This document shows positions 1-64,000 of a DNA stretch of 64,000 nt, in pieces. Numbering within the stretch: the first letter of the stretch is position 1; each line of letters opens with the position of its first letter. The DNA is from Beroe forskalii. Its lineage: Eukaryota > Ctenophora > Nuda > Beroida > Beroidae. The notes beneath the pieces are model-generated. The model worked only from the letters and a program-made list of their open reading frames with translations. It was not told where the DNA came from and made no database searches. The stretch is taken from assembly GCA_011033025.1 (NCBI GenBank), contig WFMF01000016.1, forward strand, positions 992,001 through 1,056,000, in the 5' to 3' direction. The position numbers and the translations under genes were made by a program.

Positions 1-989
1 TTAGATTTTGGAAGCCTGAAAAAGTCTGGAATTCCAAGGTAAATTATTATAATCTGTTATAATCTGTGTGCGAAAGTTGAGAAGCCTTAGAAACTTGTGT
101 GCCGTTCTTGAGTATAATTAGACACTGTGACGACTTCAACTCAATACTATAAACACTGTAATGACGTCACTCTCAAAGGCTTACATACTATATTTGTTTT
201 CCATGTAGTACTGATGCACAATACCTACTTTCTATTGAGCTATTCTTTTAACAATTGACACTAGAAAAACATGTTGCACCTATAACGGTACACAAACACT
301 GTTCCTATATGTGCTAAGTGTTATGTAGCAATAAGTATGTTGAAAGTTAGAAGTAGTAAAGGGAATACCCACCTAAGCTAATATCGGCATATTACAACAA
401 GAGGCGTGTATATCGCAACATGCTTTGAATAAAGTGTACACTGTATCGGGTATCGAAGCATTATTGCTCAAGTTTATTATACAGGGATGAGGGATTAGGG
501 ATCCTTCGCATATTGCGCTATCAATTTCCGGCCCTAAATCAACCTTGCCCCCTGCCCCATCTTGAATTAGCTTGCGAAATTTTAACTTGAATATAATATC
601 TTATCTTGAATAAATATTATTTGGATACTATGTTATTTAAGTGTTTTTGAAAAGTTTAAACTTCACCATTTTTATACTTTAACTTTTAAATATGTGAAAG
701 TACTTTCACTTTACATTATATGGATGATACGGGATGATATGGTATCATTAAATAGAATATGCCCCACAATAAGTTAACATCTTAACAACTCGGTTGAGGG
801 CGAATAAATCAATGATTTTGAAATGGTTTGAACTTTTGCTGAGATTTTGGTTACAAGTTCTTTGCAAAAACTTACAATTTTGTTAGGTTTTGAATTTCCT
901 AAGTCAGTGTTTTTATGAAGAAGAATAAATTTCAAAGTATTCTATGCTTAATTTCAGCGCAAGATCACAATAGAATATTTTTACTAATA
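1..989. other. AT-rich stretch without recognisable gene
   Basis: No coding region with family resemblance or credible splice signals was seen. The one item of note is a reverse-strand copy (about 128-178) of the paired TGACGTCA-like module that recurs at 6.9, 40.0, 40.4, 45.1, 45.4, 49.6, 49.8 and 50.6 kb. Confidence 0.5.
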
Positions 990-1873
990 GTAAGGGTCGT
1001 ATGTGCTTTGAACTGTAACCCCCTGTGAACTAAATAGTTAAGTAGGTCTGAGAACGTTTTTCGGTAGTTCATAGTCCATATATTCACCAGAAAAAAACTC
1101 ACCGGATTCCGAGTTGGGGAAACCCCTTTTTTGGACCCCTTTTTCTCCCGAATTGGGGCACGAACTTCAACCGGCAATATCTCAGCTTCTGATTGAGATA
1201 CAGGCCATATCGTTATACCAAACTATGCAGGATGAGCACATCATACGCTACGAAGCATAGTTTTAAAGTCGTAACCCCTTTAGTTTTGGAGTTATGGACG
1301 AAAAACCTCTTTCTAGCCCTACGCGTAACCCCAAAATTGCCCCTTTTTGATAAGTAGAATCTGAAGGACCTAGAGAACTCAACGAGGACACTACGTCATG
1401 CAGAATCATCACATTATGGGGGGTAGAACATGGTTTCAAAGTCCTACCCCTTTCGTTTAAGATTTATGGACGAAAACCCCTTTTTAGCCCCCACCCATAA
1501 CCCCAAAATTGCCCCTAGTCAATAAATAGAATCTGAAGGACCTAGAGAACTCAACGAGGACACTACCCTGTGCAGAATCATCACATTTTGGGGGGTAGAA
1601 CATGGTTTCAAAGTCCTAACCCCTTTCGTTTAAGATTTATGGACGAAAAACCCCTTTTTAGCCCTACCCATAACCCCAAAATTGCCCCTAGTCAATAAAT
1701 AGAATCTGAAGGACCTAGAGAACTCAACGAGGACACTACCCTGTGCAGAATCATCACATTTTGGGGGGTAGAACATGGTTTCAAAGTCCTAACACCTTTC
1801 GTTTAAGAGTTATGGACGAAAAACCGCTTATTAGCCCTATGCGTAACCCCAAAATTGCCCCTATTAATAGATA
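990..1873. repeat. Left arm: ~172-bp tandem subunits
   Basis: Subunits are recognised by ATCTGAAGGACCTAGAGAAC starting at 1359, 1531 and 1704 (spacing 172-173). Each also carries 'ggggtagaacatggtttcaa' and the phrase 'taaccccaaaattgccc'. The same subunits recur inverted in the right arm. Confidence 0.8.
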
Positions 1874-1903
1874 CAAGAATTGCGCCTGCCGGCGCATTTC
1901 TTG
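1874..1903. repeat. Hairpin at insertion boundary
   Basis: CAAGAATTGCGCC (1874-1886) pairs with GGCGCATTTCTTG (1891-1903) at 12 of 13 positions around a TGCC loop. It begins at the first base of the inserted segment. Confidence 0.7.
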
Positions 1904-1960
1904 AGCCCGTTGTTCCCGTATGCAGGCGCTTAATTTCCTGTTCCCTGGGGCTTGTTAGTT

Positions 1961-2025
1961 GGTATAAAAACACGCCGTTATTTTATCTTCGACCGTTGTC
2001 CGTCTTATTTACAGACATGGTGAGT
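1961..2025 (+). promoter_or_regulatory. Candidate TATA promoter with short first exon
   Basis: TATAAAAA at 1963-1970 is followed about 47 bp later by ACAGACATG and then GTGAGT, a strong splice donor, at 2020. This order (TATA box, short leader, ATG at the exon end, donor) looks like a compact first exon, but I could not recognise a downstream coding exon. It is a weak call and may be chance or a mobile-element promoter. Confidence 0.25.
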
Positions 2026-2964
2026 TGACTATAAACTTATAAAGCATAAAAATGACCTCCAAAATCAAGGTACAATTGCGTGTGTACACCAACGAGAATT
2101 AAGAGATAAAGAGGTTGCCTTTAATAGATGTCAGGTTTATCTGAAATAATTTTCCGTGATAAAACGCTTCTTCTATCAACTTCTTCTATCACAATACTAA
2201 CATCATTGAATAAATTTCATAAATATTCCTTGTTATGCACGGGTGCTATGTAATACATTTCCTTCTACAAGTTTGAATTAACGCGCGCAGATCTAAATAT
2301 CACGTGGGCGATTTCGTTTCACGCCAAATGTTTGCGCGCGCGTTCCCGCCATTTCATAGAACTCTTTGAAGATTTGTTGCGCGCCGTTCAGAGTTTCATA
2401 ACTATGATCACCATTTTCGTTACGCGTTACATTTTCTTTCGTGTTGCGTTGCCGATATCAAACCATTGCAATGTTCGATATTTTTGTGCCCCGCCTTGAT
2501 AATTTCAAGATTGATATACACAGTATGATTACTGACCAAGATAAAAGATTCAGATATATCATTATTATCGATCATGAACTGAGGTACAAACTCTCATGTT
2601 TTACTTTTCTCAATTCAATTCTCTAGATCATTCGTCACTGATTGCACAAATACTGCCCATTGTAAATTGTCCGAGTTGCCCGTTACTTCAACATGGCCAA
2701 ATGACTGTGTGATTGAAATCCAATCAATTATTTGATTGATTCCGTGATAATTGATATTGTTTTGATTTCATGATTAAATGATTGTAGAATTTTTAGAAAA
2801 GAATTAATTTCAACATCAGAATGAACAGAGCATTGAACTCAAATACCTATTAAGCAGCCAAGTTAGCTAGCTGTAGCCCACAAGGCAAAGGATGCCACTA
2901 CACCAAGCTACTCTGACGCGAGTGATATTATAAAGGAGCAGTTGGGTGCATGAAAATGTACCAA

Positions 2965-2986
2965 CCACCACCACCACCACCACCAC
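2965..2986. repeat. (CCA)n microsatellite
   Basis: Seven consecutive CCA/ACC triplets. Confidence 0.9.
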
Positions 2987-3122
2987 GACGACATACGGTC
3001 GCGCGCAGCACCTATTTCAGATTTAACAGTACGCGTAAAGGTAGTATACACACAACCCCCAAAATACACGATCTCTGCTAACCTATTCTCAATGCCTTTT
3101 TGTAAAACAAAAACGCGATTGG

Positions 3123-3262
3123 GAACAGGAAAAAATCTGAAGGTCGTGGAGACCTGAACGAGGACCCTAACCTTTTCAGAATCATCACATTATGGGGGGG
3201 GAGAACATGGTTTGAAAGTCCTAACCCCTTTCGTTTTTGAGTTATGGACTAAAAAACCTCTT
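3123..3262. repeat. Inner piece of left arm
   Basis: Reverse-complement match to about 5024-5155 of the right arm (ATCTGAAGGTCG, 'gaacgaggaccctaacc', 'gagttatggact'). It resumes the left arm after the nested insertion. Confidence 0.7.
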
Positions 3263-3709
3263 TCAACTCAAAATTTTTAATCCAAAATGGAATAGAGCTT
3301 GGATATATAAGATAGGGATAAAAATCAAATGAACACGGCATGATATTCCACAATAATATAACTGTAAAATCGAACCTTTTCCTAAAAGAATGCAGAGGAA
3401 GTTTATAAAGAATAATTATGACACATCACATCATATATCTTAAACACTTCATCTACTGCTACTGCTAGAAACATACAATGCTAGCTTAAAGTGTTTCACT
3501 TTCTATGATGTAAACATGTCTCTATTTTGCAATAGATTACGACTACAGCTGCTATCGGGTTTAGGATAAACCTGATCTGAATTAGGATAAACCTAATTTG
3601 AATACTCAGTGTCATACTAACCATGTTCAACTCATAATCAAATGAAACACATTCTATGAATCCTCTTGAGAAAGCCAAAAAACGTGCCACGTCATTGTGG
3701 TACATACTA

Positions 3710-4260
3710 CATATTATTCACCATGTGGTGGGGTTATTCCGGTTGAATAAAAACGTGCTAATTTGAGTTTTTTGTCGTATTACTCCACCCTTTTGACAGT
3801 ATTATTGCACACTTTTACCATGTTAAGATGTTACTCCACTCTTACATCGTGTTATTTGCCATTTTTATGATGTTATTCAACACTTGGGCCAAATAAGTGA
3901 TACGAGAGAACGTCCTTTTCTGCTGGGAGAGCTGGCACACTGCTACCTTGACTGATCAGTAGATAATTGCTCTCCACCAAAAAAGTGATATTACAGAACG
4001 TCCTTTTCTGCTGTGAATTGCGCAGAATGCTAAAAACCTCAGCCTTTTAAGGCTCAAAGCTTTGTACTTTTGTACACTTGGTGAATAATATCGTTACACA
4101 ACTCATAAGTGTGGAGTAACAGCTGCGCCCTCGTTGAAAACAAATCATTATTCAACTCAGCCTTTGGCCTCGGTGAATAATGTGATTTACGCAACTCGCT
4201 TCGCTCGTGGCATAAATCATGTTACTTCACACTTATTCGTTGAGTAACTCTATATTATTA
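3710..4260. repeat. Possible degenerate non-coding element in the centre
   Basis: The stretch contains recurring short words: 'agaacgtccttttctgctg' at about 3906 and 3974, and several 'ttattcac'/'gtgaataa' inverted words. It also has palindromic 'ctcgcttcgctcg'. These suggest decayed miniature-element sequence. I could not define the ends, and no gene is visible. Confidence 0.3.
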
Positions 4261-4669
4261 TTATAGTTTCATTCATACCCACGGTATCCCGGAATGCTCT
4301 CTACCATGTCATTATTCAATATGTTGTGCAGTATGATGCCCTCACGTCATATTTTTGGGTGTGATTACTCCAATATATCACGTATGAACATTGTACACCT
4401 CAGCACCCTTGATCGTAACGTGAATGTGAAACCTACTTTAATTTCATTGTCACAAAACAAATATCCCGTTAAACTCTCAATACCATGATCAAGTTGGCGT
4501 TCTAGTTCAAGGATACCTTTACAAATGACAACTTGTTTTCGATCAATTGTGGAATAAAAAGCCTTGATAACATGAATTGAAAAATCTCAGTATTCTCAAA
4601 ATTGTCGTCATAGGCTTTTATGTCATTATTATCGAGCACGACTCACGGTCTAGAAGCTTTGGATTTCCT

Positions 4670-4725
4670 CCTGGTGTAGTGTGCCTGGCCTTTTTTGACC
4701 TGGTGTAGTGTGCCTGACCTTTTTT
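4670..4725. repeat. Two-copy tandem repeat (~29 bp)
   Basis: 'cctggtgtagtgtgcctg' followed by a T-run occurs twice in direct succession. Confidence 0.8.
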
Positions 4726-5019
4726 AAAACCCGATTCAAGATCTTCTAGATGATTTAATGCCAAACAAATTGCATCCTAAAAGGCACACGAAATGAATTT
4801 TTTTGTCTACTATAATAATTTATTGATAACATTTTATTAAGTTTCTATAAAGGCTCCTTCCACTGGATTAACACACCAGGAAACCATCAGCAACCAGAAC
4901 ACCGATCATCATTCGTCCAGTTTTTCAAATGGTTTCAATTTCAATCATACAAACTTCTTTCATTACTCGGCTGTACGACGTTCACAGAAAGAGGACTATT
5001 TTGTTACTTTGTTACCCAT

Positions 5020-5856
5020 GGGGCTAAAAATGGGGTTTTCGTCCATAACTCAAAAACGAAAGGGGTTAGGACTTTCAAACCATGTTCTACCCCCCATAAT
5101 GTGAGGATTCTGCATAGGTTAGGGTCCTCGTTCAGGTCTCTACGACCTTCAGATTTTATCTATTAATAGGGGCAATTTTCGGGTTACGCATAGGGCTAAT
5201 AAGGGGTTTTTCGTCCATAACTCTTAAACGAAAGGTGTTAGGACTTTGAAACCATGTTCTACCCCCCAAAATGTGATGATTCTGCACAGGGTAGTGTCCT
5301 CGTTGAGTTCTCTAGGTCCTTCAGATTCTATTTATTGACTAGGGGCAATTTTGGGGTTATGGGTAGGGCTAAAAAGGGGTTTTTCGTCCATAAATCTTAA
5401 ACGAAAGGGGTTAGGACTTTGAAACCATGTTCTACCCCCCATAATGTGATGATTCTGCATGACGTAGTGTCCTCGTTGAGTTCTCTAGGTCCTTCAGATT
5501 CTACTTATCAAAAAGGGGCAATTTTGGGGTAACGCGTAGGGCTAAAAAGAGGTTTTTCGTCCATAACTCCAAAACTAAAGGGGTTACGACTTTAAAACTA
5601 TGCTTCGTAGCCTATGATGTGCTCATCCTGCATAGTTTGGTATAACGATATGGCCTGTATCTCAATCAGAAGCTGAGATATTGCCGGTTGAAGTTCGTGC
5701 CCCAATTCGGGAGAAAAAGGGGTCCAAAAAAGGGGTTTCCCCAACTCGGAATCCGGTGAGTTTTTTCTGGTGAATATATGGACTATGAACTACCGAAAAA
5801 CGTTCTCAGACCTACTTAACTATTTAGTTCACAGGGGGTTACAGTCGTACCCTTAC
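5020..5856. repeat. Right arm: ~172-bp tandem subunits
   Basis: Inverse of the left arm, in the same subunit order. It holds the uninterrupted sequence used to define the nested insertion at 1874. Confidence 0.8.
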
Positions 5857-6565
5857 TATAAACAGTGTGTGTTTGTGAGTGTGTTTTCAAAATTTGTGTA
5901 AAAACAAAACATTATCCCTTAGCTTTTATCAATTCGTATTACTCTATTTGTTTTATTGTTTGCGTCGTGTTTTCCTGAAATTTCTTTTGAAATTTTCAAC
6001 TACAAAGCTATAACATTTTTCAACATACATGATTATTCTAATTTAGCTCTCATAACATAATAAAAATGTAGAAAGCCTTAAAATGTCAACGAGTCAAAAT
6101 TTCAGCGAGTTCTAGTTTGTTTAAAACATAGTTGAATTGTTGGAAATGTTGTGCTGCATCGAATACGGATTACAATATGAAACGTGGGTTTGCACTGCCA
6201 GACCTTTGATAAAGCTATACGCAACAAGTTTATTACTGTGTAACCTGTAGTGTCAGTACAATATAACATCAAAATTCAGGCATATACTTATATGGGTCAC
6301 ATAGGATTTTAAAACGATAATTTAATAAACACGAATATGTTCAATTTTCTGTTCTTAAAACTAATGAGCAGAGGATTCGCCAAGCACATCACACATACCA
6401 TAACAATTTGTCTTAAAATAGTTGTACAATGTACAGGATAGGTATGCGAACCTACTAAAATAGTATGGTATATTAATTGTTTTAAGGTAACTGTAATTTC
6501 TACAGAGCGGAGCCCCATGGTCGTACTCGTATGACCTTGCATAGATCCATTAACCACTGACCAAT
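5857..6565. other. No gene recognised
   Basis: AT-rich sequence. Short open frames lack family resemblance. Confidence 0.5.
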
Positions 6566-6598
6566 CAGAGAGCGAGTTGGCTATCAACTCGCTCTCTG
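6561..6598. repeat. Perfect hairpin beside CCAAT
   Basis: A 14-bp arm CAGAGAGCGAGTTG (6566-6579) is matched exactly by its reverse complement at 6585-6598, with the 5-base loop GCTAT. It starts inside CCAATCAG. A related hairpin lies at 48215-48257. Confidence 0.85.
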
Positions 6599-7328
6599 TC
6601 ATGTCATGCGGAGTCATCAAATGCCTATATTTAGATGTTTAAATAATAAAATATTCGTACTGCGTATGAATATTATATGAAATGTGTTTCATCGGCTTAA
6701 CCTTTATTCTGATGAAGCTGAAAAATGCAAATACTTTACATTTTAAGTATACTGTAGACTAATTGACATCACACAGACACATCCAACTTATTCATTAATA
6801 GTCAATATTCATGGACTTGTCTTGGAAGGATACAATATTCATACTTCAATATTCATTTATTTGTCCTCATTATTTTGAAAGTTTATTAAATGACGTCATC
6901 ATCAAATTCAAAGCAATGAGTTTATGACGTCGTGTGCATTGCCCTTTCTAAACTCCGAATATTCATTGCAGGATATGTCATTAGCAGTTAAATGTCCGAG
7001 ATTACTGCTTAGTACTTGTAAGTAAGAAGAGAATTATATGTTGTGATACTTTTAACTGCGTTCTGGTACAAGAATGTACTTTGGAATATGATCATCAAAT
7101 GATCATGCTGTTTTTATGATTTCTACTTCAATCAATATTTTCATAGTTGAGAGATTGTGCCCTCTTTTATTAAAATAGATATCCTGGCATCTGGTTGGGC
7201 GGTGCTATTAATAAAGTGACTGATATTAATTAGGATCTTGATTAATAATAATTCAGATAACACCCTTCCCCAGGCCGTGTGTTACCACGATACACGTCCT
7301 CCTTGGAACTTAGCACTGCAACCCCTCA
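6599..7328. other. No gene recognised; one TGACGTCA module
   Basis: AT-rich sequence up to the assembly gap. At 6890-6940 there is a copy of the paired CRE-like module (TGACGTCATCATCA ... TTTATGACGTC). Confidence 0.5.
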
Positions 7329-7428
7329 NNNNNNNNNNNNNNNNNNNNNNNNNNNNNNNNNNNNNNNNNNNNNNNNNNNNNNNNNNNNNNNNNNNNNNNN
7401 NNNNNNNNNNNNNNNNNNNNNNNNNNNN
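7329..7428. other. Assembly gap (100 N)
   Basis: Exactly 100 N, the usual placeholder for a gap of unknown size. The sequence right after it duplicates 8319-8460, so the gap sits at the edge of a tandem duplication. Confidence 1.
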
Positions 7429-7572
7429 AAGGATACACACTTAATTAAACCTCTTATCGATGTAACATCGAAACTAATGTAATGTATTGCGTGTAATGAG
7501 CTCAAGGAAGTATCTGAGAATGGTTTTTTATCATGATAAATTTCCATGTTACAAAAGCACTTATCTGAATTC
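7429..7572. repeat. Partial copy of the 1.56-kb duplicated unit
   Basis: Nearly identical to 8319-8462, from 'aaggatacacac' through 'cttatctgaatt'. It is truncated by the gap on its left. Confidence 0.9.
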
Positions 7573-8182
7573 TAAAGAGTGGACTCACAATGAAACCAGT
7601 ATCGTAATAGGAATAAAGCAGGTAATAAAGAACACCACACAACTGATATTAGTAAGGCCCCACGGTAATACAATGAATTGACATTACCTGAGATAGTATA
7701 TCAATTAGTAAATAGAAAACACATATTCACACACAAAACTTAACAAGTAATGACTGTAATTGACTGTATTTAATTTTCTCTACAAAGAAGAACAAGTAAT
7801 GAAGATTGAAGATATGATAAATAAGATGAAATTTTACAATACAGCAACATGAAACAATTCTAACATGAAACTTGCCAGACGTTGTCTGCCCGAGCACGCA
7901 GAGGGCAGAGGCGCGCGCAAAATAAGGATTTGTAACATGGATTAAGTCCAAGCTTGCCAGACGTTGTCAGCCCCATATTTTCTGCGAGTTGGGGCGTGCG
8001 CAGGGAGCCAGGCAACGCCTGGCAACCTAGGAAACATTGCTCAATTTGACTTGTCGTACGATGTGTCGATGTATGACCCACTGACGCCAGCCGCGGCTGG
8101 CGTCGCGTCAGCGCGGGCGCTGCGCTGATTCTCGAGATAGGAACTGTCAACGTCACGCAAAGTCTTATTAAGTCTTAATTAT
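7573..8182. other. No gene; short palindrome and direct repeat
   Basis: A perfect 22-bp palindrome occupies 8083-8104 (half-site GACGCCAGCCG). TTGCCAGACGTTGTC occurs at 7872 and 7954. No coding resemblance. Confidence 0.6.
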
Positions 8183-8930
8183 TGAAATGGGGTTTAACGC
8201 GCACACAATAAACGACATCATGCAAGTGGCAATAACTCTTAACAACCGGGATTATCCGTTTTGGCAGTGAAATGAAAGTCACGTGTACATAGAGTTTACA
8301 AGTGAATGTGCCTCGCGCAAGGATACACACTTAATTAAACCTCTTATCGATGTAACATCGAAACTAATGTAATGTATTGCGTGTAATGAGCTCAAGGAAG
8401 TATCTGAGAATGGTTTTTTATCATGATAAATTTCCATGTTACAAAAGCACTTATCTGAATTTAAATGAATCTTGACATGAGACGTAACTATGAGAAATGA
8501 TTTAAATTGATGCTGAAGAATATGATTTCGATCTCATTATGTAGAAACAAGGGAAACTTGAAATGGTTTTAAACGAATTGAGACGTTGAAACAATGAAAT
8601 GATTGAGAAATGATTTAAATTGATTTAAATTGATTTAAATTGATGTTGAAGACTATGATTTCGATCTTATTATGTGGAAACAAGGGAAACTTGAAATTAC
8701 TGTAAACGAATTGAGACGCTGAAACAATCCGGGTATTTTGATTAATTGAACTTTGAAAAGACTTCAAAGAGTATGACTGAATATAATTATCGTGTGAAAT
8801 AACAAATAAAGTATTGTTTGATTTGAAATATTGATATTTATACAATATGATTCTGTAATATGACGGTTAGCGTCAGCTAGCCTATATTTGAATTTTAAAC
8901 CTGTGTAAAACCTGTGTAAACCTGTGTAAA

Positions 8931-9043
<113 letters not shown>

Positions 9044-9398
9044 ATTTCGAGTTGAGGAAGTTATGAAATCACTCACTAATAAATTTATCCAAAGTTGGGA
9101 AGATGGAAAATCATCCTCTAACAAATTGTCATTTTACAACTCAATTAAACAAAAATTTGCTCGTGAACCATATCTAGATCGCCTAAAGGGTTTGCACATA
9201 GATATTACACAACCAAATTAGAATAAGACAGTGCACATGACTTGCACATTGAAACAGGGAGGTATTCAGACACAGCACGTGATCAGAGAACCTGTCACTG
9301 GTGCAATACGAGCATGGGATTGAAACAAATACAGTTGAATGTGAGAAACACTTTCTATTTGAATGTGACATACGCCAGCCTGCGAGATAAACTTATTA
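9044..9398 (+). pseudogene. LINE ORF C-terminal fragment, split by insertion
   Basis: Equivalent of the unit-2 fragment at 14788-15474. It encodes, in broken frames, the stretch rich in 'KLSFYNSIKQKF' and then the CxxC region typical of the C-terminal end of LINE ORF2 proteins. Compared with unit 2 it has several small indels ('tacgcc' for 'tgtacgcc'; an extra 'aaaca' near 9325). The reading is cut at 9398 by the foldback element and resumes at 13579. Confidence 0.7.
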
Positions 9399-9406
9399 GA
9401 AGATTG
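9399..9406. repeat. Target-site duplication, left copy
   Basis: GAAGATTG, identical to 13571-13578. The same octamer occurs once, uninterrupted, at 15143-15150 in the duplicated unit that lacks the element. Confidence 0.9.
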
Positions 9407-9426
9407 GGCAGATGTTGACTTTGCAA

Positions 9427-9835
9427 TCGGCGCCAATCAGCGCTGATCAGCGCCGATCCATCGTCGATCGGCGCTGATCAGCTGATCGGCGCGACAGCGC
9501 GATCAGCGCTGATCGGGCCCGATCAGCGCTGATCAGCGACACTGCCGATCAGCGCTGATCAGCGCTGATCGCCGATCAGAAATTTCAAAATTCTCATCGG
9601 CGGTCGTCGGCGCTGATCGGCAAAGACAGCGCCGATCGCGCGATCAGCGCGATCGGCGATTTAACCAGCGCTGATCAGCGCCGATCAGCGCGATGGCCTG
9701 TAATCGCGCTGATCAGCGCTGATCAGCGCCGACCAAAACACCTGCATAAGAGCCTTTGTAAACGCCATTTTTCCTCACGTCGGCGCGGGATCAGCGCGAT
9801 CAGCTGATCATGCCGATCAGCGCTGATCGCCAACT
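9427..9835. repeat. GCGCTGATCAGCGC block, left arm
   Basis: Dense overlapping copies of the palindromic word GCGCTGATCAGCGC and variants with GCCGATC. Its mirror image is at 13135-13556. Confidence 0.9.
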
Positions 9836-10009
9836 TGTTAAATTTGAACTGATATGGACATTTGGGCGTGTTTGCCTCAAAATATAATTCCTGCTGGCCG
9901 CAGGTGATATTTTACGGCAATTCTCGCACAGGGCTGTAACATTAACATCAACAATCACATCAACAACAACATGAACCAGTTTTTACGATACAGTTATGCA
10001 TTGACGTGA

Positions 10010-10900
10010 CAGTAGAACCGTTACAAGTACAACACAGTTTCATTTCCACGACACAGTTACACCGTTACGACACAGTAGAACCGTTACGATTAAGTCACAC
10101 CACATGACAGTACGACACAGTAACACCGTTATAACGACACAGTAACATCGTTACTACACAGTAACACCGTTACGACACAGTAAACCGCAGTAACACCGTT
10201 ACAACAGTAAGTGTAACACCGTTGTCAAACATTGCCTGACCCCTTGCCTCCGACGGGGGCACGCCGTCTGAAATAATGTTCAGACTACGTCTCGTACACA
10301 ATAACACCGTTACGACACAGTAGAACCGTTTCAATACAGTAACACCGTTACGACACAGTAACACTGTAACGACATTGTAACACCGTTACGACACAGTTAC
10401 ACCTTTACAGCACAATAACGTCGTTACAACACAATAACACCGTTACGACACAGTAAAAGCAACTACGACACAGTCACATCGTTATGACACAGTAACACTA
10501 ATGTTACAACACAGTTTCATTCTTACGACACAGTAACACTGTTACAACACGCAGTAACACCATCACGACACAGTAACACCCTTACGACACAGTCAGTCAC
10601 GCAGTGACGACACAGTAACACCGTTACGCAGTTATAACGCAGTTAGTGTTACGACACAGTTACGAAGTTAGGGATCGTTCACATATTACGTGATCAATTT
10701 TTGGTCGATTTTAACCCCCCTCCCCTCGTAATCAAGTTTACAGTGGTTTACCTGTTACAATAACATGTAACGTAATAAGTCGGAAACCTCCTCCTCCTAT
10801 AGGTGACAACGTATTATTTGAACGATTATTTACGACACAGTTACGCAGTTACGACATAGTTACACCGTTACGACACACTCACAGTTGACGGGCGATGTCC
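10010..10900. repeat. ACGACACAGTAACACCGTT minisatellite, left arm
   Basis: About 19-bp degenerate units of the form ACGACACAGTAACACCGTT. Two non-repetitive islands (about 10215-10300 and 10670-10830) are not seen in the right arm. The mirror block is at 12250-12960. Confidence 0.85.
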
Positions 10901-11059
10901 GACCCTATCAGCAATTTTGAGGTCCAGCTGTGAAAACGTTGCGGCAAGCGCACGAGGGTAGGATATCATACAACGACGTAAGGCTGTTATTACGGTGTTA
11001 CTGTGTCGTATCGGTGTTATACTGTCATGACAGCGTGGCTAAATCCTATTTATGCAAAC

Positions 11060-11480
11060 CGCCGATTCGGCGCCGACAAGCGCCGAATCGTCACCTATAG
11101 GGGCCTATAGGCGCTTATAATTTTTATTAGGCGCCTATACGGCGCCTATAGGCGGTACCGCTTTTCGGCGCCTATAGGCGCCGACAGTTTTCGATCATCG
11201 AATTATCGGCGGTCATCGGCGCCTATAGGCGCCTATCGGCACCGAAAAGCGCCTATACACCGCTTTTCGGCGACATCGGCGGTTTTCGACCGCCTAAAGG
11301 CGCCTTTACGGCCATCACCACCTATAAGCGCCTATAGGCGCCTATAAGCGCCTATCGTGATATTTTCCATGATCCACGGCCCGGTACGAGTCTGAAGTAT
11401 CGGCGCCTATAGGCGCCAATATTGATCTCTAGCTATCTGTGTTCTTCCTTATTTTTCGGCGCCTATAGGCGCCGATGAAT
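11060..11480. repeat. GGCGCCTATAGGCGCC block, left arm
   Basis: Repeated palindromic word GGCGCCTATAGGCGCC and half-words. Mirrored, shorter, at 12050-12240. Confidence 0.9.
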
Positions 11481-11509
11481 TAAGGCAGCCCTAAACTCCT
11501 TAATCGGGC

Positions 11510-12030
11510 TAGAGTTGGGGTTTGAGTTATGGTTTGGGTTATGGTTTGGGCTATGGTTTGGGTTAGGGTTTGGGTTTGGGTTAGGGTCTGGGTTAGGGTT
11601 TGGGTTTGGGTTAGAGTTTGGGTTTGAGTTATGGTTTGGGTTAGGGTTTGGGTTAGGGTTTGGGTTAGGGTTTGGGTTAGGGTTTGGGTTTGGGTTTGGG
11701 TTAGGGTTTGGGTTTGGGTTAGGCTTTGGGTTAGGCTTTGGGTTAGGCTTTGTGTTAGGCTTTGGGTTAGGCTTTGGGTTAGGGTTTGGGTCAACCCAAA
11801 GCCTAACCCAAAGCCTAATCCAAATCCTAACAGTAACCCAAACCCTAACCCTAACCCAAACCCTAACCCAAACCCAAGCCCTAACCCAAACCCTAACCCA
11901 AACCCTAACACAATCCCAAACCCAAACCCTAACCCAAACCCTAACCCAAACCCTAACCCAAACCCTAACCCAAACCCTAACCCAAACCATTACCCAAACC
12001 CTAACCCAAACCCTAACTCTAGCCTAATTT
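11510..12030. repeat. Telomere-like TTTGGGTTAGGG core, head-to-head
   Basis: The left half (11510-11791) is TTTGGGTTAGGG-type repeat on the plus strand. The right half (11794-12030) is its complement CCCTAACCCAAA. They meet at TTTGGGT-CA-ACCCAAA (11785-11800), the centre of the foldback element. The units contain the metazoan telomere hexamer TTAGGG but alternate it with TTTGGG. Open frames here are repeat artefacts. Confidence 0.9.
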
Positions 12031-12049
12031 AGAAGTTTAGGACTGCTTT

Positions 12050-12240
12050 ATTCATTGGCGCCTATAGGCGCCTATTTAGACGATGAATTCAGTACTTTGA
12101 CTGATAATTGACTCGAGGCTCAGCTAATAAAACTCGTCCTTGCCAATTCAGTACTGCCTTTATTCATCGGCGCCTATGGCGCCGAAAAATAAGGAAGAAC
12201 ACAGATTCCTAGAGATCAATATCGGCGCCTATAGGCACTT
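12050..12240. repeat. GGCGCCTATAGGCGCC block, right arm
   Basis: Shorter mirror of 11060-11480; it shares the phrases around 'gatctctag' and 'ttccttatttttcgg' in inverse. Confidence 0.8.
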
Positions 12241-12249
12241 ATTTACGGC

Positions 12250-12970
12250 CTGAATGTGTCGTATAACAGCCGTGGTGTGTAGTAACGTCCTTACTGTGTT
12301 GTGACGGTGTTACTGTGTCGTAACGTCCTTACTGTGCTGTGAAGGTTTTACTGTGACTTAACAATGAAACTGTGTCGTAACGGTATTGCTATTTCGTGAC
12401 AATGTGACTTTGTCTTAACTGCGTAAAACTGCGTCGTAGCGGTACAACTGCGTCGTAAGGGTGCTACTGTGTCGTAATGGTGTTACTGCGTTACTGTGTT
12501 GTAACGGTGTTACTGTGTCGTAACTGCATGACTGTGTCGTAACTACGTGACTTTTTCGTAACTGTGTTACTGTGTTGGAACTGCGTAGTGCGTACAGACT
12601 GTGTCGTAACTGCGTCGTAATGGTGTTACAGCTTTGTCGTAACGTCCTTACTGTGTTGTAAGTGAGCTACTGTGCGGTTACTGTGTCGTCACGATGTTAC
12701 TTTGTCGTAACGGCGTTATTTGTTATTGTATCGTAACTGCGTGACTTCGTCGTAACTGCGTTACTGTGTAGTAACTGCGTAACTGTGTCGTAACGATGCT
12801 ATTGTGTCGTAACGACATTAATTTACTGTGCTGTTAAGGTGTTACTGTTTCGTATAAACGGTGTTACTGTGCCGTAACGATGTTACTGTGTTGTAACGGT
12901 GTAACTGTGTCATGGGAATGAAACTGTGCTGTAACGGTTCTACTGTCACGTCAATGCATAACTGCAACTG
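12250..12970. repeat. AACGGTGTTACTGTGTCGT minisatellite, right arm
   Basis: Complement of the left-arm minisatellite at 10010-10900, with its own expansions and contractions. Confidence 0.85.
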
Positions 12971-13134
12971 TATCGTAAAACTGGTTTATGTTGTTGTTGA
13001 TGTGATTGTTGATGTTAATGTTACAGCCCTGTGCGAGGAATTGCCGTAAAATGTCACCTGCACGGCCAGCAGGAATTATATTTTTGAGGCGAACACGCCC
13101 AAATGTCCATATCAGTTCAAATTTAACAAGTTGG
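12970..13134. repeat. Unique spacer shared by both arms
   Basis: About 165 bp of non-tandem sequence ('atgttgttgttgatgtgatt' through 'gttcaaatttaacaagttgg') that is the reverse complement of about 9835-9995. As the only complex sequence in the arms, it is the best probe for other copies. Confidence 0.85.
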
Positions 13135-13556
13135 CGATCGGCGCTGATAAGCGCTGATCAGCGCTGATCAGCGCTGATCAGCGCCGATGAGGAAAAATGG
13201 CGTTTACAAAGGCTCTTATGCAGGTGTTTTGGTCGGCGCTGATCAGCGCTGATCAGCGCTGATTTTTAGGCCATCAGCGCTGATCGGCGCTGATCAGCGC
13301 TGATTGATCGCCGATCAGCGCTGATCGCGCTGATCGGCGCTGATCAGCGCCGATCGCGCCGACGACCGCCGATGAGAATTTTGAAATTTCTGATCGGCGC
13401 TGATCAGCGCTGATCAGCGCTGATCGGCGGTGTCGCTGATCAGCGCTGATCGGGCCCGATCAGCGCTGATCAGCGCTGATCAGCGCCGATCAGCGCTGAT
13501 CAGCGCCGATCGGCGGTGGATCGGCGCTGATCAGCGCTGATCGGCGCTGATTGCAA
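13135..13556. repeat. GCGCTGATCAGCGC block, right arm
   Basis: Mirror of 9427-9835, including the shared island around 'ttggtcggcgctgatcagcg' and 'gggcccgatcagc'. Confidence 0.9.
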
Positions 13557-13570
13557 AGTCAACATCTGCC

Positions 13571-13578
13571 GAAGATTG
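13571..13578. repeat. Target-site duplication, right copy
   Basis: GAAGATTG, the partner of 9399-9406. Confidence 0.9.
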
Positions 13579-13902
13579 AAGAGCACCTCATCGGATAATA
13601 ACACATCACAGCCTGTCAATATAAACAATACAACTCTCAGGCAGAATCTTATGCACCTTCTTTCACCATACACACACAAAAACCTAAATGAGGCAGACAC
13701 CAATCAATTTAACTTACATCACAAAAACGTATTATGCAAGACACCTCATGACACCGACATAGAATCTAAAAAGCAGCACCAATCCTACATAATAAACTGC
13801 ATTTGTTCATTTATTTGCAATGCGTTTAAAACTCGCGTCAAATATAATAAGTCGATCAGGGAAAACACAATTCTCCCAAGGGTGATTTCAATTGACTTAT
13901 GA
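13579..13902 (+). pseudogene. LINE ORF C-terminus, continuation after insertion
   Basis: Matches 15151-15474 closely (open through 'RILPRVISIDL' and a TGA in unit 2, with 'NTILPRVISIDL' here). It is the 3' part of the coding fragment interrupted at 9398. Confidence 0.75.
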
Positions 13903-14671
13903 AGCTCGTCTTGAAATGGGGTTTAACGCGCACACAATAAACGACATCATGCAAGTGGCAATAACTCTTAACAACCGGGATTATCCGTTTTGGCAGTGAA
14001 ATGAAAGTCACGTGTACATAGAGTTTACAAGTGAATGTGCCTCGCGTAATGATACACACTTAATTAAACCTTTTATCGATGTAACATCGAAACTAATGTA
14101 ATGTATTGCGTGTAATGAGCTCGAGGAAGTATCTGAGAATGTCTTTTAATATGCTAATATGATAAATTGCCATGTTACAAAAGCACTTATCTGAATTTAA
14201 ATGAAACTTGACATGAGAAGTAACTATGAGAAATGATTTAAATTGATGCTGAAGAATATGATTTCGATCTCATTATGTAGAAACAAGGGAAACTTGAAAT
14301 GGTTTTAAACGAATTGAGACGTTGAAACAATGAAATGATTGAGAAATGATTTAAATTGATTTAAATTGATTTAAATTGATGTTGAAGACTATGATTTCGA
14401 TCTTATTATGTGGAAACAAGGGAAACTTGAAATTACTGTAAACGAATTGAGACGCTGAAACAATCCGGGTATTTTGATTAATTGAACTTTGAAAAGACTT
14501 CAAAGAGTATGACTGAATATAATTATCGTGTGAAATAACAAATAAAGTATTGTTTGATTTGAAATATTGATATTTATACAATATGATTCTGTAATATGAC
14601 GGTTAGCGTCAGCTAGCCTATATTTGAATTTTAAACCTGTGTAAACCAAACCTGTGTAAACCTGTGTAAAA

Positions 14672-15474
<803 letters not shown>

Positions 15475-16228
15475 AGCTCGTCTTGAAATGGGGTTTAACG
15501 CGCACACAATAAACGACATCATGCAAGTGGCAATAACTCTTAACAACCGGGATTATCCGTTTTGGCAGTGAAATGAAAGTCACGTGTACATAGAGTTTAC
15601 AAGTGAATGTGCCTCGCGTAATGATACACACTTAATTAAACCTTTTATCGATGTAACATCGAAACTAATGTAATGTATTGCGTGTAATGAGCTCGAGGAA
15701 GTATCTGAGAATGTCTTTTAATATGCTAATATGATAAATTGCCATGTTACAAAAGCACTTATCTGAATTTAAATGAAACTTGACATGAGAAGTAACTATG
15801 AGAAATGATTTAAATTGATGCTGAAGAATATGATTTCGATCTCATTATGTGGAAACAAGGGAAACTTGAAATGATTTTAAACGAATTGAGACGTTGAAAC
15901 AATGAAATGATTGAGAAATGATTTAACTTGATTTAAATGGATGCTGAAGACTATGATTTCGATCTTATTATGTGGAAACAAGGGAAACTTGAAATGACCG
16001 TAAACGAATGAGACGTTGAAACAATCCGGGTATTTTGTCTAAGTGAACTTTGAAAAGACTTCAAAAGAGTATGAATGAATATAATTATCGTGTGAAATAA
16101 CAAATAAAGTATTGTTTGATTTGAAATATTGATATTTATACAATATGATTCTGTAATATGACGGTTAGCGTCAGCTAGCCTATATTTGAATTTTAAACCT
16201 GTGTAAAACCTGTGTAAACCTGTGTAAA

Positions 16229-16274
<46 letters not shown>
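16229..16274. repeat. (AC)n microsatellite, unit 3
   Basis: Shorter AC tract (about 46 bp). The duplicated unit ends here and unrelated sequence follows. Confidence 0.95.
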
Positions 16275-16276
<2 letters not shown>

Positions 16277-16459
16277 AAAATCAGTGATTTACGTGTAGGT
16301 GCAATGATCTCTTAGTGGCTTGTCAAATATGGGTGCGAAGTGTTATTTTACAAAAGATGGGTGTGAGCGTATACCCATGGTTTGGCGGGAAACTTTTGAG
16401 GAAGATTCTCATATAACTATACGATTTGTGCCAAATTTCTCTTGCATCTTCTTGAGAGA

Positions 16460-16867
16460 TGTCACTCTTTTCTTCGTAGGTGTTTAACTATCAACATATC
16501 AACGTTCTTCTTTGTAGAACAAATACAGTCATCTTTGTAGTCAAGCCACAGAACTCTCCAACAGATCCAACCATAGTCTTTGACGGGATCCATGAAAGAA
16601 ATGCCTTCATCAGAGAGCTAGGCAGATCCAAATAAAGCATGAGACACCAAAAATGATATGGTGTAATGAAAGGTAACACTGTGGCACACAGACTTGCGAG
16701 CATGTTGTGGGGTTGAATGCATTTGATGGGCGCCCAAAGCTCCCCCAACCACAAGATGTAGTGTGTTAGTTTCAGAAGCTCCAAGTTCATCAAGGAAATT
16801 AAGTTCATCAATATCTTTATCCAGTGTAGGGGAGATAAAGTTCCATCTGGTCCTAACAAGATCAGAA
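16460..16867 (-). pseudogene. Unrecognised coding-like fragment, copy 1
   Basis: Read on the minus strand, one frame gives 'DLVRTRWNFISPTLDKDIDE' continuing through 'TPQHARKSVCHSVTFHY' and 'SHALFGSA', then a single stop. It reopens as 'LSDEGISFMDPVKDYGWICW' through 'DYKDDCICSTKKN'. The composition looks like real protein, but I recognise no family. Parts are repeated at 16996-17078, 17245-17378 and, on the opposite strand, at 54262-54345, so it is probably a piece of a mobile or multicopy sequence. A decayed exon cannot be excluded. Confidence 0.35.
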
Positions 16868-16995
16868 GATCAAGTCAACTGTGTTTACTTGTAAACATAA
16901 ATAAGGCTGCGACTCCGAAGAGACGAGAATGAACCAGAGAAACAATGGGACTCCATTCTGGGCGACTTTGCCCTTGCTTGCAAGGTTAAAAATAT

Positions 16996-17078
16996 CTTCT
17001 TTGTAGAACAAATACAGTCATCTTTGTAGTCAAGCCACAGAACTCTCCAACAACTCCAACCATAGTCTTTGACAAAGG
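16996..17078 (-). repeat. Second copy, part 1
   Basis: About 80 bp nearly identical to 16506-16590 ('gaacaaatacagtcatcttt' onward). It is separated from part 2 (17245) by about 165 bp of AT-rich DNA with an (ATA)n run at 17221-17240. Confidence 0.8.
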
Positions 17079-17244
17079 GTCCTACAGTTTATTTTCATAA
17101 ATGATTCCCAAGATAACTAATTTAGCATTAGATAAATCTCAATGATAGATATTACAATCTTATCAAGTGAATGTTATGCCTACGTGTAGAGGTTCGATAG
17201 TACTTTTACTATTCTGATTTAATAATAATAATAATAATAATTGA

Positions 17245-17378
17245 CAGGATCCATGAAAGAAATGCCTTCATCAGAGAGCTAGGCAGATCCAAATAAAGCA
17301 TGAGACACCAAAAATGATATGGTGTAATGAAAGCTAACACTGTGGCACACAGACTTGCGACCGTGTTGTGGGGTTGAA
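17245..17378 (-). repeat. Second copy, part 2
   Basis: Near-identical to 16588-16720 ('ggatccatgaaagaaatgcc' onward). With 16996-17078 it forms a second copy split by an insertion of about 165 bp located exactly where copy 1 reads 'tctttgacgggatcc'. Confidence 0.8.
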
Positions 17379-17529
17379 TTATCAATGTTAATTTCTAAAA
17401 CTGAAGCATTGAATTCACCAACTATATTTCCATCCTTTGGATAATTTAAATACGAAATTGAAGTAAGTTTTTTTGGATAAAACAATAAAACTCTTGCAGA
17501 ATTTTTCCATTAAAAGTCGATTGGCAATC

Positions 17530-17763
17530 AGGCACCCGTAACGTTCGTTGGTCGATCAAATGGAATTGGTCGATCGATCAACTCCTTTGGAACGAATGAT
17601 GTGTTTACTGGTCCCTAGTGACTTGAATCGTGTTTAAATGAGCAATAGTTAGTTGTTTCCCTACTAGCTCAAAGATTTTCTATTTAAATCACTTCAGTCG
17701 ATCAAATGAAGTTGATCAATCGACCAATTCCATTCGATCGACCGACGAACGTTACGGGCGCCT
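17530..17763. mobile_element. 234-bp inverted-repeat (MITE-like) element
   Basis: The left end AGGCACCCGTAACGTTCG and the right end CGAACGTTACGGGCGCCT are inverse copies. The match continues inward through GGTCGATC-AATGGAATTGGT for about 65 bp per arm. The 11-mer GATTGGCAATC lies next to the left end (17519-17529) and 7 bp beyond the right end (17771-17781), so a clean target duplication is not established. No coding capacity. Confidence 0.7.
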
Positions 17764-17781
17764 AATGTTTGATTGGCAATC

Positions 17782-17960
17782 ATGTTCAATTTTGCATGTC
17801 AATTCAAAGAAGATTTACACGATTAGCTGATAATATTGGGCTTTTACCTTATTCTCAGAGATTGAATTTTATGAATTTGACCATTTTAGGGGAACGGAGA
17901 ATTCATGGTGTGCTGCACCTGGGAGGTTGGCACACCTGGGCTATGTTTAAAAATGGGTGA
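17782..17960 (+). pseudogene. LINE RT C-terminal remnant
   Basis: The frame reads 'SIQRRFTRLADNIGLLPYSQ' then 'RLNFMNLTILGERRI'. This is the 'vQRRfTr...sY.eRL..L.L..L..RR..GdL' motif found just after the RT domain of CR1/L2/jockey-like LINEs. The expected GDL is HGVL here, and it ends in TGA about 25 codons later. No RT core upstream. It is a short decayed fragment, embedded between two small inverted-repeat elements. Confidence 0.6.
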
Positions 17961-18023
17961 TTTATTGGGATAAGGAAAGGAATTGATTTGATTTGATTTT
18001 TATTATGTATTGAAAATGTACTG

Positions 18024-18190
18024 AAGATGCCTGCACACCACTCATCTTGGTGTGACTCATTAAGATCCTACTGCTCTCCACATTGCATTACCTAAAGGAA
18101 TCATGTTGGTGTTCAAGTATGGAGTTGGAGAAAAGTCTTGCAGATTGATGTCTTGAAGAAAGATTTCTTTTTAATTCAAACATATTGAAA
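18024..18190 (+). repeat. Dispersed repeat, copy 1
   Basis: 'gaagatgcctgcacaccact' through 'cttgaagaaagatttctttt' is about 95% alike to 21783-21945, and its 3' part recurs inverted at about 52640-52690. It often lies near LINE remnants and may be part of a LINE 3' region. Confidence 0.75.
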
Positions 18191-18284
18191 ATGTTGATAA
18201 AAAATAAATTTTGTCTCTCTAAAAATTTTGCTTCTCTCATTCAAGGTTATCTCAGGAAAGGTTGACTATGCAAGCAATGTTTTT

Positions 18285-18440
18285 AGGCACCTGCATCGTT
18301 ACGCGTCGATCGAATGAATTGATCAAATGAAAAACGCACACAATCGCTCGCGCTTGCTTTTTTGCGTGGACGTCTTCGTAAAAGTGTATTGTGCGCGTAT
18401 TTCATTTGATCAATCCATTTGATCGACGCGGAACAATCAA
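18285..18440. mobile_element. Small inverted-repeat element related to 17530-17763
   Basis: The left arm has CGTCGATCGAATGAATTGAT; the right arm, in inverse, has CGTCGATCAAATGGATTGAT, followed in both by a GATCAAATGAAA-type continuation and a CG-rich loop. It shares the AGGCAC start and the GATCAAATG vocabulary with the element 500 bp upstream. Confidence 0.55.
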
Positions 18441-18950
18441 ACCACCTTAAAGTTAGTAGGTCAAAGGCAGTAATATTTTAAGTAAAATTAATAATAAGTC
18501 CAACAAAGATATTTGTAAGCTTTGACAGTGTTTTCTTGAATAAAACAAAAATTGAATAAAACAAAAATTGAAATTTCATGCCATTTAACAAAAACATTGA
18601 ATAATTCAATATCTGAGCAAATATGGGATGGAATAATTAATTAATTGTTGCCTTAAGGTGGTTAATATGGTTTTTCTGGGCAAGGTTTATAGACTATTAT
18701 GTATAATGGTCAACAATTATCCCATAGTGTAATCCTACATGTAGCCAATTATTACAAAGTCTGGGGCATAGGAATCACACTTGCTGGGGCTATTGTGTGA
18801 ACCGAAACAGAGAATGTAAGACTAAGTCAAGCCAATAGTTATATGTTAAGCAAGGTGAGGAGTTGATTCTAAGTGGCTACTGTGTAAGATTCACTAGGAT
18901 GGACAGTTTTGAGGTGTTGGATAGGGTAGATAAAGTAAATTTTAACTAGA
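18441..18950. other. No gene recognised
   Basis: AT-rich sequence with no coding resemblance. Confidence 0.5.
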
Positions 18951-19283
18951 GACTTAAATGAAAATATTTATAAGAACTTTATTGAATCATAATTCACACG
19001 CATATTTACTTTCAAGCATTTAATTATATATAAACATACGAAATTATACTATATACCTTTCAAACTTACACAACAATACCTTTAGTACCAAAACTATCAC
19101 CTGGACAAGGACACCACCTGGACCTGAATTTGGGATAATGTGGTCGTCATTAGTATCTAGACGAAGTGGTTACTAGGGTAGTTGCATGTGAATTCTGCAA
19201 TAATTGAATAAGGTTTAGAAATAAGGTTTAGAAATAAGGTTTAGAATCTTATGCTCATTAGCATAAACGCGACTCAGCCTCAA
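18951..19283 (-). other. Probable 3' tail of LINE copy 1
   Basis: This stretch follows the stop of the RT ORF on the minus strand. It contains three tandem 'aaggtttagaaat' words (19208-19246). The end of the element is not defined. Confidence 0.3.
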
Positions 19284-20966
19284 TCAGGGTGCTTTGAGGT
19301 TTTTGATGTCGAAGTCATGTGATGGGAGCCATTCAACATCATCATGAGCATGCTGGTTTGCAAAAAGTGCCTTCTTAAGCCTGCCTTTAGGATCACTTAG
19401 ACTTTTAGAGGGGTCAGGACCGAATTTTTGATGAAGTGTATTCCAGAGGATTGCCGATTGGTACACAAAGTGTCTGGAGGGACTGGGGGTTATTAAAGCA
19501 CTTGAGGTAGCCCTTTTAGAAAATTTAAAGAGTGAATGTATTGAAATGGGGCTTTGGAATTTAATAATTTTAAATATATCCATAAAGCAATGGTATGTAT
19601 ATAGGTTTTTGACAGTAAGGATTTTGTACTTTTTGAAGAGAGGTTTAGTATGTTCTTTCCTATAGAATTCTTCTCCAAGGATTTGATCATAAATTGGTCG
19701 GGTGCGGCAACAGGTTTTAAATTTATTGACATAAGCATTATAGTCACCAAAGAGGACCCTTATGCATTTTTTCTGTATAATAAATAGCTCTGAAATTTTT
19801 GCATCTGATATACCGCCCCACACAGATATGCAGTATGCGAGATGGGATTCGAAGAGAGTATGGTAAAGGCTAGGGTGGAGTCCCTCTGGAATACACTTCT
19901 TTATTCTAGAAAGAGTGGCAATGGCGTAATTAAGTTTTCGTTTGCATTCGAGGATGTGCTTATCCCAGTTTAGATCTTGGTCAATAAACACTCCAAGGAA
20001 TTTTGTTTCAGCAACCTTCTTGATTTCTTGTGAATTGATGAACAATTTAAAATCACGGATGTTTTCAGAATTGTTTTTTGTCTTAGGTTTGAAGTGTATA
20101 TAATAACATTTTGATTGATTAATGTGCAATTTATTCAGGATCATATACTGATGTACTGATTTAAGTAGTAAGTTTGCTTTAGAATATGCATCTTTTGCAG
20201 TCTTTCCAGTTATAAAAATGTTAGTATCATCAGCAAAGAGGACAAATTCACCAAGTTTGGAGCAATTTGAAAGGTCGTTTATGTAGATTAGGAAGAGTAG
20301 TGGACCAAGGACAGATCCCTGTGGCACCCCAAATTGAATAGCAAGTTTTGTGGATTGGTGGTTCAGTACATCAGTATATTGACTCCTGTTAGATAGGTAT
20401 GATTTGATAAGTGAATGTGATGCTCCCCGTATTCCATAATGGTACAGCTTATCCAGCAGTGTTCCATGATCAATGGTGTCGAAAGCTTTACTCAGGTCAA
20501 TAAATATACCAAGGACATGTTGTTTCTTGTTTATGGCTGATTCAATGTGTGCAATTGAATAGTTCAGTGCATGACTGGTTGAGTGAGACTTTCTAAAACC
20601 ATATTGATTATGGTGGAGTATGTTTTGGGAAGTGAAGAAATTATAAAGTCGGGAATAGATAAGTTTTTCAAAGATTTTTCCAAATATAGGAAGTGTTGAG
20701 ATTGGCCTATAATTTTCTATTGAGTCAGGGCTTCCTTTTTTGTACACTGGTGTAATTTTGCCAACTTTCAGTTCCTCAGGAAATGAGCCCAGGGACATGA
20801 GGTCGTTAAATATTTTTGAGAGTGGCTTTGCAATTATATGCGAAGATTTCTTAATGACTTTGACAGGTATATCACTTGCTTTGCCATTTTGAAAGTCCGA
20901 AATGATTTCATTAATTTCAAGTTCAGTGCAATCTTCAAGAAATATTGAGTTGATGTTTGCTGGCAT
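19284..20966 (-). CDS. Jockey-like LINE reverse transcriptase ORF
   Basis: A 560-codon open frame encoding the RT part of a non-LTR retrotransposon polyprotein. In order: 'GKITPVYKKGSPDSIENYRP' and 'RPISTLPIFGKIFEKLI' (RT motifs 1-2), 'NQYGFRKSHST', 'GIFIDLSKAFDTIDH' (first catalytic Asp), 'FGVPQGSVLGPLLFLIYIND', 'LFADDTNIF' (catalytic FADD), and 'ETKFLGVFIDQDLNWDKHI'. The usual thumb/C-terminal region follows, with 'ILGEEFYRKEHTKPLFKKYK'. The listed ATG is only the first Met of the open stretch, and the coding sequence continues upstream. No endonuclease domain is present, so the copy is 5'-truncated. It is a close relative of the ORF at 22038-23333. Enzyme function is known for the family; activity here is unlikely. 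Confidence 0.9.
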   Translation of the reverse strand: MPANINSIFLEDCTELEINEIISDFQNGKASDIPVKVIKKSSHIIAKPLSKIFNDLMSLGSFPEELKVGKITPVYKKGSPDSIENYRPISTLPIFGKIFEKLIYSRLYNFFTSQNILHHNQYGFRKSHSTSHALNYSIAHIESAINKKQHVLGIFIDLSKAFDTIDHGTLLDKLYHYGIRGASHSLIKSYLSNRSQYTDVLNHQSTKLAIQFGVPQGSVLGPLLFLIYINDLSNCSKLGEFVLFADDTNIFITGKTAKDAYSKANLLLKSVHQYMILNKLHINQSKCYYIHFKPKTKNNSENIRDFKLFINSQEIKKVAETKFLGVFIDQDLNWDKHILECKRKLNYAIATLSRIKKCIPEGLHPSLYHTLFESHLAYCISVWGGISDAKISELFIIQKKCIRVLFGDYNAYVNKFKTCCRTRPIYDQILGEEFYRKEHTKPLFKKYKILTVKNLYTYHCFMDIFKIIKFQSPISIHSLFKFSKRATSSALITPSPSRHFVYQSAILWNTLHQKFGPDPSKSLSDPKGRLKKALFANQHAHDDVEWLPSHDFDIKNLKAP

Positions 20967-21268
20967 TAAGAATTCAGTAAACGATTGGAAGTGGGACCTG
21001 TTAACACTTATTCCATCTAAGTCAGAGTTCAGGTCAGAGGCAATTGAGATAAAATACTTGTTGAAAGCATTAGAAATAGTTCTTTTGTTAAGGATTTTTT
21101 CATTATTGATAACGAATGGAGGTTTTATTTGTTTTTATTAGAGCCCTGAGCTCATTTATTAGTTTCAAGTTTTCTTGGGATCCTCCCTGCATTCCTGGAA
21201 TTGAGAGCATTTGTATGATTGCTTGGCCTGCTTTATAATATGTTTCAATTTTTTACGATAAGTACTTC
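20967..21268 (-). pseudogene. Upstream part of LINE copy 1, frameshifted
   Basis: The same frame upstream of the listed Met reads 'PPFVINNEKILNKRTISNAF' then 'NKYFISIASDLNSDLDG', the usual linker before LINE RT. Further upstream the frame shifts and reads 'YRKKLKHIIKQAKQSYKCSQ'. The LINE stops at about 21268, where plus-strand LINE sequence begins. Confidence 0.65.
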
Positions 21269-21269
21269 C

Positions 21270-21420
21270 AGATAGAATCAAAAATTACTGGAATAAACTA
21301 CCTGGAAGTGTCAAGAACTCTGAATCTATTACTAGTTTTAAGATTAACTTAGAAAAATTCAAGCATGAATCTAAGAAGGACTCTTGTTATAACTTTTGGG
21401 AATTTTCTAGCCTGATAATT
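21270..21420 (+). pseudogene. Plus-strand LINE RT tail
   Basis: The frame reads 'RIKNYWNKLPGSVKNSESIT' then 'SFKINLEKFKHES'. This is the widespread LINE C-terminal signature 'R..N.WN.LP..VV...S...FK..L'. It is in opposite orientation to the adjoining RT ORF. Confidence 0.6.
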
Positions 21421-21782
21421 GATAAGATTGAAGGAAGCCCCTTCTTTAAAACACGTAAAGAGAAGTTTAATAATTACTTGTAATAGAAAATCCTTTTGTA
21501 GCAAGGAAAAAAGGTATAAATATTTATACTCATTAATTTATTCTTATACTGTGATCATTTTCTCAGGTTATTTTTCTTGTATTTTTAGAATTGTTATTCT
21601 TGATGTTATTATTGATGCTTGGAGTACAAACAAAGACCAAAGAGCAATTTTCAGTTTCATTCAGGCAGGTGGTCACTGCACTTGATGGTGCTATACCCTG
21701 GTACCAGGGGGTGACTGCTGGGGCCTACCTCATAAAAAAGCTCTTGAAATTTAAACACCCCGAAAGCTGAGGTATGTTTTGG
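21421..21782 (+). other. Probable LINE 3' region
   Basis: AT-rich trailing sequence of the plus-strand LINE tail, with 'ggtgctataccctggtacca' near 21690. No gene seen. Confidence 0.35.
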
Positions 21783-21945
21783 ACTGAAGATGCCTGCACA
21801 CCACTCATCTTGGTGTGACTCATTAAGATTCTGCTGCTCTCAACATTGCATTACCTAAAGGGATCATGTTGGTGTTCAAACATGGAGTTAGAGAAAAGTC
21901 TTGCAGATAAATGTCTTGAAGAAAGATTTCTTTTTGGGCATGTTT
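21783..21945 (+). repeat. Dispersed repeat, copy 2
   Basis: Near-identical to 18024-18190. Confidence 0.8.
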
Positions 21946-22037
21946 AATGACATGTGGCTTGTTAACCCAGGGTTTTCCAGTGCAGATAGTCGCCAAGTAT
22001 TACATAATTCTAAAATCCAAAGTGTTCCATGTCAAAA

Positions 22038-23330
22038 TTATAATTGTGCCAGCGATTGCTTAAGTCTTTGTTTGACGCACTGGATGGAAGTTGTGAAATC
22101 AACGTTTGATTTCCGGCATTTTATCCACAAGTTAGAGGATTGGTAATCAAAAAGAACAGATTTGTTCTGGCTTAATAGTTTATCATCACGGATTCTAGAG
22201 CGGTGAAAAAGTTCATATATTGGCATTGGTACTTGAAGTTTCATAGCTTTGAAGAGTTCTAAAAGGCTGTGGTATTTGTGCAGGTTGTGAACAGTGAGAA
22301 GCCCATGTTTTTTGAATAGCGGTTTAGAATGCTCTCTTTCATAGAATTCTTCCCCGAGGATTTGGTTTTCAAACGCCCTCGTCCTAGCACATGTCCTAAA
22401 TTTTTCTAAATAAGATTCTCTATCGCCAAATAATACTCTTATACATTTCTTTTGGGTTATGAACAGCGGTTTTATAGCAGTTTTGGAGACACCTCCCCAG
22501 GCCGAAATACCATAGCTTAGGTGGGATTCGAATAGAGTATGGTACAAATTTTTATAAAGTACAGTGGGAATACAACTCCTGATTGCGTTCAACTTACCTA
22601 TTTCACATTTTAATTTTTTATTCAAATATTTGATGTGGGGCAGCCACGACAGATTTTCGTCAATGTTTACGCCTAAAAATTTTGTTTCCTTGACTCGGCT
22701 AATTGGTCTGTTTCCTAGAACAAGGCTTAAGGTTTCGTCTATTTCAGTATTATTTCTGCCACGTGGTTTGAAGTACATATAGCAGCATTTCTTAATGTTT
22801 ATGTGTAAGAGGTTACACCGCATATACTGGGTAATTGAGTGAAGTACCTTGTTAGCGTTTTCGAAAAGCGTTTTAATACACTTGTTAGATACAAATATAT
22901 TGGTGTCATCTGCAAATAATACAAATTTGCATAACTTTGTTGAGTTACAGATATCATTTATATAGATAATGAAGAGAAGTGGACCCAGCACTGACCCCTG
23001 TGGGACACCGAACTCGACGAGTAATTTATCAGATTCTTCGTTTAGAACTGAAACGTACTGTTTTCTATTAGATAAGTAGCTTTTTATAAGTGAGTGTGCG
23101 TTACCGTGTATTCCATACTTATCTAGTTTGTGCAGTAACTTATCATGGCTGATTGTATCGAATGCCTTACTTAAGTCTATAAATATTCCTAGAACATGAT
23201 TTTTGTCTCTGATAAGTTTCTCTATGTGAGTAACAGAATAGTTTATAGCATGGTTTGTGGAGTGACCTTTTCTAAAGCCGTATTGATTTTCATAAAGTAG
23301 GTTTTTTGATGTTACGGCTATATAGTCTAG
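22038..23330 (-). CDS. Second jockey-like LINE reverse transcriptase, 5'-truncated
   Basis: A 431-codon open stretch starting inside the RT domain. It has 'NLLYENQYGFRKGHSTNHAI', 'GIFIDLSKAFDTISHDKLL' (first catalytic Asp), 'FGVPQGSVLGPLLFIIYIND', 'LFADDTNIF', 'ETKFLGVNIDENLSWLPHI' and 'ILGEEFYEREHSKPLFKKHG', all aligned with the copy at 19284-20966. The two differ at many residues but are equally intact. The first 160 or so RT residues are missing because the element is cut at about 23330, where the 171-bp satellite begins. There is no true initiation codon; this is a dead but well-preserved copy. The 3' neighbour is dispersed repeat copy 2. Confidence 0.88.
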   Translation of the reverse strand, partial: LDYIAVTSKNLLYENQYGFRKGHSTNHAINYSVTHIEKLIRDKNHVLGIFIDLSKAFDTISHDKLLHKLDKYGIHGNAHSLIKSYLSNRKQYVSVLNEESDKLLVEFGVPQGSVLGPLLFIIYINDICNSTKLCKFVLFADDTNIFVSNKCIKTLFENANKVLHSITQYMRCNLLHINIKKCCYMYFKPRGRNNTEIDETLSLVLGNRPISRVKETKFLGVNIDENLSWLPHIKYLNKKLKCEIGKLNAIRSCIPTVLYKNLYHTLFESHLSYGISAWGGVSKTAIKPLFITQKKCIRVLFGDRESYLEKFRTCARTRAFENQILGEEFYEREHSKPLFKKHGLLTVHNLHKYHSLLELFKAMKLQVPMPIYELFHRSRIRDDKLLSQNKSVLFDYQSSNLWIKCRKSNVDFTTSIQCVKQRLKQSLAQL

Positions 23331-26300
23331 CACATATCTCCGAATTCCTTCGTCATAATTTCATGAAACTTTGTAATCCATTTGAGAGTGGTCCTAAGAA
23401 GGGAAAAACGTCAAAAAATCGAAACTCCACGTGCTAATTTTTTCGCTACAGTCAAACACAAGAATTTATTTTGATTTTACTAAGGTCGATTTGGTACAAC
23501 GGTCATATCTCCGAATTCCTACGTCATAATTTCATGAAACTTTCCAATCTATTCGAGAGTGATCCTAAGAAGGGAAAAACGTCAAAAAAAAAATCGAAAG
23601 TCCATTTATTTTGATTTTGCTAAGGTTTTGGTACAGCGCATACAGTCAAACAAGGATTTATTTTGATTTTATGAAGGTCGATTTTTTACTTTAGCTTTAT
23701 TACCTATATTTCATTATAATATTATTACTTTATTAATACCAGGAAAACGTCAAAAAATCGAAAGTCCACGTGCTGGATATTTTGGGATGTAAAACGTCAA
23801 AAAGGATAAATTTTCTGTTTTCTCTAATGTGTACTGTTGGTACAACGGTCATATGTAGTGTACACAAATTATTTAAAAGAAACTTTATAATCTGGAACCA
23901 GCTTCTTAAGGCTGAAACGTGACCTAGAAACGAAAGTCCACAGAGTTGGCAAAACAGCTATAATCGAACCAGCTTTATAAAAGGATGTCACGTGACCTAG
24001 AAGGGAGGGAGACAGAGTTGGCAAAACAGCTATAATCTGATCCCAACTTCTTATAAAGGATTCGAGTGATCCTAGAAACGTCAAAAAAGGGAGACAGAGT
24101 TGGTCAAAACAGCTATATTCTGGAACCAGCTTCTCAAAACGAATGTCACGTGACCTAGAAGGGAGGGATACCGATTTGGCAAAATTCATATAATCTGGAA
24201 TGAAGCTTCCGAATTCCTACGTCATAATTTCATGAAACTTTCCAATCTATTCAAGAGTGATCCTAAGATAGGAAAAATGTCAAAAAATCGAGAGTCCACG
24301 TGCTAATTTTTTCGCTACAGTCAAACACAAGGATTTATTTTGGTTTTACTAAGGTCGATTTGGTACAGCGGTCATATCTCCGAATTCCTACGTCATAATT
24401 TCATGAAACTTTCCAATCTATTCGAGAGTGATCCTCAGAAGGGAAAAACGTCAAAAAATCGAAAGTCCACGTGCTAATTTTATCGCTACAGTCAAACACA
24501 AGGATTAATTTTGATTTTAGTAAGGTCTCCGAATACCTACATCATAATTTCATGAAACTTTCCAATCTATTCGAGAGTGATCCTAAGAAGGAAAAACGTC
24601 AAAAAATCGAAAGTCCACGTGCTAATTTTTTCGCTACAGTCAAACACAAGGATTTATTTTGATTTTACTAAGGTCGATTTGGTACAACGGTCATATATCT
24701 CCGAATTCCTACGTCATAATTTCATGAAACTTTCCAATCTATTCGAGAGTGATCCTAAGAAGGGAAAAACGTCAAAAAATCGAAAGTCCACGTGCTAATT
24801 TTTTCGCTACAGTCAAACACAAGGATTTATTTTGATTTTACTAAGGTCGATTTGGTACAACGGTCATATCTCCGAATTCCTACGTCATAATTTCATGAAA
24901 CTTTCCAATCTATTCGAGTGATCCTAAGAAGGGAAAAACGTCAAAAAATCGAAAGTCCACGTGCTAATTTTTTCGCTACAGTCAAACACAAGGATTTATT
25001 TTGATTTTACTAAGGTCGATTTGGTACAACGGTCATATCTCCGAATTCCTACGTCATAATTTCATGAAACTTTCCAATCTATTCGAGAGTGATCCTAAGA
25101 AGGGAAAAACGTCAAAAAATCGAAAGTCCACGTGCTAATTTTTTCGCTACAGTCAAACACAAGGATTTATTTTGATTTTACTAAGGTCGATTTGGTACAA
25201 CGGTCATATCTCCGAATTCCTACGTCATAATTTCATGAAACTTTCCAATCTATTCGAGAGTGATCCTAAGAAGGGAAAAACGTCAAAAAATCGAAAGTCC
25301 ACGTGCTAATTTTTTCGCTACAGTCAAACACAAGGATTTATTTTGATTTTACTAAGGTCGATTTGGTACAACGGTCATATCTCCGAATTCCTACGTCATA
25401 ATTTCATGAAACTTTCCAATCTATTCGAGAGTGATCCTAAGAAGGGAAAAACGTCAAAAAATCGAAAGTCCACGTGCTAATTTTTTCGCTACAGTCAAAC
25501 ACAAGGATTTATTTTGATTTTACTAAGGTCGATTTGGTACAACGGTCATATCTCCGAATTCCTACGTCATAATTTCATGAAACTTTCCAATCTATTCGAG
25601 AGTGATCCTAAGAAGGGAAAAACGTCAAAAATCGAAAGTCCACGTGCTAATTTTTCGCTACAGTCAAACACAAGGATTTATTTTGATTTTACTAAGGTCG
25701 ATTTGGTACAGCGGTCATATCTCCGAATTCCTACGTCATAATTTCATGAAACTTTCCAATCTATTCGAGAGTGATCCTAAGAAGGGAAAAACGTCAAAAA
25801 ATCGAAAGTCCACGTGCTAATTTTTTCGCTACAGTCAAACGCAAGGATTTATTTTGATTTTACTAAGGTCGATTTGGTACAACGGTCATATCTCCGAATT
25901 CCTACGTCATAATTTCATGAAACTTTCCAATCTATTCGAGAGTGATCCTAAGAAGGGAAAACGTCAAAAAATCGAAAGTCCACGTGCTAATTTTTTCGCT
26001 ACAGTCAAACACAAGGATTTATTTTGATTTTACTAAGGTCGATTTGGTACAGCGGTCATATCTCCGAATTCCTACGTCATAATTTCATGAAACTTTCCAA
26101 TCTATTCGAGAGTGATCCTAAGAAGGGAAAAACGTCAAAAAATCGAAAGTCCACGTGCTAATTTTTTCGCTACAGTCAAACGCAAGGATTTATTTTGATT
26201 TTACTAAGGTCGATTTGGTACAACGGTCATATCTCCGAATTCCTACGTCATAATTTCATGAAACTTTCCAATCTATTCGAGAGTGATCCTAAGAAGGGAA

Positions 26301-27965
26301 AAACGTCAAAAAATCGAAAGTCCACGTGCTAATTTTTTCGCTACAGTCAAACACAAGGATTTATTTTGATTTTACTAAGGTCGATTTGGTACAACGGTCA
26401 TATCTCCGAATTCCTACGTCATAATTTCATGAAACTTTCCAATCTATTCGAGAGTGATCCTAAGAAGGAAAAACGTCAAAAATCGAAAGTCCACGTGCTA
26501 ATTTTTTCGCTACAGTCAAACACAAGGATTTATTTTGATTTTACTAAGGTCGATTTGGTACAACGGTCATATCTCCGAATTCCTACGTCATAATTTCATG
26601 AAACTTTCCAATCTATTCGAGAGTGATCCTAAGAAGGGAAAAACGTCAAAAAATCGAAAGTCCACGTGCTAATTTTTTCGCTACAGTCAAACACAAGGAT
26701 TTATTTTGATTTTACTAAGGTCGATTTGGTACAGCGGTCATATCTCCGAATTCCTACGTCATAATTTCATGAAACTTTCCAATCTATTCGAGAGTGATCC
26801 TAAGAAGGGAAAAACGTCAAAAAATCGAAAGTCCACGTGCTAATATTTTCGCTACAGTCAAACACAAGGATTTATTTTGATTTTACTAAGGTCGATTTGG
26901 TACAACGGTCATATCTCCGAATTCCTACGTCATAATTTCATGAAACTTTCCAATCTATTCGAGTGATCCTAAGAAGGGAAAAACGTCAAAAAATCGAAAG
27001 TCCACGTGCTAATTTTTTTGCTACAGTCAAACGCAAGGATTTATTTTGATTTTACTAAGGTCGATTTGGTACAGCGGTCATATCTCCGAATTCCTACGTC
27101 ATAATTTCATGAAACTTTCCAATCTATTCGAGAGTGATCCTAAGAAAGGAAAAACGTCAAAAAATCGAAAGTCCACGTGCTTATTTTTTCGCTACAGTCA
27201 AACACAAGGATTTATTTTGATTTTACTAAGGTCGATTTGGTACAGCGGTCATATCTCCGAATTCCTACGTCATAATTTCATGAAACTTTCCAATCTATTC
27301 GAGAGTGATCCTAGAAGGGAAAAACGTCAAAAATCGAAAGTCCACGTGCTAATTTTTCGCTACAGTCAAACACAAGGATTTATTTTGATTTTACTAAGGT
27401 CGATTTGGTACAACGGTCATATCTCCGAATTCCTACGTTATAATTTCATTAAACTTTCCAATCTATTCGAGAGTGATTCTAAGAAGGGAAAAACGTCAAA
27501 AAAATCGAAAGTCCACGCGCTAATTTTTTCGCTACAGTCAAACACAAGGATTTATTTTGATTTTACTAAGGTCGATTTGGTACAACGGTCATATCTCCGA
27601 ATTCCTACGTCATAATTTCATGAAACTTTCCAATCTATTCGAGAGTGATTCTAAGAAGGGAAAAACCTCAAAAAATCGAAAGTCCACGTGCTAATTTTTT
27701 GCTACAGTCAAACACAAGGATTTATTTTGATTTTACTAAGGTCGATTTGGTACAGCGGTCATATCTCCAACGAATAATTTCATGAAACTTTCCAATCTAT
27801 TCGAGAGTGATCCTAAGAAGGAAAAACGTCAAAATCGAAAGTCCACGTGCTAATTTTTTCGCTACAGTCAAACACAAGGATTTATTTTGATTTTACTAAG
27901 GTCGATTTGGTACAACGGTCATATCTCCGAATTCCTACGTCATAATTTCATGAAACTTTCCAAAT
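23331..27965 (+). repeat. 171-bp satellite array, forward
   Basis: Monomers begin 'ctccgaattcctacgtcata' and end 'ggtacaacggtcatat'. Successive 'ggtcatatct' words at 25031, 25202 and 25373 give a 171-bp period. About 22 well-preserved monomers lie between 24205 and 27965, with 1-3 bp indels and variants such as 'acagcgg' for 'acaacgg' alternating along the array. Short open frames inside are repeat artefacts. Confidence 0.95.
23610..24205 (+). repeat. Divergent zone with ~75-85-bp repeats inside the array
   Basis: Four copies of a different unit ('gttggcaaaacagctataat' and 'gtcacgtgacctagaaggga') at about 23880-24200, interleaved with satellite words ('gatcctagaaacgtcaaaaa'). Confidence 0.75.
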
Positions 27966-29650
27966 TACTTAGGAGTGTGATAGGCTTACTTAGGGGTTGA
28001 TGGACCAACTTAGGCATAGGAGTGTGATCGGGTTACTTAAAAGTGTGATAGACTCAGGAGTGTGATAAGCTCACATAGGAGTGCAGTAAGCTTACTAAGG
28101 AGTGTGATAGGCTTACTTAAGAGTGTGATAGGCTTACTTAGGAGTGTGGTAGGCTTTGTTAGAGGTAAGGCAGGCTAACCTTGGAGTCTGATAGGCTTAC
28201 TTAGCGGTATTAGACGGGCTAACTTAGGAGTGTGATAGGCTTACTAAGGAGTGTGATAGGCTTACTATGGAGTGTGATAAACTTACTTAGGAGTGCAATA
28301 GACTGACTAAGTGGTAATATGGGCTAACTGAGGGATGTGATAGGCTTACCAAGGAGTATGATAGGGGCCCTGAGAAATGTGATAGGCTTACTTAGCGGTA
28401 TAACACGGGCTAAAGTTTAGGGGTGTGATAGGCTGACTAAAGAGTTTGATAAGCTAACAATGGGATGTGATGGGCTTACTTAGGAGTCTGTTAGGCTTAA
28501 TAAGGGGTTTGATAGACTTACTTAGGAGTGTGAATAAGATTACTTGAGAGTGTGATAGGCTTACTTACTTACTTAGGGGTTGATAGACCAACTTGGGAGT
28601 GTGATCGGGTTACTTATTAAAAGTGTGATAGACTCAGAGTGTGATAAGCTTACTTAGGAGTGCAATAGACTTACTAAGTGGTAATACGGGCTAACTGAGG
28701 GATGTGATAGGCTTACCTAGGAGTGTGATAGGGGCCCTAAGAAGTGCGATAGGCTTATTTGAGAGCGTGATAGGCTTACTTAGGGGTGTGATAGGCTTAC
28801 TAAGGGGTGTGATAGGCTGACTAAGGAGTTTGATAAGCTAACTTTGGGGTGTGATAGGCTTACTTAGGAGTCTGTTAGGATTAATAAGGGGTTTGATAGA
28901 ATTACTTAGGAGTGTGAATAAGATTACTTGAGAGTGTGATAGGCTTACTTAGGGGTTGATAGACCAACTTAGGAGTGTGATCGGGTTACTTAATTTAAGT
29001 GTGATAGACTCAGGAGTGTGATAAGCTCATATGGGAGTGCAGTAAGCTTACTAAAGTACTAAGGAGTGTGATAGGCTTAGTAATTACTTAAGAGTATGAT
29101 AGGCTTATTTAGGAGTTAATAGGCTAACTTAGGGGTGTGAAAGGCTAACTGAGAAGATTGATAAGCTAACATTGGAGTGTGATGGGCTTACTTAGGAGTC
29201 TGTCAGGCTTACTAAGGGGTTTGATAGGCTTACTTAGGAGTGTGGAGGCTTCCTTAGAGGTAAGGCAGGCTATCTTAGGAGTCTGATAGGCTTACTTAGG
29301 GGTATTAGACGGGCTTACTTAGGAGTGTACGATGTTTGATAGGCATACTACTTAGGCGAAGTTAGAAGTGTGATAGGCTTACTTCCAAATTCGAATTGTG
29401 TTAGACTTATCCAGGACTCAGGAGTGCTATAGAATTACTATCACTTAGGGGTGTGACGAGCTAACTTAGGAGTGCAATAGGCTTACTAATGGATGTGGTA
29501 GGCTTTCTTAGGGATGTGACAGGCTAAGTTAAGAGTGTTATTAAAGGCTTACTTAAGCTCTTAAGAGTCTGATAGGCTCACTATAAAGGAGTCTGATAGG
29601 GTCACTTAGTTGGAATGTGATAAGCTTATTTAGGAGTGTGATAGGCTCAT
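27966..29650 (+). repeat. ~21-bp minisatellite (AGGAGTGTGATAGGCTTACTT)
   Basis: Some 75 degenerate units of the AGGAGTGTGATAGGCTTACT type, with local higher-order duplication (for example about 28310-28560 resembles 28660-28940). Confidence 0.9.
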
Positions 29651-31080
29651 AACCCACCCTTATTCACTCGTAATCCATCCCATTCATCTCATAACCCTCC
29701 CCTGTCCACTCATAACTAACTCTAATCAACTTATATCCCACCCCAATCAACTCATAGTCATAGCCAACCCATTTTCACTCGTTACACGGTACACCCAAAT
29801 CAACTCATAACCCACACATTTCCACTCATATCCCACCCATTTCCACTCATAAAAGCATAAATTACCCAATCAACTCATAACTCACTCCTCGCCACTCATT
29901 ACCCTCCCCAATCAACTCATAAACTTCTCTAATAAACTTACGACTCCTACCTCATCCCAGTCAACTCATATCACACCCCAATCAACTCATATCCCATCCC
30001 ATCCATCTCATAACCCATCCCACTTAACTCATGACCATTGCAATCGACTCATAAGTCATAACCCACCTAATTACCCCAATCAACTCATTACCCACGCTTT
30101 TTACTCATGACCCACCACTTTAAAATCATAAACCACCCCTTTACACTCATAACCCACCCCTCTATTTCCACTCATAACGTACCCTTTTCCACTCATAACC
30201 CACACCAATCAACTCATGACCCACCCCGGCCCCACTACACCAGTCAACTCATTAAGCACCCCTAATCAACTCATAAACCACTCCAATCAACTTGTATAAC
30301 TCATCCCAATCAACTCATGACCCACCTCAATCAACTCATAACCCACCCTTCTCCATTCGTTACCCAGCCCTATCAACTCATAACCCAACCCTTTCTTCTC
30401 GTAAATCACTCCTGTCCACCCATAGCCCACCCCTTAACACTCGTAACCCATCCCTTTCCACTCATAACTTATAACCCACCGCTTTCCACTCATAACCTAC
30501 ACCAATCAACCCATAACACATCCCAATCATCTCTTAACCCGCCCCTTTCCACTCATAACCCACCCCTTTACACTCATGACCCACCCTTGGGGTGTGATAC
30601 GAGTGAAAAGGGGTGCGTTATATGCAATCAGTGTAAAGAATCAGTGTAAAGAAGTAAAGGCGTACCCCTTTACTTCTTTACACTGATTGCATATAACGCA
30701 CCCCTTTTCACTCGTATCACACCCCAATGAACTCATTCCCCACTCCTATCCACTCCTAACCCATTCCAATCATCGCATAATCCACACCTTTCCACTCATG
30801 ACCCAACCCTTTCCACCCATAACCCACCCCAACCAACTCATAACCCATCCAATCAAGTCATGACCCTACCACTCATAAACCACCCTAATCGACCCAGACC
30901 AATCGACTCATAACACATCCAAATCAACTCATAACCCACCCCTTTCCACTCATAACCCACCCCAGTCAACTCATAACCCATCCAAATTCCAAGTTTCCAA
31001 TCAACTCATAACCCACGTCCCACCCCTTACCTCTCATAAATAACCCACCCATAACCAACCCCGATGAACTCTGACTAAGA
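29651..31080 (+). repeat. ~20-bp minisatellite (CAATCAACTCATAACCCACC)
   Basis: Degenerate units alternating 'aatcaactcataacccaccc' with 'tttccactcataacccaccc'. It directly follows the previous minisatellite. Open frames rich in STHNP are artefacts. Confidence 0.9.
30587..30727. repeat. 141-bp palindrome in the minisatellite
   Basis: TTGGGGTGTGATACGAGTGA and the following ~35 bases are repeated exactly in inverse up to 30727. The centre is at GGCGTACCCC, and one extra 'tcagtgtaaagaa' lies on the left. Confidence 0.85.
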
Positions 31081-31134
31081 ACTTTGAATGTTCTAAGTAA
31101 CCATCTTATACCTATTCAAGTGAAACAAATATTA

Positions 31135-31280
31135 CAAATGCTTTAAAAAGTCATATAATTTTTGGCAAACTTTGGCAAACTTTGGCGATTTAATCCCAAA
31201 ATTTTGGAGTTTGCCAAAAAAAGTGTTTGCCAAAGTTTGCCATAGTTTGCCAAAGTTTGCCTTACCCCCGCCCCTGGCTC
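31135..31280. repeat. TTTGGCAAAC short repeats at array edge
   Basis: Direct and inverted copies of TTTGGCAAAC/GTTTGCCAAA over about 110 bp, joining the 345-bp satellite at 'cctggctcctatgaaggc'. Confidence 0.8.
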
Positions 31281-34200
31281 CTATGAAGGCCTGGCAACTC
31301 TCAAACATGATATCCAACCATAGCAACTCATATCAAGCACATTTGAGGCCTTAAAACCCCATGTCGCCTCAGGCGACATTTGTCACATTTTTGTCACACA
31401 GCTTGCGACATTTCGCGCATTTATGGGGCGTGAAATCTGGGCGTGGCCACGGGCTGGGGATGGTTGATTTAGTGTTTAGGAACCCTAAATTAACTTTTAG
31501 GATCGAAATAAAATGATTTGGAGTGATTTTTCGGCTGAAATCGCCATGTCCACACTTGTCCCTTTTTTGCCACCAAATTGGCAGGAAAGATGGGACTTTT
31601 GGGCGTGGCTCAAGGTTGGGCGTGGCTCCTATGAAGGCCTGGCAACTCTCAAACATGATATCTAACCATAGCAACTCATATCAAGCACATTTGAGGCCTT
31701 AAAACCCCATGTCGCCTCAGGCGACATTTGTCACATTCTTGTCACACAGCTTGCGACATTTCGCGCATTTATGGGGCGTGAAATCTGGGCGTGGCCACGG
31801 GCTGGGAATGGTTGATTTAGTGTCTAGGAACCCTAAATTAACTTTTAGGATCGAAATAAAATGATTTGGAGCGATTTTCGGCTGAAATCGCCATGTCCAC
31901 ACTTGTCCCTTTTTGCCACCAAATTGGCAGGAAAGATGGGACTTTGGGCGTGGCTCAAGGTTGGGCGTGGCTCCTATGAAGGCCTGGCAACTCTCAAACA
32001 TGATATCTAACCATAGCAACTCATATCAAGCACATTTGAGGCCTTAAAACCCCATGTCGCCTCAGGCGACATTTGTCACATTTTTGTCACACAGCTTGCG
32101 ACATTTCGCGCATTTATGGGGCGTGAAATCTGGGCGTGACCACGGGCTGGGAATGGTTGATTTAGTGTCTAGGAACCCTAAATTAACTTTTAGGATCGAA
32201 ATAAAATGATTTGGAGTGATTTTTCGGCTGAAATCACCATGTCCACACTTGTCCCTTTTTTGCCACCAAATTGGCAGGAAAGATGGGACTTTTGGGCGTG
32301 GCTCAAGGTTGGGCGTGGCTCCTATGAAGGCCTGGCAACTCTCAAACATGATATCTAACCATAGCAACTCATATCAAGCACATTTGAGGCCTTAAAACCC
32401 CATGTCGCCTCAGGCGACATTTGTCACATTTTTGTCACACAGCTTGCGACATTTCGCGCATTTATGGGGCGTGAAATCTGGGCGTGGCCACGGGCTGGGG
32501 ATGGTTGATTTAGTGTTTAGGAACCCTAAATTAACTTTTAGGATCGAAATAAAATGATTTGGAGTGATTTTTCGGCTGAAATCGCCATTTCCACACTTGT
32601 CCCTTTTTTGCCACCAAATTGGCAGGAAAGATGGGACTTTTGGGCGTGGCTCAAGGTTGGGCGTGGCTCCTATGAAGGCCTGGCAACTCTCAAACATGAT
32701 ATCTAACCATAGCAACTCATATCAAGCACATTTGAGGCCTTAAAACCCCATGTCGCCTCAGGCGACATTTGTCACATTTTGTCACACAGCTTGCGACATT
32801 TCGCGCATTTATGGGGCGTGAAATCTGGGCGTGGCCACGGGCTGGGAATGGTTGATTTAGTGTCTAGAAACCCTAAATTAACTTTTAGGATCGAAATAAA
32901 ATGATTTGGAGTGATTTTTCGGCTGAAATCGCCATGTCCACACTTGTCTTTTTTTGCCACCAAATTGGCAGGAAAGATGGGACTTTTGGGCGTGGCTCAA
33001 AGTTGGGCGTGGCTCCTATGATGGCCTGGCAACTCTCAAACATGATATCTAACCATAGCAACTCATATCAAGCACATTTGAGGCCTTAAAACCCCATGTC
33101 GCCTCAGGCGACATTTGTCACATTTTTGTCACACAGCTTGCGACATTTCGCGCATTTATGGGGCGTGAAATCTGGGCGTGGCCACGGGCTGGGGATGGTT
33201 GATTTAGTGTTTAGGAACCCTAAATTAACTTTTAGGATCGAAATAAAATGATTTGGAGTGATTTTCGGCTGAAATCACCATGTCCACACTTGTCCCTTTT
33301 TTGCCACCAAATTGGCAGGAAAGATGGGACTTTTGGGCGTGGCTCAAGGTTGGGCGTGGCTCCTATGAAGGCCTGGCAACTCTCAAACATGATATCTAAC
33401 CATAGCAACTCATATCAAGCACATTTGAGGCCTTAAAACCCCATGTCGCCTCAGGCGACATTTGTCACATTTTGTCACACAGCTTGCGACATTTCGCGCA
33501 TTTATGGGGCGTGAAATCTGGGCGTGGCCACGGGCTGGGAATGGTTGATTTAGTGTTTAGGAACCTAAATTAACTTTTAGGATCGAAATAAAATGATTTG
33601 GAGTGATTTTTCGGCTGAAATCGCCATGTCCACACTTGTCCCTTTTTGCCACCAAATTGGCAGGAAAGATGGGACTTTGGGCGTGGCTCAAGGTTAGGCG
33701 TGGCTCCTATGAAGGCCTGGCAACTCTCAAACATGATATCTAACCATAGCAACTCATATCAAGCACATTTGAGGCCTTAAAACCCCATGTCGCCTCAGGC
33801 GACATTTGTCACATTTTTGTCACACAGCTTGCGACATTTCGCGCATTTATGGGGCGTGAAATCTGGGCGTGGCCACGGGCTGGGAATGGTTGATTTAGTG
33901 TTTAGGAACCCTAAATTAACTTTTAGGATCGAAATAAAATGATTTGGAGTGATTTTTCGGCTGAAATCGCCATGTCCACACTTGTCCCTTTTTTGCCACC
34001 AAATTGGCAGGAAAGATGGGACTTTTGGGCGTGGCTCAAGGTTAGGCGTGGCTCCTATGAAGGCCTGGCAACTCTCAAACATGATATCTAACCATAGCAA
34101 CTCATATCAAGCACATTTGAGGCCTTAAAACCCCATGTCGCCTCAGGCGACATTTGTCACATTTTTGTCACACAGCTTGCGACATTTCGCGCATTTATGG

Positions 34201-35471
34201 GGCGTGAAATCTGGGCGTGGCCACGGGCTGGGAATGGTTGATTTAGTGTCTAGGAACCCTAAATTAACTTTTAGGATCGAAATAAAATGATTTGGAGTGA
34301 TTTTTCGGCTGAAATCGCCATGTCCACACTTGTCCCTTTTTGCCACCAAATTGGCAGGAAAGATGGGACTTTGGGCGTGGCTCAAGGTTGGGCGTGGCTC
34401 CTATGAAGGCCTGGCAACTCTCAAACATGATATCTAACCATAGCAACTCATATCAAGCACATTTGAGGCCTTAAAACCCCATGTCGCCTCAGGCGACATT
34501 TGTCTATTTTGTCACACAGCTTGCGACATTTCGCGCATTTATGGGGCGTGAAATCTGGGCGTGGCCACGGGCTGGGGATGGTTGATTTAGTGTTTAGGAA
34601 CCCTAAATTAACTTTTAGGATCGAAATAAAATGATTTGGAGTGATTTTTCGGCTGAAATCGCCATGTCCACACTTGTCCCTTTTTTGCCACCAAATTGGC
34701 AGGAAAGATGGGACTTTTGGGCGTGGCTCAAGGTTAGGCGTGGCTCCTATGAAGGCCTGGCAACTCTCAAACATGATATCTAACCATAGCAACTCATATC
34801 AAGCACATTTGAGGCCTTAAAACCCCATGTCGCCTCAGGCGACATTTGTCACATTTGTCACACAGCTTGCGACATTTCGCGCATTTATGGGGCGTGAAAT
34901 CTGGGCGTGGCCACGGGCTGGGAATGGTTGATTTAGTGTTTAGGAACCCTAAATTAACTTTTAGGATCGAAATAAAATGATTTGGAGTGATTTTTCGGCT
35001 GAAATCGCCATGTCCACACTTGTCCCTTTTTGCCACCAAATTGGCAGGAAAGATGGGACTTTGGGCGTGGCTCAAGGTTAGGCGTGGCTCCTATGAAGGC
35101 CTGGCAACTCTCAAACATGATATCTAACCATAGCAACTCATATCAAGCACATTTGAGGCCTTAAAACCCCATGTCGCCTCAGGCGACATTTGTCCCATTT
35201 TGTCACACAGCTTGCGACATTTCGCGCATTTATGGGGCGTGAAATCTGGGCGTGGCCACGGGCTGGGAATGGTTGATTTAGTGTCTAGGAACCCTAAATT
35301 AACTTTAAGCATCGAAATTAAATGATTTGGAGTGATTTTTCGGCTGAAATCGCCATGTCCACACTTGTCCCTTTTTGCCACCAGATTGGCAGGAAAGATG
35401 GGACATTTGGGCGTGGCTCAAAGTTGGGCGTGGCTCTATGAAGGCCTGGCAACTCTCAAACATGATATCTT
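31281..35471 (+). repeat. 345-348-bp satellite array, ~12 units
   Basis: Units are marked by 'ttgaggccttaaaacccc' at 31343, 31691, 32036 and 32384 (spacing 348, 345, 348). Each contains the hairpin TGTCGCC-TCA-GGCGACA. On the minus strand each unit carries a ~60-115-codon open frame beginning 'MLWLDIMFESCQAFIGATPN'. It is interrupted by a stop in each unit and is probably non-coding. The array abuts the 171-bp satellite at 35471. Confidence 0.95.
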
Positions 35472-35890
35472 CAACAGTCATACCTCCGAATTCATTTGTC
35501 ATAATTTCATGTAACTTTCCAATCTATTCGAGAGTGATCCTAAGAAGGGAAAAACGTCAAAATCAAAGTCCACGTGCTAATTTTTTCGCTACAGTCAAAC
35601 ACAAGGATTTATTTTGATTTTACTGGGGTCGATTTGGTACAACGGTCATATCTCGAATTCATTCGTATAATTTCATGAAACTTTCCAATCTATTCGAGTA
35701 ATCTAAGAAGGAAAAACGTCAAAAATCGAAAGTCCACGAGCTAATTTTCGCTACAGTCAAAACACAATTTGATTTATTTCAGTTTACTATAATTTCATGA
35801 AACTTTTTGGTGGAAACAAAGTCATATCTCGAATTTTTCGCTACGTCATAATTTCATTTGAAACGTTTTTCCAATCTATTGGAAAGAGTC
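35472..35890 (+). repeat. Degenerate forward 171-bp satellite
   Basis: About 2.5 decayed forward monomers ('acctccgaattcatttgtca' onward), then a scrambled joint where orientation reverses. Confidence 0.8.
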
Positions 35891-38800
35891 ATGAAATCCT
35901 AGAAGAATTCGGAGATATGACCGTTGTACCAAATCGACCTTAGTAAAATCAAAATAAATCTTTGTGTTTGACTGTTAAAAAAATTAGCACGTGGACTTTC
36001 GATTTTTTTGACGTTTTTTTCTTAGGATCACTCTCGAATAGATTGGAAAGTTTCATGAAATTATGACGTAGGAATTCGGAGATATGACCGTTGTACCAAA
36101 TCGACTTTAGTGAAATCAAAATAAATCCTTGTGTTTGACTGTAGTGAAAAAATTAGCACGTGGACTTTCGATTTTTTGACGTTTTTCCCTTCTTAGGATC
36201 ACTCTCGAATAGATTGGAAAGTTTCATGAAATTATGACGTAGGAATTCGGAGATATGACCGTTGTACCAAATCGACCTTAGTGAAATCAAAATAAATCCT
36301 TGTGTTTGACTGTAGTGAAAAAATTAGCACGTGGACTTTCGCTTTTGTGACGTTGTTCCCTTCTTAGGATCACTCTCGAATAGATTGGAAAGTTTCATGA
36401 AATTATGACGTAGGAATTCGGAGATATGACCGTTGTACCAAATCGACCTTAGTAAAATCAAAATAAATCCTTGTGTTTGACTGTAGCGAAAAAATTAGCA
36501 CGTGGACTTTCGATTTTTTGACGTTTTTCCCTTCTTAGGATCACTCTCGAATAGATTGGAAAGTTTCATGAAATTATGACGTAGGAATTCGGAGATATGA
36601 CCGTTGTACCAAATCGACCTTAGTAAAATCAAAATAAATCCTTGTGTTTGACTGTAGCGAAAAAATTAGCACGTGGACTTTCGATTTTTGACGTTTTTCC
36701 CTTCTTAGGATCACTCTCGAATAGATTGGAAAGTTTCATGAAATTATGACGTAGGAATTCGGAGATATGACCGTTGTACCAAATCGACCTTAGTAAAATC
36801 AAAATAAATCCTTGTGTTTGACTGTAGCGAAAAATTAGCACGTGGACTTTCGATTTTTGACGTTTTTTCCTTCTTAGGATCACTCTCGAATAGATTGGAA
36901 AGTTTCATGAAATTATGACGTAGGAATTCGGAGATATGACCGTTGTACCAAATCGACCTTAGTAAAATCAAAATAAATCCTTGTGTTTGACTGTAGCGAA
37001 AAAATTAGCACGTGGACTTTCGATTTTTTGACGTTTTTCCCTTCTTAGGATCACTCTCGAATAGATTGGAAAGTTTCATGAAATTATGACGTAGGAATTC
37101 GGAGATATGACCGTTGTACCAAATCGACCTAGTGAAATCAAAATAAATCCTTGTGTTTGACTGTAGCGAAAAATTAGCACGTGGACTTTCGATTTTTGAC
37201 GTTTTTCCCTTCTTAGGATCACTCTCGAATAGATTGGAAAGTTTCATGAAATTATGACGTAGGAATTCGGAGATATGACCGTTGTACCAAATCGACCTTA
37301 GTAAAATCAAAATAAATCCTTGTGTTTGACTGTAGCGAAAAATTAGCACGTGGACTTTCGATTTTTTGACGTTTTTCCCTTCTTAGGATCACTCTCGAAT
37401 AGATTGGAAAGTTTCATGAAATTATGACGTAGGAATTCGGAGATATGACCGTTGTACCAAATCGACCTTAGTAAAATCAAAATAAATCCTTGTGTTTGAC
37501 TGTAGCGAAAAAATTAGCACGTGGACTTTCGATTTTTGACGTTTTCCCTTCTTAGGATCACTCTCGAATAGATTGGAAAGTTTCATGAAATTATGACGTA
37601 GGAATTCGGAGATATGACCGTTGTACCAAATCGACCTTAGTAAAATCAAAATAAATCCTTGTGTTTGACTGTAGCGAAAAAATTAGCACGTGGACTTTCG
37701 ATTTTTTGACGTTTTCCCTTCTTAGGATCACTCTCGAATAGATTGGAAAGTTTCATGAAATTATGACGTAGGAATTCGGAGATATGACCGTTGTACCAAA
37801 TCGACCTTAGTAAAATCAAAATAAATCCTTGTGTTTGACTGTAGCGAAAAAATTAGCACTTGGACTCTCGATTTTTTGACATTTTTCCTATCTTAGGATC
37901 ACTCTTGAATAGATTGGAAAGTTTCATGAAATTATGACGTAGGAATTCGGAGATATGACTGTTGTACCAAATCGACCTCAGTAAAATCAAAATAAATCCT
38001 TGTGTTTGACTGTAGCGAAAAAATTAGCACGTGGACTTTCGATTTTTTGACGTTTGTCCCTTCTTAGGATCATTTTCGAATAGATTGGAAAGTTTCATGA
38101 AATTATGACGTAGGAATTCGGAGATATGACCGTTGTACCAAATCGACCTTAGTAAAATCAAAATAAATCCTTGTGTTTGACTGTAGCGAAAAAATTAGCA
38201 CGTGGACTTTCGATTTTTTGACGTTTTTCCCTTCTTAGGATCACTCTCGAATAGATTGGAAAGTTTCATGAAATTATGACGTAGGAATTCGGAGATATGA
38301 CCGTTGTACCAAATCGACCTTAGTAAAATCAAAATAAATCCTTGTGTTTGACTGTAGCGAAAAAATTAGCACGTGGACTTTCGATTTTTTGACGTTTTTC
38401 CATTCTTAGGATCACTCTCGAATAGATTGGAAAGTTTCATGAAATTATGACGTAGGAATTCGGAGATATGACCGTTGTACCAAATCGACCTTAGTAAAAT
38501 CAAAATAAATCCTTGTGTTTGACTGTAGCGAAAAAATTAGCACGTGGACTTTCGATTTTTTGACGTTTTTCCCTTCTTAGGATCACTCTCGAATAGATTG
38601 GAAAGTTTCATGAAATTATGACGTAGGAATTCGGAGATATGACCGTTGTACCAAATCGACCTTAGTAAAATCAAAATAAATCCTTGTGTTTGACTGTAGC
38701 GAAAAAATTAGCACGTGGACTTTCGATTTTTTGACGTTTTTCCCTTCTTAGGATCACTCTCGAATAGATTGGAAAGTTTCATGAAATTATGACGTAGGAA

Positions 38801-39235
38801 TTCGGAGATATGACCGTTGTACCAAATCGACCTTAGTAAAATCAAAATAAATCCTTGTGTTTGACTGTAGCGAAAAATTAGCACGTGGACTTTCGATTTT
38901 TGACGTTTTCCCTTCTTAGGATCACTCTCGAATAGATTGGAAAGTTTCATGAAATTATGACGTAGGAATTCGAGATATGACCGTTGTACCAAATCGACCT
39001 TAGTAAAATCAAAATAAATCCTTGTGTTTGACTGTAGCGAAAAAATTAGCACGTGGACTTTCGATTTTGACGTTTTTCATGAAATTCTTAGGATGACCTC
39101 TCGAATAGATTGGAAAGTTTCATGAAATTATGACGAAGGAATCCGGAGATATGACCGTTGTACCAAATCGATCTTAGTAAAATCAATATTATAAATCCTT
39201 GTGTTTGACTGTAGCGAAAATATTAGCACGTGGAC
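35891..39235 (-). repeat. 171-bp satellite array, reverse
   Basis: About 19-20 monomers as the reverse complement of the 23.3-28.0 kb array ('gaattcggagatatgaccgt'). The two arrays form a very large inverted repeat around 28-35.9 kb. Confidence 0.95.
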
Positions 39236-39727
39236 TTGAGGCCAAAATGAATTATTTTCATAAACGTATATTCTGGGTCGAGAGTAACTTTAGCCATAAC
39301 TTAAGCTCCAAGTCTTGTATAAAGTTGATAAAATGAATTAATTCGACATGTATTTACATCGATCCAGTAAAGTAAAACAAAGAGTGGTGTGATGTGCGAA
39401 AAATAAGAGACTTTCGACACGCACAAGCGATATGAAGAAAACGGTGTTTTTTATTCCGTTTATAGCCGTTGTACCAAATCGATTTTTAGTAAAACAAAAA
39501 TAAACTATATTGTTATCAAATGAATACATGCTTGAATATATTTTAACTAAATTTAACTCAATTTAATTAAATTTTAATTAAATTTAACTAAAATAAAATT
39601 TAAAAATATCTTTATTTTATTCAGCGAAAAATTTCCACACGACTTATTTTTCGACGTTGGTATCTGACGGTGAATAGATCGGCATCGGATCATCGATCAT
39701 TATCGAGAAATCCCAACTAACACTCTG

Positions 39728-39850
39728 ATCCTGATTGGTAGAATCCAGTCACGTGATTGAAGAGGAGCGTTCTGATTGGCTGATACGAGTGTCACGTGAT
39801 GAGTGATTCCACTTCTTGATTGGCGGAGAATTACTTGGACACATTGTGCG
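39728..39850. promoter_or_regulatory. Cluster of inverted CCAAT boxes and CACGTG, copy A
   Basis: Three GATTGG words (two within TGATTGG) and two TCACGTGA words within about 115 bp. NF-Y binds CCAAT and bHLH-ZIP factors bind CACGTG; use as a promoter here is inference. Matching cluster at about 44780-44880. Confidence 0.3.
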
Positions 39851-39985
39851 AATCATGACACCAATCGGAATATGAATATGTGAGCATATAATTAAGAATA
39901 TATAGCATTATGATGATTGCGTGAGAATACAGCATACTGATGCTTTATGAAGAAGACCGTTAATTTAAAGTGGCGCTGCAGTGAT

Positions 39986-40042
39986 AGACAGATAAGATGA
40001 CGTCATTATCATGGATTAAGGTGGCAAATTGATGACATCGAA
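39986..40042 (+). repeat. Paired TGACGTCA module
   Basis: 'agatgacgtcattatca', then TTAAGGTGGCAAATTGATGACATC. One of about nine related modules in the window. Confidence 0.6.
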
Positions 40043-40351
40043 TCCTTAAATCTGATTATCTGACGCGCGAGCCCTTACTTTGTATCGCTTCAATTCTGAT
40101 GGATTATGGAAGAAAAATAAGAAAATAATTGGTTGCAAGAACAACATGCATTTAATATTTCGATTGGATCGTAAGAAGTGTCATTTGTTACAAAAATCAG
40201 TATTTCTTCTTGTGTAGCACATCTAACAGTGTATACATCCAATATTCCTACTGACAAATTGATAGCGCGTACAGAGTGTTAGATCTTTTAACACAATCCC
40301 ATCTCTTATCGCTTATGATGTCATGATTATCAAATATCCACGTACAAGAAT

Positions 40352-40412
40352 AGGCAGTTGAGAGTGACGTCATTATCAGGGTTTAAAGCTGTGAATTGAT
40401 GGCGTCACACAA
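40352..40412 (+). repeat. Paired TGACGTCA module
   Basis: 'cagttgagagtgacgtca', then 'ttatcagggtttaaag', then 'ttgatggcgtcac'. Confidence 0.6.
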
Positions 40413-40454
40413 TCTGATAAACTCGCACGGAGCACAGTAATATGTCAAATGTAA

Positions 40455-40580
40455 CCCCCTGATTGGGGTTGTGAGATTGCCGGATTATAAACGAAGGGTT
40501 GTGATTGGTTAGTCACTAAACGGAGAGCTGTGATTGGTCCTCACTAAATAAAGGCTTCTGATTGGATACTCACGTAATTG
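40455..40580. promoter_or_regulatory. Second CCAAT-box cluster, copy A
   Basis: Four TGATTGG words in about 110 bp (two in repeated 'gtgattggt' contexts followed by CTCACTAAA or AGTCACTAAA). Matching cluster at about 45490-45600. Confidence 0.3.
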
Positions 40581-41747
40581 TTTCTGATGTCAGGATGCGT
40601 GTACTCGACTCCTGAGATATGCTATGTGTCAATATGGAGCCGATCAGGTCCCCAGCCTTTGGCAATAAGATACCAGTCTAGCGGTAATCATAGCGGTGTT
40701 TGGTAATAATAAAGACACCTCTGAAGTTTTAAAATTTTCAGCCGTTTCTATGATACAGAGACCATGGCTGATAGGGTTCAAATTGATCGTTGGCTTAGAT
40801 CTTCGCTCTACGGACTGCGTGGAATCCCCTGACGGTCAATCGGGGAATTCAAAATATGGTGACCGTGGTAACAAATGCGATTTCTTAACTTTTGATCATT
40901 TCCTTTTGTTATTGCAGGAAAGGGTCTAGCATATGGACTTCGATTCAACTGATTCGCAAATTTTCATTTAGAATGATAACCCAACATTTCATGAAATTAT
41001 GACACCATTTAGAAATCCACTTTGCAATTAAATCGACATTTAGTCTACATCAAAACAGTACTTGTGTTTGACTGTAGCAAAAATTTATTATATGGCGACA
41101 TCGTGAATTTCAATAAAGTAGAAAACCCCCACTTTATAAAAGGGCATGAAAGAATAACGGTGTCTACAAAGTGAAATTTAATACTCAACCAGGAAATAAA
41201 GGGAACATATGTATAGGTCTAAAAAAAGCCGGGACTTGTTCAAATTTTTTAAACATGTATTGTTATACATCACAAATAGATTGGGAATAACCATTAGAAT
41301 GCTGGCGCAGTTCTCCCATGTACAAAAAGTCGTAGGGGCGCCGATATTTTGTCTATAAGTTCTGAATTATTCAAGTCTAACTGAAAAAGTTGTGAATTTG
41401 GTGAGACCTTAGAGGAACTTGCTGACCATGATATCATCTTTTGACGTTTTTTCCCTGATTATTTGCACAAAACAGTGCGTAACTTTTAATTGTGTGTTAA
41501 TTTCTGAAGGGTCTCTACGATAAGAGTAGTAACAATAAAGTTTATTCCATTCAAGCCCAAATCTTTGCGGACGTTAGCGAAAAAATAACAGGAAAACTTT
41601 CGATTTTTTCAATTTTCTTAAAGTACTCTCATTTTCTCTAAATTTGTGCGATGTGGAGACCAAAACCCTGATCAAATGTTAGTAAACTTGAAAATAAATC
41701 CTTGTGTTTGACAGTTGGTTAGACGCTTTGGTTTTTGAATCACTTAC

Positions 41748-41840
41748 CATCATCTAGATAGAAATGACAATTTCTCTTCCTGTTATGTTGTTAGACCCAC
41801 TCATGACATTCAGATCCTTCCAAGAAAACTCTGTGTTGTA
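41748..41840 (-). pseudogene. Broken copy of convertase Asp exon
   Basis: Aligns with the intact exon at 46734-46830, including a CAG acceptor and a GTAAGTG donor. It is 93 bp instead of 97: one base is lost in the codons for the active-site Asp region, and three more are lost nearer the middle. The frame is therefore shifted and the catalytic 'DDG' is not reached in frame. It belongs to segmental duplication copy A and is isolated from the other convertase exons by 1.9 kb of satellite. Confidence 0.75.
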
Positions 41841-41985
41841 CTGAAGGAGAGGGAAGTGAACCCCAGTGGAATAATATTAGGATTGTAGAGAAAGTTTCAT
41901 CAAAACTGAAGTAGTATTCAAAATCGAGCATTTAAAGTCTAAGTAAATACTAAATATTCCTTGCTCGGGATGTTTCGAAAAATTT

Positions 41986-43945
41986 TCAGTACGTTTTTCC
42001 CTTCGATCACTCTCGAATAGATTGAAAGTTTCATGAAATTATGACGAAGGAATTCGGAGATATGACCGTTGTACCAAATCGATCTTAGTAAAATCAAAAT
42101 AAATCCTTGTGTTTGACTGAAAAAAATCTAGCACGTGGACTTTCGATTTTTTGACGTTTTCCATTCTTAGGATCACTCTCGAATAGATTGGAAAGTTTCA
42201 TGAAATTATGACGTAGGAATTCGGAGATATGACCGTTGTACCAAATCAACCTTAGTAAAATCAAAATAAATCCTTTGTGTTTGACTGTAGCGAAAAATTA
42301 GCACGTGGACTTTCGATTTTTTGACGTTTTGTCATTCTTAGGATCACTCTCGAATAGATTGGAAAGTTTCATGAAATTATGACGTAGGAATTCGGAGATA
42401 TGACCGCTGTACCAAATCGACCTTAGTAAAATCAAAATAAATCCTTGTGTTTGACTGTAGCAAAAAAATTAGCACGTGGACTTTCGATTTTTTGAGGTTT
42501 TTCCCTTCTTAGAATCACTCTCGAATAGATTGGAAAGTTTCATGAAATTATGACGTAGGAATTCGGAGATATGACCGTTGTACCAAATCGACCTTAGTAA
42601 AATCAAAATAAATCCTTGCGTTTGACTGTAGCGAAAAAATCAGCACGTGGACTTTCGATTTTTTGACGTTTTTCCATTCTTAGGATCACTCTCGAATAGA
42701 TTGGAAAGTTTCATGAAATTATGACGTAGGAATTCGGAGATATGACCGTTGTACCAAATCGACCTTAGTAAAATCAAAATAAATCCTTGTGTTTGACTGT
42801 AGCGAAAAAATTAAGCACGTGGACTTTCGATTTTTTGACGTTTTCCCTTCTTAGGATCACTCTCGAATAGATTGGAAAGTTTCATGAAATTATGACATTA
42901 GAATTCGGAGATATGACCGCTGTACCAAATCGACCTTAGTAAAATCAAAATAAATCCTTGTGTTTGACTGTAGCAAAAAATTAGTTAACGTGGACTTTCG
43001 ATTTTGACGTTTTTCCTTCTTAGGATCACTCTCGAATAGATTGAAAGTTTCATGAAATTATGACGTAGGAATTCGAGATATGACCGTTGTATCAAATCGA
43101 CCTTAGTAAAATCAAAATAAATCCTTGCGTTTGACTGTAGCGAAAAAATTAGCACGTGGACTTTCGATTTTTTGACGTTTTTCCATTCTTAGGATCACTC
43201 TCAGAATAGATTGGAAAGTTTCATGAAATTATGACGTAGGAATTCGGAGATATGACCGTTGTACCAAATCGACCTTAGTGAAATCAAAATAAATCCTTGT
43301 GTTTGATCAGAAGTGAAAAAATTAGCACGTGGACTTTCGATTTTTTGACGTTTTTCCATTCTTAGATCCTCTCGAATAGATTTCTATTGGAAAGTTTCAT
43401 GAAATTATGACGTAGGAATTCGAGATATGACCGTTGTACCAAATCGACCTTAGTAAAATCAAAATAAACTTGCGTTTGACTTCGTAGCGAAAATTAAAGA
43501 CGTGGACTTTCGATTTTTGACGTTTTGTTCCTTCTTAGGATCACTCTCGAATAGATTGGAAAGTTTCATGAAATTATGACAGTAGAATTCGGAGATATGA
43601 CCGTTGTACCAAATCGACCTTAGTAAAATCAAAATAAATCCTTGTGTTTGACTGTAGCGAAAAAATAAGCACGTGGACTTTCGATTTTTGACGTTTTCCT
43701 TTTTCTTAGGATTCACTCTCGAATAGATTGGAAAGTTTCATGAAATTATGAGACGTAGAATTCGGAGATATGACCGTTGTACCAAATCGACCTTAGTAAA
43801 ATAAAAATAAATCCTTGTGTTTGACTGTATGAAAAAATTAGCACGTGGACTTTCGATTTTTGACGTTTTTCCTTCTTAGGATCACTCTCGAATAGATTGG
43901 AAAGTTTCATGGAATTATGACGTAGATTCGGAGATATGACCGTTG
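41986..43945 (-). repeat. 171-bp satellite, second reverse array
   Basis: About 11 monomers, more indel-rich than the 35.9-39.2 kb array. It ends at 43945, directly inside the intron 3' of the convertase HGT exon. Confidence 0.92.
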
Positions 43946-44057
43946 CCAAGATATTGCATTTGTTTTGGTTGGGTGCAAGATCCGACTCTCACAAATTGAT
44001 ACTTATTAACCAGGTACTTGAGCTGGGCGTGCATTGGTGACATTCGCGTTAATGTAC

Positions 44058-44173
44058 CTGCTATTTTGGCGTCAAAAGCCACACCCACACCACATACGTT
44101 GTTCTTACTAGCTGCCACTTGGCCTGCACACCGCGTTCCATGGCTGAAATGCAGTGCTTCGTGAGGGATTCCA
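44058..44173 (-). CDS. Proprotein convertase exon with catalytic His (HGTRCAG)
   Basis: Minus-strand frame: 'GIPHEALHFSHGTRCAGQVA' then 'ASKNNVCGVGVAFDAKIAG'. HGTRCAG followed by CGVGVA and KI.G is diagnostic of the furin/kexin (S8B) catalytic domain; the His is the charge-relay residue. The donor is G|GTACAT at 44057. Two acceptors give the same phase: CAG before 44173, or TTTCAG before 44143. The residues before HGT do not look like the usual acidic/Asn-rich convertase loop, so the shorter exon may be right. The family cleaves secretory precursors after dibasic sites. The exon expected between this one and 46734 (about 40 residues after DDG) was not found. Downstream the intron enters satellite DNA within about 115 bp. 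Confidence 0.75.
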
Positions 44174-45039
44174 CTGGAAATTTGATAGATAATATTATAT
44201 AGTCAAATGTATGTGAGAGACGTACCTAAATGATGCGAACATAATAGCATAAAGTTTTCAGTTCAACGGTTGTGTCACGGATAGTCTTTCAATATGATGA
44301 GCAAACTCGTGGATGAGGGCCAAAATGAATTATTTTCATAAACGTATATTCTGAGTCGAGAGTAACTTTAGCCATAACTTAAGCTCCAAGTCTTGTATAA
44401 AGTTGATAATTCTCGAATTAAGCGAGCATGTATTGGCATCGATCCAGAGTAAAAACAAAGAGTGGTGTGATGTGTCTAAAATAAGAGAAAACACAGCACA
44501 AGCGATATGAAGAAAACGGTGTTTTTATTCCGTTTTATAGCCGTATATTTTGCCAGAAACAGCCCTTACTATTTTGTTATCAAATGAATACATGCTTGAA
44601 TATATTTTAACTAAATTTAACTTAAAATTTTAATTAAATTTAAGTAAAAATAAAAGTTCAATATCTTTATTTTATTCAGCAATTTCCGCACGACTTACTC
44701 GACGTTGGTATCTGAAGGTGAAGTAATCGGCATCGGATCATCGTCATTATCGAGGAAATCCCAACTAACACTCTGATCCTGATTGGTAGAATCCAGTCAC
44801 GTGATTGAAGAGGAGCGTTCTGATTGGCTGATACGAGTGTCACGTGATGAGTGATTCCACCACTTCGATTGGCGGAGAATTATCACACACACATTGTGCG
44901 AATCAAGACACCAATCTCAATGTATGAATATGTGAGCATATAATTAAGAATATATAGCATTATGATGATTGCGTGAGAATACAGCATACTGATGCTTTAT
45001 GAAGAAGACCGTTAATTTAAAGTGGCGCTGCAGTGATAG

Positions 45040-45095
45040 ACAGATAAGATGACATCATTATCATGGATTAATGTGGCAATTTGATGACATCGAAT
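45040..45095 (+). repeat. Paired TGACGTCA module
   Basis: Copy B equivalent of 39986-40042, with TGACATCA in place of TGACGTCA. Confidence 0.55.
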
Positions 45096-45392
45096 CCTTA
45101 AATCTGACGCGCGAGCCCTTACTTTGTATCGCTTCAATTCTGATGGATTAACGAAGAAAAATAATTGGAAGCAAGAAGAAAATGCATTTAATATTTCGAT
45201 TGGATCGTAAGGAGTATCATTTTTTATAAAATCAGTGTTCTTCTTGTGTAACAAATCTACCAGTGTACACATCCAACATTCCTAGACAAATTGATAGCGC
45301 GTACGTAAAGTGTTAGAACTTTTAACACAATCTCATCTCTTATCGCTTCATGATGTCATGATTATCAAATATCCACGTCACGTACAAGAATA

Positions 45393-45452
45393 GGTAGCTG
45401 AGAGTGACGTCATTATCAGGGTTTAAAGTGGTGAATTGATGACCTCACACAA
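45393..45452 (+). repeat. Paired TGACGTCA module
   Basis: Copy B equivalent of 40352-40412; the first site is kept and the second has become TGACCTCA. Confidence 0.55.
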
Positions 45453-46733
45453 TAATATGTCACAGTAATATGTCAAATGTAACCCCCTGATTGGGGTTGT
45501 GAGATTGTCGGATTATAAACGAAGGGTTGTGATTGGTTAGTCACTAAATGAAGGGCTGTGATTGGTCCTCACTAAATAAAGGCTTGTGATTGGATACTCA
45601 CGTAATTGTTTCTGATGTCAGGATGCGTGTACTCGACTCCTGAGATATGCAATGTGTCAGTATGGAGCCGATCAGGTCCCCCAGCCTCTGGGAGTGAGAT
45701 ACCAGTCTAGCGGTAATCATAGCGGTAATATAGACACATCTGAAGTTTTCAAATTTTCAGCAGTTTCTATGATACAGAGACCATGGCTGATTGGGTTCAA
45801 ATTGATCGTTGGCTTAGATCTTCGCTCTACGGACTGCGTGGAATCCCCCTACGGTCAATCGGGTCATTCAAAATATGGTAAAAGGTGGGCCGTGGGTGCG
45901 ATTTCTTAACTTTTGATCATTTCCTTTTGTTATTGCAGGTAAGGGTCTAAGATATGTAAAATGTGATTCAACTGATTCGCAAATTTTCATTTAGAATGAT
46001 AACCCACACATTTCATCACAATCTACACCACATTTAGAAATCCACTTTGCAATTACATCACATTTTATCTCTACAAACTACAGTACCGATGTATGACAGT
46101 ATTAAATTTATTATGCGACATCGTGAATTTCAATAAAAGTTAAAACCCCCACTTTATAAAAGGGCGTGCAGAATAACGGTGTCTACAAAGTGAAATTTAA
46201 TACTTAAACCAGGAAATAAAGGGAACATATGTATAAGGTCTACTTAAACCGGGTCTTGTTCAAAGGTTTTAAACATGTATTGTTATATACATCAGGGCTT
46301 AACCATTAGAATGCTGGCGCAGTTCTCCCATGTAGAGAGTCGTAGGGGCGCCTATATTTTGTCTAAAAGTTCTGAATTATTCAAGTCTAACTGAAAAGTT
46401 GTGAATTTGGTGAGGAACTTGCTTGACCATGATATCATCTTTTATTTACAAGTGTTCCCGATTATTTGCACAAAACAGTGCGTGACTTTTAATTGTGTGT
46501 TAATTTCTGAAGGGTCTCTACGATAGTAGTAACAATAAAGTTTATTCCATTCAGCTCAAACTTTGCCGGACGTTAGACAAGAATAACGGAAAACGACTTT
46601 CACAATTTTTAAATTATCTCATTTTCTCTAAATCTGTGCGATGTGCACGACCAAAAACTCTGATTTTATGTTCACTTGAACTGAAAGCCCAGCATTTCGA
46701 CAGTTGGGTTGACGCTGGTTTTTGAACACTTAC

Positions 46734-46830
46734 CATCATCTAGGATAGCAACGACAATTTCTCTTCCTGTAATGTTGTTAGCCCAAACAGGCAGCACATT
46801 CAGATCCTTCCCAGAAAACTCTGTGTTGTA
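46734..46830 (-). CDS. Proprotein convertase exon with catalytic Asp (DDG)
   Basis: A 97-bp exon reading 'YNTEFSGKDLNVLPVWANNI' then 'TGREIVVAILDDG'. The pattern 'DlNV..vW..nITG..vvvaIlDDG' is the start of the S8B catalytic domain, with the first Asp of the terminal DD as the charge-relay residue. The acceptor is 'cttcag' (46831-46836 on the plus strand, inverse). The donor GTAAGTG follows the first base of the Gly codon (phase 1). It joins in phase 0 to the exon at 47150-47290. Next door in the 3' direction is duplicated non-coding DNA, not the expected next exon. Confidence 0.85.
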
Positions 46831-47149
46831 CTGAAGAAGAGGGAAGTGAAACCCCAGTGGAATAATATGAGGATTGTAGTTTTGTAGGAGAGAAATCATC
46901 ATGACTGAAGTAGTATTCAAAATCGAGCATTTTAAGTCTAAGTAAATACTAAATATTATGATTGCTCGGGATGTTTTCAAAAATCCAAAATCAGTAGTTT
47001 TGACTTTCGATCACGCAAGTTTTCCGGCTTCGTACATGAAATTTCATGCAATAAGCAATTCATCCAATGGAAAGCCCGAAAGCAATGCACAACATAATAT
47101 CTTATTGACAGCTTTTTAGACCTAAATTTGTTATAATAACCAAACATAC

Positions 47150-47290
47150 TAAGTGCCACTGTCGCTCGAACATGGGATCATCAAACGTCCTTGCCAGAGC
47201 ATCAAACCGGGGGAAGTTGGATCGCTTGGGTCTGAGAACCACGTTCTTCTTGACTCGAATTTTAGGGACTGACACTTCTGCCTCTCGCAC
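47150..47290 (-). CDS. Proprotein convertase exon: propeptide cleavage site and N-terminal catalytic part
   Basis: Exactly 47 codons between TTTGTTTCAG and the donor GTATG. It reads 'VREAEVSVPKIRVKKNVVLR' then 'PKRSNFPRFDALARTF' then 'DDPMFERQWHL'. 'RPKR|S' fits the R-X-K-R autoprocessing site that ends the propeptide of furin-type convertases. 'DP.f..QWHL' is the conserved first block of the mature enzyme, where furin/PC7 relatives have DPK(F/Y)PQQW(Y/H)L. It splices in frame to 46830. Upstream exons (signal peptide, propeptide) were not recognised between here and about 48.2 kb. The subtype cannot be decided from 100 residues. Confidence 0.85.
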
Positions 47291-47554
47291 CTGAAACAAA
47301 AACTACTGTAGAAATCCTCGAAGCAGACCTTATAAGCGTGCAGGATTAGCTATCAGTAAACAGAACGTTGCTTGACTGATCCATGCTCTTGTTCCTGAAA
47401 AGTTGAAAGAACAACATTGGTAGCTAGATTGTCAGACAAATGTATTGATACCGGGAGCGCTTGGGGAATGAGGATTGGGGGACCTGCATTCCCAATCACA
47501 AATATCTAAATATTAAGATCTATGTAAAGCAACAAAAATGCAGGGTTTATGATA

Positions 47555-47597
<43 letters not shown>

Positions 47598-48214
47598 GAG
47601 CGTGTTTTAGAACTCATAATATCTTATGTGTGTTTGTATGTATTCTAATCACCTTCACAGATCTTCACTGAACTAAATGCTAGAGAATGGCATTCAGGAA
47701 ATTGTTACGTATTTCTTTACATTCCATGCTACCGCAGTTCCCTTGACTTACTATAGTCATATTTATAGTCCTGTATGCAACTATACTATGTTAATACTAA
47801 GACACATTTTGTGTAATGATAATATATTATGATCATCATAAAGCTTTATGAAATTGTACGATTAGCGGCGAGCTGAAAAGGTTTCTTCGACCGGATGACG
47901 ATGATCGCTCTGCATGACACTGCTCTGTAATTAATGTGGTTCGCACACAGTCCAGTCAGCACATGAGTGTACAGTGGTAGAATGTACGATTGAATGTACA
48001 ATGTACAATTTAATCGATTGTAAAATGCACGATTTAGCATTTAATGTGCAATTTAATCGATATAGTACAAAGTGTGCTTTAGATTGTACAGAACAAAGCA
48101 GTTGTTAATTTACAAACACGGTCTTGTACATTGATTAATTAACTGCCTATTTCTGCACATGAAATGCGCTTGCAATACTGACGACGTATCAGCTTACCCA
48201 CGGGTCCATTCGGT
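47291..48214. other. No gene recognised; TG microsatellite inside
   Basis: (TG)n at about 47557-47595. Presumably the intron upstream of the convertase exon, or intergenic DNA. Confidence 0.5.
47557..47595. repeat. (TG)n microsatellite
   Basis: About 19 TG dinucleotides. Confidence 0.97.
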
Positions 48215-48257
48215 CCAATCAGCGCGCGAGTTGACGGTAAACTCACGCGCCGATTGG
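48215..48257. repeat. CCAAT-ended imperfect hairpin
   Basis: The CCAATC end and GATTGG end enclose CGCGCGAGTTG / AACTCACGCGC arms (about 19 of 23 positions pair). Same plan as 6561-6598. Confidence 0.7.
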
Positions 48258-49547
48258 TCAATTCCATGACGATTCACGGATCTTAAGGGCAAGCTTATAA
48301 ACTGCCGATACCAGTACACAGTTATATTCATACGTTTCAATTGTATACGCATTATATTTTACACAATCACCAAGAAAGCCTGCAGCTTGACTTATATAAA
48401 TAAGGTTTTTGTTCCACTTGTCTTTTGCACGTGTATTGTTCCACTTCTCCACTTGTTTATTTGCATTATTTCAGAGAGCATTTGTCTTTCACGTAAATTA
48501 ATGAAGTGAAAATGTGACCACCTGCATTTTACACTCCACGCTTTGTTTTACATGTCATGGCCTGTTCTATTGGTTTGACGATCCTCACAGTGTATTCCCT
48601 GCATTGTTTGCCATGGCAGGTGTTTTATTGTGGCATGCCTTTTGTGTGGGATATTGACACAAAAGGATGGTGTAAAGGAGTCTGATAGAATGACAAGGAA
48701 ATCATATGGGCTTCATATGGGCGTGGTGGCATTCTGTTGATCAGAATTGATCAGTTTGAATTAACCAGCGGTTAGAATTGATCAACGTCTAGCATATCAA
48801 GGGTTACTACAATGGATAAGGTTTTGGTACTCCAAGTTATAAAGAAATTTTGGATGGTAGCAGTGACAGTACAAAAAGAGGGGAAATTTTTCGTCCATGG
48901 TTCATCCAAAAGTAACGAATAGAGGGATACATCATCTTGTCAAGATGAAAGGAATACCGATCTGTTATTTTTGTCCACGGCGAAAGAAATTCCAGGATCT
49001 TTGATTCGCATCATCATAACAGACTAAAGGTTGGTATTCAAATATCATACTAAAATATGCGAGCTAATACCGACGCATATCAGTCATTCCTATCTGTAAA
49101 CATTATAATATAAACCGACTGTATCTCGAGCTGTGATATTGAAGACTCTCTACCCCCTGTTAGTTTCCTGACCACTAAGTCTTACAAAAATCATGTTAAA
49201 GGTAATCTGTTAAAAATTCAGAATAAAGGCGAACCAACTGAATGGCAAAGTTGTAATTTTCCCCTTTATAACATAGCCGGATCTTAGGAAATCCAGCCGG
49301 AATATTCATAAACTAAAAGTTTTACCAGGTTGTAGGTACTGTACCCTAGGCCCTACATTAACCACGACTATGACCAGCGGGGGAATTTTTAATTTGTATT
49401 ATGTGTGTTATTTTTCAATTCAATAAAGTTTAATTATATGATTCGTTTTTTCGCCCGTAAAAGCGGCAATCCCCCACGGGGGCTTTCAATCAAAATCAAT
49501 CAAAAAAATCCAAAGATACATATTACTAACGAATCTGCTCAAAAGTT
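48258..49547. other. No gene recognised
   Basis: AT-rich. Near 49418-49505 there is 'caataaag', then a short CCCCCACGGGGG palindrome followed by repeated 'aatcaaa'. This resembles the 3' end of a short retroelement, but nothing coding precedes it. Confidence 0.35.
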
Positions 49548-49602
49548 AGGCAGTTGAGATGTCGTCATTATCAAAGCTCAAAGTGATGTGTTGATGACGT
49601 TC
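49548..49602 (+). repeat. Paired TGACGTCA module
   Basis: 'ggcagttgagatgtcgtca', 'ttatcaaagctcaaagtg', 'ttgatgacgttc'. Confidence 0.55.
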
Positions 49603-49734
49603 AGCTATACACGGGGCCAGGAGATATACATTATACATTCAACCCTTAGAAAAGTCTAGATTCAGAGATATGGTACACAAGTACACAAGTTAAGGTTGTG
49701 CGTTTAAAATAGGCCCCTTATCTATCCAACAAAT

Positions 49735-49790
49735 ACCACTTTAAACTCTGATAACGACATCACTCATCCTCGCATTCTGCTCGTACGTGA
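49735..49790 (-). repeat. Paired TGACGTCA module, inverse, partial
   Basis: The inverse reads 'gatgagtgatgtcgttatca', then 'gagtttaaagtggtatt'. The second site is lost. Confidence 0.45.
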
Positions 49791-50559
49791 CCGGCAATAT
49801 AATTCATTCGGTAATAATTAAACGTATATAATTCATATACCTATATCATATGAACTTGACTGGCTTTCTATACTCCATTGAACTGCAGCCTAATTATAGC
49901 CCATTAACTCAACATATATATTGACATCAATTAAACATAGAGATGCACACAATTCCACGCAACCTGTGAATTGAGAACTCAATTGAGAACTCAATTAGGT
50001 GAGTTTCCGAGACGTAAAATTATTATTATCATAGATAAAATTTATATATATATAGCTCTGTGCACTCGGGGAAGTTTATTTATATATTATTTATATATTA
50101 GTTTTATACTGTATGATTTTAGAGTATATATAACATAATAAAGTCATCATCCTTCTTTCAACACGGCTGAAGAGATTCTAGCGGAGCATACTATTATACT
50201 TCCATCCTCAACCATACGGACCTTAACACGTCACTAATTCACCATTCTAAACCATGATCATGACATCACACTCGACTGCGTATCGGCAGATCGCGTTCCC
50301 TAAAACATAATATACCCTGCTCTCGGCGATGATTCCTAATTTTTACCATTATATCATCTGTTTTTCTATATATTGACACTGGTATTATAATATAGTAGTG
50401 TGCATGTAAAAAAAGAATATAATGCGTATAATAACAGTGTAACGCATGATAATCAATGTATATTTCATATGCTCAATGCTATAACCTGGTATGTGGGTAC
50501 TGTGTGCGCGCTGAGGTCGGAATAATAAGGGTGATCTCATGACCACGGCTTGAGAAATA
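49791..50559. other. No gene recognised
   Basis: AT-rich, with (TA)-rich tracts around 50040-50110. Confidence 0.5.
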
Positions 50560-50615
50560 GGCGGTTGAGATGACCTCATAATTATACCTGGCAAAGTGCC
50601 AAGATGATGAGCGTG
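50560..50615 (+). repeat. Paired TGACGTCA module, decayed
   Basis: 'ggcggttgagatgacctca', then 'taattatacctggcaaagtg', then 'agatgatgagc'. Confidence 0.4.
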
Positions 50616-50973
50616 AAATGGGCATGTATCAGGTAAATTGGTGATTCTGAACGGCCTACTTTTTGGTACGCGCGCGGAGTTTTGGTTGCCACACATGTTT
50701 TGTTTACGTACACACACACGAACTGAATAAAGTTCATTCTGTCATCGGATCAGTGAGAGAGTTGTGAGAGTGTTTTGATGTGAAGTCCGTTGGAGGACAG
50801 TAGGCAGCGTTACGTAACGAAGCGACTGGTGTAAGTTATGATAATGATATGGCACAAGCTCAGCCTTGACTGGCAGAGTGGCAGGTGTAGTGTTTTGAGC
50901 AGATTTGTTTGAAGCTGAAGGAAAATAATATTATGACGCGGCGTTATATTTTAAAATACATTTTATTCCATTG

Positions 50974-51255
50974 TCACATACAATTATTTTTATGAATAAA
51001 TACATTTTGATAAGGATCGAGATGGGCGATTTTATATTTTTCCACACATATAAACATGTCTCGTAAGGTCTCGTAATTAAAACTCACGATATCACTGTAT
51101 CGCTTGAGGTGTTCCACCTCCTCCTCAAGTGTTGTGTGGTTGTGTTTCCCAGACTCCCGTTTACCTCGCGTCGAGTCCTTATGGAACACATAACACGTAT
51201 TGCCAACCTGGCGCGAGGAGGGATTTAGTAGTTTGCTTAATTTGAAGAAATTCAA
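50974..51255 (-). CDS. Possible terminal exon of an unknown gene
   Basis: A minus-strand frame of about 93 codons with protein-like composition ('TTLEEEVEHLKRYSDIVSFN', 'YETLRDMFICVEKYKIAHLD') ends in TGA. AATAAA follows about 10 bases later ('caatggaataaaatg'), as for a polyadenylated last exon. There is no upstream Met in frame before a stop, so an acceptor inside (for example CAG before GTTGGCAATACG) would be needed. I recognise no family. It could be a chance frame. Confidence 0.3.
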   Translation of the reverse strand: MNFFKLSKLLNPSSRQVGNTCYVFHKDSTRGKRESGKHNHTTLEEEVEHLKRYSDIVSFNYETLRDMFICVEKYKIAHLDPYQNVFIHKNNCM

Positions 51256-52158
51256 GTCAAGATTATACTAAGGCTTTAGGGGAATTAAGTCAATGACGCT
51301 GAATCCTGGACCTGAATTGGATTCAGAAAGTCAAAATTGACTCAAATAAAATTTAACTTAAGATATACTATAACCTAAAAACGCTACATTTTTAAGCCGG
51401 CTCACAAATCTGAGAAATATCAAAATACCCACACTCATTACGGCATATTTACGTCTTCCAACCCACGAGAAGAACAGGAATATATGTAAACCCAATGAAA
51501 GTGCCGGTTTCAGACCCCGTGGGATACATAAGAAGAATCTCTAGTTTGATATAACATATATACCACTAGTTGAAAATTTGATTGAATGAAGCAGTGCAAG
51601 CTTACAGCATAGTGATATTCTGTCTAGACAAGTTTCACTACAGCGACACACTAAAACGACTGGAATATATATGTGTGCAATGTGCATGTAACATCGGAAG
51701 ACGCAAGGTCGCATACTAACACTAGGCAGTTTGACGTTTTTAGTGTGCCTTTGTAAAATCATGAAAATGTTGTCACTTTCAGGCAGCTGATTTCTGTGCA
51801 GAGCACCTGTACAGGCTTACAGGGAAGCTGTAGAAGCTGTACAAGCTGTACTTTAAAACTGTCAAAACATATATATGACATATGAGGGAAGCGTCATAAT
51901 TTGGGAGTTTATATTTATAATGATAACACATAGCTATGTGGTGAGAAAGTTGAAAATTGATGATTTAATAGGAATTTTTGCTGACAAATCTCAAATAAGA
52001 CTGATACTGATTTAAATGTACTTCATACTTTCTTGGTCATATGACAAGGTAAGGAGCACCAATGATTAGCCAATAAAGCAGCTTTCATAATCTTATTGCA
52101 TTTTACAGAGTGTGTATTGATCAATGCCTAAAGAGGAGCCTTAAAATTATGAACTTAC
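51256..52158. other. No gene recognised
   Basis: AT-rich; no coding resemblance on either strand. Confidence 0.45.
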
Positions 52159-52279
52159 AATCGTTGGCATTATTGCACCATAATACCTGCTTCAAAATTC
52201 TGTATTGGTATTCCTTTGCAACAGTTTCCACATCATGAGTAGTTGATCCCTCTCTAAAGCAGACTGCCACTTTTTTACC
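52159..52279 (-). CDS. Candidate internal exon, family unknown
   Basis: Between the acceptor 'tattttcag' and the consensus donor GTAAGT lies a 121-bp open stretch reading 'GKKVAVCFREGSTTHDVETV' then 'AKEYQYRILKQVLWCNNAND'. Splice signals and composition are good. The '.V.FREGST..D' wording is faintly like the C-terminal part of RUS (DUF647) proteins, but that is a guess. It is on the same strand as, and 650 bp downstream of, the XRCC2-like ORF, which has its own stop. Confidence 0.4.
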
Positions 52280-52629
52280 CTGAAAATATTTGATCAAAAA
52301 TCAAAGATTTCATCATAAATGAAAGGAACAGACTTAAGTGTACAAAGGTACCTACAGTCGCAAAAAAACTGTAAAATTGACACCAGTTATTTTACCTCAG
52401 TTTCGAGCAATGCCAAGGAAATTATGAGAAATATCAAACTATGTCCAGAACAACATTCCATATAAAGTATTCTGCCACAGTACTGATGAAAAAGTTGAAT
52501 CCCTTCACTACATTAGCACAGCTTCCTATTAAATGTATGAATTTACATTTCTACTAAATATCCACAAGAAATTAGGGCCTTATTTTCAAGATAATGATTG
52601 AAAGAATTATTATAATATCATGTGGTATC

Positions 52630-52690
52630 TATTTGAATTAAAAAGAAATCTTTCTTCAAGACATCAATCTGCAAGACTTTTCTCCAAGGT
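52630..52690 (-). repeat. Dispersed repeat, copy 3 (partial)
   Basis: The inverse of 'gtcttgcagattgatgtctt' and 'gaagaaagatttctttttaa' from 18130-18180. Confidence 0.7.
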
Positions 52691-52928
52691 AAAGCAATGA
52701 GGTTCATGAAGAAACCTAAATTCAGAGAAGAAAACAAGTAAAACAAATGTAACAAAGATAATAACAACGACAACTAAGATAAAATGAAAGATGGTTATAA
52801 AATAAAGTTATTAACTAGGCTTGGCTTCTTGAAAATTTCAGTGATAATAATTCAGGTTAAGCATTTTAGTCACCATAATCTTACCATTGGTTACCACAAC
52901 TCTGGTAAATATTATATAATGTCAAAAT

Positions 52929-53627
52929 TTAGCTAATAATGCCATTGTCAATATTGATAGTCAACTCTGAAGCAGAGTTACTGGATAAGTCTATCAATTG
53001 TCTTGGGTTGTTCTGGTTTACAATCTCAAACTTCTGTGTGACAATTTTATTCCAATGATATGGGAATATATTTTCAAGTTGTTTCTTTGATTTTATAGGA
53101 GGATGTACAGAGAATACTATGGCACAATTTTCTTTAATGGTTTTTATTGTAGAGACTACTTTTTCTGGGATAACATTTCTATCATAGATATTATTCCAGT
53201 AAAATGATAGAATGTTATCTATCAAAACTAAATCAGCAGTTTTATTTTCCTTAATATGAACATCAACAATACCACAGAGAACCTTGAGAAAATCATGTTT
53301 ACTATTACAAGAAGATAGCATAAGTCTTTTCAGCATGCTGGAAATTTGAGTTTCACCACAATCCATATCAAGTAAGACCTTTTCAAACTTGAATGCATCA
53401 ACCCCTCTATCACAATCAATATATATCACATGAGATGAAGAATTTTCTTTCAAATAATTGGCAGCAACATCACATAGAAGTGATGTGGTTCCAGATATGT
53501 GATTCCCAACAATTTCAATGACATCACCTTTACCCAACCTACCAAGCAAATTATGATTCAAAGTTTTTGTTTCCTTTTTATTTACCCTCCCAAGAAACTG
53601 ATGAAAAGATTCCATACCTACTTCCAT
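52929..53627 (-). CDS. xrcc2: XRCC2-like RAD51 paralogue, intronless
   Basis: A complete 232-codon ORF; an in-frame TAA two codons upstream makes this ATG the first possible start. Family-like blocks in order: 'GDVIEIVGNHISGTTSLLCD' (residues 34-53, Walker A position), 'VIYIDCD' (67-73), and 'ADLVLIDNILSFYW' (131-144, Walker B ending in Asp137, matching the LILDSLSAFYW block of vertebrate XRCC2). Near residues 187-200, 'IFPYHWNKIVTQKFEI' corresponds to the C-terminal 'Y..k.W..lV..r..f' region. XRCC2 works in the BCDX2 complex that supports RAD51 in homologous recombination. The Walker A lysine is Thr47 (G-N-H-I-S-G-T-T), while Walker B is kept. At 232 residues it is shorter than the human 280. 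The lack of introns could mean a retrocopy, but no in-frame stop is present. Other RAD51 paralogues are possible. Confidence 0.6.
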   Translation of the reverse strand: MEVGMESFHQFLGRVNKKETKTLNHNLLGRLGKGDVIEIVGNHISGTTSLLCDVAANYLKENSSSHVIYIDCDRGVDAFKFEKVLLDMDCGETQISSMLKRLMLSSCNSKHDFLKVLCGIVDVHIKENKTADLVLIDNILSFYWNNIYDRNVIPEKVVSTIKTIKENCAIVFSVHPPIKSKKQLENIFPYHWNKIVTQKFEIVNQNNPRQLIDLSSNSASELTINIDNGIIS

Positions 53628-54240
53628 ATCTTAAAAAATTAATCCATAATTTAAATAAATCCATGAACATGTTTGAATCAAAATAATTTATTTAATGAAG
53701 AGCATAATAAATTAAATCTTGATTTACTTAGCTTGCTTATGATTAAACTTAAACATTAAAATCTAAAGTCTTATCTAAATAGGTGTATGCATATATGACA
53801 CTTAAAACAAACACCTAACATCTATTTTATAACCCAAGGGTCAGAGTGGAGAGGGAAGAGACTAAACTGTGAATCAACAGTGGATACCTTGCAGATGCAA
53901 GGTCCCCCTTTCCACCTGCAATGAGGTTTTCCATCAGCAGGTGACAAGAGAGAACTGTAACCCTCACAGCTTAAAACTTCAAGCCTGGGCCACCCAGAAT
54001 TCTGGAATTCTGAGCATCACACTCAATAGAGAACGTGGGATTGGACGTAGAGATCAATGGAAGTGGAAGAGAGGAATGAAAATAAAATTGATGATTTATT
54101 TGGTAGATGGAAGGAATTTATTCAGAGAGAACAGGGGATTGGACAAAGAGATAAGTGGAAGAGATAAATGACGATAAAATTGATGAATTATTTGAATATT
54201 TGGTTGATGAAAGGACTTTATTTTTTCACCTTCAGTGCTT
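53628..54240. other. No gene recognised; ~110-bp partial tandem duplication
   Basis: Two related stretches around 54040-54120 and 54130-54215 ('gaataaaattgatgatttat'-type wording). Probably intergenic DNA between the XRCC2-like gene and THADA. Confidence 0.45.
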
Positions 54241-54261
54241 TATTGATTATAAAATTAGGAA

Positions 54262-54345
54262 GAAATAGCTCTCTGATGAAGGTATTTCTTTCATGGATCC
54301 CGTCAAAGAGTCAAAGACTATGGTTGGAGTTGTTGGAGAGTTTTT
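54262..54345 (+). repeat. Dispersed coding-like repeat, copy 3
   Basis: 'agctctctgatgaagg' through 'ttggagagttt' matches 16535-16622 in inverse, with a 6-bp internal repeat 'agagtca' added. Located just before the THADA minisatellite. Confidence 0.75.
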
Positions 54346-54404
54346 GTCCGACGTTGACAGACCCTCTCGAGAATCAGCGCCACGCGCTGACGCCAGCCGA
54401 TTCG

Positions 54405-55045
54405 CTTAACCCCCCCTTCCCCCCATTAATTCTGCCCCAAAGGATTGTCCAACCTCCTTTATCTAATCCCTACCCCCTCTTCCCTCTATCTAATCCCTAA
54501 CCCCTCCTTCCTCTATCTAATCTCTGAACTCCCAGTTAGAGTGTGTCCCTAACCCCTCCTCCCTCTATCTAATCCCTAACCCCTCTTCCCTCTATCTAAT
54601 CCCTAACCCCTCCTTCCTCTATCTACTTATCTAATCCCTGACATCTCAGTTAGAGTGCGTCTCTAACCCCTCCTCCCTCTATCTAATCCCTAACCCCTCT
54701 TCCCTCTATCTAATCCCTAACCCCTCCTTCCTCTATCTACTTATCTAATCCCTGACATCTCAGTTAGAGTGCGTCTCTAACCCCTCTTCCCTCTATCTAA
54801 TCCCTAACCCCTCCTTCCTCTATCTACTTATCTAATCCCTGACATCTCAGTTAGAGTGCGTCTCTAACCCCTCCTCCCTCTATCTAATCCCTAACCCCTC
54901 CTCCCTCTATATAATCTCTGAACTCCCAGTTAGAGTGTGTCCCTAACCCCTTCTCCCTCTATCTAATCCCTAACCCCTCTTCCCTCTATCTAATCCCTAA
55001 CCCCTCCTTCCTCTATCTACTTATCTAATCCCTGACATCTCAGTT
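54405..55045 (+). repeat. Minisatellite upstream of first visible THADA exon
   Basis: ~27-bp units 'ctccctctatctaatcccta' plus 'acccct', organised in ~100-120-bp higher-order units each ending 'cagttagagt'. The last 'cagttagagt' (55041) runs straight into the exon at 55050. Confidence 0.9.
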
Positions 55046-55049
55046 AGAG

Positions 55050-55245
55050 TCTGGTTTGCCGAGGAAGCTTCTAGAGACTCTGTCCTCTAACTCCAGACTG
55101 TCCAGCTACTGCGCTAGTCTCTACTACGCCCTCTACCGACACGATACTTCCTCCAGTGCCGCCCACGTCTGGTTGGAGCCTCTCACTGAGTTCCTTGACA
55201 ATCCTTACCTGGCAGACCTGTGTCTCAGACCCATCCTAGAACTAG
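55050..55245 (+). CDS. thada: THADA exon 1 (first recognised)
   Basis: Open frame 'SGLPRKLLETLSSNSRLSSY' to 'YLADLCLRPILELG', ending in phase 1 at CTAG|GTCAGT. The acceptor AG is within 'cagttagag'; alternatives at 55044 and 55048 exist, but only 55050 gives a clean phase-0 start. The assignment rests on phase continuity with the next exons, because sequence conservation here is low. Confidence 0.6.
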
Positions 55246-55415
55246 GTCAGTATTAGAACCCTTTCATAGCAGACCTGTGTCGCAGACCCATACTAGAACT
55301 AGGTCGGTTTAGAAACCTTTCCTAGCAGACTTGTGTCTCAGACCCATTCTAGAACTAGGTCGGTATTTGAACCCCTTTTCTAGCAGACCTGTATTTCTAA
55401 CGCGTCCTGGAACTA
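55205..55415 (+). repeat. Tandem copies of the exon 1 donor region (~58-60 bp x4)
   Basis: 'gcagacctgtgtctcagacc' through 'ctagaactaggtcagt' is repeated three more times in the intron (about 55270, 55326 and 55384). Each copy contains the last exon codons and, in the first two extra copies, the donor ('ctaggtcgg'). Confidence 0.9.
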
Positions 55416-55448
55416 GATGGATATCAAATAAATGTAATTATTTTTCAG

Positions 55449-55528
55449 ATGAAGGCAGTTTGCATTACCTGAGGGAACGACTCATTGCTCAAAACAGGAC
55501 TGAAGAGCTTGTGTCTGTCTTAAGAGAG
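55449..55528 (+). CDS. thada: THADA exon 2
   Basis: Phase 1 in, phase 0 out. Reads 'DEGSLHYLRERLIAQNRTEE' then 'LVSVLRE'. Acceptor 'tttttcag', donor GAG|GTTAAT. Confidence 0.65.
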
Positions 55529-55683
55529 GTTAATCATTTCCCTTTATCTCTTAAAATGCAGTTTAGTTAATATAATAACGTTTCTAAGATTTACCCAGTC
55601 GCATTAAATTTGATCAACACTAAATGTCTAAATGGTCCAATTCCAGTAACCGTCATTTATCATAAAGTTGTCAAACTTTGCAG

Positions 55684-55785
55684 GGTCGTAGGCTAGGTCT
55701 CTTGGACGGCAAATTCGTCGACGATCCTGAATCCTTCACGCATAGTCAGAATACCCTGTTTGGAATCGAAGTCACAAAAATCAAG
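55684..55785 (+). CDS. thada: THADA exon 3
   Basis: 34 codons, phase 0 both ends: 'GRRLGLLDGKFVDDPESFTH' then 'SQNTLFGIEVTKIK'. Acceptor 'tttgcag', donor GTAAG. Confidence 0.7.
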
Positions 55786-56175
55786 GTAAGATAGGCGTCA
55801 GACAAAAGTATACTCAATTACTTACTACCGCTTAACCCATGTTATATTAATGAATAAACAAAGCTGTATCAATTTGCAGATTTTAGCAGTTCCCTTTCTG
55901 ATATAGAAACTTAGCGATACGACTTAATCATTTATTTCTAGTTTTCCTTGGTGAATCTGTTAAGACTCCTGCTTAGGGGTCATTCATAAGCCAAAACTCG
56001 TACTCGAGCTGGGTTAGTACGACTTTAGGTCCAAAAATGGCGATAATTACTCAAGTTTTATTAATAGCAAATGCGACTTGTGAGTATCAGAAAAACTTAA
56101 GTAATTATTCGCTAGTAATTACTCGAGAAATACTTAGTTATTACTTTATTATGAATTACCCCTTATGTTATTCAG

Positions 56176-56274
56176 ATGTTGTGTGACAGTAGAGAAGATG
56201 GCAAAGTGTTGTCCGTCCTCGGCTTGATAAGCGACACTAACAAAACAGCCTTGCCAATGACTACCACTGAGTTG
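56176..56274 (+). CDS. thada: THADA exon 4
   Basis: 33 codons, phase 0: 'MLCDSREDGKVLSVLGLISD' then 'TNKTALPMTTTEL'. Acceptor 'attcag', donor GTAAGG. Confidence 0.7.
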
Positions 56275-56400
56275 GTAAGGCTTTTTAGTTTTTAAATAAT
56301 GAGCAGTTTGTTCACTGTGGCAAATAGATGACAAATATGCATTTATTTTGGCATTAAAAAGCGTTCACTAGGACCTGATTAATGATAGAAATGATTTCAG

Positions 56401-56550
56401 GATCTCGTCACTTACATAATACACAACAGTCAAATTCGACAAGTGCCTTCTTTTCGAAAGAATCTGTTCGATAATCTTGACAAGTTTTTGTCTCGCCTCA
56501 ACCTTTCCTGTCCTATCTCAAACAAACTGGTCAAGAATCGCTATACCGAG
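56401..56550 (+). CDS. thada: THADA exon 5
   Basis: 50 codons, phase 0: 'DLVTYIIHNSQIRQVPSFRK' then 'NLFDNLDKFLSRLNLSCPIS'. 'vPSFRknl...l.kfl.Rl' fits the helical repeat before the DUF2428 region. Acceptor 'atttcag', donor GAG|GTTCGT. The following intron (4.2 kb) is the one invaded by satellite. Confidence 0.75.
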
Positions 56551-56584
56551 GTTCGTTGTTGCTCACATATTATAGAATTGTACA

Positions 56585-58285
56585 CTTACGCGACATGTGA
56601 CAAAAGTGTGACAAAATGTGACAAATGTCGCCTGAGGCGACATGGGGTTTTAAGGCCTCAAATGTGCTTGATATGAGTTGCTATGGTTAGATATCATGTT
56701 TGAGAGTTGCCAGGCCTTCATAGGAGCCACGCCCAACCTTGAGCCACGCCCAAAAGTCCCATCTTTCCTGCCAATTTGGTGGCAAAAAGGGACAAGTGTG
56801 GACATGGCGATTTCAGCCGAAAAATCACTCCAAATCATTTTATTTCGATCCTAAAAAGTTAATTTAGGGTTCCTAGACACTAAATCAACCATTCCCAGCC
56901 CGGCCGGCCACGCCCAGATTTCACGCCCCATAAATGCGCGAAATGTCGCAAGCTGTGTGACAAAAATGTGACAAATGTCGCCTGAGGCGACATGGGGTTT
57001 TAAGGCCTCAAATGTGCTTGATATGAGTTGCTATGGTTAGATATCATGTTTGAGAGTTGCCAGGCCTTCATAGGAGCCACGCCCAACCTTGAGCCACGCC
57101 CAAAAGTCCCATCTTTCCTGCCAATTTGGTGGCAAAAAAGGGACAAGTGTGGACATGGCGATTTCAGCCGAAAAATCACTCCAAATCATTTTATTTCGAT
57201 CCTAAAAGTTAATTTAGGGTTCCTAGACACTAAATCAACCATTCCCAGCCCGTGGCCACGCCCAGATTTCACGCCCCATAAATGCGCGAAATGTCGCAAG
57301 CTGTGTGACAAAAATGTGACAAATGTCGCCTGAGGCGACATGGGGTTTTAAGGCCTCAAATGTGCTTGATATGAGTTGCTATGGTTAGATATCATGTTTG
57401 AGAGTTGCCAGGCCTTCATAGGAGCCACGCCCAACCTTGAGCCACGCCCAAAAGTCCCATCTTTCCTGCCAATTTGGTGGCAAAAAAGGGACAAGTGTGG
57501 ACATGGCGATTTCAGCCGAAAAATCACTCCAAATCATTTTATTTCGATCCTAAAAGTTAATTTAGGGTTCCTAGACACTAAATCAACCATTCCCAGCCCG
57601 TGGCCACGCCCAGATTTCACGCCCCATAAATGCGCGAAATGTCGCAAGCTGTGTGACAAAAATGTGACAAATGTCGCCTGAGGCGACATGGGGTTTTAAG
57701 GCCTCAAATGTGCTTGATATGAGTTGCTATGGTTAGATATCATGTTTGAGAGTTGCCAGGCCTTCATAGGAGCCACGCCCAACCTTGAGCCACGCCCAAA
57801 AGTCCCATCTTTCCTGCCAATCTGGTGGCAAAAAAGGGACAAGTGTGGAAAAGGCGATTTCAGCCGAAAAATCACTCCAAATAATTTTATTTCGATCCTA
57901 AAAGTTAATTTAGGGTTCCTAGACACTGAATCAACCTTTCCCAGCCCGTGGCCCCATAAATGCACGAAATGTCGCAAGCTGTGTGACAAAAATGTGACAA
58001 ATGTCGCCTGAGGCGACATGGGGTTTTGAGGCCTCAAATGTGCTTGATATGAGTTGTTATGGTTAGATATCATGTTTGATAGTTGCCAGGCTATCATAGG
58101 AGCCACGCCCAACCTTGAGCCACGCCCAAAAGTCCCATCTTTCCTGCCAATCTGGTGGCAAAAAAGGGACAAGTGTGGACATGGCGATTTCAGCCGATAA
58201 ATCACTCCAAATCATTTTATTTTGATCCTTAAAGTTAATTTAGGGTTCCTAGACACTAAATCAACCATTCCCAACGCGTGACCAA
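56585..58285 (-). repeat. 345-bp satellite inside THADA intron 5, reverse
   Basis: About five units in the opposite orientation to the 31-35 kb array ('tgtcgcctgaggcgacat' hairpins). It starts 35 bp downstream of the exon 5 donor. Confidence 0.95.
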
Positions 58286-59575
58286 GCCCAAATTTCACTC
58301 TCAAAGATGATATCTAACCATAACTACTCATATCAAGCACATTAGAGGCCTTAAAATCTTATGTCGCCTCAGGCGACATTTGTCACATTTTTGTCACCCA
58401 GCTTGCGACATTTCGCGCATTTATGGGGCGTGGAATTTGGGCTTAGTCACGCGTTGAGAATGGTTGATTTAGTGTCTAGGAACCCTAAATTAACTTTAAG
58501 GATCAAAATAAAATGATTTGGAGTGATTTATCGGCTGAAATCGCCATGTCCACACTTGTCCCTTTGCCACCAGATTGGAAGGAAAGATGGGATTTTTGGC
58601 TCAAGTTGGCTCAAGGCTTGGGCGCCCAACCTATGATGGCCTGGCAACTCTCAAACATGATATCTAACCATAACAACTCATATCAAGCACATTTGAGGCC
58701 TTAAAACCCCATGTCGCCTCAGGCGACATTTGTCACATTTTTGTCACACAGCTTGCGACATTTCGCGCATTTATGGGCGTGAAATCTGGGCATGGCCACG
58801 GGCTGGGAATGGTTGATTTAGTGTCTAGAACCCTAAATTAACTTTTTAGGATCGAAATAAAAATGATTTGGAGTGATTTTTCGGCTGAAATCGCCATGTC
58901 CACACTTGTCCCTTTTTGCCACCAAATTGGCAGGAAAGATGGGACTTTGGGCGTGGCTCAAGGTTGGGCGTGGCACTTATGAAGGCCTGGCAACTCTCAA
59001 ACATGATATCTAACCATAACAACTCATATCAAGCACATTTGAGGCCTTAAAACCCCCATGTCGCCTCAGGCGACATTTGTCACATTTTGTCACACAGCTT
59101 GCGACATTTCGCGCATTTATGGGGCGTGAAATCTGGGCGTAAGCCACGGGCTGGGAATGGTTGATTTAGTGTCTAGGAACCTAAATTAACTTTTAGGATC
59201 GAAATAAAATGATTTGGTGTGATTTTTCGGCTGAAATCGCCATGTCCACACTTGTCCTTTTTTTGCCACCAAATTGGCAGGAAAGATGGGACTTTTGGGC
59301 GTGGCTCAAGGTTGGGCGTGGCACCTATGAAGGCCTGGCAACTCTCAAACATGATATCTAACCATAGCAACTCATATCAAGCACATTTGAGGCCTTAAAA
59401 TCCCATGTCGCCTCAGGCGACATTTGTCACATTTTTGTCACACAGCTTGCGACATTTCGCGCATTTATGGGGCGTGAAATCTGGGCGTGGCCACGGGCTG
59501 GGAATGGTTGATTTAGTGTCTAGGAACTCTAAATTAACTTTTAGAATCGAAATAAAATGATTTGGAGTGATTTTG
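58286..59575 (+). repeat. 345-bp satellite inside THADA intron 5, forward
   Basis: About 3.7 units in the same orientation as the 31-35 kb array. They meet the reverse block head-to-head at about 58285 ('tttcactctcaaagatgata'). Confidence 0.95.
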
Positions 59576-60732
59576 ACTGAAAATCCCATTTTGCCTCCTG
59601 CGAAATTCGTCCCTTGTTGCGTCCTGGCTCAGAACAGCTGACTTTGGTTCAATAGTTGCATTTCGGCTTAATTGTCTCTACTTGTTACTTTTTTACATCT
59701 GGTCAGATAATATGGGATTTAGGTTGCTTACCAAGGTTTGGCATAGCAGTCATGATGACCGGCCCGGCAAAATAAAGACACGATATCTAACCTTAACAAC
59801 ACATTTGAGGCCTTGAAATGCTATGTTCATTCATGAATTGAAACATTTGCCCACATCTTTGCCATTCGACTGGGAATAAGGCTTTTAACTCAATTATTGT
59901 TATATCACCGTCAACCTTCATGATATTATGATAATGTATCTTATCTTCAGGCTGAAATAATGGCTCTTATTACCTTCAAATCGGGCAGCTAAGTGGGGTC
60001 GGTTAATTTAAAGGCCATAAAAGGATCTACCTTCTCAATTACGAGATAATAGTTCAAACAAGAACTAGAACTTTATAAAAATTCGAGTTACTACACCGAC
60101 ACGAATCGTCTAATGGCTCGAAGATTAGAAGGCAATTATGGACTTTGGTTGGAATTGGAAGAAAAAAGGTCGGCTGAATTCAAAACGTACACAAATCAAA
60201 GACAATTGACAACTTCGGCTTATAAAACTGATTAATGAACTAGTCAAATTTATTGCTTTAATTAGGTAATAAATCATTCGTGATTTTATTTGTGTAGCGT
60301 TCATGGGAGGAAATTGCAAATGCGCGCGCGACGCGCGCATTTGGAGTGCCGAAATTTGCGGCGCGGCTTGTCACATGTCGCGTAAAACATGTCCTGCCCA
60401 CGGTATTCGCGTAACGCACGAGAACGTAGTTGCGATGAACCCTGCGCCGTTTTGATAATTAATTAAGATCGATGATGATCGATCGACATGATCTGACCTG
60501 AGCGAGCTGCGTGCGCGCTTGTCTGATCGAATTCTGAAGGTTTGACTGTGATTGCCGCGTCATTTCCCTCCCCTGTGGTGGCTCCTGTTTTAACCCCTTT
60601 TCTTAATCCTTTCTGAACGCACTGACGCAGATTTTATTTTCAATCACCTCTTCTCTGCTGAAGTAACCTCAGACTTGTTCTTCTCCTTCCCATATACCAA
60701 TTAAGCAATTGATATCTTGGTTTCTGCTTCAG
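59576..60732. other. Rest of THADA intron 5
   Basis: Decayed satellite words persist to about 59815. Then AT-rich DNA with a CG-rich island at 60310-60440 containing a hairpin (60318-60342: AAATGCGCGCG, CGA, CGCGCGCATTT). Confidence 0.6.
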
Positions 60733-60858
60733 GTGACGGTGATCGGCATTTTGGAGAAGTTATACACAAACTTGACGCACTATAAGCCAGAATGTATGAA
60801 GGAGGTCACTGCACAAAACCTCAGCAAACTCATCTGTGCAATATCTTCGTCATTCGAG
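60733..60858 (+). CDS. thada: THADA exon 6
   Basis: 42 codons, phase 0: 'VTVIGILEKLYTNLTHYKPE' then 'CMKEVTAQNLSKLICAISSS'. Acceptor 'gcttcag', donor GAG|GTTTGG. Confidence 0.7.
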
Positions 60859-61048
60859 GTTTGGAATGGCCGTTAATTCTCCGAATAAATTATTCCTCGT
60901 GAGATCTGCTATTCTACTGCTTGCTTGTTTCCAATTGCCATTTTTACAGCATTTAAAGCTGTAAAATCCCGACAACCGAATGACGAATAATACGGTCTTA
61001 GTAACAATCCATAAGTCTCAGAACATATCAACGTTTACCCCTCCCTAG

Positions 61049-61283
61049 TGTGTAAGATCGTGTAGTCTGAGCTGTGTCGCTGCCATTGACAGCATCCCGC
61101 TCGACTGCTACACTAGCACTACTACCCGAGTACTGGGTAATCTCAAGTCCCCTAAGGGGGTCCTCAGTCTTCAGAACGCTGCTCTTTTCTCCTTCGTCTT
61201 CAGCAAGTCACTGGGAACCCCGGGGTTTACTCCATCTGATGTGGTGGTGGAGAGTGCGTGCTATGCCAAACACTTTGTCAAAG
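61049..61283 (+). CDS. thada: THADA exon 7
   Basis: Phase 0 in, phase 1 out, 78 codons plus one base. Reads 'LSCVAAIDSIPLDCYTSTTT', then 'VLSLQNAALFSFVFSKSLGT', then 'VVVESACYAKHFVK'. The acceptor is weak in sequence ('ctccctag'). Good donor K|GTCGGG. Confidence 0.7.
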
Positions 61284-61428
61284 GTCGGGATAGCGTTTCT
61301 ATTGTAGCAATTATTTTGTTATGGCATTATCAAGTAATACGGCCTTTCTTTTTGTCAAACAAACTCTTCAGGTTCTGTTGGACGTTTTTAGCTATGATTC
61401 TAGGCAATAACATTCACATTATTTTCAG

Positions 61429-61499
61429 ATGAGTCGAAGGCAAGCATCAGCGTACACTTTCACTGGATACAGGGCTTATTCAGTGTCCTTGACGAACAG
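61429..61499 (+). CDS. thada: THADA exon 8
   Basis: Phase 1 in, phase 0 out: 'DESKASISVHFHWIQGLFSV' then 'LDEQ'. Acceptor 'attttcag', donor CAG|GTAATC. Confidence 0.75.
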
Positions 61500-61653
61500 G
61501 TAATCCTAATTCAGTTTCATGCGATAGCAACAACATCATCTACTTTGCACATGATAACGGAGGGAAGGTTTAAATCCTCCAAATTTTTCAATTGCCCAAA
61601 AATTGACTGTGTAACAAGTTAACTCTCCCTAATTTTAGAATTTTATCTGGTAG

Positions 61654-61739
61654 ATTAGTAAAGCTGAAGCGAGTCTCATGGAGGCATCAAGAGATAGTCC
61701 GATATTTCCTGCCTTGAATCTGTTGGAGGTTGCTTTGAG
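61654..61739 (+). CDS. thada: THADA exon 9
   Basis: Phase 0 in, phase 2 out: 'ISKAEASLMEASRDSPIFPA' then 'LNLLEVAL(R)'. It matches the THADA block reading AxxSLLxAaaxxPMYG in vertebrates. The donor is taken at AG|GTTTGC because it alone gives the right phase into exon 10; the open frame itself runs on to a TGA at 61768. Confidence 0.8.
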
Positions 61740-61949
61740 GTTTGCTGAATCCTATCATTCTCTGAACTGAAGTATTATGAATTTTTGTGCAATGTTTGAT
61801 ATTTATTTTTTGTGGCTCGATAAACACGGGGCAAGAAGAAGGGTAAAATTTAAAAGAAGTGTCAAAAATCAGAGGAATAGAAGTAACACACCATACAATG
61901 TGTCCTTGGCCTTTGGGTCCTGGACATGTCCCTCCAACATTTCCTTCAG

Positions 61950-62098
61950 GCACGGCCAGATAAAGAGTGATCTGTCATCGGATGAGCAGCAGACGATAAT
62001 AACCAAACTCCTCGAGTACTCAACACGGCTTTCTGAGATATTCCACCAGCCTATTGTAGACGAGAGTCCAGAGGGATTACTCTTGTTAGGAAGCGTAG
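61950..62098 (+). CDS. thada: THADA exon 10
   Basis: Phase 2 in, phase 1 out: 'HGQIKSDLSSDEQQTIITKL' then 'LEYSTRLSEIFHQPIVDESP' then 'EGLLLLGSV'. Corresponds to the 'kLl.msyrls..v.P....sSPEGl.p' segment of THADA. Acceptor 'ccttcag', donor GTAAGG. Confidence 0.85.
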
Positions 62099-62304
62099 GT
62101 AAGGGTCACTGCCATTTTGATATTAAACGGTTGGAGGAATATCTACCGGTGGCATACTAGAAAAAGTCGATCTTCCTGTTTTACGGTGTTTGTCGATGTT
62201 ATATTTCTACCAGAAAAATCTATACCATTTTCAGAAAGATTTGAAAATTTTATAAGTCTACATATATCATGTTTACATCATCCTACTAACTTTCTAATTT
62301 CCAA

Positions 62305-62970
62305 AGTTGCGCCGTTTTCTCCTAACCCTCCTAACCTCCTACTCCTAACCCCTTCCTCCTAACCCCCTACTCCTAAGCCCCTATTCCTAACCCTACTTCT
62401 CCTAACCCCACTTCTCCTAACCCACTACTCCTAACCGGCATACTCCTAACCCCACTACTCACTACTCCTAACCCCTTCCTCCTAACCCCTACTTCTAAGC
62501 CCCTATTCCTAACCCTACTACTCCTAACCCTACTACTCCTAACCCCACTACCCCTAACCCCCTACTTCTAACCCCACTGGCCCACTACTTCTAACCCCTA
62601 CTCCTTACCCCCACTAACCTCCCCAGAGGCCTAACCCTACAAACACCACTACCCCTTACCCTACCAACCCCTACTCCTAACCCCCTCCTACTCCTAACCC
62701 CTTCCTCCTAAGCCCCTGCTCCTAATCCCCTATTCCTAACCCCACTTCTCCTAACCCCACTACTCACTACTACTAACCCCACTACCCCTCACCCCACTAC
62801 TCCTAAACCCACTACCCCTAACCCCACTACTCCTAAACCCACTACCCCTAACCCCCTACTCCTAACCCCACCACTCCTAACTCCACTACTCCTAACCCCC
62901 TACTCCTAACCTCACTACTCCAAACCCCCCTACTCCTAACCCCCCTACTCCTAACCCCCTAACCCCACCA
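62305..62970 (+). repeat. ~15-bp minisatellite (CTACTCCTAACCCC) in THADA intron 10
   Basis: Degenerate CCTACTCCTAACCCC units fill most of the intron. A copy of the exon 11 acceptor region, AACCTCCCCAGAG, sits inside at 62616-62628; the real one is at 62970-62982. Confidence 0.9.
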
Positions 62971-62980
62971 ACCTCCCCAG

Positions 62981-63205
62981 AGTCCGGGGGCGGGGGGTCG
63001 TGTGGACCGCAGCTCCTGATGTCCATGACATGGCGCACCATGCAGGGTCTCTGCTCCTGCCTGGTATCCCTGGTAACGAGTGGTATCACCACCCCTCAAC
63101 ATGACACAACTATCGGACTCTACCTACGGGACCTGCTACTGTCAGTCAGACATCATGGCGTCTTTGAAAACGTGCACTCTGCTTTCATCCTCTTCTGTAC
63201 ATCGG
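62981..63205 (+). CDS. thada: THADA exon 11, DUF2428 core
   Basis: Phase 1 in, phase 1 out. Reads 'LLMSMTWRTMQGLCSCLVSL' and 'GLYLRDLLLSVRHHGVFENV' then 'HSAFILFCTSG'. 'W R.MK..' followed by 'lL..RH.GafE....gF' is the hallmark of the DUF2428 domain of THADA/Trm732. Acceptor 'cctccccag', donor G|GTGAGT. The first ten codons are Gly-rich from a G run. Confidence 0.92.
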
Positions 63206-63461
63206 GTGAGTCATACTACATTGTGCAGGCTGATCTAGAATCCGTGAGTATAAAAGATTGCTGTAATGGTGTCCCTACCAGCTCTCACCCTTCTGGAGTC
63301 TATATAAATCTTTCACCTGTTCAGTGTTCCTAATTCAATTTAAGTACTTTTGTACCCCCTCAGGTCATTTCATTATATTATCTCAATCTGTTCTTTTTAA
63401 AGATTCTGTCTGTACCCCCTCACCAGAGTTCATCATGCTTTATTTCTCAATCTATCCTCAG

Positions 63462-63586
63462 AGTGGGGTAGGGATAAGGAGGTGCTCCTTGGCTGGTTGG
63501 AGGAGGTGCTGTGCAGAGTGGAGAGCTGCAGCGAGGATGACATGAGTTATACCAGGAGGAGTGCTGGCATCCCCTCCGTTATTCAG
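63462..63586 (+). CDS. thada: THADA exon 12, RRSAGIP motif
   Basis: Phase 1 in, phase 0 out: 'WGRDKEVLLGWLEEVLCRVE' then 'SCSEDDMSYTRRSAGIPSVI'. The 'TRRSAGIP..I' motif is the most conserved stretch of the family. Acceptor 'cctcag', donor CAG|GTAGCG. Confidence 0.93.
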
Positions 63587-63773
63587 GTAGCGTGAAAAGT
63601 TCTAGTATTCTTATTGATCTGTGACACTTCAATATTTCATGGTAAAACTTAGAAAATTGTGTTTAATTCATTGCTGAGAGATCTTTTGTTTCGGTTTTGT
63701 AATTTTATTGCACTATATCATATCACTGCTTTACTGTTTAAGCTGATGTAAAACTAATACTCTCACTCCTCAG

Positions 63774-64000
63774 GCGATACTGGTGACAGAGCCAAGTAGG
63801 AACGGGAAACCAGTTCTCCGTTCCACTATGGAGCGGCTCCTGGATCTGGCTGGTAATCCAGCCTTGCTAACCCCCCGGATCCACGCCCACAACATCCTCT
63901 TCACCCTCCTTAAGGACAGCAAGATAGCTGAGTTCGTTGTACCCTACATTGGTCCTGCGTTCGAGCTCTCAATCAGGGGTTTCTCCGAACAGAAGTGGCC
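63774..64000 (+). CDS. thada: THADA exon 13 (continues past window)
   Basis: Phase 0 in, open to the window edge: 'AILVTEPSRNGKPVLRSTME', 'RLLDLAGNPALLTPRIHAHN', 'ILFTLLKDSKIAEFVVPYIG'. The 'hALNiLr.LfkDs.l.e.v.pyi' block follows RRSAGIP in all THADA proteins. Acceptor 'cctcag'. Confidence 0.93.

Follow-up and report, generated by a model that had tools for sequence, protein, structure and literature searches.

The segment at 9407-13570 of the 64-kb stretch of DNA analysed here (the window) is very probably a non-autonomous foldback DNA transposon, with long and internally repetitive terminal inverted repeats and a transposase that would be supplied in trans. We read it as a DNA transposon because it has precise ends, a target-site duplication, a preserved empty site, dispersed copies and mini-copies, and no recognisable coding capacity. 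The element is 4,164 bp long, lies on contig C203 (of which the window is bases 992001-1056000) of a 216-Mb genome of 1134 contigs, and has a G+C content of 48% against 36% in its flanks. We propose that a transposase encoded elsewhere would bind the GGCAGATGTTGACTTTGCAA ends, excise the element and reinsert it with an 8-bp stagger, that slippage and recombination would lengthen and shorten the arms, which are built from palindromic 10-bp and 19-bp units, that the arms would be partly homogenised within a copy, and that the foldback shape could persist without selection on a protein.

Ends, target duplication and empty site

Sequence search of the window placed one copy of the octamer GAAGATTG at 9399-9406 and a second at 13571-13578 (both forward strand), at the two edges of the element, whose first 20 bp (GGCAGATGTTGACTTTGCAA, 9407-9426, forward strand) are the exact reverse complement of its last 20 bp (13551-13570, reverse strand). 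An earlier reading made from the letters of the window (the sequence-only reading) had claimed inverse ends with flanking octamers, and both are confirmed. These two positions are the sole exact sites of GGCAGATGTTGACTTTGCAA in the window, and no further site was found in its 64 kb when up to 4 mismatches were allowed. The window contains further copies of the octamer, two in direct orientation (7801 and 29153) and one inverted (20929), and the probability that two octamers are identical by chance is about 2e-5 at the local base composition.

The host sequence around the insertion consists of tandem units of about 1.57 kb each (8182-16274, forward strand), recognised by alignment and open frames. 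The element breaks a reading frame in one of these units, and the frame resumes beyond the element, while its counterpart in the next unit is open over 166 aa (14974-15474); this host frame resembles the 3' end of a LINE by eye and had no match in Pfam. The neighbouring unit keeps GAAGATTG uninterrupted at 15143-15150 (forward strand), with matching sequence on both sides, and hence offers a paralogous empty site. When the element and one octamer are removed, the flanks align to the tandem neighbour at an offset of 1,557 bp with 97.1% agreement over 2,385 bp, and the distance from 13571 to 15143 is 1,572 bp, so that both duplicate spacings given in the sequence-only reading were reproduced by alignment. 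Its claim that the insertion postdates the local duplication is likewise supported, because the neighbouring unit keeps the octamer empty; the alternative order, in which the element arrived first and was later lost cleanly from one of the duplicated units, would need an extra step. The insertion had also been called fairly recent, which holds in a relative sense only, the full-length copies differing by 2-5% over aligned columns.

Internal anatomy and likeness of the arms

From the outside inwards, the modules of the element are the 20-bp end, an outer arm, a spacer, a middle arm, an inner arm and the centre. Self-comparison and unit counts showed the left outer arm (9426-9830, forward strand) to be built from degenerate copies of the 10-bp unit GATCAGCGCT, a palindrome in its own right (GATC plus AGCGCT). 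It is followed by the left copy of a non-tandem spacer (9831-9995, reverse strand), the inverse of 12966-13133, and by the left middle arm (9996-10880, forward strand), in which several runs of a 19-bp unit, ACACAGTAACACCGTTACG, are broken at 10210-10282 and 10629-10826 by stretches without an inverse partner. The left inner arm (11066-11475, forward strand) is made of the 10-bp unit ATAGGCGCCT, and over much of 10878-11404 a long inverse partner is missing. At the centre (11481-12050, no strand assigned) telomere-like TTAGGGTTTGGG runs meet their own inverse, the central arms at 11558-11791 and 11794-12027 being 88% complementary and 2 nt apart. The right half has the inverted module order, with an inner arm (12054-12245, reverse strand) that is shorter than its left counterpart, a middle arm of the inverted 19-bp unit (12250-12965, reverse strand), the right spacer copy (12966-13133, forward strand) and an outer arm of 10-bp GATCAGCGCT units (13134-13550, reverse strand), and it holds no partners for left-hand parts such as 10629-10826 and 10878-11404.

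The element therefore has long inverted arms built from short tandem repeats, as expected of a foldback. A self-inverse match covers 78% of it (E 1e-10), and its outer ends are 88% alike over about 800 bp; the description of the element as almost wholly palindromic is too strong in view of the unpartnered stretches. The 165-bp spacer which had been taken as unique, and which is the right spacer copy, proved not to be so, since its inverse is present in the opposite arm (about 9831-9995), with 3 differences between the two in 164 columns, and since it has at least 40 matching places in the genome (40 of 166 candidates were scored, and all 40 matched).

Had the palindrome been made once, before the copies parted, and had no exchange followed, one would expect the divergence between a copy's own two arms to equal or exceed that between corresponding arms of different copies. 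In the spacers of 14 copies, where the alignment is unambiguous, own arms differed by 0.0274 on average, as compared with 0.0389 between different copies on the same side and 0.0399 between different copies on opposite sides. When the divergent outlier L043 was dropped, the remaining 13 copies gave 0.0229 for own arms, as against 0.0283 between copies on the same side, and none of 10,000 partner shuffles gave a value as low as 0.0229. Own spacer arms were closer to each other than to other copies in 10/13 cases (13/14 with L043), and the own partner was among the nearest spacer arms for 8 of 28. Outside L043 a single spacer variant was shared by both arms of one copy and seen in no other copy (16 such variants if L043 is counted), as compared with 62 found in one arm. 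Over the outer 400 bp, own arms were nearest in 1/32, with a shuffle value of 0.0365. Since own arms differ less than the same arm in different copies, these sequence comparisons suggest exchange between the arms of one copy, with a modest effect.

The FB1 family in the genome

The window element belongs to a family, FB1, with ends GGCAGATG and the form GGCAGATGTTGAC. Its 20-bp end had 219 matches in the genome with up to 2 mismatches (110 forward, 109 reverse), as against 1 for the reversed end pattern used as control (0 and 1 per strand), and these 219 matches indicate dispersed copies with common ends. Nine copies, including that of the window, measure 3,850-4,172 bp, are entirely covered by the window element and have pairwise identities of 94.8-97.7% over aligned columns. 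Among the 100 of 219 end matches listed, there were 26 adjacent convergent pairs, 10 at 70-329 bp and 16 at 3.2-13.8 kb; the former are mini-copies which have FB1 ends and retain little else. For sampling of copies, 40 stretches were fetched, two places being represented by two pieces each. In this fetched DNA, 26 copies with both ends were tabulated; their flanking octamers were identical in 21 and differed by one base in 5, and the right-hand octamers were distinct in all 26, which amounts to a constant 8-bp target duplication at different sites. The genome check of ends and spacer which the sequence-only reading had proposed turned out as it predicted, with many other places found and copies flanked by different 8-bp duplications.

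The 26 tabulated octamer pairs leave out the second pair of L058 (octamer same as the first), L073 and L075, which are one locus on two contigs with octamers offset by one base, and C770, where 12.3 kb separate the ends and the octamers ATTTTTTG and AAATCTCC are unrelated. L077 comprises two mini-copies side by side, for which the outer pair was counted and the inner ends were left out. The octamer comparison does not extend to the one-ended loci L047, L049, L059, L060, L062, L063, L064, L065, L066 and L067, L065 having two ends in the same orientation, and no FB1 end was seen in L068. The C357 copy owes its 13.8 kb partly to a nested element of another family, FB3, and its longest frames are repeats. 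The 25 pre-insertion sites lean palindromic. After symmetrising, T has a frequency of 0.62 two bases outside the octamer, and G has one of 0.46 at the first octamer position, both figures being given descriptively and without a shuffle test. A symmetric integration complex would be expected to show such a lean.

Two other explanations of these palindromes were weighed. A satellite-like repeat could have been spread by segmental duplication or ectopic recombination without any transposition, and one may cite in its favour that the element is built from short tandem repeats, that some loci resemble same-flank duplicates (L054/L066, L073/L075 and the two ends in L058) and that the octamers of C770 are unmatched. 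Yet 26/26 tabulated octamers differ while the flanks match across each copy, and for the window copy the exact duplication together with the paralogous empty site refutes this explanation, which we consider highly improbable for the family. An assembly artefact or false palindrome deserves mention, as long palindromes are prone to misassembly and the window includes one stretch of 100 N, but it is hardly credible, because nine independent full-length copies at loci with different octamers have one structure of 3.85-4.17 kb and their arms are imperfect, not identical.

Candidate transposases, known systems and other foldback families

By frame scan and Pfam search, no transposase was seen in the 16 two-ended long copies. 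The longest frames in them are translated repeats, non-repetitive frames reach at most 117 aa, and ten such frames of 102-117 aa, from 6 of the 16 copies, had no Pfam match at E 0.1. The claim that the element carries no transposase and must be moved in trans thus stands, as to the first part, for these 16 copies; since none was seen in them we infer a trans-acting enzyme, movement in trans being the deduced part of the claim. The autonomous transposon with common ends for which a search had been advised was not found among the 100 of 219 FB1 end matches listed. Partner searches with the 20-bp end and then with a 13-bp end, the foldback interior being excluded both times, returned mostly chance or variant ends; the 13-bp end gave 80 places compared with 34 for its control, so many of them are chance. 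C170:1032208 and C332:165491 contain the same 30-bp match, and C170 (L079) was rejected as a transposon end on account of its retroelement gag-like reading frame. C331 (L080) is a mini foldback with a sister end, GGCAGATGTTGGCCTTGCAA, flanked by CATCTGTC, and sits inside a 2.2-kb inverted repeat; the sister end had 46 matches against 1 for the control, in a list that mixes in ordinary FB1 ends.

Transposase-domain matches in the genome numbered 46 for MULE, several of them in open frames longer than 450 aa, 35 for Merlin (DDE_Tnp_IS1595) and 23 for hAT, while the P-type (PF21787) and KDZ (PF18758) models gave 0 matches here and none in the control genomes. Long frames accompany the Merlin matches at C188:373089, C171:121276 and C2:871624 and the MULE matches at C176:339947 and C913:674080. 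We pooled 213 end-like places from the FB1 end (100 of 219 matches), the interior-excluded ends and the sister end, many of these places being chance, and looked for domain matches within 12 kb of them. None of the 35 for Merlin lay so close (chance expectation 0.83), and neither did any but 1 of the 46 for MULE (1.09) and 1 of the 23 for hAT (0.54), both facing outward; these counts are at the level of chance. The 8-bp duplications of hAT elements follow a rule, with T in second and A in seventh place. This rule was obeyed in 0/26 FB1 duplications, which along with the GG ends disfavours hAT as the mover.

Merlin elements have a conserved terminal 5'-GG and duplications of 8 or 9 bp in the account given by PMC8101967. 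FB1 ends begin with 5'-GG, its target duplications are of 8 bp, and Merlin domains are present in the same genome. On the strength of the GG ends and 8-bp duplications, a Merlin-type enzyme may be tentatively put forward as the likeliest single candidate, at a little under an even chance; a foldback form of Merlin was not found in the literature searched. A Mutator-like foldback, having the same anatomy and moved by a MULE transposase, is possible but rather unlikely. It draws support from the 46 MULE matches with their long frames, from the link of foldbacks mostly to Mutator in the Tm1 (PMC3169594) and Tetris (PMC4079207) papers, a MULE transposase being reported as the mover for Tm1 and suggested for Tetris, and from FB3, one right-hand end of which has a MULE fragment 1.7 kb inside and another end a MULE match 11.3 kb inside, the FB3 ends with a MULE match within 12 kb on either side being 2 as compared with 0.51 expected. 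On the other hand, no MULE match faces an FB1 end from inside among the ends listed, and the FB1 duplication is 8 bp in 26/26 tabulated pairs, as against mostly 9 bp in Tm1 and 8-10 bp in Tetris according to those papers. If the mover is neither Merlin nor Mutator, it would be a transposase of a type outside the families searched.

Foldbacks of this design occur in flies, worms and plants. They have been described mainly in a few model organisms, and their enzymes are often missing. TU of sea urchin and FB of Drosophila melanogaster are foldbacks with short tandem repeats in their arms, comparable to FB1, and TU elements have 8-bp duplications, a likeness to FB1 that is by description only. 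Such palindromes are known inversion breakpoints, as in Galileo. The earlier statement that no named family could be matched was upheld for the ends, the 20-mer having no match in the literature searched, but not for the architecture, which is of the known foldback type; the FB1 end had 0 exact matches in viral_contigs. Tetris of Drosophila virilis (PMC4079207) resembles FB1 in its long, internally repetitive inverted arms, lack of coding capacity and lack of an autonomous partner, with duplications of 8-10 bp; unlike FB1 it has three structurally complete copies only and its duplication length varies, the comparison being made by description. Tm1, a Mutator/Foldback element of Meloidogyne, likewise has composite inverted repeats, with tandem units of 13-15 bp, and MITE-like members, whereas it is set apart from FB1 by 7-bp end motifs that are asymmetric, by duplications mostly of 9 bp and by members encoding a transposase (PMC3169594). 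Galileo, of the P superfamily in Drosophila, is described in PMC3573991 as having long internally repetitive inverted repeats and arm-only copies, similar to FB1, and chimeric copies with unmatched flanks, reminiscent of C770, but it differs in its 7-bp duplications and P-type transposase. FB1 is of a kind already known from FB, Galileo, Tetris and Tm1. The FB1 family itself, its possible link with Merlin and the finding that one genome has three foldback families unrelated to each other are apparently new, as far as tested. The FB1 copies provide material for asking what keeps the arms similar and if foldbacks can be mobilised by Merlin transposases.

The second family, FB2, is represented in L081 by an element of 1,997 bp with perfect 32-bp ends, GGCAAAATGGTACCACAGGAACACGAC, the octamer TTCCGGGG and arms of GTGGAGGCTA units; FB2 ends (GGCAAAATGGTACC) had 381 matches in the genome, as against 0 for the control, and the family is mostly about 1.7-2.4 kb in length, with long pairs at C369:205638-211492 and C313:193599-198433. 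FB3, nested in the C357 copy, is 6,343 bp long, with perfect 57-bp ends, TAGGGTGCGCCC, the octamer ACCTGCAT and 20-bp units, and its ends had 215 matches against 0 for the control, the family ranging over 2.4-9.2 kb. The 8-bp duplications of FB2 and FB3 come from one copy each. FB1, FB2 and FB3 are unrelated in sequence, and their arm units differ, being of 10-20 bp. If at least three unrelated families in one genome have become foldbacks, one may speculate that the host itself converts transposons into palindromes of repeats, as opposed to a trait of one transposase, and on FB1 and FB2 as the first Merlin foldbacks, a proposal that we hold to be doubtful at present. The nine near-identical 4-kb palindromes, the mini-copies, the empty site and the three families together supply material for studying the conversion of transposons to palindromes. 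The FB2 element of L081 (C817) is itself nested, in a locus with FB1 ends and a piece which by eye resembles the C-terminus of a non-LTR reverse transcriptase.

Foldback families nested in FB1 copies

Two further foldback families of the host genome, FB2 and FB3, both unrelated in sequence to FB1, were each found lying inside an FB1 copy. The FB2 element occupies L081:626-2622 on contig C817, has the ends GGCAAAATGGTACC and is flanked on both sides by TTCCGGGG, and its end sequence gave 381 matches across the genome. The FB3 element, 6.3 kb in length (L039:699-7041, contig C357), has the ends TAGGGTGCGCCC and is flanked on both sides by ACCTGCAT; its end had 215 genomic matches, and a MULE fragment at C367:146986 is located 1.7 kb from one FB3 end.

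Variant and possibly composite copies of FB1 and a sister end family

A mini foldback with the sister ends GGCAGATTCTGAC and GGCAGATGTTGGCC and the flanks CATCTGTC occurs twice in L080 (contig C331), at L080:66-182 and as its inverse near 2333-2449, once in each arm of a 2.2-kb inverted repeat. The FB1 copy in L043 (contig C55) measures 6.7 kb, is self-inverse over 93%, is flanked on both sides by the octamer GAAATTTC and contains four spacers in alternating orientation; it looks as if two foldbacks had been fused. At C770:52971-65291, FB1 ends are separated by 12.3 kb and bordered by unrelated octamers, which would represent either two elements or a recombination chimera, the latter comparable to those described for Galileo (PMC3573991).

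Coding frames and satellite arrays in the window

Reverse transcriptase frames (RVT_1) were located on the minus strand at 19284-21134 and 22038-23360, a minus-strand frame with a RecA-like fold and weak RAD51D/XRCC2 similarity at 52929-53630, and a plus-strand THADA/TRM732 (DUF2428) exon match at 62896-63333. Satellite arrays with a 171-bp unit occur at 24208-27963, 35905-39237 and 42005-43945. A 348-bp satellite array (31275-35470) has oppositely oriented 171-bp arrays on either side, and further 348-bp arrays face each other within 56606-59574. Two short 173-bp tandem arrays (1256-1863 and 5021-5602) have apparently mutually inverse units.
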